Positions 1 to 64,000 of a stretch of DNA of 64,000 nt are shown piece by piece. The stretch is from Salminus brasiliensis (Eukaryota > Chordata > Actinopteri > Characiformes > Bryconidae): the NCBI RefSeq assembly GCF_030463535.1, contig NC_132881.1, positions 2,827,526 through 2,891,525 of the forward strand. Reading direction: 5' to 3'. Made by a program: the position numbers and the translations under genes. The notes under the pieces are model-generated. The model searched no databases. It was not told where the DNA came from and saw nothing but the letters and a program-made list of their open reading frames with translations. Within the stretch, counting starts at the first letter, position 1. Each line of letters begins with the position of its first letter.

Positions 1-1706
1 AGTAGTAGTAGCACTAATAACAGTATTAGTAATAACAGTTGTAGTAGTAGCACTAATAACAGTATTAGTAATAACAGTTGTAGTAATGATAGTAGTAGCA
101 GCAGTACTAATAACAGTAACAGTAGTAGCACTAATAGTTGTGGTAATAACAGTAGTAATAGCAGCACTAATAACAGTAGTAGTAATAACAGTAGTAGTAG
201 CACTAATTACAGTAGTAATAATAACAGTAGTAGTAGCAGCAGCAGTAATGTCAGCGTTAGCAGTAATGTCAGCAGTAGCAGTAATGTCAGCAGTAGCAGC
301 AGCAGTAATGTCAGCAGTAGCAGTAATGTCAGCAGTAGCAGTAATGTCAGCAGTAATGTCAGCAGTAGCAGCAGCAGTAATGTTAGCAGTAGCAGTAATG
401 TCAGCAGTAGCAGTAGCAGTAATGTCAGCAGTAGCAGTAATGTCAGCAGTAGCAGTAATGTCAGCAGTAGCAGCAGCAGTAATGTCAGCAGTAGCAGCAG
501 CAGTAATGTCAGCAGTAGCAGTAATGTCAGCAGTAGCAGTAATGTCAGCAGTAATGTCAGCAGTAGCAGCAGCAGTAATGTCAGCAGTAGCAGTAATGTC
601 AGCAGTAATGTCAGCAGTAGCAGTAATGTCAGCAGTAGCAGTAATGTCAGCAGTAATGTCAGCAGTAGCAGTAGCAGTAATGTCAGCAGTAGCAGTAATG
701 TCAGCAGTAGCAGTAATGTCAGCAGTAATGTCAGCAGTAGCAGCAGCAGTAATGTCAGCAGCAGCAGTAATGTCAGCAGTAATGTCAGCAGTAGCAGTAA
801 TGTCAGCAGTAGCAGTAGCAGTAATGTCAGCAGTAGCAGCAGCAGTAATGTCAGCAGTAGCAGTAGCAGTAATGTCAGCAGTAGCAGTAGCAGTAATGTC
901 AGCAGCAGCAGTAATGTCAGCAGTAATGTCAGCAGTAGCAGTAGCAGTAATGTCAGCAGTAGCAGTAGCAGTAATGTCAGCAGCAGCAGTAATGTCAGCA
1001 GTAGCAGTAGCAGTAATGTCAGCAGTAGCAGCAGCAGTAATGTCAGCAGTAGCAGTAATGTTAGCAGTAGCAGTAGCAGTAATGTTAGCAGTAGCAGTAA
1101 TGTCAGCAGTAGCAGCAGCAGTAATGTCAGCAGTAGCAGCAGCAGTAATGTCAGCAGTAGCAGTAATGTCAGCAGTAATGTCAGCAGTAGCAGTAATGTC
1201 AGCAGTAGCAGTAATGTCAGCAGTAATGTCAGCAGTAGCAGTAATGTCAGCAGTAGCAGTAATGTCAGCAGTAATGTCAGCAGTAGCAGCAGCAGTAATG
1301 TCAGCAGTAGCAGCAGCAGTAATGTCAGCAGTAGCAGTAGCAGTAATGTCAGCAGTAGCAGTAATGTCAGCAGTAATGTCAGCAGTAGCAGTAGCAGTAA
1401 TGTCAGCAGTAGCAGTAGCAGTAATGTCAGCAGTAGCAGTAATGTCAGCAGTAGCAGTAGCAGTAATGTCAGCAGTAGCAGTAATGTCAGCAGTAGCAGT
1501 AGCAGTAGCAGTAATGTCAGCAGTAGCAGTAGCAGTAGCAGTAATGTCAGCAGTAGCAGTAGCAGTAATGTCAGCAGTAGCAGTAATGTCAGCAGTAGCA
1601 GTAGCAGTAGCAGTAATGTCAGCAGTAGCAGTAGCAGTAGCAGTAATGTCAGCAGTAGCAGTAGCAGTAGCAGTAATGTCAGCAGTAGCAGTAGCAGTGG
1701 CAGTGG
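1..1706. repeat. AGC/AGT-type compound satellite
   Basis: The first 230 bases are an imperfect mixture of AGT, AGC and AAC triplets. From about 230 to 1706 the tract is a mosaic of two modules, AGTAATGTCAGC and AGTAGC, in varying order. Every module is a multiple of three bases, so one forward frame stays open and reads as Ala-Val-Met-Ser-Ala repeats. The array begins at or before the window edge and ends in GGCAGTGGTGGTAGG. This is a variable-number repeat, not a protein gene. Confidence 0.95.
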
Positions 1707-1719
1707 TGGTAGGATTTGA

Positions 1720-2640
1720 TCAGAAAGCTGATTCTACAAAGGAAACAAGTCTCCACACTTCTGCAGTCTGAGGAAAGACTCCTTCCAGATTAGAGCAACG
1801 GCTCCACCTACTGACGGCTCCTTACCCAAGCGCTCTACTGCTCAGCAGATGGCCTACCAACAGTACTGCCGGAGACCCGGCTATCATACACTTGCCCCTT
1901 GGCAGCAGAAGAAGCACAAGTTCTATTTACTGCATTTATAATATAGGAGAAATGTCAAAATTACTTGTGTGTGAATGCAATCAAATTCTGACAGCTATTT
2001 TCCAACTTCTAGTGCCTTCTAAAGCCTTCCCTGAAGAGTCGAAGCTGTTACCACTGCCAAAGGGGAAAAAACTGCCTACAAAAAAAAGAAGCAGACGTCT
2101 ACAAACTTTTAGACAGCGAAACCAATTAAACTTGAGAGAAGTATTCCAGAAGGCTTACGGGTTCTGCTGGGAGTGGACACGGACGGCTCCTTCCTCGACC
2201 CAGGCAGACCACACTGATCCATTCGATATCTCCTTGCCATAATCTCCAGAACCCGATGACCCAAGATCCAGCGCCCCAAACTCTTCAGTAGAAGACGTTC
2301 TCCTGCCTTTGCCCGCCGTCTTTAAGGTTCTAGCTGGTCAAGCTGGTTTGTTACTCTGCTCGTCTACGGAGCCTCACCCTCTGAGCCAGAGCAGCACTCT
2401 GCCGTCCCTCCTTTTCCCAGAGCTTCTTAATGAAAGCATGAGTCAACTTTCTCGCTCCCGTCTGAGGGGACATCCTGTTTAGCTTGCTCAGGGGCCACAC
2501 CCTTGCTCAGGAGTCCTCACACTTTTGCCCTAAGGCCCAAACACCCCTCTGACTGAGGAAGGTTCCTATCCTGCTTCTCCTCACCTTCTCTGTCTTGTGG
2601 TGTCTCAAAGGTTATCCGGCTTCTCATCCTAGTGGACCAG
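1720..2640. other. Unique sequence without a recognised gene
   Basis: This stretch is non-repetitive. A 116-codon open frame at 1892-2242 has no recognisable domain, and a piece of it resembles the GAATGCAATCAAATTCT module of the Tc1-like miniature elements found elsewhere in the window. I see no exon, RNA gene or regulatory site I can defend. Confidence 0.4.
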
Positions 2641-3490
2641 CTCGGCCATGCTGGTTGTCCAGTGAGGTGAGGCTGGTCAGTCTGGTCAGACTTGGTCTTG
2701 CCGGTTGACTAGTGTAGTTACACCAGTCAAGATGTTGGTCATGCTGGTGGACCAGGATGAACAGCATGGTCATGCTATGTCTGACGTGTGGTCATGTTGG
2801 TCATGACGATCACGCTAGTCAAATACCTTGGTCATGCCGTTCTCTACCATCATGCAGGTCAACCAGCATGGTAATATTGGTCATGATGGCCATGCTGCTC
2901 AATCAGCTTGGGGTTGCTGGTTGACCGTCTTGGTCATAATGGTCATGATGGCCATGCTGGTCAAGCACTTTGGTCATGGTAGTCAACCAAGCACGGTCAT
3001 GCTGTTCAGGACGACAAGCTGGTCAACTACTTTGGTCATGCTGGTCAACCAGCATGGTCAAATTGGTCATGAACCTTGGTCATGAAAGTCAACCAGCGTA
3101 GTCATACTGGTCATGATGGTCATGCTGATCAACCAGCTTGGGGTTGCTGGATGACCGTCTAGGTCATAATGGGCATGGTGACCACGCTGGTCATGGTGAT
3201 CTACCAGGGTGGTTATATTGGTCATCATGGTCATGCTGATCAACCAGCGTAGTCATTCTGGTCAGGATGATCATGCTGGTCAACTACCTTGTTCATGCAG
3301 GTCAATCAGCATGGTCATAATGGTCATGAAGGTCATGCTGGTCAACCACCTTGGGATTGCTGGTTGACAGTCTTGGTCATATTGGTCATGATGGCCATGC
3401 TGGTCAAGCTCCATGGTGATCCACCAGCTTGGTGTTACTGGCTGACCAGTGTGAGATCATAATGGTCATGCTGGTCCAGCACCTTCGATA
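2640..3490. repeat. Degenerate GGTCATGCTGG minisatellite
   Basis: The tract is built from diverged units around GGTCATGCTGGTCAACCAGC, with variants such as GGTCATAATGGTCATGATGG. Unit length varies because short sub-motifs (GGTCA, CCAGC) are reshuffled. Related GACCAGCTTGACC motifs recur at 5790-6170. Confidence 0.85.
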
Positions 3491-3562
3491 TTCAGCTAGA
3501 TGATCTCTCACTGGGTTCTCGGGTGAACCCGCTTACGGAGACTATGAGCACTACCGGTGGAG

Positions 3563-3606
3563 GTAATGGCCCCGTAATGGCCCCGTAATGGCCCCGTAAT
3601 GGCCCC
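3563..3606. repeat. Four tandem copies of an 11-bp unit
   Basis: GTAATGGCCCC is repeated four times without error. It sits in otherwise unique sequence (3490-3940) in which I see no gene. Confidence 0.95.
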
Positions 3607-3937
3607 ACACTTCCTTTCTCCAACACTGGCTGTAACAGACTTCCACAGCACAAACTCCAGTGACGGGCCGTGTCATCACTCGCGGTGGGTTTCCCCCGCT
3701 CCGGCCTAATCACAGCGCACTGCTGTTGTTCTAATCAGACTCTCTGCAGAGGAAGGAAGAGAGGGAGGGAGAACCGTAACGAGGTGCTGACGGACCGGCT
3801 CTGAAAGCCATGAGACTGCGGCACGCGATGCGGTTTGCTCGGGTCTGGACCGACAAAAGAGCTCCCGTTTCCCAACAGCAGCAGATCATCAGTCTGAGCA
3901 CATGATGATTCTTAAATGGTCGAGCGAGCATCACACT

Positions 3938-3940
<3 letters not shown>

Positions 3941-3969
<29 letters not shown>
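3941..3969. repeat. (CT)n microsatellite
   Basis: An uninterrupted CT tract of about 14 units, directly before the Tc1-like miniature element. Confidence 0.95.
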
Positions 3970-3972
<3 letters not shown>

Positions 3973-4010
3973 TTCTGTTTACCAGCTCAAATATATACTA
4001 ACAATATATA

Positions 4011-4382
4011 CTATATGTCCAAATGTTTGTGGACACCCCTTCCAATGACACCCATTGGGCACACACAGCTTGTCTAGTCCCAGCAGAGAAGTACTGCCAA
4101 TAGAATAGGACTCTCAGGAGCAGAGAAGCATGAATATTGGCACCATGCCTCCTAATGCCAGGCGTGGTCTAGAGGGGAATAAGGTCCCCCAGCATTGTAT
4201 GATGTGTGTAGAAAGCCTTCAGACTAGATTTTGAAGGAGCATTGCTGTCAGGATTTGATTGCATTCAGCAACAAGAGCGAAAATGAGGTCAGGATGTTGG
4301 ATGATCACCACCACCACCACCCCATCTCATCATCTCCAAATCCCCAAATCAATGCTCAGTGTTTCTCTACAGGGAATAGACA

Positions 4383-4427
<45 letters not shown>

Positions 4428-4518
4428 GCATTTACATATCAGCAACGGTCAGTAACGTGTGCAACTCACTGAATGCATTCATTAGAAGGGGTGTCCACAA
4501 ACATTTGGACGTACAGTG
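4011..4518 (+). mobile_element. Tc1/mariner-like miniature element with both ends
   Basis: The left end begins CTATATGTCCAAATGTTTG and the right end is its inverted counterpart, CAAACATTTGGACG followed by TACAGTG. The inverted ends match over roughly 40 bases, and a TA dinucleotide flanks each side, as expected for Tc1/mariner targets. The interior carries modules shared by other copies here (CCAATAGAATAGGACTCT, GCCAGGCGTGG, TTTGATTGCATTCAGC) and a (TG)n tract. No transposase frame is visible, so this is a non-autonomous element. The superfamily is inferred from the TA flanks. Confidence 0.75.
4392..4425. repeat. (TG)n microsatellite inside the miniature element
   Basis: About 17 TG units. 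CA/TG runs at the equivalent interior position occur in several copies of this element family, so the tract probably grew from a short CA run carried by the element. Confidence 0.95.
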
Positions 4519-4679
4519 TAACTCACTCAAGGAATCTCCACAAGAGGGCCTTTTGGTGCTTCACATCAGTGACACTGCGTGTCCTACTTCATATGACATA
4601 GACACTCCATATGAAGCTCAGACGACTCGTGCAGGGTCACCGGTGGGTTGTGCTGTAGTCATGGTGACTACACCCAGGT

Positions 4680-4697
4680 AACCCTAACCCTAACCCT
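4680..4697. repeat. Short interstitial telomere-like repeat
   Basis: Three consecutive AACCCT units. Too short to imply a former chromosome end. The following bases to about 5220 hold poly-C and poly-A runs and no recognisable gene. Confidence 0.6.
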
Positions 4698-5224
4698 CAT
4701 CCCCCCCAAAATTGTAAAGAACTCTGACTCTTATGAATGTGTTCATTTTTAAAAAAAAACACGATATTCCCGATTGGTCGTGCCATGGCCTACATACAGA
4801 TCTGACCCCCAACCCCCCCCCCCCCCTCCACCCCAGTCAGAACCTATTAAACATGGATGAGAATCCAGGATTGAGAGAAATGGCAGAGAGAACGCAAGAG
4901 CGCGAGTGCAGCAAGTCCAAAAACCTAGTCACAGCCAAACACTGAGACCATTAGACGTCCATTAGAGCAAAGCTCATACTGCATCATGTCTAGCTGGGCT
5001 GAGATGTTTCCAGGTCATCTTCTCCCATCTACTCGTCTACTGTGCTTACAGAACACCCCTGCACTCAGTACCACAGAGCTAGACCACAGAGGCTCTCCCA
5101 GCACCACCCCCTCTGAGAAAGTCTGTGGACACCTCTGGGGGCTCCTCAGGGGGCTTCTTCTTCTGAAATCAGGAGCCCTAATAGGGAGTTACAGTGAGTT
5201 TATTTACTTTACTGTGGCAACAAC

Positions 5225-5345
5225 CTCTTCTACTAGGAAGGCCTTGCACTAGATGTTGGAACATTGCTGCCAGGAGGATTTGATTGCATTCAGCTCAACA
5301 TTGCTCCACTGCTCTAGAGCACAAATTGCTGGGGGGCTCTACAGA
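5225..5345 (+). mobile_element. Fragment of the Tc1-like miniature element family
   Basis: This segment holds the modules GGATTTGATTGCATTCAGC and CTGGGGGGCTCTACAG, which match interior parts of the copies at 4011-4518 and 7040-7314. Neither terminal repeat is present. Confidence 0.6.
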
Positions 5346-5403
5346 TGCAGGGCCTTTGATATGAAAATCCACTTGTATAATCGTCACTGCTGCGCAGGGC
5401 GGC

Positions 5404-5407
5404 AACA

Positions 5408-5456
<49 letters not shown>
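5404..5456. repeat. (AC)n microsatellite
   Basis: About 26 AC units with one T interruption near the start. Confidence 0.97.
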
Positions 5457-5462
<6 letters not shown>

Positions 5463-5588
5463 CTTTGGCTTCAGAGAGAAGCATCCATTAATTACACATA
5501 GGCCTGAAAATAGGCCAGACTTCCCTGGAAACAGCAACACTCGGAACACTCTTCAGCCCCGATTCAGCCAAATTCATTATCCAGAAAG

Positions 5589-5591
<3 letters not shown>

Positions 5592-5636
<45 letters not shown>
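5592..5636. repeat. (AC)n microsatellite
   Basis: About 22 AC units. The sequence between this and the previous AC tract has no recognisable gene. Confidence 0.97.
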
Positions 5637-5637
<1 letters not shown>

Positions 5638-5789
5638 GTATCATCACCCACAGGCTGATGAAGCAGTCCAGCTTTATTAAATGGAGCCAGGCCAGACTTC
5701 AGCTGACCTTCAGGAGATGGCATTGGAGAGGTCCTGCATGGCGTATTTTTTGCAGGTCTACCGAGCTAAACTGCCTAGCTTAGCTCTTG

Positions 5790-6170
5790 CCTAGCATCTT
5801 GACCAAGCTTGACCACACTGGTCACTCAGTTTGGACTGGTTGGCAGATGCAGGTAAAGCAGCTAATCCTCACAAACCAAGCATGTTGTACTCAGACAACG
5901 CTTAGACGACGCACTGCAGACAGCGAAAACAGCATGCCCTGATGCAACCTACCATGAGCAATGTTCCTACAGCTCTTCTATTGTGGACCAATACCCTAAC
6001 CCAAGTCTGGCCAGTTCTGGACAGTTTAGCTGGACTACCGGCATGACCAACCTGACCAAACTAGCCTGAGCACAATGGTCTACCAGTATGACCAGCTTGA
6101 CTAAAGTAGTCAACCAGTTTGAGGGGTTTGGTGACCAGCTTGGTCAAGTTGGGGTATGCCTTCAGCTGGA
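5790..6170. repeat. Degenerate GACCAGCTTGACC minisatellite
   Basis: Scattered copies of GACCAGCTTGACC, GACCAACCTGACC and TGGTCAAG occur in both orientations. The array looks like an eroded relative of the one at 2640-3490. Confidence 0.55.
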
Positions 6171-6189
6171 TAACCATCTGAAGAGCTAC

Positions 6190-6734
6190 ACTATTTGTCC
6201 AAATGTTTGCGGACACCCCTTCTAATGAAAGCATTCAGCTACTTTTGGTTGCACCTGTTGCTGACACAGATGTGCAAATGCACACACACTCACACACACA
6301 CAGCATGTCTAGTGCATGTAGGACTTTCTGGAGCAGACAAATATTAACCTGTTGGCACCATCCTGGCTAACGGCAGGCGTGGGCTAGAGGGGTATGAAGC
6401 CCCCCAGCAGCATTGAGCCGTGGAGGAGTGGAGGAACTGTGTTCTCTGGAACAACTGATGGATGGTGGTGCTCCATTCAGTACTTTTGGGATGAGTTGGG
6501 GATGATAAGGTGAGATGGTGACCATCCAAAATCCTAACCCTCCCTACCATGCTCGTCGCTGAATGCAATCAAATCCTCACAGCTCCTCCAAAATCTAGTA
6601 GAAAGCTTCTACTTCTTTCCTGGACAGTAGAGACAGTTACGCCAAGAAAATCAGGATCAACACTTTTTTAATTCGCTTGATGTCAGAAGAAGCAATGAAG
6701 GAGCTGGTGTCCCAATACTTTTGTCAATAGCGTG
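6190..6734 (+). mobile_element. Tc1/mariner-like miniature element, complete
   Basis: Left terminus CACTATTTGTCCAAATG and right terminus CTTTTGTCAATAGCGTG are imperfect inverted repeats of about 30 bases. TA lies immediately outside each end (6188-6189 and 6735-6736). Interior modules include CCAGGCGTGGGCTAG, CCCCCCAGCAGCATTGAG and TTGATGTCAGAAGAAGCAAT. At 545 bp with no transposase frame it must be mobilised in trans. It is the best-preserved full-length copy in the window. Confidence 0.8.
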
Positions 6735-7039
6735 TAGCTGGTTTATGGTTTAGATTTCTCAGTATCAGCATCAGAACCTACTCTGGACAGTGGTACTGGT
6801 ACACGTTTAGACTTGTTAAGAGCCTAAGTGGCTTCATCCCAGCCTTTTCTTGCAGAGCTCCATTAGCGCTTCACTAACCGGGCTTGAGAGCAACGTTAAC
6901 GTGCTGTGACAGGGCAGCCTACCGCTCGCATCACATCATTCATTATAAATGGACCATGATTACTCTCGTTTCAGCAGTGAGGGGAAATGAGTTCAGAAAT
7001 CTCAGGCCCATTAAAGAGCAAGGGAAGAGAGGTGGCCCC

Positions 7040-7314
7040 ACACTCACAGTTCCTCCGCTGCTCCACAGCTCAATTCCTGGGGGGCTTTATAGCTCTCTAT
7101 AGACGCCTGTCATTAGGCAGCATGATGCCTGTAGGTTCATGTAGTTTATCTGCTCCAGAGGGTCCTATTCTATTGGCAGTACTTCTCTGAAAGGACTAGA
7201 CATGCAGTGTGTGAGTGTGTGTGCATTTGCACGTCTGTGTCAGCAACGGGTGCCACTTAAGCAGCTGAATGCTTTCATTAGAAGGGGTGTCCGCAAACAT
7301 TTGGACGTATAGTG
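7040..7314 (-). mobile_element. Truncated Tc1-like miniature element, inverted
   Basis: The segment ends at the family terminus CAAACATTTGGACGTATAGTG and contains GGAGCAGATAAAC on the complement and the CCTATTCTATTGGCAG module. It runs opposite to the copy at 6190-6734. The opposite terminus is absent. Confidence 0.65.
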
Positions 7315-7534
7315 CAGTAAGTGTGTGACGAGCCGTTTTACCACCCTGTTATTTTACCTCACGCCGTTTCCCCCGTTTATAAACGTAGCTCTGATTGGCT
7401 GGTTGATGGCACTGTGGCAACTCACAGGAGCTACGTAGCGTAGCATAGACTAGCCTAGCACCCACTCGCCTCACCGCTTCCCTCAGAACCCTCAATGGAG
7501 CGCCCACTAGCCGGCCCTTCCCTGAACGACGCTT

Positions 7535-8505
7535 CGCCCAGATGACTAGCTTTTAGCCTTTTTAGCCTCCACATGACTAGCTTTAGCTTTTAGCCTTTTT
7601 AGCCTCCACATGACTAGCTTTAGCTTTTAGCCTCTTTAGCCTCCTGATGACTAACTTTAGCTTTTAGCCTTTTTAGCCTCCTGATGACTAACTTTAGCTT
7701 TTAGCCTTTTTAGCCTCCACATGACTAGCTTTAGCTTTTAGCCTCTTTAGCCTCCTGATGACTAACTTTAGCTTTTAGCCTTTTTAGCCTCCAGATGACT
7801 AGCTTTAGCTTTTAGCCTCTTTAGCCTCCTGATGACTAACTTTAGCTTTTAGCCTCTTTAGCCTCCTGATGACTAACTTTAGCTTTTAGCCTCTTTAGCC
7901 TCCTGATGACTAGCTTTAGCTTTTAGCCTCTTTAGCCTCCTGATGACTAACTTTAGCTTTTAGCCTTTTTAGCATTCTTAGCCTCCAGATAACGAGCTTT
8001 CAGCCTTTTTAGCCTTCAAATGACTAACTTTTAGCCTCCAAATGGCTAGCTTTTAGCCTTTATAGCCTCCAAATGGGTAGCTTTTAGCCTTTTTAGCCTC
8101 CAAATGGCTAGCTTTTAGCCTTTTTTAGCCTCCAAATGGCTAGCTTTTAGCCTTTATAGCCTCCAAATGGGTAGCTTTTAGCCTTTTTAGCCTCCAAATG
8201 GCTAGCTTTTAGCCTTTTTAGCCTCCAAATGACTAGCTTTTAGCCTTTTTAGCTTCCAAATTGCTAGCTTTTAGCCTTTTTAGCTTCCAAATTGCTAGCT
8301 TTTAGCCTTTTAGCCTTCAAATGGCTAGCTTTTAGCCTTTTTAGCTTCCAAATTGCTAACTTTTAGCCTTTTTAGCCTCCAAATGGCTAGCTTTTAGCCT
8401 TTTAGCCTCCAAATGGCTAGCTTTTAGCCTTTTTAGCTTCCAAATTGCTAACTTTTAGCCTTTTTAGCCTCCAAATGGCTAGCTTTTAGCCTTTTAGCTT
8501 CCAGA
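7535..8505. repeat. TTTTAGCC minisatellite with two unit families
   Basis: The first half (to about 7980) repeats a unit of roughly 36 bp built on CTGATGACTAACTTTAGC plus TTTTAGCC. The second half repeats a unit of roughly 30 bp built on CCAAATGGCTAGCTTTTAGCC. The switch is abrupt, so the two subfamilies expanded separately from a common ancestor. No gene is visible here. Confidence 0.93.
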
Positions 8506-8585
8506 AGTAGCCCTTGCATTTAGCACTGGAAGTGGGCGTGTTCTAGTGGGCGTGGTTTATGTACATTTGGGGGCGTGGAGAAGGT

Positions 8586-8614
8586 GGAGAGAGAGAGAGA
8601 GAGAGAGAGAGAGT
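8586..8614. repeat. (GA)n microsatellite
   Basis: About 14 GA units next to a GTGGGCGTGG-rich stretch (8525-8580). Confidence 0.95.
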
Positions 8615-8680
8615 CCAGCGACCTCTTCCGACCGAACTGCAAATATACACTGTTGTGCAGTTAAAGTATCTTAAGAATGC

Positions 8681-8731
<51 letters not shown>
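8681..8731. repeat. (AC)n microsatellite
   Basis: About 25 AC units. A second AC tract lies 110 bases further on. Confidence 0.97.
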
Positions 8732-8735
<4 letters not shown>

Positions 8736-8835
8736 TAAGACACCATTACTGACTGACGGTGCAGAGCTAAGGGGGGCAGTGCCTCGTGCGCTCGAGCTAA
8801 ACACAGTCGCACTGTTTGTGCACAGATGTGCTGAA

Positions 8836-8839
<4 letters not shown>

Positions 8840-8876
<37 letters not shown>
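8840..8876. repeat. (AC)n/(AT)n compound microsatellite
   Basis: About 18 AC units run into a short AT tail. Confidence 0.97.
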
Positions 8877-8885
<9 letters not shown>

Positions 8886-9059
8886 ACACACTCCCTCCTG
8901 CTGCTGTCATGATGCACCGCATTAGGCTGTCCGGCACACGATCCAATCAGAAGCTGATAATTACACCCCGCCCATCATTTCTGCCAAGTCATGCAGATCA
9001 TCAGAGCCCTGTGTTAATAAGGTGATGCTGGTGATGCTGGTGATGCTGGTGGTACTCAC

Positions 9060-9072
9060 TGTCAGAGGCCAT
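9060..9072 (-). CDS. Possible first coding exon of an unidentified gene
   Basis: On the minus strand a purine-rich context (GAGCG) precedes ATGGCCTCTGACA, followed directly by GTGAGTACC, a good splice-donor match. This would encode Met-Ala-Ser-Asp and leave phase 1. The sequence upstream (9080-9330) is GC-rich and could be a 5' UTR. No downstream exon can be recognised at lower coordinates; a real intron would have to cross the repeats at 7.5-8.9 kb. It could equally be chance. Confidence 0.2.
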
Positions 9073-9079
9073 CGCTCAG

Positions 9080-9330
9080 ACTGGTTTGATCCGGTGGACT
9101 GGACCGGACTCCGCTCCCCGGCTGTACAGCTCCTGTGTTAGGGGTGCTTGCTGGTCAGGAGGCCGGTGGGGACTGGATGTTCTGGTCCCGCATGCTCTCC
9201 GGCTCCAGGCTGTTGTTCTGACTGCGGTAGAACCCAGCAGGGTCCTCTCCTCTCCTCCAGCCCCTCACTGAACCACAGCGGCGAGCACAGCCCCGCCCTC
9301 TCCGGCGAGAGCGACCACAGAACCGTTCAG
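9080..9330. other. GC-rich unique block, possible promoter or 5' UTR
   Basis: This block is richer in CpG and GC than its surroundings and free of repeats. It lies between the possible first exon at 9060-9072 and the octamer array at 9345-9640. The short open frames across it show no recognisable domain. A promoter role is inference from position and composition. Confidence 0.25.
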
Positions 9331-9344
9331 CCGCAACTTTACAT

Positions 9345-9640
9345 ACTCATTTGCATGTGGAGCTGCGATTGGACGCTACGCGACGCTCATTTGCATTTTG
9401 GCTTGTGATTGGATGTTATGGATGGAGCCGGTTAGGGTTATTCGTAGTGGTTTTTTTCATTTTCATTTTGCCTCACGATTGGATGATATGAGATCCTCAT
9501 TTGCATTGCAATTCGGGATTGGATATTATGGGATGCTAATTTGCATATGGCCTTACCACTAGGTGCACTGTGATGCTTATTGGCATTCTGCCTTACGATT
9601 GGATGCTACACTAAGAGCATGCCAACTCATTTGCATCCAG
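9345..9640. repeat. 40-bp-period array of octamer and ATTGG motifs
   Basis: Perfect ATTTGCAT octamers start at 9349, 9389, 9499, 9539 and 9629, with a degenerate ATTGGCAT at 9579. Between them recur GATTGGAC or GATTGGAT (an inverted CCAAT box core) and a GGATGCTA module. Successive intact units are exactly 40 bp apart. ATTTGCAT is the consensus site of POU factors such as Oct-1 and ATTGG is that of NF-Y. Binding here is not shown. The block lies just upstream of the possible minus-strand first exon. Confidence 0.75.
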
Positions 9641-9764
9641 GTTTGCTGTTGTTGTTTTTTTTTTGCCCTCTGATTGGACGAGATTGGGCCTTGTGGATGT
9701 TACACAGTCCAGGTTCTGACCCAAACCCTTCCACAGTACAGCATGTAACCTTTTGCCTTTTGAC

Positions 9765-10150
9765 ACCAACCAGCCATAACATTAAAACCACTAACAGCTG
9801 AAGCGGCATCCGTCAAGTGGTGGGATCGATGTATTGGAATGAACGGTCAGTCAGTGGTCATCCGGCGGGTCTTGTGGGGTGTTTCCTTGTATGCAGTGGT
9901 CAGTACCTATCGAAAGTGCCCAGAGGAAGGACAGACAGACAACCTGTGGCCTGGTGAGTGGGTCATGGGTGCCATAGGCTCAGCGATGCCATCCTTGAAG
10001 GCCCTACCATGGCTTGGTAAAGAAAAAATAAATAAAACAGCGGACCACCCCTTCTATATGTTCCTTGTGAGTGGGCGGGGCTTTACTAATCTTTTACTAA
10101 CCTCACATATGGTCTGTATGGTATGTTTAGACAGATGCAGCTCCCCCCAT
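9765..10150. mobile_element. Dispersed repeat with AGCCATAACATTAAAACCAC end
   Basis: The segment starts with AGCCATAACATTAAAACCAC and contains TGCAGTGGTCAGTACCTA. The same end and interior recur at 27360-27390, 35767-35965, 41070-41100 and 59190-59400. I cannot name the family. It is treated as a fragment of a fish DNA element because the copy at 35767 has inverted ends. Confidence 0.5.
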
Positions 10151-10199
10151 ACCTAATCAACGTCTCATTTGGGTGTTAGTGAGGATGGACACAATGAGG

Positions 10200-10990
10200 T
10201 CCAATAGCAGAGCAGCACAGACGGAGACCAAGAACCAAGACAAATGTGTTTTATCTTCAAAACTTATTATTAAACATCATCTTGCCATGCAAACAATAAC
10301 CGTAAACTAAAATAATAATTAAAAAAATAATAAAAGAATTAAACAGTTAAAAGTTATAGTCCTGACAGCAGTGTAAAATATAGAACGACTGTTCCCTGAA
10401 ATAAAAAATAAAAAAATAATAAAAGTTACATTAAAAAAAGTTATATAAACCCCCATTCTGTGTGAATTATTTTATCATATCATTTTTTTTATTATATCAT
10501 ACAGAACTGATCAGAGCAAGTCTGTAAAAGTCTTGTATTTCTATTCATTTCTATGTATTTATATGAGGCCACATTCTGCTGAGGGTGTCAATCAACAGGC
10601 AGGTATACAGCAGGTACAACTGGACCAATTGGGCTTGCTGGAATAACGCAGGTAAAGTCCAATTGGGCTCGACCTGACAAGCTTGTCCAATCAGGACGAA
10701 CGTCACTGCTCTAACAGCGTCGCGGCAGCAGGAGCATGTTTCTATTCATTTCTATGTATTTATATGAGGCCGCGATCTGCTGAGGGGGCCGACCAGCAAG
10801 TACGGAGCCTGTGATCGTTTACCATCAGCACCTGCCCACTAGCAAGTCCACAAGGAAGCCCCTGAGAACACCACATTCACGTATTCCTTTAAACCCCCAA
10901 ACAACAGCAAGGGAATCCAGCCCCCCACTGTTACCTCCACTTGCTCGGACCAGGGCTGCCCAATCAGGCTTCTCCTCTTACAAGCTCATC
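10200..10990. other. Downstream flank and likely 3' UTR of snapc1
   Basis: AT-rich sequence follows the snapc1 stop codon on the minus strand. A short module, TCTATTCATTTCTATG followed by TATTTATATGAGGC, occurs twice (about 10540 and 10740). Besides the possible poly(A) signal reported separately, I see nothing else. Confidence 0.4.
10488..10493 (-). terminator. Possible snapc1 poly(A) signal AATAAA
   Basis: TTTATT on the plus strand reads AATAAA on the minus strand, about 500 bases past the stop codon. The region is A/T-rich, so chance matches are likely and no clear GT-rich downstream element stands out. Confidence 0.3.
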
Positions 10991-10993
10991 CAA

Positions 10994-13900
10994 TTAGGCC
11001 TCGTCACCCTCTCTCTCCGAGCTCCACCTGAACCTTCGTCTCTTGGTCTCTGAAAAACAGAAGCGCCGTCAGGACCAAAGACGTACAGCTGGAAGGTGCC
11101 AGATCAAGCCAGGCTGGGCTCCGACTGGTTTACCTTCAGTCTTCTCGTGCTCCGCTGCGGACAGCCGCCATATCCGGGTCACGCCCGCCAGCTCGTCCTT
11201 CTGGTCTCCTATTGGACAGAAGAAGAAGCTGACGGTCAGCAGGACCGGATCATTGGTACAGGTGGGAGGTTAAAAGGTGGGCGGGGCTTGCCTTGGTTTG
11301 GGAAGCGGAGTTTCGTGCGCTCCTTGAGGGACAGGACTTTACTCTTGTAGGTGGAGGATCTCAGCGCGGGCTCCGGTTCTGTGGCTGCTGAGGTCACTTC
11401 CACTTGCCTGTGACGGCGGGACCTAGAAGCCTGACACACAAGTACAGGTCAAGTCAGGAGAACCTGACTTCCTACGTAGGATTTAAGAGATTAGGGAGCC
11501 ACTTACATTTTTCTATAATAGTGTTCTAGATAGTGCTCCAGGGTAGGCAATAGTGATGAGGGGACCATCTGCTTTTCTCCATGTAACAGTGTTCTAGATA
11601 GTGCTCCAATGTAGGGAATAGTGATTAAAGGGCCTTTTCCTTTTCCCTATAATAATGTTCTAGATAGTGCTCCAATGTAGGGAATAGTGATTAAAGGGCC
11701 TTTTCCTTTTCCCTATAATAATGTTCTAGATAGTGCTCCAATGTAGGGAATAGTGATTAAAGGGCCTTTTCCTTTTCCCTATAATGATGTTCTAGATAGT
11801 GCTTCAATGAAGGGAATAGTGATTAGAGAGCCTTTTACTTTTCCCTATAATAGTGTTCTAGATAGTGTTCCAATATAGACAAGAGTGATTAGGGGACCAT
11901 TTGCTTTTCCCCATGTAATGGTGTTCTAGATAGTGCTTTAATATAGGCAATAGTGTTCAGGGTACTATTTACTTTTCCATAGAATAGTATTCTAGATAGT
12001 GCTCCAATGTAGGAACCAGTGATTAGGCAACCATTTACTTTTCCCTATTATAGTGTTCTAGATAGAGAGAACGCTCCAATGCAGGAATAGGTGATTAGTG
12101 GACTTTTTGCTTTTCCCTACTTAGAACGATATTATAGGGAAAAGCACATAGTCCTCTAATCACCTATTCCTGCATTTGAGCACTATCTAGAACACTACTG
12201 TAGGCAATAGTGTTATAGTGCTTAGGGGACGATTTGCTCTTCCCTTTAAGTGTTCTAGATAGTGCTCAGGAACCAGTGATTAGGGAATCATATACTGATA
12301 CTGAAACTATCCACTGGACCTAATTAGGAGATACTGAGGAGATACAAGGGTTCTCCACGACCCTGCATGCGATGTTGTTATTTTGACCCTCAGCACAGTA
12401 AGCAGACGAGGGCGGAACCCTGGCATGTATAAGGCCTAGATAGCAGAATTCACTGCAGTGTTTAGAGCTGCCATGACGTGACTTACCTCCACAGCCTGTC
12501 CATAAGAGCGGGATTTGATGGATTCCAGGAGCCGAGCTCGGCGGGAACTCTGGATGGCAGAAACACTCAGAGTTACACACACACACACACACACACACAA
12601 ACTTAAGTGTTTAACAAATCCCACCTCCTCCTGACTTGAGGTTCCTTCTCCTGCAGCTCGGTCACTCTCAGCACTCTGACTGTCAAACTCCTGCAGAGAA
12701 AGAGACACACACACGGACAAACACATGAGACAGTGACCCCCAGAGCCGTTCATATTAGCCCCACCAATCACTATTCCCTACATATGAGCATTATCTAGAA
12801 CACTATTATAAGGAAAAGATAACTGTCCACTAATCACATTTCCTTCATTGGATAACTATCTAGAACACTTTTATTTATATATATATATAGCAAAACTACT
12901 CTACATTGGAACACTATCTAGAACATCATCATATAGAAAGAGCAAAGAGTTCCATAATCACTACTAACTATATTGGAGCAATATCTGGAACAATATTACA
13001 GGATAAAGTAAATGGCTTCCTAATCATTCATTCCTACATTTCAGCACTATCTAGAACACTATTATATAAAAAAATGGCTAATAAATTGTTATTACCTGCA
13101 TTTGGAATAATATCTAGAACACCATCACCAAGAAAAGCTAATACATTACCTACATAGAAGCACTATCTAGAATGCTATTATAGCAAAATGCAAATGTCCA
13201 ACTAAATCACTACTCTACACTGGAACACTATCTAGAACATTAATAAAGGGTGAGAAAAAAAAACATTGCCCTAAATCACTATTCCGTTCAATGAAGCACT
13301 ATCTAGAACATCATTATACCTGGAACAATATTATAAGGAAAAGTAAATGGCTTCCAAATCACTCATTCCTACATTTGAACACCATCTAGAACACTATTAT
13401 ACCAAATTAAAAATTGCCAGCATTTTTGCTAGCAACAATGTCTAGAACACCCATTCCAGGAAAAGCGAACAGTCCCCTAATCATATTACCTACATAGAAA
13501 ACTATAATAGAGGGAAAAATAGTCCCCTAATCACTACTACCTAGATAGGAGCACTATCTAGAACACTATTGTAGGGAAAAGCAATTAGTCCCCTAATCAC
13601 TATTCCCTACATTGGAGCACTATCTAGAACACTAAACCAGAAAAAAAGCAAATATTTCCCTAATGACTATATTCCTGACATTGGAGCCCTATCTAGAACA
13701 CTGTTATAGCAAAAAGCAAATGGCCTCTTAAATCACTATTTCCTACATTGTAGCACTAGCTAGAACACTGTTGTATGGAACTCCTTTTCTCTATTGCCTA
13801 TAATGGAGCACTATCTAGAACACTGTCATAGGGAAAGGCACTTACAGAGTGGTTCTGCTGCCAGTTGTAGTACGAGACCACAGCGCCACGCAGTTTGGGC

Positions 13901-14006
13901 ACCAGGTTCTGTTTGAGGAGGCTGAGGTCAGGCTGATCTGGCGGAGCTGAAACCGCTCGCTTCAACTTCTCATAGTGCTCGTGCACGTTAGCCACCTCCT
14001 GGAGGT

Positions 14007-14050
<44 letters not shown>

Positions 14051-14231
14051 AGAAAACCATCACCTGAAAATCTCTGAAAGCAGTCCTGACCTGGCGAGCT
14101 GTGTAAGCGTCCCACCTCCAGCATGTCCGTGCTAATGAGCTCCTGAGGACGGGACGGCCGGTCCACGAACATTTCACTCAGCCTCTGACCATCCTTCTGT
14201 TTCCTCTTTGCACTGAAGGACAGCTGCACCC

Positions 14232-14268
<37 letters not shown>

Positions 14269-15733
14269 AGCACATAACAAGACTCCCATCAACACCATTA
14301 TTTTTGGTGGATCACATCCCGGTCATGCTGCAGCAAGCCATCAGCACTAGGGGCCCCAGAGAGAGCACCAATTGGCCTCGCTCTCTTTTGGGTGGGTAGA
14401 CGGCTCATTCTCCCAACATCACTCCAGGGCAATGCTGGCCGGCACTGGCGGCTGCTGCCCGAGGCATCCTATCCGGGCACACGGCGCTTTCCTCTGAGCG
14501 CGTCGGTTGAGGAGGAGGCGTGTGTTGCTCTTCACCCTCCCAGTGTCGGGAGCATTGCACGTGATGGGGGTGAATCTGTATGGCTTGGGTAATTAAATGA
14601 GGTATAGTGTGCAGTGTGTGTCTGCGTCCATCAAAAATCAGAAACGGAGAATGGACCTACTGGGTTGGGCATGGCGGCGAAGTAGAACGCTTTCTCCGAC
14701 AGGAGTTTCTTCAGGATATACACCACGTCATAGTGCTGGGCACTGACTGCATCCTGCTGAAACCTCCTCAAGTCATCCCAGTCCTTCAGAGCCAAGTGAA
14801 TCTACACAAGAGACAAACCAGAGACAGAAGCATCCAGTGAAAGCCGGCGTCGCTCCAAATCCTGGCTACGACAACTTTCCAAGAGACATTAGGTAAGGCG
14901 TGTAAGTGAGGCGTGTCTTTGGGAGGATGCGGTTACCTTCTCTTTCGGAGTGACGAGCTGGGAGTTGTAGAGGCCGTGAAGAAGGTAAAGGCCTCCAACC
15001 CGGATCTGGAAGGTGTACGGTGGGAGGAGGTACGGAGACGCAACAGACAGAGCCAAACGTGTGAAGACTCTCCTCTCGCTGAGCTGGGAAAGACCACTGG
15101 AAAGACACGATTAGGGTTTGTTCAAGTCATAAAAGTCTGGCAGTTTTACACTTCTTCACTTCTCTGTGTTCAGCAGAACATCTCCAGAGTTCTCCTCATG
15201 GAGCCTAGTGTTATTTAGAGTTCTCCTGGGTTGGTAAATCCAGCAGAAACCTGGAGGAACCAAGCTTAGGTCCTCAGACTAGACTGGATTTCTAATAACC
15301 TTCTGTGAGGAAGACGAGGAAGCAGGTTTCTCTACAAATGGGCCTCTGCTCTGTGATGAAGATGGGAGGAGAAGGAGGAGGAGGAGGAGGTGGAGGAGGA
15401 GGAGGAGGAGGAGGAGGGGGAGGAGAAGGAGGAGGAGAAGGAGGAGGAGGAGGAGGAGGAGGAGAAGGAGGAGGAGAAGGAGGGGGAGGAGGAGGAGGAG
15501 GAGGAGAAGGAGGAGGGGAGGAGCTAGCGCTAGTTATTATGTATATTAGGTTAGATAACAGTTTTCCAGCAGTGTAATGGTGAGTGTGAGGAGTCCTCTT
15601 ACTGGAATACGCTGGAGAAGTTCGTCTGTCTCCAGAGTTTGCAGAATTCCTCATAGCGAACCGAGTTCGTGGCCTGAAAGTCGCCCAGGATCTGCTCACA
15701 GTCAGTCCGCAAGGGTCGTCTGTAGGCCTCCAT
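10994..15733 (-). CDS. snapc1: snRNA-activating protein complex subunit 1 (SNAPC1/SNAP43)
   Basis: SNAPC1 is a subunit of SNAPc, the nuclear complex that binds the proximal sequence element of snRNA genes for RNA polymerases II and III. Ten coding exons join in frame: 15603-15733, 14937-15096, 14661-14801, 14116-14223, 13846-13998, 12625-12690, 12487-12549, 11292-11430, 11134-11208 and 10994-11049, giving 363 aa (human about 368). Family hallmarks are TDCEQILGDFQ at the N terminus, LLPPYTFQIRVGGLYLLHGL in exon 2, ALKDWDDLRRFQQDAVSAQH in exon 3, NVHEHYEKLK in exon 5 and ASRSRRHRQV at the start of exon 8. The start has context GGGGATGG. All junctions are GT-AG except intron 8 (GC-AG, 83 bp). 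The tail after exon 8 is the least certain part, although phases agree and it ends in a basic TKRRRF stretch like the human C terminus. Introns 5 and 7 are satellite-filled. Paralogue a or b cannot be decided. Confidence 0.93.
11495..12125. repeat. TTCTAGATAGTGCTCC satellite, forward array, snapc1 intron 7
   Basis: A unit of about 62 bp containing GTTCTAGATAGTGCTCCAAT and CTTTTCCCTATAAT is repeated about ten times, with some neighbouring copies nearly identical around 11590-11780. It occupies most of intron 7 of snapc1. The same unit fills intron 5 on the opposite strand. Confidence 0.92.
12115..12300. repeat. Orientation switch region of the snapc1 satellite
   Basis: Near 12115 the array changes to the inverted unit (TATAGGGAAAAGCAC, then GAGCACTATCTAGAACAC) and returns to the forward unit near 12210-12270. 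The two orientations meet as an inverted pair of about 60 bp on each side. Confidence 0.7.
12576..12600. repeat. (AC)n microsatellite in snapc1 intron 6
   Basis: About 12 AC units inside a 75-bp intron, between the donor at 12624 and the acceptor at 12550. On the transcribed strand it reads (TG)n upstream of the acceptor. Confidence 0.95.
12765..13840. repeat. TTCTAGATAGTGCTCC satellite, inverted array, snapc1 intron 5
   Basis: At least fifteen diverged copies of the same satellite unit appear in the opposite orientation (GAGCACTATCTAGAACACT, then a TATAGGGAAAAGCA-like part). They fill nearly all of intron 5 (12691-13845). Copies are more diverged than those in intron 7. Confidence 0.92.
14011..14046. 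repeat. (AC)n microsatellite in snapc1 intron 4
   Basis: About 18 AC units inside the 117-bp intron 4. On the sense strand (TG)n ends about a dozen bases before the acceptor GGACCTCCAG. Confidence 0.95.
14238..14264. repeat. (AC)n microsatellite in snapc1 intron 3
   Basis: About 13 AC units lie just upstream (sense strand) of the exon 4 acceptor. The rest of intron 3 (14224-14660) shows nothing notable. Confidence 0.95.
15362..15520. repeat. (GGA)n polypurine tract in snapc1 intron 1
   Basis: About 160 bases of almost pure purine with GGA, GGGGGA and GGAGAA units lie on the plus strand, so the snapc1 transcript carries (TCC)n. Open frames across it are low-complexity Gly-Glu or Pro-Ser artefacts. 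The tract could form triplex or G-quadruplex structures. Confidence 0.95.
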
Positions 15734-15960
15734 CCCCGATAAAACGTCTAGAAAACTCTAAAAACGCTTAAAATCTTCGCTGCTAAATAATAAACACGGG
15801 CTCCTGCCTGCGCCAGCATGCTGTTTACGCTGCTGTTCCTTCGGCTGAGAGCCGTGGGAACTCTGAGGCGGTTCCAATGATGCAGCGCCACCTGCTGTCC
15901 CGGGGGTACGGACGCCCATCACGGCCGTCTACGCGGCATCGCGATACGACGCGCTTTTGC
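15734..15960 (-). promoter_or_regulatory. snapc1 promoter and 5' UTR region
   Basis: CpG-containing sequence lies immediately upstream of the snapc1 start codon and ends where the sequence becomes T-rich (after 15957). No TATA box stands out. It contains a CTCF-like motif, listed separately. The transcription start cannot be placed from sequence. Confidence 0.5.
15885..15900 (-). promoter_or_regulatory. CTCF-like motif in the snapc1 promoter
   Basis: The minus strand reads GGACAGCAGGTGGCGC, a close match to the CTCF core CCAGCAGGTGGCGC. It lies about 155 bases upstream of the start codon. Occupancy is not shown. Confidence 0.4.
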
Positions 15961-16200
15961 TTTTTTTGCTTTTTTTTTTTTTTTAAGTAATATTTGTTAT
16001 GATTTCGTCTGTTTTAATTATTATAATGTAATTTGTTTTTTGAAAAATGTAATAAATAAATTATTAAATTATTAATAATATTACATGAATATTTGGACAT
16101 GTTTTCCAATAAGAAGCAACAGCAAGAGATACTTTCAAATAATTAATATTATATATATATATATATATATAGTGATATTCACAACAGCCTATAAGCAGCA
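15960..16200. other. AT-rich spacer with (AT)n tract
   Basis: A T-run, AT-rich sequence and a short (AT)n at about 16150-16170 separate the snapc1 promoter from the large inverted-repeat element. No gene is visible. Confidence 0.6.
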
Positions 16201-17776
16201 TTTCTCCAGCCTGGGGATTGGTCGATTAGATGGCACTCAAAAACTGGTGTGGATTTGTGGGCGGGGCATCTTCTACCTGTATTTCCCCTCTAACAGCAGC
16301 CATGCTTATTACTGCACCTTCACAACCAGCCTGTAAAGAACTGCTCAGGAACACAGCTATCATCACCTCCACCTTCAAGTCTGTTTACACCAGTGATCTA
16401 AACCGGATTAGAGGAGCAGCAGCAGATCTCAGAACATCGTCTTAGAAGAACAGCTCCAGAGGAAGATCAGCAGTGAAACCAGGTGAGTTCCTATCAAAAC
16501 TCTGCTCTTCTCATCACACTGATTTAGAGAAGGATGTGATGTGTGCTCTCCTCTTACAGAAAACTACCAACCATGGCAGGCAAACCCCAAATCTACCTGC
16601 TTTAGCTCCAGATATCAGTGTGTTGATCCTCCTGCTGAAGAGTCTTTCAGCCACTGCTTTCATTCATTTAGAGGAGATCAGCTTCAGCTGTGAGACTGGA
16701 GCTCCACTCGTCTTCAGTCTGCACCAGTGTTGTTCTAGGACTGTCCTCCAGCTGCTGGACACCTGGTGGCCGGTGCTGGTAGTGCAGATGGAGTTGACTG
16801 GTATCTTCTCAGGCTGAGGCTGTGTGTGCTGCTGTTGGTGTTGCTCCACCTGCTTCATTGGACGTATCTCCTCTGTAGAAGTGCTGTCAGGCTTGTTTTG
16901 GGTTGGTTCAGGAAGAACAAGGTTGGGCTTATTGTGAGTTCAGTAATGGACTAAGCGAGCTAGCTTAATCAGACAGTGGTCCAGAGACCCTGTCCGGAAA
17001 GGAAGGTCCTGGACAAGTGGTCAGACACTACTTTACAGGGTGAAGTTTTTAGCCGTTTAGCTCCATTCACCCCCAGTCATTGAGGACTGGCTCGCGGGCT
17101 CCCCCTGGCGTTCTGCAGCCATCTGCTGTCTTCATACAGTCGGACTATGAAGTCTCTCAGAACAAGCAGAGTCTGATTATTACAGTGTTTACTATTTTGC
17201 TGAACTTGGCCAAAAAGGAAGCCATCAATTAAAGCATAAAATGTAAATTTAAAAATAATCTGAATATTGATATTAAACTTTATATAAACACTTTATTAAA
17301 ATGTTAAATATATCGAGAAAGAGGGGAATGTAATCTTAACTGTCAACAGAACGGAAAAAGATTAATATAGACATTTTGTAATTTCATTCCGTTATCTGTG
17401 ACCTTTTTGACCATATTCAGAAAAAATATTCAGATCATAAAAAAATTAAAATATATACAATAAATATTACAAATATATAAAGCTAATAATTATCTTTTAA
17501 GGGAACTCAGTCTAAAAAAATGAGTATATCATGGCAATTTTAATTTAAGGTAAAGAACAAGTGTAACAACTTGTACAACAGTGATGATATGCAAAGATAA
17601 AAATATATATATATATGTATAATATAACTAACATGGTGGTCACTATCAAATCAAGCATAATTTTGTCAGATCACCTGAGACCTGAAACAAGACAGAATGA
17701 ATAAAAAATAAAAATCTAAGTAAAAATGTTACCGAACCCTCATTAATAAAAACAAATAAATAAATAAATAAACAGT

Positions 17777-17780
<4 letters not shown>

Positions 17781-17812
<32 letters not shown>
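17781..17812. repeat. (TTA)n microsatellite
   Basis: About ten TTA units inside the AT-rich, unpaired part of the left arm. Confidence 0.95.
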
Positions 17813-17813
<1 letters not shown>

Positions 17814-18082
17814 GTCATTTTTATCGTAACTTTCAATTTTGGGGCATTTGTATTGGTTTATCTATCATGACAATATTGATTCTGTGTAAAGAACAAGTGC
17901 CAGATTCAAGGTTTTTGCGCAACAGCTATGATAAAGTGCTGAGATATATATATATATATATAATATTATTTTTTTTAAGGAAACAAGGCTATCTAACAGA
18001 TATTTGGGAAATTTATAAATGGAAGTGTTCAGCTGGTGTGCACTGTAACAGATGAGGATATGGCTATGAGAGAGTGTAAAAT

Positions 18083-18390
18083 GCAGCTGTGGCTCAGCGC
18101 TTAGAGCGCTGGGATATCGATAACAGGGTTGTGGGTTCGATTCCTGGGCTCGGGAAACTGCCACTGTTGGGCCCTTGAGCAAGGCCCTTTACCCTCTCTG
18201 CTCCCCGGGCGCTGGACTTGACTGCCCACCGCTCTGGGTGTGTGTGTGTACTCACTGCCCCTAACACGTGTGTGTGTGTGAGTGTGTGTTCACTACCAGA
18301 TGGGTTAAATGCGGAGGACACATTTCACTGTACAGTCCACACTGTACAGTGACGAATACGTGCACCTTTATCCTTTATCCTTATCCTATT
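18083..18390 (+). mobile_element. tRNA-derived SINE
   Basis: The head is tRNA-like with A-box-type TGGCTCAGCGCTTAGAGCG and B-box-type GGTTCGATTCC. It is followed by the body module CCCTTGAGCAAGGCCC, a (TG)n stretch, CACTGTACAGTCCACACTG and a TTTATCC-type simple tail. The head has the RNA polymerase III promoter boxes expected of SINEs. It is not called as a tRNA because it does not fold into a full cloverleaf with an acceptor stem. A partner copy sits at the mirrored place in the right arm. Confidence 0.8.
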
Positions 18391-19666
18391 CATAAATAAT
18401 AATAATAATAAATAAAAATGATTAGCATAGAACATAGAAAGTCCAGTGTATATATATATAAATATATATAAATGCGCCCTTGATTGGATCACTAAGGTTC
18501 TTCGCTCTCTTCCTCACAGAATGAAGTCCCGTAGGTGTCTGGGGTGGTAGAGGCGCTGACAGGCCTTCTTTGCCAGGATGTTGATGTGGCAGGGGCATGA
18601 CAGATCCTGCGAGACTCCAAGGTAGGCCTACCTGATAATTACATTAGCACATTCAAACAATACATGGACACGACCTCATTATTGCTCTTGATAAAGCCTC
18701 TGAGCGGCCAGGGACGTATTCTCCTAATAGACTGTAGGGGCTGCAGTCGAGGGTCTTGACCACCAGAGGTCTCCACAGAAAGTCAGCCCATGTGATCTTA
18801 GAGTTCCCACGTTGTTTCTACCAGGGCTAATGCTACCATATGAGCTAATTTCACTTCATTCCCCAGCATAGAGTCTCACACACACACACACAGCTAGATA
18901 CCTACAGTCCCTTCTGACATATTAATTAAAGTGTGGTCAAGTCCGTTCATCGTTTGTCTGATCTCTGTTTTAAAAGTCTGAATGTTTTCTCTCCTAAACT
19001 GTTTCAGGTCGTGACCCCGAGCTGACGATGTCCAGAGAACCACATCACGCTTCCTTCAGTCCACTGAGACCCTGCAGTGGAACCAGTGTCCAAACCAACA
19101 GACCACCTTTCCCACACCGTCCTGACCGACCCTCTGCTTTCTGGACTCTCCTTGGTCCCTTCCTGCAGTGTGTGGGTCAGTGCTGAAGATGCAGAGACTG
19201 AAAGACTGTAGAGAAAGTGTGTGTGTGACTGAACTGCTGATCTAACAGCTCAGAGTGGGAGAGTCCTCCTTTCAGCTTTCCAGTCCTCCTAAAGTGTGGA
19301 GAGCAGCTGGAGGTGGACTTTCAGCTCTCAGCCTGTGAGTCCTCCAGTCAGGAGCATCTCCACCGCAGATCCGGTGATGAGCTGCTGAGCCTCAGCTCTC
19401 CTCCATCTGACACTGCTTTTACTGAGAGAGGAGGGAGGAGGAGGAGGAGGAGGAGGGGTAGAGAGATTTGTTAACAGATTCCCAGAAGTCCTAGAGTGCT
19501 AATTTGCATATTTATATGTAATTAACCAATCAGGAGCAGCCAAGGTCAATGAGGCTTTAAATACCCTGCGATGTGACTAGTGTTCTCGATGATGGTGAGG
19601 ACCAAAAATAAGGGTTTTCTCCACCGCGGACGAGAAGACTAGTTCAGCAGAATAAGTAAAAATCAG

Positions 19667-22600
19667 CAGGTTGAGATCAGCTTGGAATAAACTGCAGATT
19701 TTTTTTACATTCTATTTATTCTTTTTTATTTTGAAACTCACTTGTCTGATTCTGCTCTTGGAGCACTGACTCCTGTCTCTCTCAGAGAGCTTCAGGTGAA
19801 GCCTTTGCTTTCTCAGTCAGGTCTGGACTGTGTCTGGAGCCACACTGGACCAGCACTGCTTCCAGCCTTCACCCACACTGGGTAGATACTGAGAAAGGGT
19901 AAATCTGGACAGGTTAGCTATTACAGCCAAAGCCAGATTTATAACAGAGCACTGTTCTGCAGCTGTAAGTATGTAAGAGCTAGTTTTCTGGTTCATGGTG
20001 GATTCTTTAGCTCTAATTACTGAAGCTCCTCCCACTCCACCATGAAACTGAAGGTCTGGTTAAACAGCCAATAGAAGCTGAGTTCTGGGTCTTTTACTGT
20101 TTTCACTTATTTCTGTGAAAAAGAGGCTGAACAGCCAAAACACCAAAGTCAGATGCTTCTAACAGCTGGTTTCTGATCAGACTTCCAACAAAGTCCAGCC
20201 TGAAACATCTGCAACAAGCAGTTTTGGTCAGATAAGGGTCAGACTTTGCAGCAGTAAGTATAATAGCACTACTGTTTTAATGAAGGGTAGCTTCGTTATC
20301 CAACACCTGGAGCACAGTTAAGGATCCGCCTCCCACCTCCACCATTAATGTGAAGAACAGAACACAGTCTAGAACACTGGGAGCAGAACCTCCAGCTCCG
20401 GTTATTTATTTATTATTTGTTTATTATATTTAATATACATCTTCTCTTTATTTTATGTTCATGAAGCACAGCTTCTCACTAAGGACGGCTCCAGCATTGT
20501 CCGGTTGTGGTCATTGAGCTTGGAGCAGGACGTCTGTCGCTAGGCTTTGCATTGATGGTTTGTGGTTGGTGGGTGAACTCAGGTCTTTCCAGAAGTTCAG
20601 GGTTCTGTGAATGTGGTCGTGAGCAGCTAAATGAAGGAAGTCAGTGATACAGGCAGCAGCGTTTAACCCAGTCTGATCCTGTGGGCAGTTCAGCCTTGTT
20701 GAGTTCAGCCATGTTTCCCATTGGCTCCTGGTGCTAGGTATTTGCATATTGGGTGTGGCTTCATTTCTGACCTACCGTCACTGTGTTAACGTTCCTCCCA
20801 GGCTACCTTCTGTTGGGTTTAGGCAGCTGTTTGTCTGTGCTTTTGTGTATATGATGGGGTGTATACATTTTTTTGGATTTTTATGAGCTGAGTTAGTGTG
20901 AGTTTTTTTTATAATGTGAATAGTTTCATTTTTAATGGTTTATTTATAGTCTGCTTAGTTAGGTGAAACCCTGCTTTAGAAGCATTAATAGCTGACCTAA
21001 GTTCTCATTAAGTAACTGTTTTTGGATCACAAGCAGAAAACATGTAACTCTTGAAAGACTTCTTCTACAATAAACACCATCAGTACAATCAGACCACACA
21101 TCCATAAAATCAGAGAACCCAACAAGAACCAGCAAAAACCTCCAAAACTAACAACCGTCCAAGAGAAGCTAGGCTGAGAGTGCTTGTCTACACGCTGACG
21201 GTAAGTAAGGCCTGTGAGACACACCCAGTATGCAAATATGTGCTGCAAGGAGCCAATAGTATCAGTACAGTGAAGCCTTAGTTTGCTGCTGCAGCAACGC
21301 TCCTTTACAGTCTCTTTTGAGGGTCGCTATGTCCCCCCCTCACTGCTGGTCTCTCCTGGCTACATGAATTGTTAAAGACAGTTTCTAAATGTGTTCTTAT
21401 TGGTCCCTGTTTGCACCAGCTAGCTAATGTTTACTTCACCTTGAGTTCACAGCTCTGTCCGTCTCTCTGTGTATTTCACTCTCTGCTGTGATACACTTTC
21501 AAACTAGATCCAAAATCCCACCTCCTGACCTGTCGATTGACCTGATGTGCTTTTTGAAACTCTGCCTTCACAAAGCTGGTGAGTAGAGCTCCTCATGTAG
21601 GGGGCAGTATAGCTCTTATTGGTCTGCGTGAGTCCGGGAAAGGAGCTGAAGCCGGACAGCTTGTTGAATCCTGATTTTCTATGATAGACAGCCACAATAA
21701 ACTCGACTGGGTTTCGTTACTTCACAGTTTGTGGGTTGGTATTAGAAGGCGCTCCAGAACTCACATCGTTCCTATTGGCTCCTGGTAGGACTAGTATTTG
21801 CATACTGGGCGTGTACTTGCCATTTGCTCTTAGTGCTGCAAACCCTCCCAGACTGGCCTTATTGGGCTTAGGCTTGCAGCTCAAATATTGAACTGAATAG
21901 TGTGATCTACTGGTCAGGCCTGGGCCGATCCTCCAGGTCACACACCGATAGGTAGATCAGAGGTGTTACCGTCAATGCTAAGCCTAGTGATCGAGAGTTC
22001 TTAAAGGTGGTCCTATGTGCTGTAGCTTTTCTGCTGAGCTGTTTGTCATGCCTTGTGTGTTGGTTGTGTGTTCGGTATCTGCTGTTTAGAGAGTGTGTGT
22101 AGCGGAGTTTGTAAATAAAGCATCAGCAGAAGGTGGAGTTTGATTATTTTCTGAACTCCAGGGGGCGCTGTAGGTGTTGGGTAATGAACCTACCATGAAT
22201 GATGAAACTAGTTCTGTCAGAGTCACTGATTTAGACCAGAAAGCTTGCTCAAACCTGTCTGGGGTTTTCCAACTGTTTTGCTGTTAGTTAGTCTTATGGG
22301 TTCATCAATAGCTCTAAAGCCTAGAAACAGCACCTGGATTCCCCAGAAGAAATCTGGGTCAGGTGGAACAGTAGATACAACACAGTGGAAACATGGGCTG
22401 GCTGAATATGTTGACCTTTATTAGACTACAGTAGGACTGAGTTCTGTCACGCGATTGATGCCAAACAAGCAGACCTAAATGATGCATTGCTCCTATATAA
22501 CACAGTGCTCTAGGCTTCACATTGACGGTGGGTTGGGAGGAGGAGCTGTACAGTTCAGTTCAGTTCAGTTCAGGCGTCGGTTCTGATCTACCATCAATGA

Positions 22601-22932
22601 TGAAACTAGTCCTAACATACTGACAGCTGCAGAACACAGGGCTGTTATAAATTTGGGCTCAGTTTTGCTGCCCAAATTTACCTCTTCCTGTTCTCCGCCC
22701 TGTGTGGGTGCAGGCTCAGGCCTTGGGAGTCACTGAGCTTATGTTGTCTCTGTGATCCATCAGGCCTGGCTGAGAACGAGGTGGCTTCATCTAAAAGGCC
22801 TGCAAGATGAGGCAGGAGATGGAGGTGAGGCTGTGCAGATGTGAAGGGTAAAAGACAGATGTGGGCTCGGCACTGACCAAAAAAATAAACCGAAATTTAT
22901 GAGCAGAAAAAAAACCCCCAAAAACTCCCACA
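19667..22932 (+). mobile_element. Large inverted-repeat element, copy 1, centre
   Basis: The loop between the two arms. Most of it (19670-22000) matches the centre of copy 2 (29728-31950) in the same orientation at high identity. It carries a sub-repeat, TTGGCTCCTGG followed by TATTTGCATA, at about 20726, 21770 and, inverted, 21235. Open frames such as 20511-20747 and 21027-21248 are short, are conserved only as part of the repeat, and match no family I know. Confidence 0.7.
22155..22172 (+). promoter_or_regulatory. CTCF-like motif in the element centre
   Basis: ACTCCAGGGGGCGCTGTA resembles the CTCF core (CAGGGGGCGCT). It sits in the part of the centre that has no match in copy 2. Confidence 0.35.
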
Positions 22933-23892
22933 CTGATTTTTACTTATTCTGCTGAACTAGTCTTCTCGTCCGCGGTGGAGAAAACCCTTATTTTTGGTCC
23001 TCACCATCATCGAGAACACTAGTCACATCGCAGGGTATTTAAAGGCTCATTGACCTTGGCTGCTCCTGATTGGTTAATTACTTATAAATATGCAAATAAC
23101 CACACTGGGACTTCTGGGAATTTCTTAACATATCTCTCTACCCCCCTCTCCCTCTCCACCCCCACCCCTCCCTCCTCTCTCAGTAAAAGCAGTGTCAGAT
23201 GGAGGAGAGCTGAGGCTCAGCAGCTCATCACCGGATCTGCGGTGGAGATGCTCCTGACTGGAGGACTCACAGGCTGAGAGCTGAAAGTCCACCTCCAGCT
23301 GCTCTCCACACTTTAGGAGGACTGGAAAGCTGAAAGGAGGACTCTCCCACTCTGAGGTGTTAGAGCAGCAGTTCAGTCACACACACACTTTCACTACAGT
23401 CTTTCAGTCTCTGCATCTTCAGCACTGACCCACACACTGCAGGAAGGGACCAAGGAGAGTCCAGAAAGCAGAGGGTCGGTCAGGACGGTGTGGGAAAGGT
23501 GGTCTGTTGGTTTGGACACTGGTTCCACTTCAGGGTTTCAGTGGACTGAAGGAAGCGTGATGTGGTTCTCTGGACATCGTCAGCTCGGGGTCACGACCTG
23601 AAACAGTTTAGGAGAGAAAACATTCAGACTTTTAAAACAGAGATCAGACACATGATGAACGGACTTGACCACAGCTTCATTAATATGTCAGAAGGGACTG
23701 TAGGTATCTAGCTGTGTGTGTGTGTGTATGAGACTCTATGCTGGGGAATTAAGTGACATTAGCTCATATGGTAGCATTAACCCTGGTAGAAACAACATGG
23801 GCTGACTTTCTGTGGAGACCTCTGCGGGTCAAGACCCTCGACTGCAGCCCCTACAGTCCATTAGGAGAATACGTCCCTGGCCGCTCAGAGGC

Positions 23893-24370
23893 TTTACCAA
23901 GAGCAATGAAGCCAAGCATCTACTGACGGCGTCCTGATAATCAGTCCCAGTCAGAGCCGGCCCAAGGCATACTCGACTTACACGGCTGCTTAGGGCCCCA
24001 GCGCCACCAGAGGCCCCCCAAGAGCACTAAGATATGATAAAAAATATAAAATTTCTAAATAACATTGAATTATAAACTAAATGATATTACACAGGTAAAA
24101 GATTTTATAGATTTTTATATTAATTAATTTTTTAAATAGTTGTCACACTAATACTAGCTTATTTAATTTCTGCTGTTGGCTGCTGCCACTGTTGGGCAAA
24201 TGCAGAAATGAGCCGCTTGAGAGGTTGATAAAGGCCCGGGCGCTTCAGCGTAGTGCACAGTCTCTCTCTGTGGGCAAGTGGCTCTAAGATAATTAAAATA
24301 AAAAGCCAGCTCCAGCTTTCTTTTTCTGGCCCAGGGAGAAAGGGAATTGTGTTACTCTATTACCAAGAGC
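23893..24370. mobile_element. Insertion in the right arm flanked by a 14-base direct repeat
   Basis: TTACCAAGAGCAAT occurs on both sides of a segment of about 460 bp, whereas the left arm carries the site once in equivalent, uninterrupted sequence. The insert includes GCCGGCCCAAGGCATACTCG and AGGCCCCCCAAGAGCAC. A target duplication of this length is typical of target-primed retrotransposition, but I cannot name the insert. Confidence 0.6.
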
Positions 24371-24664
24371 AATAATGAGGTTGTGTCCATGTATTGTTTG
24401 AATGTGCTAATGTAATTATCATGACAGGCCTACCTTGGAGTCTTGCAGGATCTGTCATGCCCCTGCCACATCAACATCCTGGCAAAGAAGGCCTGTCAGC
24501 ACCTCTACCACCCCCGACACCTACGGGACTTCATTCTGTAAGGAAGAGAGCGAAGAACCTCAGTGATCCAATCAAGGGCGCATTTATATATATTTATATA
24601 TATATACACTGGACTTTCTATGTTCTATGCTAATCATTTTTATTTATTATTATTATTTATGAAT

Positions 24665-24908
24665 AGGATAAGGATAAAGGATAAAGGTGCACGTATTTGT
24701 CACTGTACAGTGTGGACTGTACAGCGAAATGTGTCCTCCGCATTTAACCCATCTGGTAGTGAACACACACTCACACACACATGTGTTAGGGGCAGTGAGT
24801 ACACACACACACCCAGAGCGGTGGGCAGCCAACTCCAGAGCCCGGGAATCGAACCCACAACCCTGTTATCGATATCCCGGCACTCTAAGCGCTGAGCCAC
24901 CACTGCCT
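24665..24908 (-). mobile_element. tRNA-derived SINE, inverted partner copy
   Basis: This is the same SINE as at 18083-18390 in opposite orientation, at the mirrored location. The body between the B box and CCCACCGCTCTGG is shorter by about 70 bases. Because both arms carry it at the same place, it was present before the arms were duplicated. Confidence 0.8.
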
Positions 24909-26649
24909 GAGTTAGGGGACCTGTCGATAATAGGTGCCTTCCTCACACTTCTGCACATCTGTTCAAAATGTAAGAAAATGATGTTAAAACATCCCTCTGT
25001 ATTTAAAAGGGAAAATTCATTTTTGAAATCCCATTTTTATTTAAATCATATTATTTATATAACTTTATTTATGATCCTTTCTAATAATTTATTATATATA
25101 TATATATATATATTCACTAAATGGACAGAATTGTCTGCATGTGCTGCTCTGTGCAGTACTGGGGGAGTGTAGTAGTCAACATCATATCTAAAAGGGGTCA
25201 GCTGACCCATTCCCCCAATTTCCGCTCCTTCTCTCCATTCCTCCATTCCTCCACCTTCTTCCGAGGTAGAAGAGGACCAGTACTGAAGGAGGAGCAGGGG
25301 CAGTAGTTTCTGGACGCAGTGTACGCCGGTGTGTAGCCCATGGAACGATGAAGCAGCTGGTGCTGAGGTGGTGGTATATGAGGGGCCCCCAAATGAAGGT
25401 CTGCTTAGGACCACATAATGGCCTGGCCTGGCCCTGGTCCCCACCTTCCCCCTTAAAGAGAATCTCTACTGTTACTAAAACATGTCTGACATGTTGAGAG
25501 CACTTCTACAGGGGAAGCTGATCTACTGAGGCAGGTGGAGCAACACCAACAGCAGCTCCTCCAGCTCCTAACGCTGTGTTCAGGCGGACGAGGGGGAGCC
25601 AGTAAACGGTCGGAAGTCCCGCCCCCTAACCGAGCTTTCAAATGCATGTTTATTTATTTATTTTATATTTATTTATTTATTTGAACTAAAACACACAACG
25701 AATGTTGTTTTAAACGACGTTAATATTAGAATTACTGTAAATGATTAATTTATAAATTATACATTTTACCGTTGAAGAACTGTTCGGCCATGTGGAGCTT
25801 TTTTTATTTGATAAAATAAATATATCAATAATATATCAATACGACTTCGCTGGCTGTTCAAAGGGGTAATTTAGCTCTACAGCTGCTGGGACAAATGGTA
25901 TTTCCCAGTTTCCAACTCCACTCGAAGGCCATCTGCACTACCAGCATCAACCAGCAGGGGCCCCACAGCACTACCTCCGTTCACTACCATGAAGACTGTA
26001 TTTTCTACAACAACGTTTTTACCACCTCTAAAGTTCATTTCAGAAGGTTCTCATAACATTAGTGTAGTAAAAATACAGCAGATTATTAATGAAGAACCAC
26101 ACAGCAGCTCCAACCTGAGCTCCAACCTGAGCTCCAGCTCTCAGTTCAGTGTGGAGCTCCAGTCTCACAGCTGAAGCTGATCTTCTCTAAATGAATGAAA
26201 GCAGTGGCTGAAAGACTCTTCAGCAGGAGGATCAACACACTGATATTTGGAGCTAAAGCAGGTAAATTTGGGGTTTGCCTGCCATGGTTGGTAGTTTTCT
26301 GTAAGAGGAGAGCACACATCACATCCTTCTCTAAATCAGTGTGATGAGAAGAGCAGTGTTTTGGTGGGAACTCACCTGGTTTCACTGCTGATCTTCCTCT
26401 GGAGCTGTTCTTCTAAGACGATGTTCTGAGATCTGCTGCTGCTCCTCTAATCCGGTTTAGATCACTGGTGTAAACAGACTTGAAGGTGGAGGTGATGATA
26501 GCTGTGTTCCTGAGCAGTTCTTTACAGGCTGGTTGTGAAGGTGCAGTAATAAGCATGGCTGCTGTTAGAGGGGAAATACAGGTAGAAGATGCCCCGCCCA
26601 CAAATCTACTCCAGTCTGTTGATGGACCTCTAATGGTGCCTTAATGTTC

Positions 26650-26724
26650 TATCAGAATTATGATGTTCTCATATCTTCTGTTCCTCTGTAGTCCAGTTGG
26701 GTACCAGGTGAGGGAAACTGTATA
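26650..26724. other. Spacer beyond the right arm
   Basis: Short unique sequence between the large element and the next Tc1-like fragment. No feature is seen. Confidence 0.4.
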
Positions 26725-27200
26725 TATGGACAAAAGTATTGGGACACTTGCTCATTCATTGTTTCAGCTGAGACTAAGGGTATTGAAAAGAGTTGATCCT
26801 GCTTTTGTTGGAGTTACTGTCTCTTCCGTCCAGGGAAAAAGACTTTCTACTAGATTTGTGAGGAGCACTGCTGTGAGGACTTGATTGAATGCATTCAGCC
26901 TCAAGAGCGTTAGTGAGGTCAGGATCCCCACCTTATCATCTCCAACTCCCCAGCTCATCCTACTAGTACAGACAGGGTGGAGCACCATCCATCATTTTAG
27001 AGTACACACTTCTTCCACTGCTCCACAGCTCAATGCCTGGGGGGCTTTACACCCCTCTAGCCCACGCCTGGCATTAGGCAGCATGGTGCCAATAGCTTCA
27101 TGTTGTTTATCTGCTCCAGAGAGTCCTATTCTATTGGCAGTACTTCTTCTCTACAGGGACTAGACAAGCTGTCTGTGTCAGCAGTGGGTGCAACTTAAAC
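26725..27200 (-). mobile_element. Tc1-like miniature element, truncated
   Basis: One terminus is intact: TATGGACAAAAGTATTGGGA begins inside a TATA run. Family modules follow (CCTGGGGGGCTTTACA, GCCTGGCATTAGGCAGCATG, CCTATTCTATTGGCAG). The opposite terminus is missing. Orientation is inverted relative to the copy at 6190-6734. Confidence 0.65.
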
Positions 27201-27640
27201 TAGACTGTAGCCTATCTGCTTCTCTGTGTACTTTCTGCCTCCTTTCACCCTGTTCTTCTATGGTCAGAGAACCAGATGGACTGCAGTCTGGGATTACAGC
27301 ACTGCACAGGGCTTCTATATGGTCATGAACAATGGGTGTAGATGCAAGGATGGATGGTGGTGGTTTTAATGTTATGGCTGATTGGTGTACATACTCACAA
27401 AAATCAGCACTGAAACACTTTGCCCCGACTTGTACGACGGTGGCATTTTCTGGGAAGCTGGACCACCAGCAAATTCAGCAGCTGGATGAATCTGTTGACC
27501 TGGTCCAAGTTTCCCAAAATTGTCTTAGTGTGGACATCTTTTTACTGTTCGGACAGTCTGCTCAGATCTCCTTCAGAGAGAAGATGCTCCTGGGGAGCCC
27601 CAGCCCCATCTTGCCCAAGCTGATAGACCAGTTAGCTGGT
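27200..27640. other. Spacer with a fragment of the CATAACATTAAAACCAC repeat
   Basis: TTTTAATGTTATGGCTGATT at about 27364-27383 is the inverted end of the dispersed repeat seen at 9765. The open frames at 27332-27652 show no recognisable domain. Confidence 0.45.
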
Positions 27641-27654
27641 TCAGCAGCATAGCC

Positions 27655-27994
27655 TATGTCCACATTTTTGTCTATTCCTTCTGTAGAAGTACTGCCAATA
27701 GAATAGGACTCTCTGGAGCAGATAAACACAAGCCAGGCGTGGACTAGAGGGGTATAAAGCCCCCCAGAATTGAGCTGTGGAGCAGTGGAATGATGGATGT
27801 CGCTCCATTCAATACTCGCTGAATGAAGTCAATCAAATCCTTACAGCAATCCTCCTCCAAAATCCAAAAAAGCTTTCTTCCCTGGACTGTAGAGACAGTT
27901 ATTCCAACAAAAGCTGGATCAACTCTATTTAAAACCCTTGATTTCAGAAGAAACAATGAAGGGGCAGGTGTCCCAATACTTTTGTCATTACAGT
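27655..27994 (+). mobile_element. Tc1-like miniature element, internally deleted
   Basis: The right terminus CTTTTGTCATTACAGTG is present, preceded by TTTCAGAAGAAACAATGAAG and the CCAGGCGTGGACTAG module. The left end has lost its usual sequence after TGTCCACATTTTTG. It lies directly beside the left arm of element copy 2. Confidence 0.65.
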
Positions 27995-28039
27995 GTTGAT
28001 TACCAGCTTGAAGGACTGTTGTGTCCCCTCTCCCCAGTT

Positions 28040-28932
28040 GCAAGTGGGGTTCCTCCACTTGATCCAGGTGGGAGAGGAGCAGAAGATCTTAGAACAAGAT
28101 GGCAGAAGAACAGCTCCAGATGAAGATCAGCAGTGAAACCAGGTGAGATCCCAACAGACCTCTGCTCTTCTCATCAGGCTGGTTTAGAGAAGGACGTGTC
28201 TTTCTAAGCGAACTTTGGAAAAGCTTGTAGATGAGCCTCAGAATCAGCTTGTTTTAGCTCTAAGCGCGGCTGTGTTGATCTTCCTGCTGAAGACAGTCGT
28301 TAGCCAGGAGGAGCTTCAGCTGTGAGACGGGAGCTCCACACTGAGCTGAGAGCAGGAGGGTGAAGCTCAGGTTGGAGGGCGTTCATCCCCCAAACCTCCT
28401 GACGTGAAGCTGAGAGTCCTTACAAAGTCTGAAATCTTCCCCAGTCTGCTTCTAGGCCTGTTCTTCAGCTGCTGGTAGTGCAGATGGAGTTGACTGATAT
28501 CTTCTCAGGCTGAGGCTGTGTGTGCTGCTGTTGGTGTCGCTCCACCTGCTTCATTAGACATATCTCCTCTGTAGAAGAGCTGGGTCTGTTCAGGAAGAGC
28601 ACAAGGTTCTAAAGGTTCTTGTAGGTGAGGTTCTCCTGAGGCCGATTGTTCATAGAATAGTTACTTTTCTCTGTTTGTGGTTTTTGGTGATGAGACAGTG
28701 CCAGCAGGGAGGTGTTGACTCCATGGGCTTAAAGGCTGTAGCTAAGAGACCTGACCACCAAGGGTCCCCACAGGGTCAGTGTGAATGGAAGCCGTAGGAA
28801 AGGAAAGGATGGAAAGTCCTGAAGGTTAAGGTGCTGAGTGTAAATCACAGGCTGCTGAGCTGGTGTCCAGATGGGTGTGTAGGAGTGGACGTTAAGCTAA
28901 TATAGTAGCCTGACCACTGATCTTTTCTTTGT

Positions 28933-28972
<40 letters not shown>

Positions 28973-29728
28973 CAGTAATTCTCTCTGTTCATCGTGTGTC
29001 TGATTTTAAAAGTCTGAATGTTTTCTCTCCTAAACTGTTTCAGGTCGTGACCCCGAGCTGACGATGTCCAGAGAACCACATCACGCTTCCTTCAGTCCAC
29101 TGAAACCCTGAAGTGGAACCAGTGTCCAAACCAACAGACCACCTTTCCCACACCGTCCTGACCGACCCTCTGCTTTCTGGACTCTCCTTGGTCCCTTCCT
29201 GCAGTGTGTGGGTCAGTGCTGAAGATGCAGAGACTGAAAGACTGTAGAGAAAGTGTGTGTGTGACTGAACTGCTGATCTAACAGCTCAGAGTGGGAGAGT
29301 CCTCCTTTCAGCTTTCCAGTCCTCCTAAAGTGTGGAGAGCAGCTGGAGGTGGACTTTCAGCTCTCAGCCTGTGAGTCCTCCAGTCAGGAGCATCTCCACT
29401 GCAGATCCGGTGATGAGCTGCTGAGCCTCAGCTCTCCTCCATCTGACACTGCTTTTACTGAGAGAGGAGGAGGAGGAGGAGGGGGTGGAGAGAGAGGGGG
29501 AGGAGGAGGAGGAGGAGGGGGGGTAGAGAGATTTGTTAACAGATTCCCAGAAGTCCCAGAGTGCTAATTTGCATATTTATATGTAATTAACCAATCAGGA
29601 GCAGCCAAGGTCAATGAGTCTTTAAATACCCTGCGATGTGACTAGTGTTCTCGATGATGGTGAGGACCAAAAATAAGGGTTTTCTTCACCGCGGACGAGA
29701 AGACTAGTTCAGCAGAATAAATAAAAAC
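28040..29728 (+). mobile_element. Large inverted-repeat element, copy 2, left arm
   Basis: This arm matches the left arm of copy 1 in the same orientation, strongly from about 28985 to 29728 (TGACGATGTCCAGAGAACC through TTCAGCAGAATAA) and in blocks from 28100 to 28600. It lacks the SINE. A (TG)n tract lies at 28934-28971. The outermost end seen in the other arms is missing here. No domain-bearing frame is present. Confidence 0.7.
28934..28971. repeat. (TG)n microsatellite
   Basis: About 18 TG units in the left arm of copy 2. Confidence 0.97.
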
Positions 29729-32272
29729 CAGCAGGTTGAGATCAGCTTGGAATAAACTGCCGATTTTTTTTAATTTTCATTTTTTTGGAAAGTCATTCGT
29801 CTGATTCTGCTCTTGGAGCACTGACTCCCGTCTCTTCTCCTGCAGCTGCTGCTGCCGGAGTCTCAGAGAGCTTCAGACTGGACCAGCACTGCTTCCAGCC
29901 TTCACCCACACTGGGCAGATACTGAGAGAGGGTAAACCTGGACAGGTTAGCTTTTACAGCTAAAGCCAGATTTATAACAGAGGACTGTTCTGCAGCTGTA
30001 AGTATGTAAGAGCTAGTTTTCTGGTTCATGGTGGATTCTTTAGCTCTAATTATTGAAGCTCCTCCCACTCCACCATGAAACTGAAGGCCTGGTTAAACAG
30101 CCAATAGAAGCTGAGTTCTGGTTCTCTTGCTGTTTTCATGTATTTCTGTGAAAATGAGACTGAACAGCCAAAACACCAAAGTCAGATGTTTCTAACATCT
30201 GGTTTCTGATCAGACTTCCAACAAAGTCCAGCCAGAAACTTTGGTCAGATAAGGGTCAGACTTTGCAGCAGTAAGTATAATAGCACTACTGTTTTAATGA
30301 AGGGTAGCTTCGTTATCCAACACCTGGAGCACAGTTAAGGATCCGCCTCCCAACTCCACCATTAATGTGAAGAACAGAACACAGTCTAGAACACTGGGAG
30401 CAGAACCTCCAGCTCCGGTTATTTATTTATTATTTGTTTATTATATTTAATATACATCTTCTCTTTATTTCATGTTCATGAAGCACAGCTTCTCACTAAG
30501 GACGGCTCCAGCTCGGTCCGGTTGTGGTCATTGAGCTTGGAGCAGGACGTCTGTCGCTAGGCTTTGTATTGATGGTTTGTGGTTGGTGGGTGAACTCAGG
30601 TCTTTCCAGAAGTTCAGGGTTCTGTGAATGTGGTCGTGAGCAGCTAAATGAAGGAAGTCAGTGATACAGGCAGCAGCGTTTAACCCAGTCTGATCCTGTG
30701 GGCAGTTCAGCCTTGTTGAGTAACACCCACATGTTTCCCATTGGCTCCTGGTGCTAGGTATTTGCATATTGGGCGTGACTTCATTTCTGACCTACCGTCA
30801 CTGTGTTAACGTTCCTCCCAGGCTACCTTCTGTTGGGTTTAGGCAGCTGTTTATCTGTGTTTTTGCATCTATGATGGGGTGTATACATTTTTTGGGGTTT
30901 TCAAGAGTTAGTGTTAGGTTTTTTTATAATGCCTATAGTTTCTTTTTTAATGGTTTATTTATAGTCTGCTTAGTTAGGTGAAACTCTGGTTTAGAAGCAT
31001 TAATAGCTGATGTTAGTTCTCATTAAGTAACTGTTTTTGGATCACAAGCAGAAAACATGTAACTCTTGAAAGACTTCTTCTGCAATAAACACCATCAGTA
31101 CAATCAGACCACACAACCATAAAATCAGAGAACCCAACAAGAACCAGCAAACACCTCCAAAACTAGCAACCGTCCAAGAGAAGCTAGTCTGAGGGTGCTT
31201 GTCTACACGCTGACGGTAAGTAAGGCCTGTGAGACACACCCAGTATGCAAATATGTGCTGCAAGGAGCCAATAGTATCAGTACAGTGAAGCCTTAGTTTG
31301 CTGCTGCAGCAACGCTCCTTTACAGCCTCTTTTGAGAGTCGCTGTGTCTCCGCCCACTCTCCACCCACTGCCCAAAGACACTCCCCCCACTGCTGGTCTC
31401 TCCTGGCTACATGAATTCTTATAGACAGTTTCTAAATGTGTTCTTATTGGTCCCTGTTTGCACCAGCTAGCTAATGTTTACTTCACCTTGAGTTCACAGC
31501 TCTGTCCGTCTCTCTGTGTACTTCACTCTCTGCTGTGATACACTTTCAAATTAGACCCAAAATCCCACCTCTTGACCTGTCGATTGACCTGATGTGCTTT
31601 TTGAAACTCTGCCTTCACAAAGCTGGTGAGTGGAGTTCCCCATGTAGGGGGCAGTATAGCTCTTATTGGTCTGCGTGAGTCCTGCGTGGGTTTCGTTACT
31701 TCACAGTTTGAGGGTTGGTATTAGAAGGCGCTCCAGAACTCACATCGTTCCTATTGGCTCCTGGTAGTGCTAGTATTTGCATACTAGGTGTGTGTACTTG
31801 CCACCTGCACCTACCGTCAGCTTGTTGCAAGGCCTCCCAGACTGGCCTTATTGGGCTTAGGCTTGCAGCTCATGGTTGGTCTGTAAATCAGGGTTGTTTT
31901 TGTGGTTTGTATCTTTTTTTATGTTAGTTTTGGTGCTGAATCCGTATCAGTAGGTTAACACAAGCTGAAAAGCTCGGACACTGCTTTGAGTAGGGGGAGT
32001 TACAAGGAGTTTAGAAAATAAAGCTACCGTAATGGATAAAACTAGTTCTGATAGGCATACGGCTTCATAAAAGGTCAGCGTTGTGTGTTGGGGGTTAGCT
32101 TTCAGCTTGAAAGGTGCATGCTGTGGGCGTTTCTGGCTCAGTGTGGTTAAATGAGAAGCTTTCTTTGAATGCATAGCTATACTACACCACTGTTAGACAC
32201 ACTCACTTAAGTGTTCATTAAAAATTATATTTAAGCTACGCTATTTCTTACTTCAGCATAGTATATTTACTG
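29728..32272 (+). mobile_element. Large inverted-repeat element, copy 2, centre
   Basis: This region is directly repeated from the centre of copy 1. It carries the same TTGGCTCCTGG plus TATTTGCATA sub-repeats at about 30738, 31235 (inverted) and 31753. Small indels distinguish the copies, for example an added AGTCGCTGTGTCTCCGCC region near 31340. No gene is recognised. Confidence 0.7.
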
Positions 32273-32472
32273 ATTCTCACTTAGCCTGCTGAGCTAGTCT
32301 TCTCAACCCTGGCAAATAAAGCTTAGCTATCCCATCTCCACCACTCTCATAGAGAACACCAGTCATATCTTAAAGCATTTAAATGATCATTGACTCTGAC
32401 TGTTTATGATTGGTTGACAAGTTGGTGTGTAACATGCAAATAAGTATGCTGGATCATAGTAAGGTGTCATGG

Positions 32473-32510
<38 letters not shown>

Positions 32511-32722
32511 CTGAAAGAAGAAAGTCCACACGTATCCACAGTCTTATAGTGTCTTTATTTTTTATTTTTTTATTGTCAGTTGACTGAAGGAACCGTCTCT
32601 GGGAATCATCAGCTCGGGGTCATGACCTGAAACAGTGCAGGAGAATTTTAAAGAGATCAGACAAACGATGGACGAAGAGTGGAGAACTGAGTCTTACTGA
32701 ACACACTTATCACCAGCCTATA

Positions 32723-32763
<41 letters not shown>

Positions 32764-32840
32764 GTGCTGTTAATCTATTAAAAGCACGTCTGTGAAATTT
32801 TGGGCGAGAGAAGAAATAAATGTGTGGCGTGTCTAGAAGA

Positions 32841-32881
<41 letters not shown>

Positions 32882-33625
32882 GGGAGAGAGAGATGAGGGA
32901 CGGAGAAAGAGAGAGATGAGGGAGAGAGAACCTTTAGAAATTTATGTTCTACTGAACTCAAGAAGATCCTCAACCCAAAACACACCTGATGTTCTAATGA
33001 TGTCTAATGAAGCAGGTGGAACTCCATCTGCACTACCAGCACCGACCACTAGGTGTCCAGCAGCTGAAGGACAGAAATTTTGGGCGGGAGAAGAAATAAA
33101 TGTGTGGCGTGTCTAGAAGAAGAACAACACTGGTGTTGTCCTAGAACAACACTGGTGCAGACTGAAGACAGCTCGAGCTCCAGTCTCACAGCTGAAGCTG
33201 ATCTTCTCTAACTGAATGAAAGCAGTGGGTGAAAGACTCTTCAGCAGGAGGATCAGCATCAGCTCCCACAATCAGAGCTGAAACAGCTCAGTCAGAGCTT
33301 CACCTGCTACCTGTGAGAAGAGCAGAGTTTTGTTGGGAACTCACCTGGTTTCTCTGCTGATCTTCCTCTGGAGCTGTTCTTCTGTCATCTTGTTCTCCAA
33401 GGCGATGTTCTTCCATCTTCTGCTCTTCTCTACTCTGGATCAGGTGGAGATTTAGATCACTGGTGTAAACAGACTTGAAGGTGGAGGTGATGATAGCTGT
33501 GTTCCTGAGCAGTTCTTTACAGGCTGGTTGTGAAGGTGCAGTAATAAGCATGGCTGCTGTTAGAGGGTGAATACGTGAAGAAGATGCCCCGCCCACAAAT
33601 CTACCCCAGTCTGAGTGACATCTAA
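32272..33625 (-). mobile_element. Large inverted-repeat element, copy 2, right arm
   Basis: The arm begins with a diverged version of the inner arm sequence (GCTGAGCTAGTCTTCTC, versus GCTGAACTAGTCTTCTC in copy 1). It ends at about 33590-33625 with CCCGCCCACAAATCTACC and CCAGTCTGAGTG, the same terminus as copy 1. Simple tracts (CT)n at 32473-32508, (TA)n at 32729-32757 and (GA)n at 32843-32878 interrupt it. AATTTTGGGCG and the bases after it, to CGTGTCTAGAAGA, occur twice, at about 32797-32838 and 33078-33119. Confidence 0.65.
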
Positions 33626-33639
33626 CTGCAGACCTGGAG

Positions 33640-35100
33640 ACTAGACTAAAGCATCAGCTTTTCTACTAGCATGCTGGTCATACTGGTCCTGGTGGTCTAC
33701 GTTGGTGAGGGTTCCCCCGTCTTTCGGAGTAGGGAATACCAGTTGAAATGTCCTACTTAGAACTCAGGAATCCCGACATCCGAAACTGACATGAATGAAA
33801 ATGGGCGGAGTCAACAACCAGTACCCAATAATAAGCTTTTTTTTGACACTGCAGGCACGTCATCTCCACCCCTTCCTGTAGCTGTCAATGTTAGGACCTA
33901 TCTTACACTGGTGTTCTGAACCTCACAGCTCTTCCTACCATAGAACTACGTCATTCCAAGAAGCCCATTCAGCGAAATGCTCAGACCAGCTGTGTTAAGC
34001 TTTTTGACCATAGAAACGCAGAGAAACCATCTCAAATCTGAAAAAAAGCTACAAGCAAAAGCTAAAAATTGTGGAAAGTTGGAAGGAAACCCCCTTCCTG
34101 CTAGTACGTAATTTCTATGATATTGCTAGCTGGTTGCTATGGTATCCCAGGTGGTTCCTTTGGTTTTGCAAAGTTCTTGCAAGGTGACTGCAACAGTTTC
34201 AGTTAAGGCAGCTGCTGTTTTGTTATTCAGTGGTTGCTAGGCAGTTGCTATGGTTGCCCAGATGGTTTCTATGGTGACTTATTAAGGTGGTTATCAAGTG
34301 GCTGATATGGTGCCCCGTGGTTGGTCGGGTAGGCGTTACTAGTGTATTTGTGTCATTGTGCCATTCGAAAGGGTGCCAAAACTTTTGCATGCCAGTTTTT
34401 CCTATGGGGGAAGAAACCCTGTGTCCGATCAAAGCGAACAAAGTGAATTTGAATACGAGCCTGAATCCCACTGATCGGTGAATTCCTGCAGCTCTTTAGA
34501 CGCGTTGTTCTTATTTCCTGTTTATATGAAGTGAATTAGAGACCTTGTTTTTTATTATTCATATTTTATTTGTAGGGTGATCAGGTGACCACATTTTTTC
34601 CTATATGTCATTAAAAGTTAAGCTTTGTTAGCTCTTCCAGTTAGCATGTTAGCATCGGGGAATCCACGTCCTCGCGATGAAACCATGTTGCTGTGGAAGC
34701 AAAAAGAGGAAACTGGGAAACTGAGATCATGAAAATATGAACACATAGGACATCCATTATCATCCAGAGTTACAGTACTGTACTGAACGGCTCAAGGTTC
34801 TTACTGAAAGGAAGAGCTTGTATAGGCCCTAAAATAGAACCCTGTGGCACTCCGCAAAATCTGAAACTAAATGGCTACACTATAGGGCTAAAAACAGATT
34901 CAATAACCAGGGGGTTAAAGGCATTGTCCAGCATGAGAGGAGGTTCTATAATAATAATAATAATTATTATTATTATATATTATTATTATTAAAAAAATAA
35001 GACGTTATTATTGGGCTGTGTGTTTCAATCATGGTTCGATAATGTGGGGCAACTGAAAGAGATGGAGATGTGAGCATTTAACCATTATGATCACAATACA
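33640..35100. other. Spacer with GGTTGCTA-type repeats
   Basis: The interval 34120-34330 holds scattered GGTTGCTATGG, GGTGGTTC and CAGTTGCTATGG motifs, a degenerate minisatellite style often seen in fish. An (AAT/ATT)n stretch lies near 34952-34990. I see no exon before the last exon of the first ISG12-like gene. Confidence 0.5.
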
Positions 35101-35116
35101 TACGTAGAAGGTGCCT

Positions 35117-36876
35117 TTACGCCAGGGCATCTGCGATGGCTCCGCCTACAGTCGCTCCTATGGCGCCCGCGACTGTTGTCGCGGTACTAGACAAGCCGGC
35201 GGCACCTAAACAACATAGAAAATTAAACAACATCAAAAATTCCCACGGCCATTAAAGATGACACCAGAGGCTCTCTGCTTTTCACACTCTACAGGTATTA
35301 CAAATTGTAGGCCAACCTCTAATTCAATCCCACAATACCCCTGAGGCCCACTTATCCTCTAGACATACACCACAGGGCACTTTATTAGGAACACCTGTAC
35401 ATTCCTCATTCATGCATCATTCATGTAATTATCTTTTCAGCCAAACTTGCAACGCAGGTTCAGCTATAGCTAAAGTTCACCTCGACCATCGGAATGAGGA
35501 AAAGGCACCAACAGTCATATGATTTACGTCAAACAATCAACAATCATCTCAGAACAGCAAAAGAGCACGTCTTAAACGTCTGGTTTCACGAACTGGACAG
35601 CGAGCTTGACGTTCTTCTGTGGCCTTCCCCGTCTATCAGAACGCCTTCGGGATGAAGGTCCTGAACGCTCATGTCAACATCAACCAGGAATGCTTCCAAA
35701 AGCTTGAGGAATTGAATCCGTTAAGGATTAAGGCGATTTCCAGAGTAACGAAAGGCCCTGCCTACACAGATCAGCCATAACATTAACACCACTGACAGGT
35801 GACGGATTATCCTCATCTGAACAGTCAGGTTTTGAACAATGAGCGAGCATAAGAGTCACTCTGATACAGGCATGTCTCGAGGGGTCAGCATTCCCAGTAT
35901 GCAGTGATCAGTACCTACCAAAAGTGCTAACGGCAACAGGATCATGGTCACTGTTATGGCTGATCATGATTAAGACATGATTTCTGTCTACGGATTGCAG
36001 TACGGTACGCCGACGTCTGAGAAAAGCCCTTCCTGTGTTCCAGACCTTTCCGACGTCTTACCCACAGACTGCAGGACGGCAACGATGCTCCCAGCCGCCA
36101 CCCCTCCGCCATTAGCCACGGCTGCGCTGGACATCATCCAGGAGGCGACGGATCCTGCTGCTATGCCGCCAGCAGTGAAACCCGCGGCCGACACCACGAC
36201 TGGGGTTAGCACCACAGCTCCAGCTGAAAGACGACAGGCAGAGGAATGCTGTTTAGCCTAGGGATGCTAATTTAGCTTCAACCACGCACCCATTAACAAC
36301 CTTATAAAGAGCTTGGTTATCTATACTCAATTCTTTTTTTCGATTACATTTTCAATTACATTTTCAATTACATTTTCACCCAATTATGTGTATCTACTCC
36401 TTACATTTTAAAAATAGCCTCGTTACTCCTATTTCATTCCAGCTTGCCATTAAACCCCACCCAGAGTCTGATTGTGGTTGGATGAGAAGTATAAACAGAC
36501 ACCATTCTGATTCCCTATTGAGAGGAGAAATGTGTTTTTAGGGGGGGGGGTAGTGCACTATAGACCCCTATGGCGCGGCCTAAGCTTTTGGTCTTTGTTT
36601 TCCTTCCATTACTTTTACTTTTCTACTTGAAGTCGTTCTGAAACCAGTACTTTTACACTTTTACTGGAGTAAAAAGCTTCAGTTGATACTTCAGCTTCTA
36701 TAGAAGTCTTTTAAACCCTCGTATCTCCACTCACTTCTACCTGAGGAATGAAGCAGGTGACTACTCAACAGAACACAGCCTAATGAGTAGAAATGTAGCC
36801 TACCTGCTCCGGCAGCCACACCTGCGATTGTTGCTGTTCATGAGAAGGTATAAAAAGAAAATGTATACACTAAATA

Positions 36877-36926
<50 letters not shown>

Positions 36927-36977
36927 TTAATCAATCAAGATATACACAAAAAAACCTCTGTACTCACCCCAGTCCAT
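35117..36977 (-). CDS. ifi27l: ISG12/IFI27-like protein, gene A
   Basis: This is a small hydrophobic protein of the ISG12/IFI27 family. Family members are interferon-induced and have been placed in mitochondrial and nuclear membranes, with roles in apoptosis and antiviral responses. Four coding exons join in phase: 36968-36977, 36804-36833, 36062-36223 and 35117-35205, giving 96 aa. The family core is clear in exon 3: SAAGFTAGGIAAGS, then MMSSAAVANGGGVAAGS and VAVLQSVG. The last exon reads AAGLSSTATTVAGAIGATVG and ends in ADALA. Every internal junction is phase 1. The 10-base first coding exon (Met-Asp-Trp plus one base) is the least certain part. It is the only suitable ATG-donor pair I found upstream, and a TGA directly before exon 2 in this frame requires an upstream exon. 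A related gene follows 1.4 kb away in the same orientation. Confidence 0.85.
35375..35720. mobile_element. Dispersed repeat starting CACTTTATTAGGAACACCTG
   Basis: CACTTTATTAGGAACACCTG is a very common fish repeat end. Its complement resembles the TTTCTAATAAAGTGGCCAG units that make up the minisatellites at 53.15 and 62.93 kb. The element interior (CATCTCAGAACAGCAAAAGA and nearby) has no open frame. It lies in intron 3 of ISG12-like gene A. Confidence 0.55.
35767..35965. mobile_element. Small element with ATCAGCCATAAC inverted ends
   Basis: The left end is ATCAGCCATAACATTAACAC and the right end, GTTATGGCTGATCAT, is its inverted counterpart. The interior has TGCAGTGATCAGTACCTACC, which also occurs at 9765 and 59200. 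About 200 bp, non-coding, in intron 3 of ISG12-like gene A. Confidence 0.6.
36885..36927. repeat. (AC)n(AT)n compound microsatellite
   Basis: About 13 AC units followed by about 8 AT units, in intron 1 of ISG12-like gene A. Confidence 0.95.
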
Positions 36978-37040
36978 CGTTTCTACTGATGCCCAAAACC
37001 TGTCTGCCCTCCTATTTAACTAAGGTGGCCACTCTTCTAC

Positions 37041-37055
37041 AGAAATGAAACTGAG
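37041..37055. promoter_or_regulatory. IRF/ISRE-like site upstream of ISG12-like gene A
   Basis: AGAAATGAAACTGAG contains the IRF core AANNGAAA and a GAAACT half-site. It is one base shorter in spacing than a perfect ISRE (GAAANNGAAACT). It lies about 65-75 bases upstream of the proposed start codon, where ISREs of interferon-stimulated genes usually lie. Confidence 0.4.
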
Positions 37056-37059
37056 TAGT

Positions 37060-38330
37060 CGGGTTCAGCTCCTCCCCCTAGTTTGGATCCCAGGAGGACA
37101 ATGTTCACTCCAGTAGTAAGGGGAACTGGGGGGGTCCCACCATAGTCACATAGTCAAATATCACAGAGAGAAAGACAGACATGCAGGGTGATATTTCTGT
37201 CTGGTGGGAGGAGTAATTAAAACTGATTAATAATTTATAATATTAATAATTAAAATAGTACGTCTGCTCTTCTGACAAACAAGTATCCAAATCAGGAAGT
37301 CGGTCAAAACTATAAAGCTATCTGCATATCCTGAAACCTGTTTTAGTGAGTGTGTGACGACTTGACTTAGGAGGTTAGGAGTTGACTCCAATCCTAATGT
37401 TTGCTCTATTGTAAACAGAGCTGCATAGGCATATAGTGGTTCAGTCACTGCACGGTTGTGTGGACGGTCGCGAAAGGCACATTAAGCCATACACGTCATT
37501 CCACAACTTGCTTGATACAACATATATCAACCAGAGACAGATGATATCTGCCAGTGTCGTTTACTGCCTCCAATCCTGGATAGATTGAGTGCATTATTTT
37601 AATAATCGCGACATGTTGGATCACTGACTTCTGGAGGAATGTGGTGTGGTGAAAATCCCTGTATTTCTTAATATCGTAATTAATATTGCAAAAAAAACAC
37701 AAAAAAAAACAAAAGTATCAGTTAATTAAAAGTATAACAAGACAATCCATTTCCTCCATCCTCAAAACTTACCCAATGTCACATGATGCCCCACTCTCCT
37801 CTACTTCAGCTGTAGAAAATTAACCACTGTGGTGGACGTGATGGTCCCCAGATCTAAGACGGACTAAATGCCTACATTACATTTAAAGCAGCAGTCCTTA
37901 AGATTTTTTGGGGGTTAACTGAAAGCAGGAGTAGTGTTCCTGAGTGGACAGGGGGCACTATTCCAATAAATAGTATCAATGTGCTGTGTGACCACACCAG
38001 CAAAGCCCAATACATTCATTCTAAAAGAGTGGTCTGGTAGGTTTGGGCCACGTCGCACGTGTAGAAGATCTACTGACGCTTTACTGACGGAGATGCAAGA
38101 CGCAACAGCGTAAAAGGAAATGTTCCACCAGGTCCTTCGTAACGGGTTTGTCAGAATTGATTTATTTATTTATTTTTTACTGATCAATTACAAATTACAG
38201 AAATGTTCCGTTGCGTGTCCCCGCCCGCCACGTCCGCCCTGAAGGAGGGTGATTTGAAGGTCTACCTTCTCTTCTCCACTGGACAAAGATCCAGGCTGGT
38301 GGTTTCATTCTATGGTTTGGGGGGGGGGGG
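37060..38330. other. Intergenic DNA between the two ISG12-like genes
   Basis: AT-rich unique sequence without simple repeats of note. A 73-codon and a 68-codon minus-strand frame show no recognisable features. Nothing resembling a third ISG12 exon was seen. Confidence 0.5.
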
Positions 38331-39509
38331 TTACGGCTTTTTACGAAATCCAGCTAGTCGTCCACCTAGCCATCCAGCAACCCCGCCTATCACCCCACCT
38401 GTGGAGGCAACCGCTGTCGCCATACCAGTAGACAATCCCGCGGCACCTGGGAAGGAGAGTGAATTCGATAAGCTGTCAATTACAATTTTTTTAACCATCA
38501 ATTACAATTACAATTACGTAAACTATAGGGGAGCCGTGCTTTCCTCCGAACGCTCGTTCCCATCACAACCATGCGGATTATCTGACCGATCAATGGAGTG
38601 ATTGACCGGCGGAGCCGCCTACCTGCTGACTGAAGGGCGGCCACCAGACTGCCAGCAGCAATTCCACCCCCATTGGCTATGGCGGCTGATGACATCATGC
38701 CGGCTGCTGCGGAACTTGCGGCGATCCCAGCCGAGGTGAAGCCTATGGCTGCGATAGCCAAAGGAGCCGCAATCACAGCAGACACTGCAAGACAATGACC
38801 GTTAGAGCATCAGACACTACCTCAGTGCGTATGGATTCAGCTTCTGCGCCGCTTTATGACTGCTCATGCTATTAATGGCCAAGTTTAATATGCGGCTGTC
38901 CCACTTTAATATAGGGCTGGCCAATATGATAAAAACACTGTATCACAATAACAATGCTCATCAGGACAGACAGGATCGCAGGCAAAATGCATCAGTAATG
39001 ATGGATTTTTAAAAACTACCTTCCAAACACTGTCCCATATTTAGCACAGTGATAATTACACAGTTTGTAATGAAACATGCAGCCGATCTGTGTTATTTAA
39101 GCACTGACCGTATCCCTGATTTCCTCAAAAAAGCAGATGGCAAATTTATCACGCTCTGCCTCAATACCAATCACACATGACACATGCCGGACATCTACAC
39201 TTCTACAGAAATAGGCACTATATGTCAAAAGTATCCAGACACCAGGCATTACTGCATTCAGTTATTGTACTTTCCAGTGCACCTCTTCCTGACACAGGCC
39301 TTCACACATCTTATACAGTCTCCATAGCTCTGGAGCAGCAACCCAGGAGTCTATTGCCCTTTGGGTAGAGGGGGAGAGGGGGATCAGGGGGATCTAAACA
39401 CTTACCTGCGCCTGTAGCAACCCCGGCAATGACGAAGCTCTCTAAAATTAAAAAGCAGATAAAGATGGTTATAGAAATGATCAATAATATTGATGTTATG
39501 AGTGGATGG

Positions 39510-39547
<38 letters not shown>

Positions 39548-39580
39548 GAGGTTCGATCGATTGATCGACTTACTCTTCAT
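38331..39580 (-). CDS. ifi27l: ISG12/IFI27-like protein, gene B
   Basis: This is a second member of the ISG12/IFI27 family. Four coding exons join in phase: 39574-39580, 39406-39441, 38623-38784 and 38331-38446, giving 106 aa. The first exon is only seven bases (ATGAAGA, then GTAAGT), so the protein starts MKKSFVIAGVATGAV. Exon 3 carries IGFTSAGIAASSAAAGMMSS, then AAIANGGGIAAGSLVAALQ, the family core. Exon 4 reads AAGLSTGMATAVAS followed by glycine-rich sequence and a basic end, GFRKKP, which gene A lacks. Exon 3 is 162 bases in both genes and all internal junctions are phase 1, supporting tandem duplication. An (AAT)n tract lies in intron 1. I see no clear ISRE just upstream; a GC-rich ZNF143/CRE cassette lies about 270 bases upstream. 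Confidence 0.9.
39512..39547. repeat. (AAT)n microsatellite
   Basis: About 12 AAT units in intron 1 of ISG12-like gene B. A similar (AAT)n tract at 40319-40358 sits directly before the second promoter cassette. Confidence 0.95.
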
Positions 39581-39844
39581 GTTCTCACTTCACCCCTATA
39601 ATAAACACGTAAACACCAAACCCAGCTGCAACACAGTTGAGGAAGTGCAAGCCATGTGCTTCTCAACGTCACCATTTGGAAATTTTATATTTAAAAAATA
39701 GATAAATTAATTAAAAATAAACAAACAAAATAATAATAAGAATAAGAATGAGAATAAAAAATAAAAAAAACTCAAATTTGTAAATTTGTAAAACGCTCAC
39801 TCTCGTACAACAGCGGAATCTTTGCTGAACCGTTTAATCGAGGA

Positions 39845-39965
39845 AAACGCGAATAAACTACAACTCCCAGACTCGGCGCCGGCGCCGCTCTGTCCAATAT
39901 ACAGGCGATGACGTCATCGAGGCGACATATTTTGTAGTCCGTTTAAGAGAAACGGGCTCAAAAAC
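39845..39965. promoter_or_regulatory. Promoter-like cassette, copy 1 (ZNF143 site plus CRE)
   Basis: ACTACAACTCCCAG at 39857-39870 matches the ZNF143/THAP11 site. A perfect palindromic CRE, TGACGTCA, lies at 39909-39916. Between them is CpG-rich GGCGCCGGCGCC. The module TTTTGTAGTCCGTTTAAGAG follows. The block reappears at 40357-40477 at a fixed offset of 512. It could serve as promoter for ISG12-like gene B or for an unseen plus-strand transcript. Confidence 0.6.
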
Positions 39966-40019
39966 TGTAGAAAAACGGATGCACTTACTTTACACATGAA
40001 AAGGGTGTGTTACACCAAG

Positions 40020-40317
40020 AGTCTTTCAGTCTGCGTACGTCTGGTGAAGGTGCTGTTTGTGTAATCGATTAGATTCAGATGAACATTTTACAGATTTTAT
40101 CTCACGGCGTCATTTTTCTGTCGGTACTGCCGATAAGAAGTGGATTTAATTCCAGGATCACAAAAATAAACTTGTAAAACTTGTCAAATTGACGACAAAA
40201 AGGTCAATTCTATACGTTTTAATGGTCACACTACCGCATACATGTACTTATAATGCCATATTTACTGTATATCGTAGTTTTAGCCAACACTGGCCGCTTT
40301 CTATAGGTTATTGTGAA

Positions 40318-40320
<3 letters not shown>
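40020..40320. repeat. Triplicated segment X, copy 1
   Basis: Contains GGTGAAGGTGCTGTTTGTGT, GATTTAATTCCAGGA, CTTGTAAAACTTGTCAA and GCCATATTTACTGTA, then TTTTAGCCAACACTGGCCG. The same modules in the same order occur at 42255-42490, and the second half at 43195-43345. Confidence 0.7.
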
Positions 40321-40356
<36 letters not shown>

Positions 40357-40359
<3 letters not shown>

Positions 40360-40477
40360 CGCAAATGAACTACAACTCCCAGACTCGGCACCGGCGCCGC
40401 TCCGTCTAATATAAGGCAGGTGACGTCATCGGGGCGACATATTTTGTAGTCCGTTTAAGAGAAACGGGCTCAAAATC
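40357..40477. promoter_or_regulatory. Promoter-like cassette, copy 2 (ZNF143 site plus CRE)
   Basis: Direct duplicate of 39845-39965. The ZNF143-type site is at 40369-40382 and the CRE at 40421-40428, both kept intact. Substitutions fall mainly between the motifs (for example GGCACCGGCGCC). No indel is needed between the two motifs to align the copies. Confidence 0.6.
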
Positions 40478-40620
40478 GGTAGTTCTCTTTTTAAAAAATA
40501 AATCCCATGATGTTTTGCATCGCAGACGCAGTGGCGAATGTAGCGGCGACTCTAGACGACGTGTAAAACTCCCACAAAGCGCATCGGCTCCAGTTCATTG
40601 ATTACCTGCGACTAACGCAG

Positions 40621-40633
40621 ACAGCAGGTGGCG
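40621..40633 (+). promoter_or_regulatory. CTCF-like motif
   Basis: ACAGCAGGTGGCG matches the CTCF core on the plus strand. A second, oppositely oriented motif lies 35 bases away. Confidence 0.4.
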
Positions 40634-40667
40634 TCGTTATCGGATCGGCAGAATTCCAGTCGCGCTC

Positions 40668-40681
40668 CGCCCTCTGGTGGC
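40668..40681 (-). promoter_or_regulatory. CTCF-like motif, opposite orientation
   Basis: CGCCCTCTGGTGGC reads GCCACCAGAGGGCG on the minus strand, a good CTCF core. It faces the site at 40621. Confidence 0.45.
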
Positions 40682-40749
40682 TAAAGTCTGCTATTGCAGT
40701 GCGTAGCATAGATCCAGACCGTTTCGACTTGTATTACAACAAAAGAGGC

Positions 40750-41400
40750 CTTAATCTAGATGTCTGAACATTTCAGTGAGGATTTGATTGCTTTTTTTTT
40801 TAGATCCCAAACGCATTGGATGGAGCTTCATTACTCTAAAGTCTACTTGCGGACATAAGAGGCTTATAATACTCAGTAGATGCTCGGCCCTGAGGCACGG
40901 TGACCCGAACTGCACTTTCAGTTGCCAGTGTTTATTTAAATGGAGATTAGCTGAATTCACTTCATTTGGACACACACCAATCAGCCAGGTGTCTGCTGTG
41001 AATGTAGAGATGTCAGACACCACAGGACACCTTCGGAAGGGGTCAGCACAAGGGGGGCCTACACAATATCAGGAAGGTGGTTTTAATGTTATGGTTGATC
41101 GGGGTACGCATCTTACAGTATTTACATCTTATATTATTAGCTCAACCTTATGCTCTTCTGCAGCACCCACTACCCTGCCTGTACTGAGGATGGTCACCAC
41201 CCAAATTAATAACCCAAACAGGTCAGCACTGGTCATCCTATGGTGGTTTTGGGGTGCAGCAGCACATGCATCTCCAAAAAGGTGGCTGCCCACAACCCTG
41301 CAGATCACACGCACTGGCCAACACCTACCTTCATGTTGACTTGTTAACTAACTAAGGAGCAGGAGGTGCGGAAACATGAAGACCAGAACCAGTCTCATCA
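40750..41400. other. Unique and element-derived spacer
   Basis: Contains an inverted end of the CATAACATTAAAACCAC repeat (GGTTTTAATGTTATGG at about 41080). A 183-codon plus-strand frame at 40788-41339 runs across it but is composite, crosses the repeat end and shows no domain I recognise. Confidence 0.4.
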
Positions 41401-41413
41401 CACCTCCACCCTA

Positions 41414-42007
<594 letters not shown>

Positions 42008-42254
42008 TATATCATTGCTGTATATGAAGATTATATGTAAATGGACATGCCTGAAGTCTACAGCTTTGTAGGCCTCAGATCAGTGGTTTGAAGGGCAGGA
42101 GCTTATAGGATGTCTGGAAGTAGAAGCAGAGAGCGGTGGGCTTCTCCATTGCGACAGTCGTGCTGCGCCGTGGCTCTCCGGCAGAACTTGCAGTTGTTAG
42201 ACCTGCAGATGAAGCTCACACTGAAAACTGGACGCCCTGAAAGTACACATGAAC

Positions 42255-42490
42255 AAGGAGTCCGGCGTGCGTCAGGTGAAGGTGCTGTTTATGTATCAGA
42301 TTAGAGTCGTATGTCACTGCTGCTGGTAATTAGTTGATTTAATTCCAGGAACTTGTAGAACTTGTAGAATTGATGCTTAAAAGGTCAACTCTAGACGTTT
42401 TAATGATCCATATACTTGCTCCTATGCTGCCATATTTACTGAACATCACAGTTTTAGCCAATACTGACTGTTTTCCACTGGTTACTGTTT
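42255..42490. repeat. Triplicated segment X, copy 2
   Basis: Contains GGTGAAGGTGCTGTTTATGT, GATTTAATTCCAGGA, GCTTAAAAGGTCAACTCTAG and TTTTAGCCAATACTGACTG, collinear with 40020-40320. The 140 bases before it (42110-42250) carry a short plus-strand open frame with no recognised relation. Confidence 0.7.
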
Positions 42491-43190
42491 GGTCGTTTTT
42501 AATCTCCAGCTACGAGACAAACCTTCTGAGGCTGGTGTGAGCAGTTTGAGGTCCTCTTAGACCCTGAGTGTGATCAGTATCGTCTCACATACTTGTATCT
42601 GACCGAAACAGCTGTGATTCATTTTCCCGGACAGTTTTTCTCTTGCAATTAAACATCAAACTGCATATAAGACTAAGATCTATGCAAATGTGCTCTGTTC
42701 TGATTGGTCGTCCCACAGTAGTCCTTATTCGAGAAGCGAGTGGGCATTTAGAGAGAGAGACGTCCTCCGAGTCTCTAATGCAGGGGTGCTCAAGGGCTCG
42801 TCCTGGTGTGGTGTAGTGTAGTGTGGTGTAGTTGCCTGGTGGGGGAATCAAAACCTAGCTTGCTGACTGGGAGATGGTGGTGTTCTCCACTACCTACACC
42901 AACCTGAACAGAGGGGTCAGTGCAGGTCGATTGCTACTGTACATAATCAGGCTACATTAAAGGAGCTACATTAAAGGGTTGTTTTGCGCAAGGTCATGAA
43001 GAACCCTTTTTTAACCCCGTAAACAGACTACGGTCCGCCGGTGGGCCGAAAGTGCTGTTACAAACTTCGATTAGCAGAGAATAGCCCCAGCTGTCTGTAC
43101 AGATGTCCCTGTAGTTACTGAGTAATACACCTTAGTGTGTAATAGGGGGTTAATTGGGGACTTTAACGGTTCTATACATCTCTTTTCCGA
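42490..43190. other. Unique spacer
   Basis: No gene is recognised. A TGGTGTAGTGTAGTGTGGTG short repeat lies near 42808-42830. The open frames are short and featureless. Confidence 0.45.
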
Positions 43191-43194
43191 ATAT

Positions 43195-43345
43195 GGTGCT
43201 TGAGGTAAGATTAGAACTTGCAGAACTGATGCTTAAAAGGTCAGTTCTAGAATAGTCCCACCTCCACATATATGCCCCTGAAATGCCATATTTACTGTAC
43301 ATCGCCGTTTTAGCCAACACTGGCCGTTTTCCATTGGTTACTGTA
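43195..43345. repeat. Triplicated segment X, copy 3 (partial)
   Basis: Contains GCTTAAAAGGTCAGTTCTAG, GCCATATTTACTGTACATCG and TTTTAGCCAACACTGGCCG. It matches only the second half of segment X. Confidence 0.65.
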
Positions 43346-43642
43346 AACTCCTAATGTGTAATAAGGGGTTAATTTGGGGGGAAACCTTTATGAACCTCTA
43401 AAAGGTTCGTCACGTGTCACATGTCCTCTCCAAACCGTTCTTTGCCGGATGGCAAGGCTCAAACACCCCTTTCGTAGCCCCTTCATTTTAAAGTAACTAC
43501 TTCGTTTTTCCCAACGACGCAAGCCCCTGAGAAGCTGCCGGGCCGCCGGGCTCTCCAGGGGACGCTTCCTCCTGAAAGGAGAAACACAAGCACAACAGAC
43601 AGAAACGAATCTAAAAGGCGAAGAGCGAATGAGGATCCAACA

Positions 43643-43648
43643 TTTATT
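43643..43648 (-). terminator. marcksl1 poly(A) signal AATAAA
   Basis: TTTATT on the plus strand is AATAAA on the minus strand, about 1.03 kb past the marcksl1 stop. A GT-rich stretch (TGTCTGTTGTGCTTGTGTTT on the minus strand, near 43580-43600) follows at the distance expected of a downstream cleavage element. Together they define a 3' UTR of about 1.05 kb that contains a (CTT)n tract and several A/T runs. Confidence 0.7.
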
Positions 43649-43736
43649 TGCCCTTGATCTTACAATAAAACCATTAACATTTGAAAATGTTAGCAAAATA
43701 AAGACGAAAATTATATACAGAGACGAACAAACAAGA

Positions 43737-43760
43737 AGAAGAAGAAGAAGAAGAAGAAGC
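43737..43760. repeat. (GAA)n microsatellite in the marcksl1 3' UTR
   Basis: Eight AAG/GAA units on the plus strand, read as (CTT)n in the transcript. Pyrimidine-rich 3' UTR elements are known to regulate MARCKS mRNA in mammals, but a role here is only a possibility. Confidence 0.85.
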
Positions 43761-44673
43761 TGATAAAAGCAGTGTTTTTTTTCTCTTTCTCTTTTGTACA
43801 CCCCTACGTCATACGTACTCGGAGATGTGGACACGGGAGAGCGCTGGCGTGCTTTCGACTGGAGAAAAGAATCAACAACAAGAAAAAAAAAAGAAAACAG
43901 CTGTTAAAAACCAGACTAAACCTAAAACCCAGCTGCTCTCCGAAGTCTCGGACTCTGGCTCTTCACGGCACTACGTACTGCGTTTGTCTTCAGGGGTAAA
44001 AAACTGAGGAATGTTTAGCTTTTGAAAACGAAGAGAGAAAAGCTAGTTTAAGAGGCTTCACATTGTCCATTGACCGCCATCTATTCACAATGACGGTTCG
44101 TCAACTTGCTCGTCTGCCACCAGTATCCAAAGATGCTGAGATCGAGGTGGGGCGGGTGGGTTGGGTGGGTAGAAAAAAAAAAAATAATACAAGAGCGTTT
44201 AAGGAAAAAACGAACGAGACTCCTGGGAACCCGTCCCCGATCCATTCATCCGACAACATCCGCCGCATCTTTGTTTCCTCCCCTTCTCCTCCCGCCTCCC
44301 CTTCTTACTGCAGTCCTGATGTGTACGTCAAAAGAAAGGGAAGAGAGTGGCATCCGAGCCCGACGCCCACCTGACGCCCGCCCGACGCCCGGCGGCGGAG
44401 CTCTGGGGAGGGCAGCTCTGCCGAAGGCCGGAGGAACGAGGAAGCAGGCAGTGAACTTAGTGGCTGTACGGCGAACATGGAGCTTTCTTTACGGTTGGCT
44501 CATCTTCTCTGTAGTAACTGTTGTAACTTCAAACGTGGCACAAGTCTCATATATATATTTTTATATATTTCAATCTTAAAAAAAAAGAAGAAAAAAAAAG
44601 TAAAGGAACCAAAAACAAACAAAAAAAATTAGAAAGAAAAGGAGAACAGTCCGGTGGCGGCAGGGAAGCGAGG

Positions 44674-47202
44674 TCACTCCGCGGCTGGCTCCTCGGTTGT
44701 GGCGGGTGCAGGCTCAGCTGGGGTCTCCTCAGACTTGGCGCTCTCTTCTGTGGGTGCGGCTTCAGCTGCAGGGGCGGACTCCTCCGCCTTAGGCTCGGCC
44801 TCTGGTTCTGGAGCTGCCTCCACTGCTGCCGCCGCCACCTCCTCCTCCTCCGCTGGTGCCGGTGCTGGTGCCGGCGCCTCCTCGTTGGTCTCTGTGGCCG
44901 TCTCGGCGGCCGGCTCCTCCTCTTTGGTGTCCTTGGCGGCGTGGCCGTTCTCCTCTGGGGCGGGCGATGCGGCCCCTTCCGCCGCGTCCTCGCTGCCCTT
45001 CTTGCTCTTCTTCAGCGAGATGCCCTTGAACTTGAAAGAGTTCTTCAGCGAGAACTTCTTCTTCTTCTTGGTGGCCGCCTCCTTGGCCGCCTCACCGTCA
45101 GCCTTGGGGGTCTCTCCCTCCGTGGCGGCGGGTGCGGCCTCGATGGCATCTCCGGCCTCTGCCGTCTCCTTGGTGACCTCGGCCGTCCCGTTGCCGTCGG
45201 CTGCTACCGCCGCCTCCCCCTCGGGCTTGGCCGACACGTCTCCGTTCGTTTTGACATGGCCGTTCTCCTGAAGACAGAAAAACATGAGACGTGAGGTCAG
45301 GCAGGGCATGTTCGGCAGTACGTCCAATGATGTAAAGCCCCTAGAAGTGCCGGGACCCCCTCACTGGGTCCAGATGGCCATTATTTCTTGTTCTCATAAC
45401 TACCTTATAGCTTCATACCGCTGCATATGGCCAAAAACAGCCTGGTCTGCCTTGAAGAAAGACTCCTTTGACTGAAACGAAGGACTGTCCCACAGCCAGT
45501 CTGCCACTGTCCTCATCAGAACTGCACTAACCGCCAAACACCACTACACCCCTACTACAGTGTCTGGCCATTCGCAGCCTGGAACACGTTACAGCCGTAC
45601 GGTTCAGATAGGCAACAGGTTTACAACAGCTACAACCGCCAGGTACCTGTGATGTCAGGCTAGACAGCAGTCCAAGCGTTACCTGATAAACCCAAAATAG
45701 ACACCAAACCACGTATCTCCAAGCATCTTTTTTCATAGTCCAGGTTAGTTTGGGCCATTTCTATTGGTTCACTCACTCTGACAGCAACTGTATGCAGGCA
45801 TTCCAATAAACACCTCTCATAAAATATCAAAGTTATTCATTTGCATTCAAATATAATATAATAATAATATAATTTTCTTTGTTTGCTTAATTTTTTTTTC
45901 ATTTTAAGGGACCGTTTGTGCTGAGCATAAGGCACAGAAGAGAGCTTTCAAGAATGTACTGTGTCATACGATGTTTTTTTTATTTAGCTTATAGAAGACA
46001 ATATCATTTTGGAATCAAGCTCATCTGTAACCCCTGGTCAAACTGAATGAACGAAAATAAGTGAACAAATCCTTTTTTAAATTTTGCGTGTTTTAAAGCA
46101 GCTATTTTTCTGAACTCAACGCATTACAAGAATCTGCATAACGTTTTTAATTTTTTGGCACATTTTCTGCAGTAGATTAACTTCCCTGGAGTTTACTTGC
46201 ACCTGTAATTTGACCAGCCGTGCCCAAACTTTTGCCTTTGTAATGAGGCTTGCAGTTCCAGCGCTGGCCGCGGGTGTCGCCATTTCTCAACATTCCCATC
46301 AGCGCTGCGATCGCGCTGTCTGAGCAGGAGGGGTCGCTGTTGATCCGCGCAGATTCGCGACGGGGTGAAACAAAGACAACGACGACGACGACGGGTCCCA
46401 TTACCGGCCAGCGTGCAACCGAACCCACCGAACCCACCGAACCCTCGGCCAAAAAAAAGGCGTGGTGGGATTTCGTGGGGGGTTTGGTCGGAGCTGAAGC
46501 TCTTAATGAGATTTTATTTTTATTTTTTATTTAATTTTCAGAAAAAATACTAATTGCATGTGCACGTCCACAGCACGCCCCCCTCCTCTCACTCACACAC
46601 ACACACACACACTCTGTATATAAATGTGTGTGATCAGTGCAATTCACACCCACATTACCCCCCAAAACGACTGCAAGCACTGCCATGCAAACTCCTTTAA
46701 CAAAGCCTGGCATACAATGCTGTAGCTTTGTGTGTGTGTGTGAGTGTGTGTGTGTGTGTACGTGCCCCTCCGCAGCCCCTTCATTTGCATGCTTTGCGCC
46801 CTTTTGTTCCAAAGGCTTGCCAGTTCCAGCGCCAATCCAACCACGATGGTAGTAATCTAATGCCACCCCATCAATTCATACGAGAAAAGGTCCAGAGCTG
46901 AAAACCACACGAATCTGAATTCAGATTCACCCCCTTAAAAAGGGAGGGGGGCTTCAACGAAGTGAAGACCCCACCAGACAATAAGCCACGATATTGAGAT
47001 CAGACACAATGGGATGAGTGAGATCAGACTGGCTTCAATGAGAGCCAACGGACTTAAGACCCCTAAAAAATTACAAATAAATAAATAAAATAATAAAATT
47101 ATTATTAATATTATTAATAATAATAATTATAATATTTCTTACCTGGCCGTTGGCTTTAGCTGCTGCAGTCTCAGCCTCGCCCTTAGACAACTGAGCACCC
47201 AT
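44674..47202 (-). CDS. marcksl1: MARCKS-like 1 protein (MARCKS-related)
   Basis: MARCKS proteins are myristoylated, highly acidic, natively unfolded proteins that bind acidic membrane lipids, calmodulin and actin, and are released by PKC phosphorylation. Two coding exons, 47143-47202 and 44674-45267, join in phase 0 to give 217 aa (human MARCKSL1 195). The start [11 protein letters not shown] has the myristoylation glycine. The MH2-like segment [15 protein letters not shown] spans the intron, as in the family. GDAIEAAP argues for MARCKSL1 over MARCKS. The effector domain (residues about 87-110) begins [12 protein letters not shown] and keeps serines at about 93, 97 and 104. The usual fourth serine position (Leu-Ser-Gly) is lysine. 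The tail is Ala/Glu/Pro-rich and acidic. The intron is 1875 bp. Start context is GAAGATGG. The a or b paralogue is undecided. Confidence 0.94.
45268..47142 (-). other. marcksl1 intron with possible conserved noncoding blocks
   Basis: The intron has clean GT-AG ends. Two GC-balanced non-repetitive blocks stand out at 46185-46460 and 46660-46860. The second includes CCTTTAACAAAGCC (TCF/LEF-like) and CATTTGCATGC (octamer). These could be enhancers, but nothing proves it. Short AC/TG tracts lie at about 46590-46612 and 46728-46760. Confidence 0.4.
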
Positions 47203-47580
47203 CTTCAATCAAGCCTTCCTTAATAAACCCCCAAACTCAGGTAACAAAAAAAAGGAAACAGGACCACCGCCACAAAATGAAGCCCCCCCAAAAAAAGCAG
47301 TGTGTCCGGAGTCACGCAGGTTGGGTTTTTCCTCCCTCGAGTGTAAGGAGTGAGATCTGCTGGAGAAGAGCTGTGTTATCACATCCACGCGTCTCCACGG
47401 CCAGAGCAGTGTGAGGGTTCAGGAGATGTTGCTGTGTGTATTTGTGAAGCTCCAGGCCCCGCCCACTCGCGATTGCAAGGCACGCCTCGCGCGCTGGGGT
47501 GGAGGTGGGGGGAGGTGTTAGATGGGTGTGAGTCCTGTTCTAGGGTTGGCTTGTAGTTTTTCACAGTTTTTCCACTCAAA
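47203..47580 (-). promoter_or_regulatory. marcksl1 5' UTR and promoter region
   Basis: Sequence upstream of the marcksl1 start codon. No TATA box is seen. A GC box lies in GGCCCCGCCCACTCGCG at about 47455-47471. The interval borders directly on the 127-bp GC-box array. The transcription start cannot be fixed from sequence. Confidence 0.5.
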
Positions 47581-47584
47581 CTAC

Positions 47585-48235
47585 GCCCCGCCTAATGCGA
47601 GGGGCGGGGCTTGAATGAATTACCATCCAATCTTAGCCTAGAAGTGAGGAGTTGTTCATACTACAAAAGAACTCCACCCAAAACTGGAGGCGGGGCTTGA
47701 ATTTATTAGTGGCTAATCCTAGGTTGGTGGGTGGAGCTTGAATGAATTACCATCCAATCTTAGCCTAGAAGTGAGGAGTTGTTCATACTACAAAAGAACT
47801 CCACCCAAAACTGGAGGCGGGGCTTGAATGAATTAGCGGCTAATCCTAGGTTGGTGGGTGGGGCTTGAATGAATTACCATCCAATCTTAGCCTAGAAGTG
47901 AGGAGTTGTTCATGCTACAAAAGCACTCCACCCAAAACTGGAGGCGGGGCTTGAATGAATTAGCGGCTAATCCTAGGTTGGTGGGTGGGGCTTGAATGAA
48001 TTACCATCCAATCTTAGCCTAGAAGTGAGGAGTTGTTCATACTACAAAAGAACTCCACCCAAAACTGGAGGCGGGGCTTGAATGAATTAGCGGCTAATCC
48101 TAGGTTGGTGGGTGGGGCTTGAATGAATTACCATCCAATCTTAGCCTAGAAGTGAGGAGTTGTTCATGCTACAAAAGCACTCCACCCAAAACTGGAGGCG
48201 GGTCTTGAATAAATTAGCGGCTAATCCTGAATGAA
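47585..48235. repeat. 127-bp tandem array upstream of marcksl1
   Basis: Five near-identical units start at GAAGTGAGGAGTTGTTCAT (47641, 47768, 47895, 48022, 48149), each exactly 127 bp apart. Every unit holds GGCGGGGCTTGAATGAATTA and CCATCCAATCTTAGCC, so GC boxes and ATTGG motifs recur. Units 3 and 5 share CATGCTACAAAAGCACTCC while units 1, 2 and 4 have CATACTACAAAAGAACTCC. This suggests a two-unit, 254-bp higher-order repeat. Confidence 0.95.
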
Positions 48236-48990
48236 TTACCATCCAATCCTAGCCTTGTTTGTTTGTACTCAGTCTACAAATTGGGACTTGAATGAACTGG
48301 CATCCAATCCAACCTCAGTGGGCGGGGCTGGAATGAACTGCCAACCAGTTCTTGCTGAGTGGGCGGGGCTGGAATGAATTGTCATCCAATCCTGTCCTAG
48401 ACTTGTTAGTCTTATTTTAAAAACACTCAACCTAAGACTGGAGGTGGGACTTGAATTAATTAGCATCTAATCCTAGGTTGGTGAGTGGGCGGGACTTGAA
48501 CAAATTACCATACAATCTTAGTCTTGTGACTAAGTGTTAGTTTGAACTCAAAAAGGTATACAGCCTACAAGTTGAGGCTTGAATGAATTAGCTTCCAATC
48601 CAAGCTCAGTGGGCGGGGCTTGGATGAACCGACAAGCAGTTATTGTTGAGTGGGCATGGCTTGAAGTAATCATCATCCAATCCTGAATAAGACTTGTTCA
48701 TCATACTCAACCTAATAAGCACTCCACCTGCTACTGGGGGAGGCGGGGCTTGAATGAACTGCCATCCAGTTTTTGCTCTGTGGGCGGGGCCTGAAGGATT
48801 TGCATCCAATTCTCGCTTGTGGGTGGGCTTTAATGAAGTGTCATCCCATTCTAGCCTAATAATGACACACTGCCAACTGGAGGCGGGGCTTAAAGGAATT
48901 GTATCTAGCCATCGATTGGTGGGCGGGGCTTGAAGGAATCACAGTTTAATCCTACCTTGGCGAGCGGGTGGTCCTAAACAAATAACCATC
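48235..48990. repeat. Degenerate continuation of the GC-box array
   Basis: Diverged units keep GGGCGGGGCTTGAA and CATCCAATCC but vary in length and order. They look like the older edge of the 127-bp array. Confidence 0.85.
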
Positions 48991-50200
48991 CAAACTCAAC
49001 TTGGGATTGGTTTGTGGTTCATACTACTTGGTTCGAGGGGTGGACCTTTCTGCTCACAGTCTCCATCAACACCTTAGCATTTATGCTTGTGTAGCCAATA
49101 GCTGATTAGCAGTACAAGCTAAGGGCTAAGACTGCACCTACAGGTCGGTCCATCGGGATGGTTGGTCAAATACTTACAACATACTGTCCATTGCAATGCC
49201 ATTTACCGCTGTATGTACATATAATATTTATAAGGCTACATACCACCTACATAAGCCCTTTATGACGCCTGACATAACCCCTAATTAGAGTCTAATAAAG
49301 AGGTAAGACGAAGTACATCACTGTTGACATTAGCATTCGCTACGACACCTGCCACTGGCTTCAATGAGCCCTTATGAATGTCTATGTAGGCTCATGCCAG
49401 TTATAATGGAAGACTTATGCTTGTGCCATGTAGCCTAATGAGCCTCAAATGAAGCTGAACCAGTTGTGTGTGTCATTACGTCGACACGAAAACGTCCCTG
49501 ATCGGATTCCGAAAAATGCCGCCAGCCACTACGAAATTCCGTGGCTCCGTGGACGGAGGATTTTCTGAGGTAGCACAGTTATTCCCCAGGTACGGAGGTC
49601 AGGGAATCCTATTCTATGGTAGGTGTGGGTAGCATCAGGTCAGGTCAGGTCAAGTAATTTGGTCATTATCTGGATTCTCTGGACTCCGTGCCATCTATGC
49701 CGGTCTTCAAATGATGGCAATCGGAAACGGCCCGGGCTGGAACGCCTCCGATAAAAAGATGGGCAGGTCTCTACATGCCGCTGGTGTCCTTAGCCACTGT
49801 ATTTTGATCCAAGCGCCCAATAAGAAGTCACGAAACCTCGGCCAGGAAGCCGCGCTCTTTGTGCTCCATGTCTTCTATAGAAGCTTTCTGAATGGACTTC
49901 TAAAGTTTCACACACACACACACACACACACCTTGTAATAATAATCCCCATTGAAAAGCACTGGTAAAAGAACGGGACGCCCTGGAGCAGCTGCACAGGA
50001 GCTCGAGGTCTCCAAGCCCAGTGCCAAGTGTCGCCTGGAGAGCTACAAAGCTCTGCAGTGGACCTGGAAAAGTGGGAGGTCCAGAACTGATCAGCACCTG
50101 ACCTCACCGACGGTCACTTGTGAGGTTGAACGCAATCAAATCCTTACAGCAATGTTCCAAAATCTAAAGAGTAGAGGCTGCTGAAGTTGTATATGATGCA
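48990..50200. other. Unique sequence without a recognised gene
   Basis: Contains a short (CA)n at 49910-49931 and a triple GGTCA run near 49640-49655. No exon could be recognised on either strand. Confidence 0.45.
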
Positions 50201-50207
50201 TATAAAA

Positions 50208-50281
50208 ACACTACATGTCCAGAAGTTTGTGGACGCCCCTTCCAAAGAATGCGTTCAAGTTGCACTCATTATGGATGCACA

Positions 50282-50314
<33 letters not shown>

Positions 50315-50440
50315 CTAGTCCCTGAGATGTATGAGCCAAGTATTTGCCAATAGAATAGGACTCTCTGGAGATGATAAACATAAGCTCATCGGCACCATGC
50401 TGCCTAAAGCCAGGCGTGGGCTAGAGAGGTGTAAAGCCCC
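50208..50440 (+). mobile_element. Tc1-like miniature element fragment
   Basis: Starts with the family terminus CACTACATGTCCAGAAGTTT and continues through CCAATAGAATAGGACTCTCT and CCAGGCGTGGGCTAGAG, with a (CA)n tract at 50284-50312. The right end is missing. Confidence 0.65.
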
Positions 50441-50494
50441 CCAGCATTGAGAATAGCATCTCATACCATTGGGAAGAGCTGAACTGATCATCCT

Positions 50495-50565
50495 GACCTC
50501 ACTGGCGGTCTCTTGTGAGGTTGAATGCAATCAAATCCTTACAGCAATGTTCCAAAATCTAAAGT
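50495..50565. repeat. Local duplication of a 70-bp segment
   Basis: GACCTCACTGGCGGTCTCTT followed by GTGAGGTTGAATGCAATC also occurs at 50100-50170 with few changes. Each copy precedes a Tc1-like fragment, so one event duplicated both. Confidence 0.7.
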
Positions 50566-50587
50566 TTTATGCATCATGAAGTTTTGC

Positions 50588-50687
50588 ATGTACGCTATAT
50601 GTCCAAATACTTGTGGACACCTCTTCTAATGAATGCGTTCAGGTTGCTACTTTCAGTTGCACCCTATGCCGACACTAATGTGCAAAT

Positions 50688-50733
<46 letters not shown>

Positions 50734-50920
50734 CTTGTCTAGTCCCTGTAGAGAAGCATTGCCAATAGAATAGGACTCTCTGGAGAAGATAAACATGAGC
50801 CCATTGGCTCCATGCTGCCTAATGCCAGGAGTGGGCTAGAGGGGTATAAAGCCCCCCAGCATTGAGCTGTGGAGCAGTGGAAGAACTGTGCTCTCTGGAA
50901 TGATGGGTCTGGACTGATCC
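50588..50920 (+). mobile_element. Tc1-like miniature element fragment
   Basis: Starts CTATATGTCCAAATACTTG and includes a (CA)n tract at 50690-50732, GAATAGGACTCTCTGGAG and GCCCCCCAGCATTGAGCTG. It ends without a right terminus. Confidence 0.65.
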
Positions 50921-50929
50921 CCTGGGTTC

Positions 50930-51418
50930 TCTTAGCTTCAGCACTCAGCACAGTTGGTATGAGGAGCAGGAACCTTCTGGAAGATCTGGGAGGAAAGGAA
51001 ATTGCGAACCCCATTCCCGAACTGCTGTGTGTTCTCAAACTTTTGATGCGAGCACAGCAGGGAACAAAAGTTCCCGCTAGTCTCGAGGCACGTTGGGGAC
51101 AGAATTCCACAAGTACACATGTCGACCACAAGCATCAGAACGCCACACACCCATATAACGCCTCTCCCACCCCCCTTTCCCAGCCCCAACCCAAAATGCA
51201 GCCCCTCTCTCTGATGATTGCTGTGGAATGCGTGGAATGTTTTAGCCACCCAGTGGTCTCTGTTTCCTCTCAGCTGTCCCAGTGATCCCCCCGCAGAGGG
51301 GCGAGCCCCGGGCCCATTTGATTCCTCTTGGTGGAGGGTGGGGGGGTGGGGGGGGGGGGGGGAAGGATGGACGGGTGTGAATGGAGGGAGGGGGAAAATG
51401 CATATTTCTGAACCGACT
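50930..51418. other. Unique spacer with a poly-G tract
   Basis: A G-rich run (GGTGGGGGGGTGGGG and longer) occupies about 51338-51363. No gene is recognised; frames crossing it are low complexity. Confidence 0.5.
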
Positions 51419-52512
51419 CAACATTCTTCAACAAACAACTGCATGTTCTCCTGCACACCAACACGACGGTCTGCAACACACCAACCCAACATTCCTCAAC
51501 ACACCAACCCAACATTCCTCAACACACCAACCCAACATTCTCCAACTCACCAACCCAACATTCTCCAACTCACCAACCCAACTTTCTCCAACTCATCAAC
51601 CCAACTTTCTCCAACTCACCAACCCAACATTCTCCAACTCATCAACCCAACATTCCTCAAAACACCAACCCAACTTTCTCCAACTCACCAACCCAACATT
51701 CTCCAACTCATCAACCCAACATTCCTCAAAACACCAACCCAACATCCTCCAACTCACCAACCCAACATCCTCCAACTCACCAACCCAACATCCTCCAACT
51801 CACCAACCCAACATCCTCCAACACACCAACCCAACATTCTCCAACTCACCAACCCAACATTTTCCAACTCATCAACCCAACTTTCCTCAACACATCAAAA
51901 CCAACATTCTCCAACTCACCAACCCAACTTTCTCCAACTCACCAACCCAACTTTCTCCAACTCACCAACCCAACATCCTCCAACACACCAACCCAACATT
52001 CTCCAACTCATCAACCCAACATCCTCCAACTCACCAACCCAACATCCTCCAACTCACCAACCCAACTTTCTCCAACTCATCAACCCAACATCCTCCAACA
52101 CACCAACCCAACTTTCTCCAACTCATCAACCCAACTTTCTCCAACTCACCAACCCAACATTCTCCAACTCATCAACCCAACATCCTCCAACTCACCAACC
52201 CAACTTTCCTCAACACGTCAAAACCAACATTCTCCAACTCACCAACCCAACATTCTCCAACTCATCAACCCAACATCCTCCAACACACCAACCCAACATT
52301 CTCCAACACACCAACCCAACATTCTCCAACACACCAACCCAACATTCTCCAACTCACCAACCCAACATTCTCCAACTCATCAACCCAACATCCTCCAACT
52401 CACCAACCCAACTTTCCTCAACACGTCAAAACCAACATTCTCCAACTCACCAACCCAACCATCATTCTCCAACACACCAACCCAACCTTCTCCAACTCAC
52501 CATCCACATTGT
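51418..52512. repeat. 23-bp minisatellite
   Basis: About 47 copies of a 23-bp unit built on CCAACATTCTCCAACTCA plus CCAAC. Variants change CATTCT to CTTTCT or CATCCT, and CTCACC to ACACC or CTCATC. Because 23 is not a multiple of three, the three forward frames visit the same codons, and lack of stops in the unit creates long open frames (463 and 378 codons). They are artefacts of the repeat. Confidence 0.97.
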
Positions 52513-52519
52513 TCTGACT

Positions 52520-53120
52520 CCATTGTTCCAGAATGTTCTTTCCATTCCCATTTGTTATTTTAGCTTGTTGGTTTTTCAAAAACAGTATAAAACCAACAGC
52601 CAGTGCTGAATCGATGTGCCATCATCTGAAAAGAGAGCTAAGGATGACGTTTAGAAGATGAGGATAGTGGTTACAAATCTGCATTTTTCAGGTTGTAGGA
52701 TCCTGATGGTAAGATCGAGATGTAATGACTGAGAATGTGCAGAGCTTTACAGGAACATTCATAAGAAAGTTCAGGATTGCAGCTTTTATGATTTATGAGC
52801 TAATCACTCTTACTCGCCGCAAATTACTGGGATTTCTCAACGAGATCAAGTTGGATAAATAAATGTTGTGGCATTCCTTTCACAAAGGCACACAGGCGAT
52901 ACGTCATACAGGCCTCTCTCTGATTCCAAACTTCATACAAACGGAGAAACCACATAAAACAGACCACATTCAAATCCTCTGATGATAAAAGCAGCAGCAG
53001 AGGAAAACTGGATGGGCTTGTTCAGTGCACTCCTTCAAAAGACCAAAGAGATCCAAAGACTTTCAGCACTGAGAGCCAGTCACTCATGTTGCTGAATGTG
53101 CTAAACTTCTAACGTCATTT
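52520..53120. other. Unique spacer
   Basis: Non-repetitive sequence between two minisatellites. I see no gene or site. Confidence 0.45.
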
Positions 53121-53139
53121 CTGTACGATAACTGTACAC

Positions 53140-53320
53140 CTATAGGCAAGTGTTTCTAATAAAGTGGCCAGAGAGTTGAAGCACAAGGCAGGGGTTTCTA
53201 ATAAAGTGGCCAGTGAGTGAAAGCACAAGGTAGGTGTTTCTAATAAAGTGGCCAGAGAATGGAAGCACAAGGTGGGGGTTTCTAATAAAGTGGCCAGTGA
53301 GTGGATGCACAAGGTTAGCT
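53140..53320. repeat. 42-bp minisatellite from a transposon end
   Basis: About four units contain GCACAAGGTAGGTGTTTC and TAATAAAGTGGCCAGTGAGT. TAATAAAGTGGCC is the complement of the dispersed CACTTTATTA repeat end. The same unit forms another array at 62925-63090. Confidence 0.85.
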
Positions 53321-53329
53321 ATGTTAGCT

Positions 53330-53955
53330 ATGTTAGCATGTTTGCTCTCTGTTTATCCTCCCTCTACCTACTAGTGATTACTGAACACCTCCCCATGGTT
53401 TGGAGCAGGTGTGTGATGACTGAACAGTTAGCGTGATGCTAATCGCTGCACATAAGCTTCCATTATTTGTTAGCTACATTAGCCTTGCAGCTAGCTAAGA
53501 CTCGGCCATGCTCTTGACTGACGCTCTGGCTATTTGGTTAATAAAGGGTGGGAATCTGGGGCCGTGCACGTTTGAATGTTCATCAAACTGTCGCTTTAAG
53601 GCCAAATGCCTTTCAGTTCATGTAAATACTGTCGAGAATTACACCTGGGATTCAAATCCATGTGGGTGTGTGAGAGCGCGAGAGCGTGTGAGAGTGTGAG
53701 TGAGTGTAGCAGTGTGGAACTGCAGTGTTAGTGGGTCAGTGTGCCAGCAGCAGCTCCTCATCAGCACAGTCACGTACTACACCTCTCTCTCTCACTCACT
53801 CACTCCCCATACACACACCACCCCCCTACCCCACCCCCCAGCTCTCTCACACTTCCACACACCCTCTCAGACAGATGGGGAAGGGAGGCTCTGTTATGCA
53901 GTCAATAGACTGGAATTGGGCTCTAATGGGTTTAGTGCATGAGGGCTTGTGTGCA

Positions 53956-53990
<35 letters not shown>

Positions 53991-54260
53991 GTGTTTTCAC
54001 ATTTTCTGGAGAACAAAAGCCCCTTAATAAAGCTTATGTTCTAAAACCAGCCTTTTGGTTCCTGCAGTTAAGAGCAGGGTCTCCAAAAACTACCTGTACA
54101 GGAGAAGCTAAAACGTCTCCAAGTTACTTTAAATCCATGTTACTGTAACAATATTTACAGATTTCTACTGGTCCGTTCATCATGAGATTTTGGGATTGTG
54201 TACAGGGCAGCTTGAAAAAAATGTTTTGTTTCGGACACATACAGAATCGCGCCGTCATAA
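53330..54260. other. Unique spacer with short simple repeats
   Basis: Contains GAGAGTGTGAGTGAG-type sequence at 53660-53706, a CT/CA-rich stretch at 53780-53865 and (TG)n at 53956-53994. No gene is recognised. Confidence 0.45.
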
Positions 54261-54264
54261 AACA

Positions 54265-54935
54265 TTTTCTATATATTTTCTATATAAGGAAAATATAACA
54301 ATGTCTATATCAGCATTTCTACTTAAACATTTTCTATATAAGGAAAATATAATGTCTATATAAGCATTTCTACTTAAACATTTTCTATATAAGGAAAATA
54401 TAATGTCTATATAAGCATTTCTACTTAAACATTTTCTATATAAGGGAAATATAATGTCTATATAAGCATTTCTACTTAAACATTTTCTATATAAGGGAAA
54501 TATAATGTCTATATAAGCATTTCTAAATAAACATTTTCTATATATTTTCTATATAAGGAAAATATAATGTCTATATAGGCATTTCTAAATAAACATTTTC
54601 TATATAAGGGAAAAATAATGTCTATATAAGCATTTCTAAATAAACATTTTCTATATATTTTCTATATAAGGGAAATATAATGTCTATATAAGCATTTCTA
54701 AATAAACATTTTCTATATAAGGGAAATATAATGTCTATATAAGCATTTCTAAATAAACATTTTCTATATATTTTCTATATAAGGAAAATATAATGTCTAT
54801 ATAGGCATTTCTAAATAAACATTTTCAAAATATTTTCTATGTAAGGAAAATATAACAATGTACTGTATATATAAGCATTTCTACTTAAACTTTTTTTTAT
54901 GTATTTTCTATATAAGGAAAATATAAATATATATA
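54265..54935. repeat. 51-bp AT-rich minisatellite
   Basis: Units contain AATGTCTATATAAGCATTTC and TTTTCTATATAAGG. Successive units at 54351, 54402 and 54453 are 51 bp apart. Some units carry an extra TATATTTTCTA insert. About eleven units. Confidence 0.93.
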
Positions 54936-54939
54936 TAGT

Positions 54940-55810
54940 ACTATGGTTTAGGAACATCTGGTGCTTGGACCCCTCATACTTGCGCTCTTTTGCCCTTACA
55001 AAATACAATAGAAACCATCTCTATTTAAAATATCGAAATACTTTCAATCCAAGTTAAAGTAAAATATTTACATTTCAGTAATTGTGGACCATTTCTATTG
55101 GTCTGTTCACCATTGATTTTTTTCAGACAGCATACAAAGCAGCTCAAAAAAAAGTTTCAAGGTTTTTTTCTGACATTAATGATCTATTTAGAATCGTGCT
55201 GTCATATAAACTTAATATTACTACAGTTTCAGAACATCTGGTGCTTGGACCCCTCATACTTGTGTTCTTTTGCCCTTAAAAATACAATACAAAATATCTC
55301 TATACCACAACATCACAGTATAAACTATCTCTGTTCAAAATAGAGATACTTTCAACACTAAGTTACTGTACAAATATTTAAACTTAAGTCCTTTTGGAGC
55401 ATTTCTATTGGTCCGTTCACCATGGAGTTATATAGTTCTAATATACACAACATATTACTATGGTCTCAGCACATCTGGTGCAGGGGCCGCTAATACATGT
55501 GTTATTTTGTCATAGTAAAAAGAGGGCCCTTTGGATCATTTCTATTTGTCTCTTCGTCATGAATTTGGCAGGGTCATAAATCTTAAGGTTCTATATCTTA
55601 CTATGGTTTCAGAATATCTGGTGCTTGGAGCCCTCATACGTGTGTATTTTGCCGTGTTTTTTTTTAATGCACAATTTTTAATTATGTAAAAAAAAATTCA
55701 CAAAGAGATAAATATGTCTATTTAAAATAAAGATACTTTCAATCCACGTTAATGTAAATATATTTTAATTTAAGTCCTTTTGGACCATTTCTATTGGTCT
55801 GTTCACCCCT
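54940..55810. repeat. Degenerate long-unit tandem array, part 1
   Basis: Three to four diverged units of roughly 200-280 bp share CATCTGGTGCTTGGACCCCT, GATACTTTCAA and CATTTCTATTGGTC. The motif TGCTTGGACCCC continues in the array at 57000-58260, suggesting one ancestral block interrupted by microsatellites. Confidence 0.7.
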
Positions 55811-56061
55811 AATACATGTGTTTTTATTTTTGTAAAAAAAACAAATAAAAATAAAAATAAATAAACAAGTTAAACACAAACAAACATTATTTCACAAACA
55901 AACAAATATTATGTAAATATTAAATATTAAACAAATATTATATTAACTTTTTAAAAATAATTATTTTTGATACTTATATTTTTATAGCGCTTTTTACAAC
56001 TGAGATACTCACAAAGCAGCTTTAGAGGGGTTCAGCAATAGACAAGCAAGTGATTCAATGT

Positions 56062-56065
<4 letters not shown>

Positions 56066-56116
<51 letters not shown>

Positions 56117-56172
56117 TTACATCCTAAGAGTGTATAAAAACAAACCTGTATGAGTGGGAGAGGTGGACTGCC

Positions 56173-56206
<34 letters not shown>

Positions 56207-56297
56207 ACTCTCTCTCTCTCTCACACATGCATACACAGTTTGTCCTTGTAAGGGGAAGAGAAAGAGTAGACAGAAGGCAACAGATAGAACACACACA

Positions 56298-56334
<37 letters not shown>

Positions 56335-56468
56335 AGACTGAAACAGGCCGAGAGAGCAGGACTGAGTATTTTCGTCTCGTGATTTTGTTCCAGTTGCAGT
56401 TTTACCCATCTGCCATCTCAGACAGGTTGCCATGGTGTTATGTAGCTAGCGCTATCTGTGTAGCATGC

Positions 56469-56507
<39 letters not shown>

Positions 56508-56512
56508 ACCCA
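56066..56512. repeat. Cluster of (AC)n, (TCTG)n and (TG)n microsatellites
   Basis: Tracts occur at 56066-56114 (AC), 56173-56206 (TCTG, then CT to 56222), 56290-56332 (AC) and 56470-56504 (TG). The spacers hold no recognisable gene. Confidence 0.95.
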
Positions 56513-56519
56513 GTTTTAA

Positions 56520-57000
56520 CCCCCCCCCCCTTCCCTCCATCCCTCCCTCTGTTTCTTTTGGCCTCGTTACCCCTCCCCCCTTCCCTTTACAATAACAGGC
56601 AGGGATGGAAGGGAAAAGCTTCACATGGAGCATCAATTCAGGTCCAGTCTTTAAAAAGAGGAGACATGCGAGTGAGCAGACAGAGAGAGAAACGCACCAA
56701 TTTACCATCAACCTAAAGATGAAAATAATAATAATAATAATAATAATAAACTTTTTATAATAAATATTTGATATTGATAAAGCACAATTTACCAGGGTTA
56801 GAAACTTTAAAAGAACGTTACAAAAACACTGGAAAGCTGAATCACTGCTGTTTATGGGAAAAGTATTTATTTTATATATATTATATTATATTATTATTTT
56901 TTATTTTAGCTTGTTTTTTTGTTTTTGTCTGGTTCCTTAAATAAAGTAAGCAAATTAAAACCTAAAAGTAGTTTAATTAAAAATGATATATACCAACTGA
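56520..57000. other. Low-complexity spacer
   Basis: Poly-C and C/T-rich sequence at 56519-56580, (AAT)n at 56727-56750, then AT-rich DNA. No gene is seen. Confidence 0.5.
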
Positions 57001-57184
57001 AGCATCGCCAAGCATCGACCCCTAATACATGTGTTTGTCTTTTTATTTTAAACAAAGCTAGCAAATGCAAACCTACCTACTAAATCCTATATAACTACAT
57101 ATGTAACAATTCTAGCCTATTTCATGCTTGGACCCCTAATACATGCGTTTCTGCTTTTCTTAAATAAATAAAATAAAAAAAGTC

Positions 57185-57255
<71 letters not shown>

Positions 57256-58260
57256 CAGTGTAGTTCTAGTCTGTTCGGTGCGTGGCCCCCTAACACACGT
57301 AACTAATGTACGCAAATGCAAACCCAAAATATCCTACAGTAAAAAGTTTTAATGGTCAAAATGCCAGTATGGCATGGATGGTAAATCATATATTACAGTG
57401 TGGTTGTAGCTTATTTAGTGCTTGGACCCCGAATACATGTTTATATAGTATGCAAATGCAAACCTAAAATATTGTACAGCAAAAAGTACAAATACATGGT
57501 CAAAATACCAGTATGGTTCCACAATAATGATATTGGACCCCTAATAAATGTGTAGTTGTCTTTATTAAAATGAATTAGGCAACTCTAACACCAAGCAATA
57601 TTTATAGTTTTTAAAAATACATAACAATATGGTCCACAGTTATTTAATGCTTGGACTCATTTAGAATTTTCTTTAAAATAAAAAAATAAACAAAGCAAAT
57701 ACTCACCTAAGAAATCCTTCATGGTTAATAAAATTCATATCTTCAATCATATTTATCAGTGTAGTTCTAGTCTGTTTGATGCTTGGACCCCTAATACATA
57801 CATGCGGATATAAAGCATGCAAATGCAAACCTAAAATATCCTACAGTAAAAAGTTTTAATGGCCAAAATGCCAGTATGGTTAAACAATATATGCTGCTTG
57901 GAGCCCTAAAACATGTGTAGTTCCCTTTATTAAAATAAATAAAGCAAATATATCCCCCAGAAATATTTATAGTTATTAAACTATAAAAACATATATAACA
58001 GTATGTTCTCAGCTTGTTTAGTGCTTAGTCCCCTTAATACATGTTTATAAAGTAAGCAAATGCAAACCTAAAAGATCCTACAGCAAAAAGTACAAATACA
58101 TGGTCAAAATGCCAGTCTGGTTTCACAATATATGATGCTTGGACCCCTAATAGATGTGTAGTTGTCTTTTTAAAAACAGATTAAGCAAATATAACTACCC
58201 AGAAATATTTATAGTTATTCCAAAAAACATTATGGTCCCAGATTATTTAGTGCTTGGACG
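57000..58260. repeat. Degenerate long-unit tandem array, part 2
   Basis: Six or so diverged units of about 150-260 bp share GCTTGGACCCCTAATACATG, GCAAATGCAAACCTAAAATA and CCTACAGTAAAAAGTTT, in that order. A (TA)n tract of about 32 units at 57189-57252 lies inside. Confidence 0.8.
57189..57252. repeat. (TA)n microsatellite
   Basis: About 32 uninterrupted TA units, the longest TA run in the window. Confidence 0.98.
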
Positions 58261-58479
58261 CTTGGACATGCGTTTTAGTCTTTTCATGGATGAAACTCAG
58301 ATCAGATTCTGTGTTTCCATGTTCAGAGATTAGTGGATTAGTGAATAATGAAGCACAGCTTTAACTTTATAGTGAATGTTTACATTTTGTACTTGATTCA
58401 CACCTTAATTGGAAATGTATCTTTATATTTTTTTATTTAAATTAATTTTCTTTAAACAGGTAATGAAACAAACTGAGGC

Positions 58480-58900
58480 CATGAAGATTGAATTGCATTA
58501 TTAGCCACGTCGATGCCTGTCCTTCTAAAATACCATTATGCCTCTACCTCGTTAGCTAATCGGCTGTGGATCACTGGGAGCCGAAGCGCTTCAGTTTAGA
58601 ATAGATGCCCCAGGCCGGCCTAATGGGAGCTGTCCTTTAGGTGATTGGCTGTTTGGGATTGATTAGGCATTGATTAGGCAGAAGGGCTGTATTTATCGCT
58701 CTTCCTTCATGCGAGTGGACACGACTTAGCCTTTAATTGATGACCGCCGCCCCAGCGGCTTCCTCTCACGCAGATCGGGGGGCCTGGGTTTTAAAGAGAA
58801 CAGATAAAAGAGACGGAGCGAAATCCGCTCACGGATGGACAGTGAGTGGAGGTGAGGTGGAGGAAGGAATGGCCAGGAGGCCGTAAGTAAGGGTAGTGAT
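58480..58900. other. Possible conserved noncoding element
   Basis: A GC-balanced, non-repetitive island inside a repeat desert, with TTAGCTAATCGG, GATTGATTAGGC repeated as CATTGATTAGGC, TTTAATTGATGACC (homeodomain-type) and AGAGAACAGATAAAAG. It has no open frame with codon structure. Conservation cannot be judged from one sequence. Confidence 0.25.
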
Positions 58901-59189
58901 AAGAAATAGCTATGAATGCTGGCGGTTAATCAATAGCAAGTTGTCTGGATAAAGGACTTTAGAGACTAGCGGAGAACGAGTGCAGTGGACGCTAGGGTGG
59001 CTAAATGCTGAGGGTACCTTTCCAGTAGAAAATGCCCAGTAGTAAAGTTACAGCGGATACCGAAGATATACCCCTGAGGTTACCACCCCATGACATGCGT
59101 TCCAATGGGGGCGGGGGGGACTTTGACAAGAACCAAACTGTAATGTTCTAGACGAGTCGGGCTGGGTCAGAACCTCTCCAGAACATCAG

Positions 59190-59400
59190 GCAGGTCTTGT
59201 GGGGTGTTCCTGGTATGCAGTGGTCAGCACCTACCAAAAGTCCTTGAGTAATGGTCGCCGCCCAAGGCTCACAGATGCCCTGCAAGGCTTAAAGGATCCC
59301 CTGCTTATGCTGAAATCTTGGTGCCACATACCCACAGGACACTTTCAGAGGTCTTGTGGAGTCCATGCCCAGCTGTTTTGGTGGAGCGAGGCGTAGGCGT
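59190..59400. mobile_element. Fragment of the ATCAGCCATAAC element family
   Basis: Contains GGCAGGTCTTGTGGGGTGTT and TGCAGTGGTCAGCACCTACC, shared with 9860-9920. No ends are preserved. Confidence 0.5.
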
Positions 59401-59752
59401 GGCCCACACACTACAAGGCCAGGCTGATTCTTCCTAGGAGCTGCTCTGTGGACTGTGGGGCAACCCTGGCCTACTGTTTAGAGGAGTGTGTAAGGGGCTG
59501 TGAACCGAATCCTACCAGATTTTTAATGCAAATGTTGGGGGAGGTAAGTGTGGAGGATGCGCATGACCTTATGACCTTGGTGTGTGCATGAGTGTAAGGT
59601 AATCTGATTGGTTGGGGGGAAATCACTCTAGGAATGGCTTATAAATCAAAATGCCATGAAATAGCATGTGGAGAGGTTTTACTCTGGACATCACTGTATT
59701 ATAGATTTATGGATTACATGCACGCGTGAGTAGGTGCATGAATATGTATGGA

Positions 59753-59800
<48 letters not shown>

Positions 59801-60640
59801 GGTTATGACTTAATCTGGCATAATCTGTGTTCGCTCAGTCGGCCTGATATTAAAGTTGAGACAATAGTGAAGTGATGGAGGGATGAAAGGGGGAAAGAAG
59901 GGCAGGAGATTGGATTGAATGGTGGTGGTGGGGGTGGGGGGGGGGGTGGGGGGTGGAGGTTGGTGAAGCGGGGTCTGGCAGGGCTTCAGAAGTCAAGCTT
60001 GCGTGGTCTCTTTTCTAACTGCTCTGAGATCTTTTTAACCCCCTTCCCAGACTCCTCTGCATCTGCCACCATCTTCCTGAAGGCCCCAGAGAGCTCTTTG
60101 GATCTGACCAGAGGTTTAAATAATGTCTGAGGTTTAAATAAGACAGGCTTCTCCATCCAGAATCAATGACCGGGTGTCCCAATACTTTTGCCAATATAAT
60201 GTGTTTTTGGTATCTGACGTGTGCTTCTGTAGTTTACAACAGGGGATGCTAGGCTAATGTTGCTAACAAACACTGGACTTCATAATTTCGGTGAATGCAC
60301 GCCTATATAAGACTCGGAGGTGGTTCAGAACCTGGTGGGACGTTTTAGGTACAGTTATTCTCAGAGCTGAATGTTTATCTGCAGTTGGACCCAATCATGG
60401 ACATCTGCTGACTCACTAACACAGCACTAAGCGGGTTTGCTGTTCGCTAAGCGTGCTCAGCTGCTCTACGATGTAGTGTGAAACGAGGCAGTGGCTTCAC
60501 ACCTCTTATAGGCTTTAAAGTATAAAAAACCCCGAGCTCACACCCTCAGACACGCAGCTGTACGGTGGAGGAGCAGCAGGTGGCAAATCGCAATGCTGAG
60601 GAGATCATTTTGGAATTGACGAGAAAAGAAATGAAAGAAA
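59400..60640. other. Spacer with simple repeats
   Basis: Holds (AC)n(AT)n at 59756-59801, a G-rich GGTGGTGGGGGTGGGG tract at 59920-59958, and a Tc1-like terminus (GTGTCCCAATACTTTTGCCA) at about 60174. The rest shows no gene. Confidence 0.5.
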
Positions 60641-61870
60641 CAAAAGAAATTCATATTCATATTCATATTCATTCCCATTTACCCTATTAACTACTACTAT
60701 AGTACATATTGGATCATTTACTGTAGATACTAAATGATTCATAGTGGATACTGAAACATTTATGGCAGTTATTAAACAAGGTATAGTATTTGCTGAATAA
60801 TTCATAGTGAGTAATGAATACATTATAGTGGATATTGCACAATTCATAGTGGATACTGAAGCATTCCTAGTGCATGACATTTAATTCATAGTGGGTCCGA
60901 ATTAAGTCAGACTGGATACTGAATAATTCATAGAGGATATTGCACAATTCATAGTGGATACTGAATATTTCATAGCAGACATGGAATAATTCATAGTGGA
61001 TACTGAATATTTCATAGCAGACACAGAATAAATCATAGTGGATACTGAATATTTCATTGCAGACAGAATAAGTCATAGTGGATACTGAATATTTCATAGT
61101 AGACAGAATAATTCACAGTAGACATTGAATAACTCACAGTTATTGCTGAGAAATTCATAGTGGATACTGAGAAATTCAGAGTGGATGATGAATACATCAC
61201 ATAGTGGATATTGCATAATTCATAGTGAATACTGAAACATTCCTAGTGCTTGGCAATTAATTCATAGTGGATACTGAATAAAACACTGAATAATTCATAG
61301 TGGATACTGAATCGTTTAAACTAGATACTGAATAATTTGTAGTAGACACTGAATAATTCATAGTGGATACTAAATCATTTAAACTATATACTGAATCACT
61401 TGTAGTAGACACTGAATAATTCATAGTGGGTATATATTCATGTAATAAAAAGAAATCATTGAACAAAGCATAGTGTATACTATATAATCTGATAATATCT
61501 GTGGGTACTTGATACTAAAGAATTCATAGTGGCTACTGAAACAAATCATAGAGGAGACTAAATAATTCATAGTGGATATGTGATACGGAATAATTTCTAC
61601 AAGACAATGAATAATTCAAAGTAGACACTGAATAATTCACACCGGATACTAACTAACTACCAACTCTCTGTAGTTGCTGACACATTCATACTGGATACTG
61701 CAAATACCATTCTAAAAATATCCACTATGAATTAATCCTTGAAGTAGACACTGAATACTTCATACTGGATACTGAATGATTCATATTAGTAACTATTCAT
61801 CAACAATTCATCATATATATTGAAAAGTAGATAGAAATACATAGTGGAAACTGGTGAATTCATAGTGGAT
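60640..61870. repeat. Degenerate minisatellite of about 21 bp
   Basis: More than 40 diverged copies of AATTCATAGTGGATACTG and variants (TTCATAGCAGACA, TAGTAGACACTGAATAA). On the minus strand they read as Met-Asn-Tyr-Ser-Val-Ser-Thr repeats in short open frames, which are artefacts. Confidence 0.9.
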
Positions 61871-61879
61871 ACTGAATAT

Positions 61880-62135
61880 ATGTGAAGGTAAAGGTGCACA
61901 TATCGGTGTGTATTTGACCCAGTGAACACACACACAAACACACTAGTGAACTAGGGCCAGTGAGCACATACACACCCAGAGCGGTGGGCAGCTAACTCCA
62001 GCGCCCGGGGAGCAGAGAGGGTGAAGGGCCTTGCTCAAGGGGCCCAGCAGCTTGCTGAGCCCGGGTTTCAAACCCACAACCCCCCGTCATCAACAGCCCG
62101 GAGCTCTAACCACTGAGGCTCCACTGTCCCACTGA
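61880..62135 (-). mobile_element. tRNA-derived SINE, diverged copy
   Basis: The minus strand reads a B-box-like segment (GTGGGTTTGAAACCCG), then CCCTTGAGCAAGGCCCTTC, TCTCTGCTCCCCGGGCGC and CCCACCGCTCTGGG, as in the SINE at 18083. The A-box region is degraded. It sits directly after the 21-bp minisatellite. Confidence 0.7.
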
Positions 62136-62139
62136 CCAG

Positions 62140-62505
62140 AAAACAAACTGTACACACACACACACACAGGTGGAGGTGCAGAGTGATGGAGAGGTATGCA
62201 GAGCCACACAGATGTGTCTTCTGGCCTGGGCAAAAGTATTGGGACACCTTTTGTGGTGGAACAGGGGTTCTGAACCTGAGAACACTTCTTCCAGTATCTT
62301 CTGTTTGCCAGCGCCTTTTGCCCCCTTCACCCTAAGCCACCCCCCCATTCTAGCCACACTCAAACACACATACAGAAATGCATGCACACACGCACACACA
62401 CACACACAGCCTCCTCAAACTTCATCACTTCGCCAGTGCAAATGGATTTATCTTGTAGTTACGAGTCATCAGAGTGAAAGCAGAACTCCAGCAAGGGTCA
62501 AATGT

Positions 62506-62537
<32 letters not shown>

Positions 62538-62659
62538 GGGGGTGAGTGTATGAAAGCATGATGGAGCAGAAACTGAGAACCCGCAAACTGAAAACCTAAT
62601 GAGAAAGGTGGAGGAATGATGATGATGAGGAGAATGGAACAGTTGGCTACTGCTATTGT

Positions 62660-62694
<35 letters not shown>

Positions 62695-62920
62695 GTCTAT
62701 CCCTGCATTGGGAGTATTCCCATTGCAGGAGCTCCAAAAATAGCAATATGCACATTAATAAAACATCATCTTGCTGTACCCCCTCTCTCTCTCTCTCTCT
62801 CTCTCTCTTTAGCAGGTGTTGGTAAATAGAGCTGTGGGTGTTACTATAGTGGCCACTTTATCAGAAACCAGTTTCCACCTTGTAGCACACAGACTACCAC
62901 ACCAGTCTTTCTTCTGTGGC
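62140..62920. other. Spacer with several CA/TG tracts
   Basis: Tracts at 62391-62407 (CA), 62503-62536 (TG), 62659-62693 (TG) and 62782-62808 (CT). A GGCAAAAGTATTGGGACACC at 62229 is a lone Tc1-like terminus. No gene is seen. Confidence 0.6.
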
Positions 62921-62924
62921 CAGT

Positions 62925-63090
62925 GAGTGGAAGCACAAGGTAGGGGTTTCTAATAAAGTGGCCAGTGAACAAAAGCACAAGGTTGGGATTTCTAATAAAG
63001 TGGCCAGTGAGAGGAAGCACAAGGTAGGGGTTTCTAATAAAGTGGCCAATGAGAGGAAGCACAAGGTTGGGGTTTCTAATAAAGTGGGCG
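62925..63090. repeat. 42-bp minisatellite from a transposon end, second locus
   Basis: Four units of GCACAAGGTAGGGGTTTC plus TAATAAAGTGGCCAGTGAG, nearly the same as the array at 53140-53320. Confidence 0.85.
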
Positions 63091-63238
63091 GTCCAAAAAT
63101 TTCTACTAGTTTTTCATGCTTGCTCCCAAGTTTGTTGGGCAGTGATGAGGATGATGAGGATCTCACTGGTTGCCATGTCAACACCATGACAACAGTGATG
63201 GAATCTTGATAAGAATAGTAGTTGTGAGACTGTGGAGC

Positions 63239-63239
<1 letters not shown>

Positions 63240-63293
<54 letters not shown>
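63240..63293. repeat. (CA)n microsatellite
   Basis: About 26 uninterrupted units. The sequence from 63293 to 63700 is unique, with several GAATCGACTC-like motifs, and has no gene. Confidence 0.97.
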
Positions 63294-63296
<3 letters not shown>

Positions 63297-63699
63297 TTGA
63301 AGGTGGGAGATTTTGGTGGATAAACCATGCGGGAGGTAGAAAGAGAGAGAGAGAGAGGCTTCTTTAGTCTGGATCCCCCATATAAACAAACAGTAGGTGT
63401 GTAAAGTTGATCCGAAAAAGGAGTCGATTCAGCGGAATCAGTTCTGAACAGTTGGAGTCAAAGGTGACTCTTTACTGGTGAGTAGCAATCCTAAGAATCG
63501 ACACACACACTCACTCCACCCTTCAGTAAATGACTCCTGACTTCAGTTAGACTCCTCAATTCAGTGTTTTAAAGTGATTCTGATTCACTTCAGAAGAATC
63601 GACTCATGTTACTGAATCATCCTTAATGAACTGGGTGTCTGGGTTCAGTACTGTGGGCAGTGGTGGGCTTCTGAATGACACAGGGTGGTCTTGACAGGC

Positions 63700-64000
63700 T
63701 AAACACACACACACACACATACACACATTTCCTTTTGCGTAGGAATGCCAGCCCACACACACACACAAACACACACACACACCAAGTGAATTGCATGCTA
63801 GCATAGCCAGCTGCTGCTTATTAACCACAGTGTTGCAGGATTTAGCTTAGCCAGTTAGAGGATCAGTCTGTGTGTGTGTGTGTGTGTGTGTGTGTAGTAA
63901 TATTACAGCTGTGGCTCAGCACTCAAAGTGCTTGTTTTCTAATAGAGCACTCATTTTCCTGCGACCTGCTTTTTAACACACACACACACACACACACACA
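63700..64000. repeat. CA/TG tracts and a degraded SINE head at the window edge
   Basis: (CA)n tracts at 63703-63727, 63752-63781 and 63976-64000 and (TG)n at 63869-63894. Between the last two, CAGCTGTGGCTCAGCACT resembles the start of the SINE at 18083, followed by degraded sequence. Confidence 0.75.

Follow-up and report, generated by a model that had tools for sequence, protein, structure and literature searches.

How can the two arms of one inverted repeat be almost identical in some places and hardly recognizable as relatives in others? This question is raised by an intergenic region of the fish Salminus brasiliensis, which we studied within a window of 64,000 nucleotides, the whole stretch of DNA analysed. 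The original prediction for this locus was that blocks at 16.2-19.7 kb reappear inverted, in mirrored order, at 22.9-26.6 kb, and that they may form the arms of a non-autonomous DNA element. The mirrored stretch is a real inverted repeat; it is old and non-coding, and its arms do not form a single clean pair.

Results

Two neighbouring copies between snapc1 and a MARCKS gene

The unit exists in two adjacent copies with the same orientation, and thus has four related arms, here called L1 and R1 (copy 1) and L2 and R2 (copy 2). The copies occupy 17.4 kb of intergenic DNA flanked on one side by snapc1, with exons at 15712-15584 and 15080-14877 on the minus strand (Pfam E-values per frame of 5.3e-10 and 1.7e-22; both pass the cut-off), and on the other by a MARCKS gene, with a MARCKS-family exon at 44677-45360, also on the minus strand (E = 1.5e-9, above the cut-off). 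Separating the two copies is an unrelated repeat at 26720-27996 (edges approximate). This repeat has inverted ends of its own (26729-26899 against 27986-27818, 81.9% inverted identity) and relatives in the window at 4.0-4.5, 6.2-7.3, 49.9-50.9 and 60.2 kb. The window has the appearance of repeat-rich vertebrate DNA.

Near-identity between the arms of copy 1 is confined to two tracts

Self-comparison recovered, with an E-value of 0.0, the mirrored inverted blocks that had been proposed. There are three of them: 16225-16707 with 26634-26151 (97.1%), 18204-18694 with 24846-24360 (95.7%) and 18681-19666 with 23907-22933 (94.2%). Independent repeats in random order were not seen in this comparison, the order being mirrored. 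The arms of copy 1 are long (about 3.4-3.7 kb) and inverted, and both the self-comparison and the arm alignment showed them to be diverged in the middle. While the mirroring stood, the continuity of the arms did not, since 16708-18082 and 24907-26150 are diverged. Near-identical L1/R1 sequence is limited to two tracts. Tract I lies at 16252-16707 in L1 (plus strand) and 26151-26606 in R1 (minus strand); it was delimited by self-comparison and arm alignment, and contains the longest exact inverted match, 240 bp, between 16252-16491 and 26606-26367. Tract II, placed by self-comparison and arm alignment and, for L1, also by stepwise identity, lies at 18083-19666 in L1 (plus) and 22933-24906 in R1 (minus, with an insertion inside).

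L1 was compared with the other arms in 80-bp steps, for which the shuffled null had a mean of 66% and a maximum of 75% (n = 30 segments). L1/R1 identity was 91-100% from 16225 to 16704, including 96-100% over the five steps of 16305-16704 in tract I, and mostly 86-100% from 18065 to 19664, with most of tract II at 96-100%. Low steps within tract II occurred at 18065, 18625, 18785 and 19425 (86-89%), and the lowest, 66%, at 18145, where R1 is without part of the SINE-like repeat described below. Between tracts I and II identity was at or near the shuffle level, and past 19665 it was 62-79%. In a global L1/R1 alignment, identity between 16777 and about 17933 was 34-61% in most steps of 100 columns. 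Two short matches join the diverged middles of L1 (plus strand) and R1 (minus strand) with scores above the maximum of 100 shuffles, 26.8 bits: 16819-16889 with 25565-25495 (78.9%, 61.1 bits) and 16751-16801 with 25969-25918 (76.9%, 39.7 bits). Neither the GC content nor the CpG of the tracts showed a clear pattern.

Each arm of copy 1 carries, at the same mirrored place, a repeat (18083-18294 in L1, at the start of tract II; 24758-24906 in R1) that we take to be SINE-like from its tRNA-promoter-like start; a third relative is present in the window at 61921-62126. Arm R1 alone has a 452-bp insertion at 23908-24359, which was read from the sequence, appears as a gap in the arm alignment and is bounded by 14-bp direct repeats (23894-23907 and 24360-24373), L1 being the uninterrupted site.

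The centre of copy 1 is itself an old inverted repeat

A centre of 3.3 kb had been described between the arms. It is present, at 19667-22932, but it is not a plain spacer: it is an old inverted repeat, now degenerate, and contains repeated modules. Five inverted matches within it, of 63-72% identity, scored 82.5, 58.3, 41.1, 36.8 and 34.0 bits, above the 29.7 bits reached by the best of 100 shuffles. They include 19770-20003 with 22818-22586 (64.5%), 20720-20816 with 21257-21159 (71.7%) and 20247-20368 with 22631-22502 (63.2%), together with two shorter ones; a sixth, at 26.8 bits, fell under the shuffle maximum.

The likeness extends to the second copy

Of copy 2 only the right end had been recognized. 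That end is there, but the copy is larger, running from about 28034 to 33627. Arm alignments and stepwise identity place L2, with the centre that it shares with copy 1, at 28034-31872 (plus strand); its likeness to L1 starts at about 28034, its outer left end being missing. R2, at 31873-33627 (minus strand), is mostly old and diverged, with L1-like patches at its outer end. A long tract common to both copies in direct orientation, tract III, covers 18942-21883 on the plus strand; in the self-comparison 18942-21635 matched 28984-31682 at 91.9%, and 21708-21883 matched 31687-31872 at 87.6%. Between 18945 and 21824 most 80-bp steps showed L1/L2 identity of 90-100%; at 19665, 19745, 20865, 21585 and 21665 it was 70-82%, partly due to indels.

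The two arms of copy 2 are mostly diverged from each other, matching at 80.1% over 28053-28178 and 33449-33310 and at 61-69% over three other stretches of more than 100 bp; two four-arm alignments gave L2/R2 identities of 71.3% and 56.4%. In the four-arm alignment the inner arms of R1 and R2 were 54.5% identical, and over the C block (18942-19666) R2 has diverged. Likeness of L1 to R2 is found further out: it reached 85-100% from 16225 to 16464, fell to 79% at 16465 and 69% at 16545, and was again 96% at 16625 (80-bp steps), the self-comparison giving 93-95% over 16621-16741 and 16741-16795. A stretch of 117 bp, 16286-16402, is identical in L1, R1 and R2.

Identity drops abruptly at the tract edges

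Five tract edges were tested by comparing identical bases inside and outside. The inner edge of tract II separates 148/150 inside from 69/136 aligned bases outside, and that of tract I 145/148 from 40/68; at the outer edge of tract I the counts were 149/149 and 20/27. For L1/L2, they were 135/138 against 54/123 at the left edge and 137/149 against 39/101 at the right. Fisher p values ranged from 9.7e-7 to 4.8e-25 and are too small, because the edges were picked from the alignments before being tested and the sites are not independent; the drop in identity at the edges is plain all the same.

The C block was also compared three ways. Among 715 columns R1 was the odd one out in 23, 12 of them in or beside a GGA-rich run, while L1 and L2 were odd in five each and all three differed in one. 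At the inner edge of tract II R1 departs, whereas L1 stays like L2 on both sides. The direction of copying is unproven by the odd columns of R1, because the C block of L2 may itself derive from L1.

Shared ends, their flanks and no transposase

The terminal sequence GATTTGTGGGCGGGGCATC is, as had been noted, shared by three arms: it occurs exactly at 16252 (plus), 26588-26606 (minus) and 33583-33601 (minus). With one further match, with three mismatches, at 48914, this makes four occurrences, whereas 100 shuffles averaged 0.01. Outside tract I, the outer terminus of L1 (16226-16251, plus) shows old homology to the ends of R1 and R2, with 20/27 for L1/R1; that of R1 (26607-26634, minus) was supported by the edge test and by shuffle-tested comparison of the ends. 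In all, a 27-bp end is common to L1, R1 and R2, its scores being matched by 1, 0 and 0 of 300 shuffles. Beyond it L1 has no likeness to R1 or R2, 285 and 262 of 300 shuffles being as good. No target duplication was found as direct repeats of 6, 8 or 10 bp for L1-R1 (235-285 of 300 shuffles as good), nor any for L1-R2 (28-281 of 300, the 28 being at 10 bp). A weak likeness links the outer right flanks of R1 and R2; its score was matched or beaten by 8 of 1000 dinucleotide shuffles and, in another test, by 3 of 300. Past the excised unrelated repeat it did not continue (matched or beaten by 60, 196 and 454 of 1000 shuffles for three cuts), and the spacer and the right flank gave no blastn match at E up to 1.

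A six-frame Pfam search of 14700-34800 found no transposase at this locus (thresholds of E 0.1 in one scan and 0.05 in the others), which agrees, at Pfam sensitivity, with the absence of a transposase-like frame reported before. Inside the unit, the matches below the cut-off were to DMAP_binding (0.0069 and 0.023), DcrB (0.0036) and Cpta_toxin (0.019); these were taken as chance, and so were those to CCD97-like_C and NPR3 immediately left of the unit. For the open frame at 33300-33653 (minus strand), a PDB search with E up to 1 returned nothing. No RNA family passed the Rfam gathering thresholds in the window, where two sub-threshold matches in 16100-33800 had E-values of 0.54 and 0.99, and ARAGORN found no tRNAs.

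Discussion

Probable gene conversion in an old inverted repeat

The arms of this locus have mirrored order, patchwork identity and abrupt edges, with older homology beyond most of the edges. Tracts of high identity that end sharply within older, diverged homology are a feature of gene conversion from arm to arm, and we infer that conversion made the near-identical patches. In our preferred reading, to which we give a probability of roughly 0.6, the locus is an old inverted repeat in two copies whose arms have been patchily overwritten by gene conversion. The unit would have come to exist as two neighbouring copies, and its four arms would first have diverged to roughly 55-80% identity; pieces would later have been re-copied between them by non-reciprocal recombination. 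Two tracts would record exchange between L1 and R1, and a single long one exchange between L1 and L2; a further exchange would have involved R2 and the outer parts of L1 and R1. Because diverged homologous arm sequence adjoins the tracts in register, conversion within an existing old inverted repeat is favoured, and a recent insertion of new inverted blocks is disfavoured. Some points weigh against this reading: the same patchwork could arise if the arms recombined with copies at other genomic sites, and likeness is uneven, with the L1/R2 dips at 16465 and 16545 and the low steps inside tract II.

Such mixing across the genome is part of a competing account, in which two members of a long-armed, non-autonomous, foldback-like DNA transposon family inserted here, each a mosaic of subfamilies. 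The 27-bp end held by three arms, with nothing in common between L1 and the others outside it, fits this account, and so do the long inverted arms, the lack of coding capacity and the nested insertions. However, neither L1-R1 nor L1-R2 has a target duplication, the remaining 46.6 kb of the window holds no further copy of the unit, and the weak likeness of the R1 and R2 outer flanks is not expected from independent insertions; we consider the account somewhat unlikely. The proposal of a non-autonomous DNA element is partly borne out: the mirrored layout and the common terminus hold, as does the lack of a transposase, but no target duplication and no further copy in the window was found, and a simple pair of terminal inverted repeats does not describe the arms, which are old, diverged and alike only in tracts. 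A wider version, that this is an undescribed fish foldback-like family whose neighbouring copies form a conversion network, within and between copies, with the SINE spread between arms and the outer end kept (117 bp in three of four arms, with GC-box-like and splice-donor-like motifs), is speculative and in our judgement distinctly unlikely.

The origin of the unit might instead be a local tandem duplication of one palindromic intergenic sequence that was never mobile, with conversion acting later. The adjacency and common orientation of the copies are in line with this, and the right flanks of R1 and R2 that remain weakly alike beyond the common end are suggestive only; yet that likeness stops once the unrelated repeat is cut out and has no blastn counterpart, and the ends coincide in three arms as they would in a mobile unit; we consider such an origin very unlikely. 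It is highly improbable that selection preserves the near-identical patches for a function while the rest drifts. The 117 bp near the end on which L1, R1 and R2 agree fully, and the GC-box-like and splice-donor-like motifs kept in these three arms, could be read in this way, but the tracts contain AT-rich simple sequence as well as a SINE, R2 has diverged in the C block, and the unit gave no match to proteins or Rfam that passed curated thresholds. An assembly artefact, from a fold-back read or from collapsed and duplicated haplotypes, is highly improbable, because even inside the tracts about 3-6% of the arm sequence differs, and from one tract to the next the arms have diverged; the 452-bp insertion in one arm only also speaks against it.

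Relation to known systems

With its kilobase inverted arms, internal modular repeats and nested insertions, the locus resembles the foldback transposons FB, Galileo and Tetris of Drosophila, and, as in most foldback copies, coding capacity is absent. Galileo has terminal inverted repeats of 4.2-4.7 kb, with tandem repeats and transposable element insertions in the arms and internal sequence recruited into them, and target duplications of 7-8 bp (PMC4168063); Tetris has a middle domain without protein-coding capacity and target duplications of 8-10 bp (PMC4079207). Unlike those elements, which have target duplications and dispersed copies, the single locus read here has no duplication that we could find, and, unlike foldback transposons, its arms are diverged outside the tracts. 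Mammalian sex-chromosome palindromes are reported to have inverted arms kept alike by conversion, at more than 99% (PMC8981503, PMC7023750). Our locus would share that manner of upkeep, but by comparison its likeness is patchy, small-scale and non-coding, and also joins two adjacent copies. We regard it as a further instance of an already known process, and as a candidate, not an established, foldback transposon. A narrow term query for publications on long inverted repeats in zebrafish returned none, as did a search of papers for sequence strings, and we make no claim that the present repeat is unpublished.

If the conversion reading is true, a 17 kb intergenic stretch is a record of several exchange tracts, in both inverted and direct repeats, and the lengths and edges of the tracts can be read directly in non-coding DNA between two ordinary genes. 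Should the unit prove to belong to a dispersed family, fish would have in it a long-armed element with its mobiliser to be found. Under either origin, dating or classing such elements by arm identity alone is unsafe, because arm identity here varies from tract to tract.

Motifs and possible transcripts

Searches of Pfam, Rfam and motif patterns gave no evidence of a function for the unit. By pattern match only, a GC-box-like motif lies at 16259 in tract I and is kept in L1, R1 and R2, and the splice-donor-like AGGTGAGT occurs at 16481 (plus), 26377 (minus) and 33346 (minus). The pattern ATTTGCAT was counted 10 times in the 17.4 kb unit and 13 times in the remaining 46.6 kb, on both strands; motif counts of this sort are not independent evidence, as they are pattern matches in homologous copies. 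Judging from the arm sequences, read-through transcription could in principle yield long dsRNA, in which the longest exact duplex would be 240 bp.

Other repeats in the window

Just beyond the outer terminus of the right arm of copy 1, a 38-bp stretch (26662-26698) bears a weak likeness (76%, E 0.025) to positions 16401-16438, in the interior of block A of the left arm. This stretch is possibly another degenerate piece, and the likeness may be due to chance. Copies 1 and 2 of the inverted-repeat unit are separated by a member of a repeat family with inverted ends (26720-27996), which carries the end motif GGACAAAAGTATTGGGACAC and is internally inverted too; other members lie at 4049-4520, 6183-7314, 49903-50906 and 60161-60202. 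Between the arms of copy 1, a module bearing the motifs ATTGG and ATTTGCAT occurs three times in the centre, in mixed orientation (20710-20824, 21159-21257 and 21764-21873), and is found in copy 2 as well.

Next to the snapc1 exons, a 66-bp unit is tandemly repeated in two arrays (11476-12119 and 12754-13840), which lie in opposite orientation and share ~66-76% identity in their longer inverted matches. One 42-bp minisatellite occurs at two sites ~9.7 kb apart (53152-53315 and 62916-63087; 87-90% identity). Positions 1-1712 hold a long CAGTAG-based array; the leucine-rich open frame of 508 codons that it yields on the minus strand is a repeat artefact.
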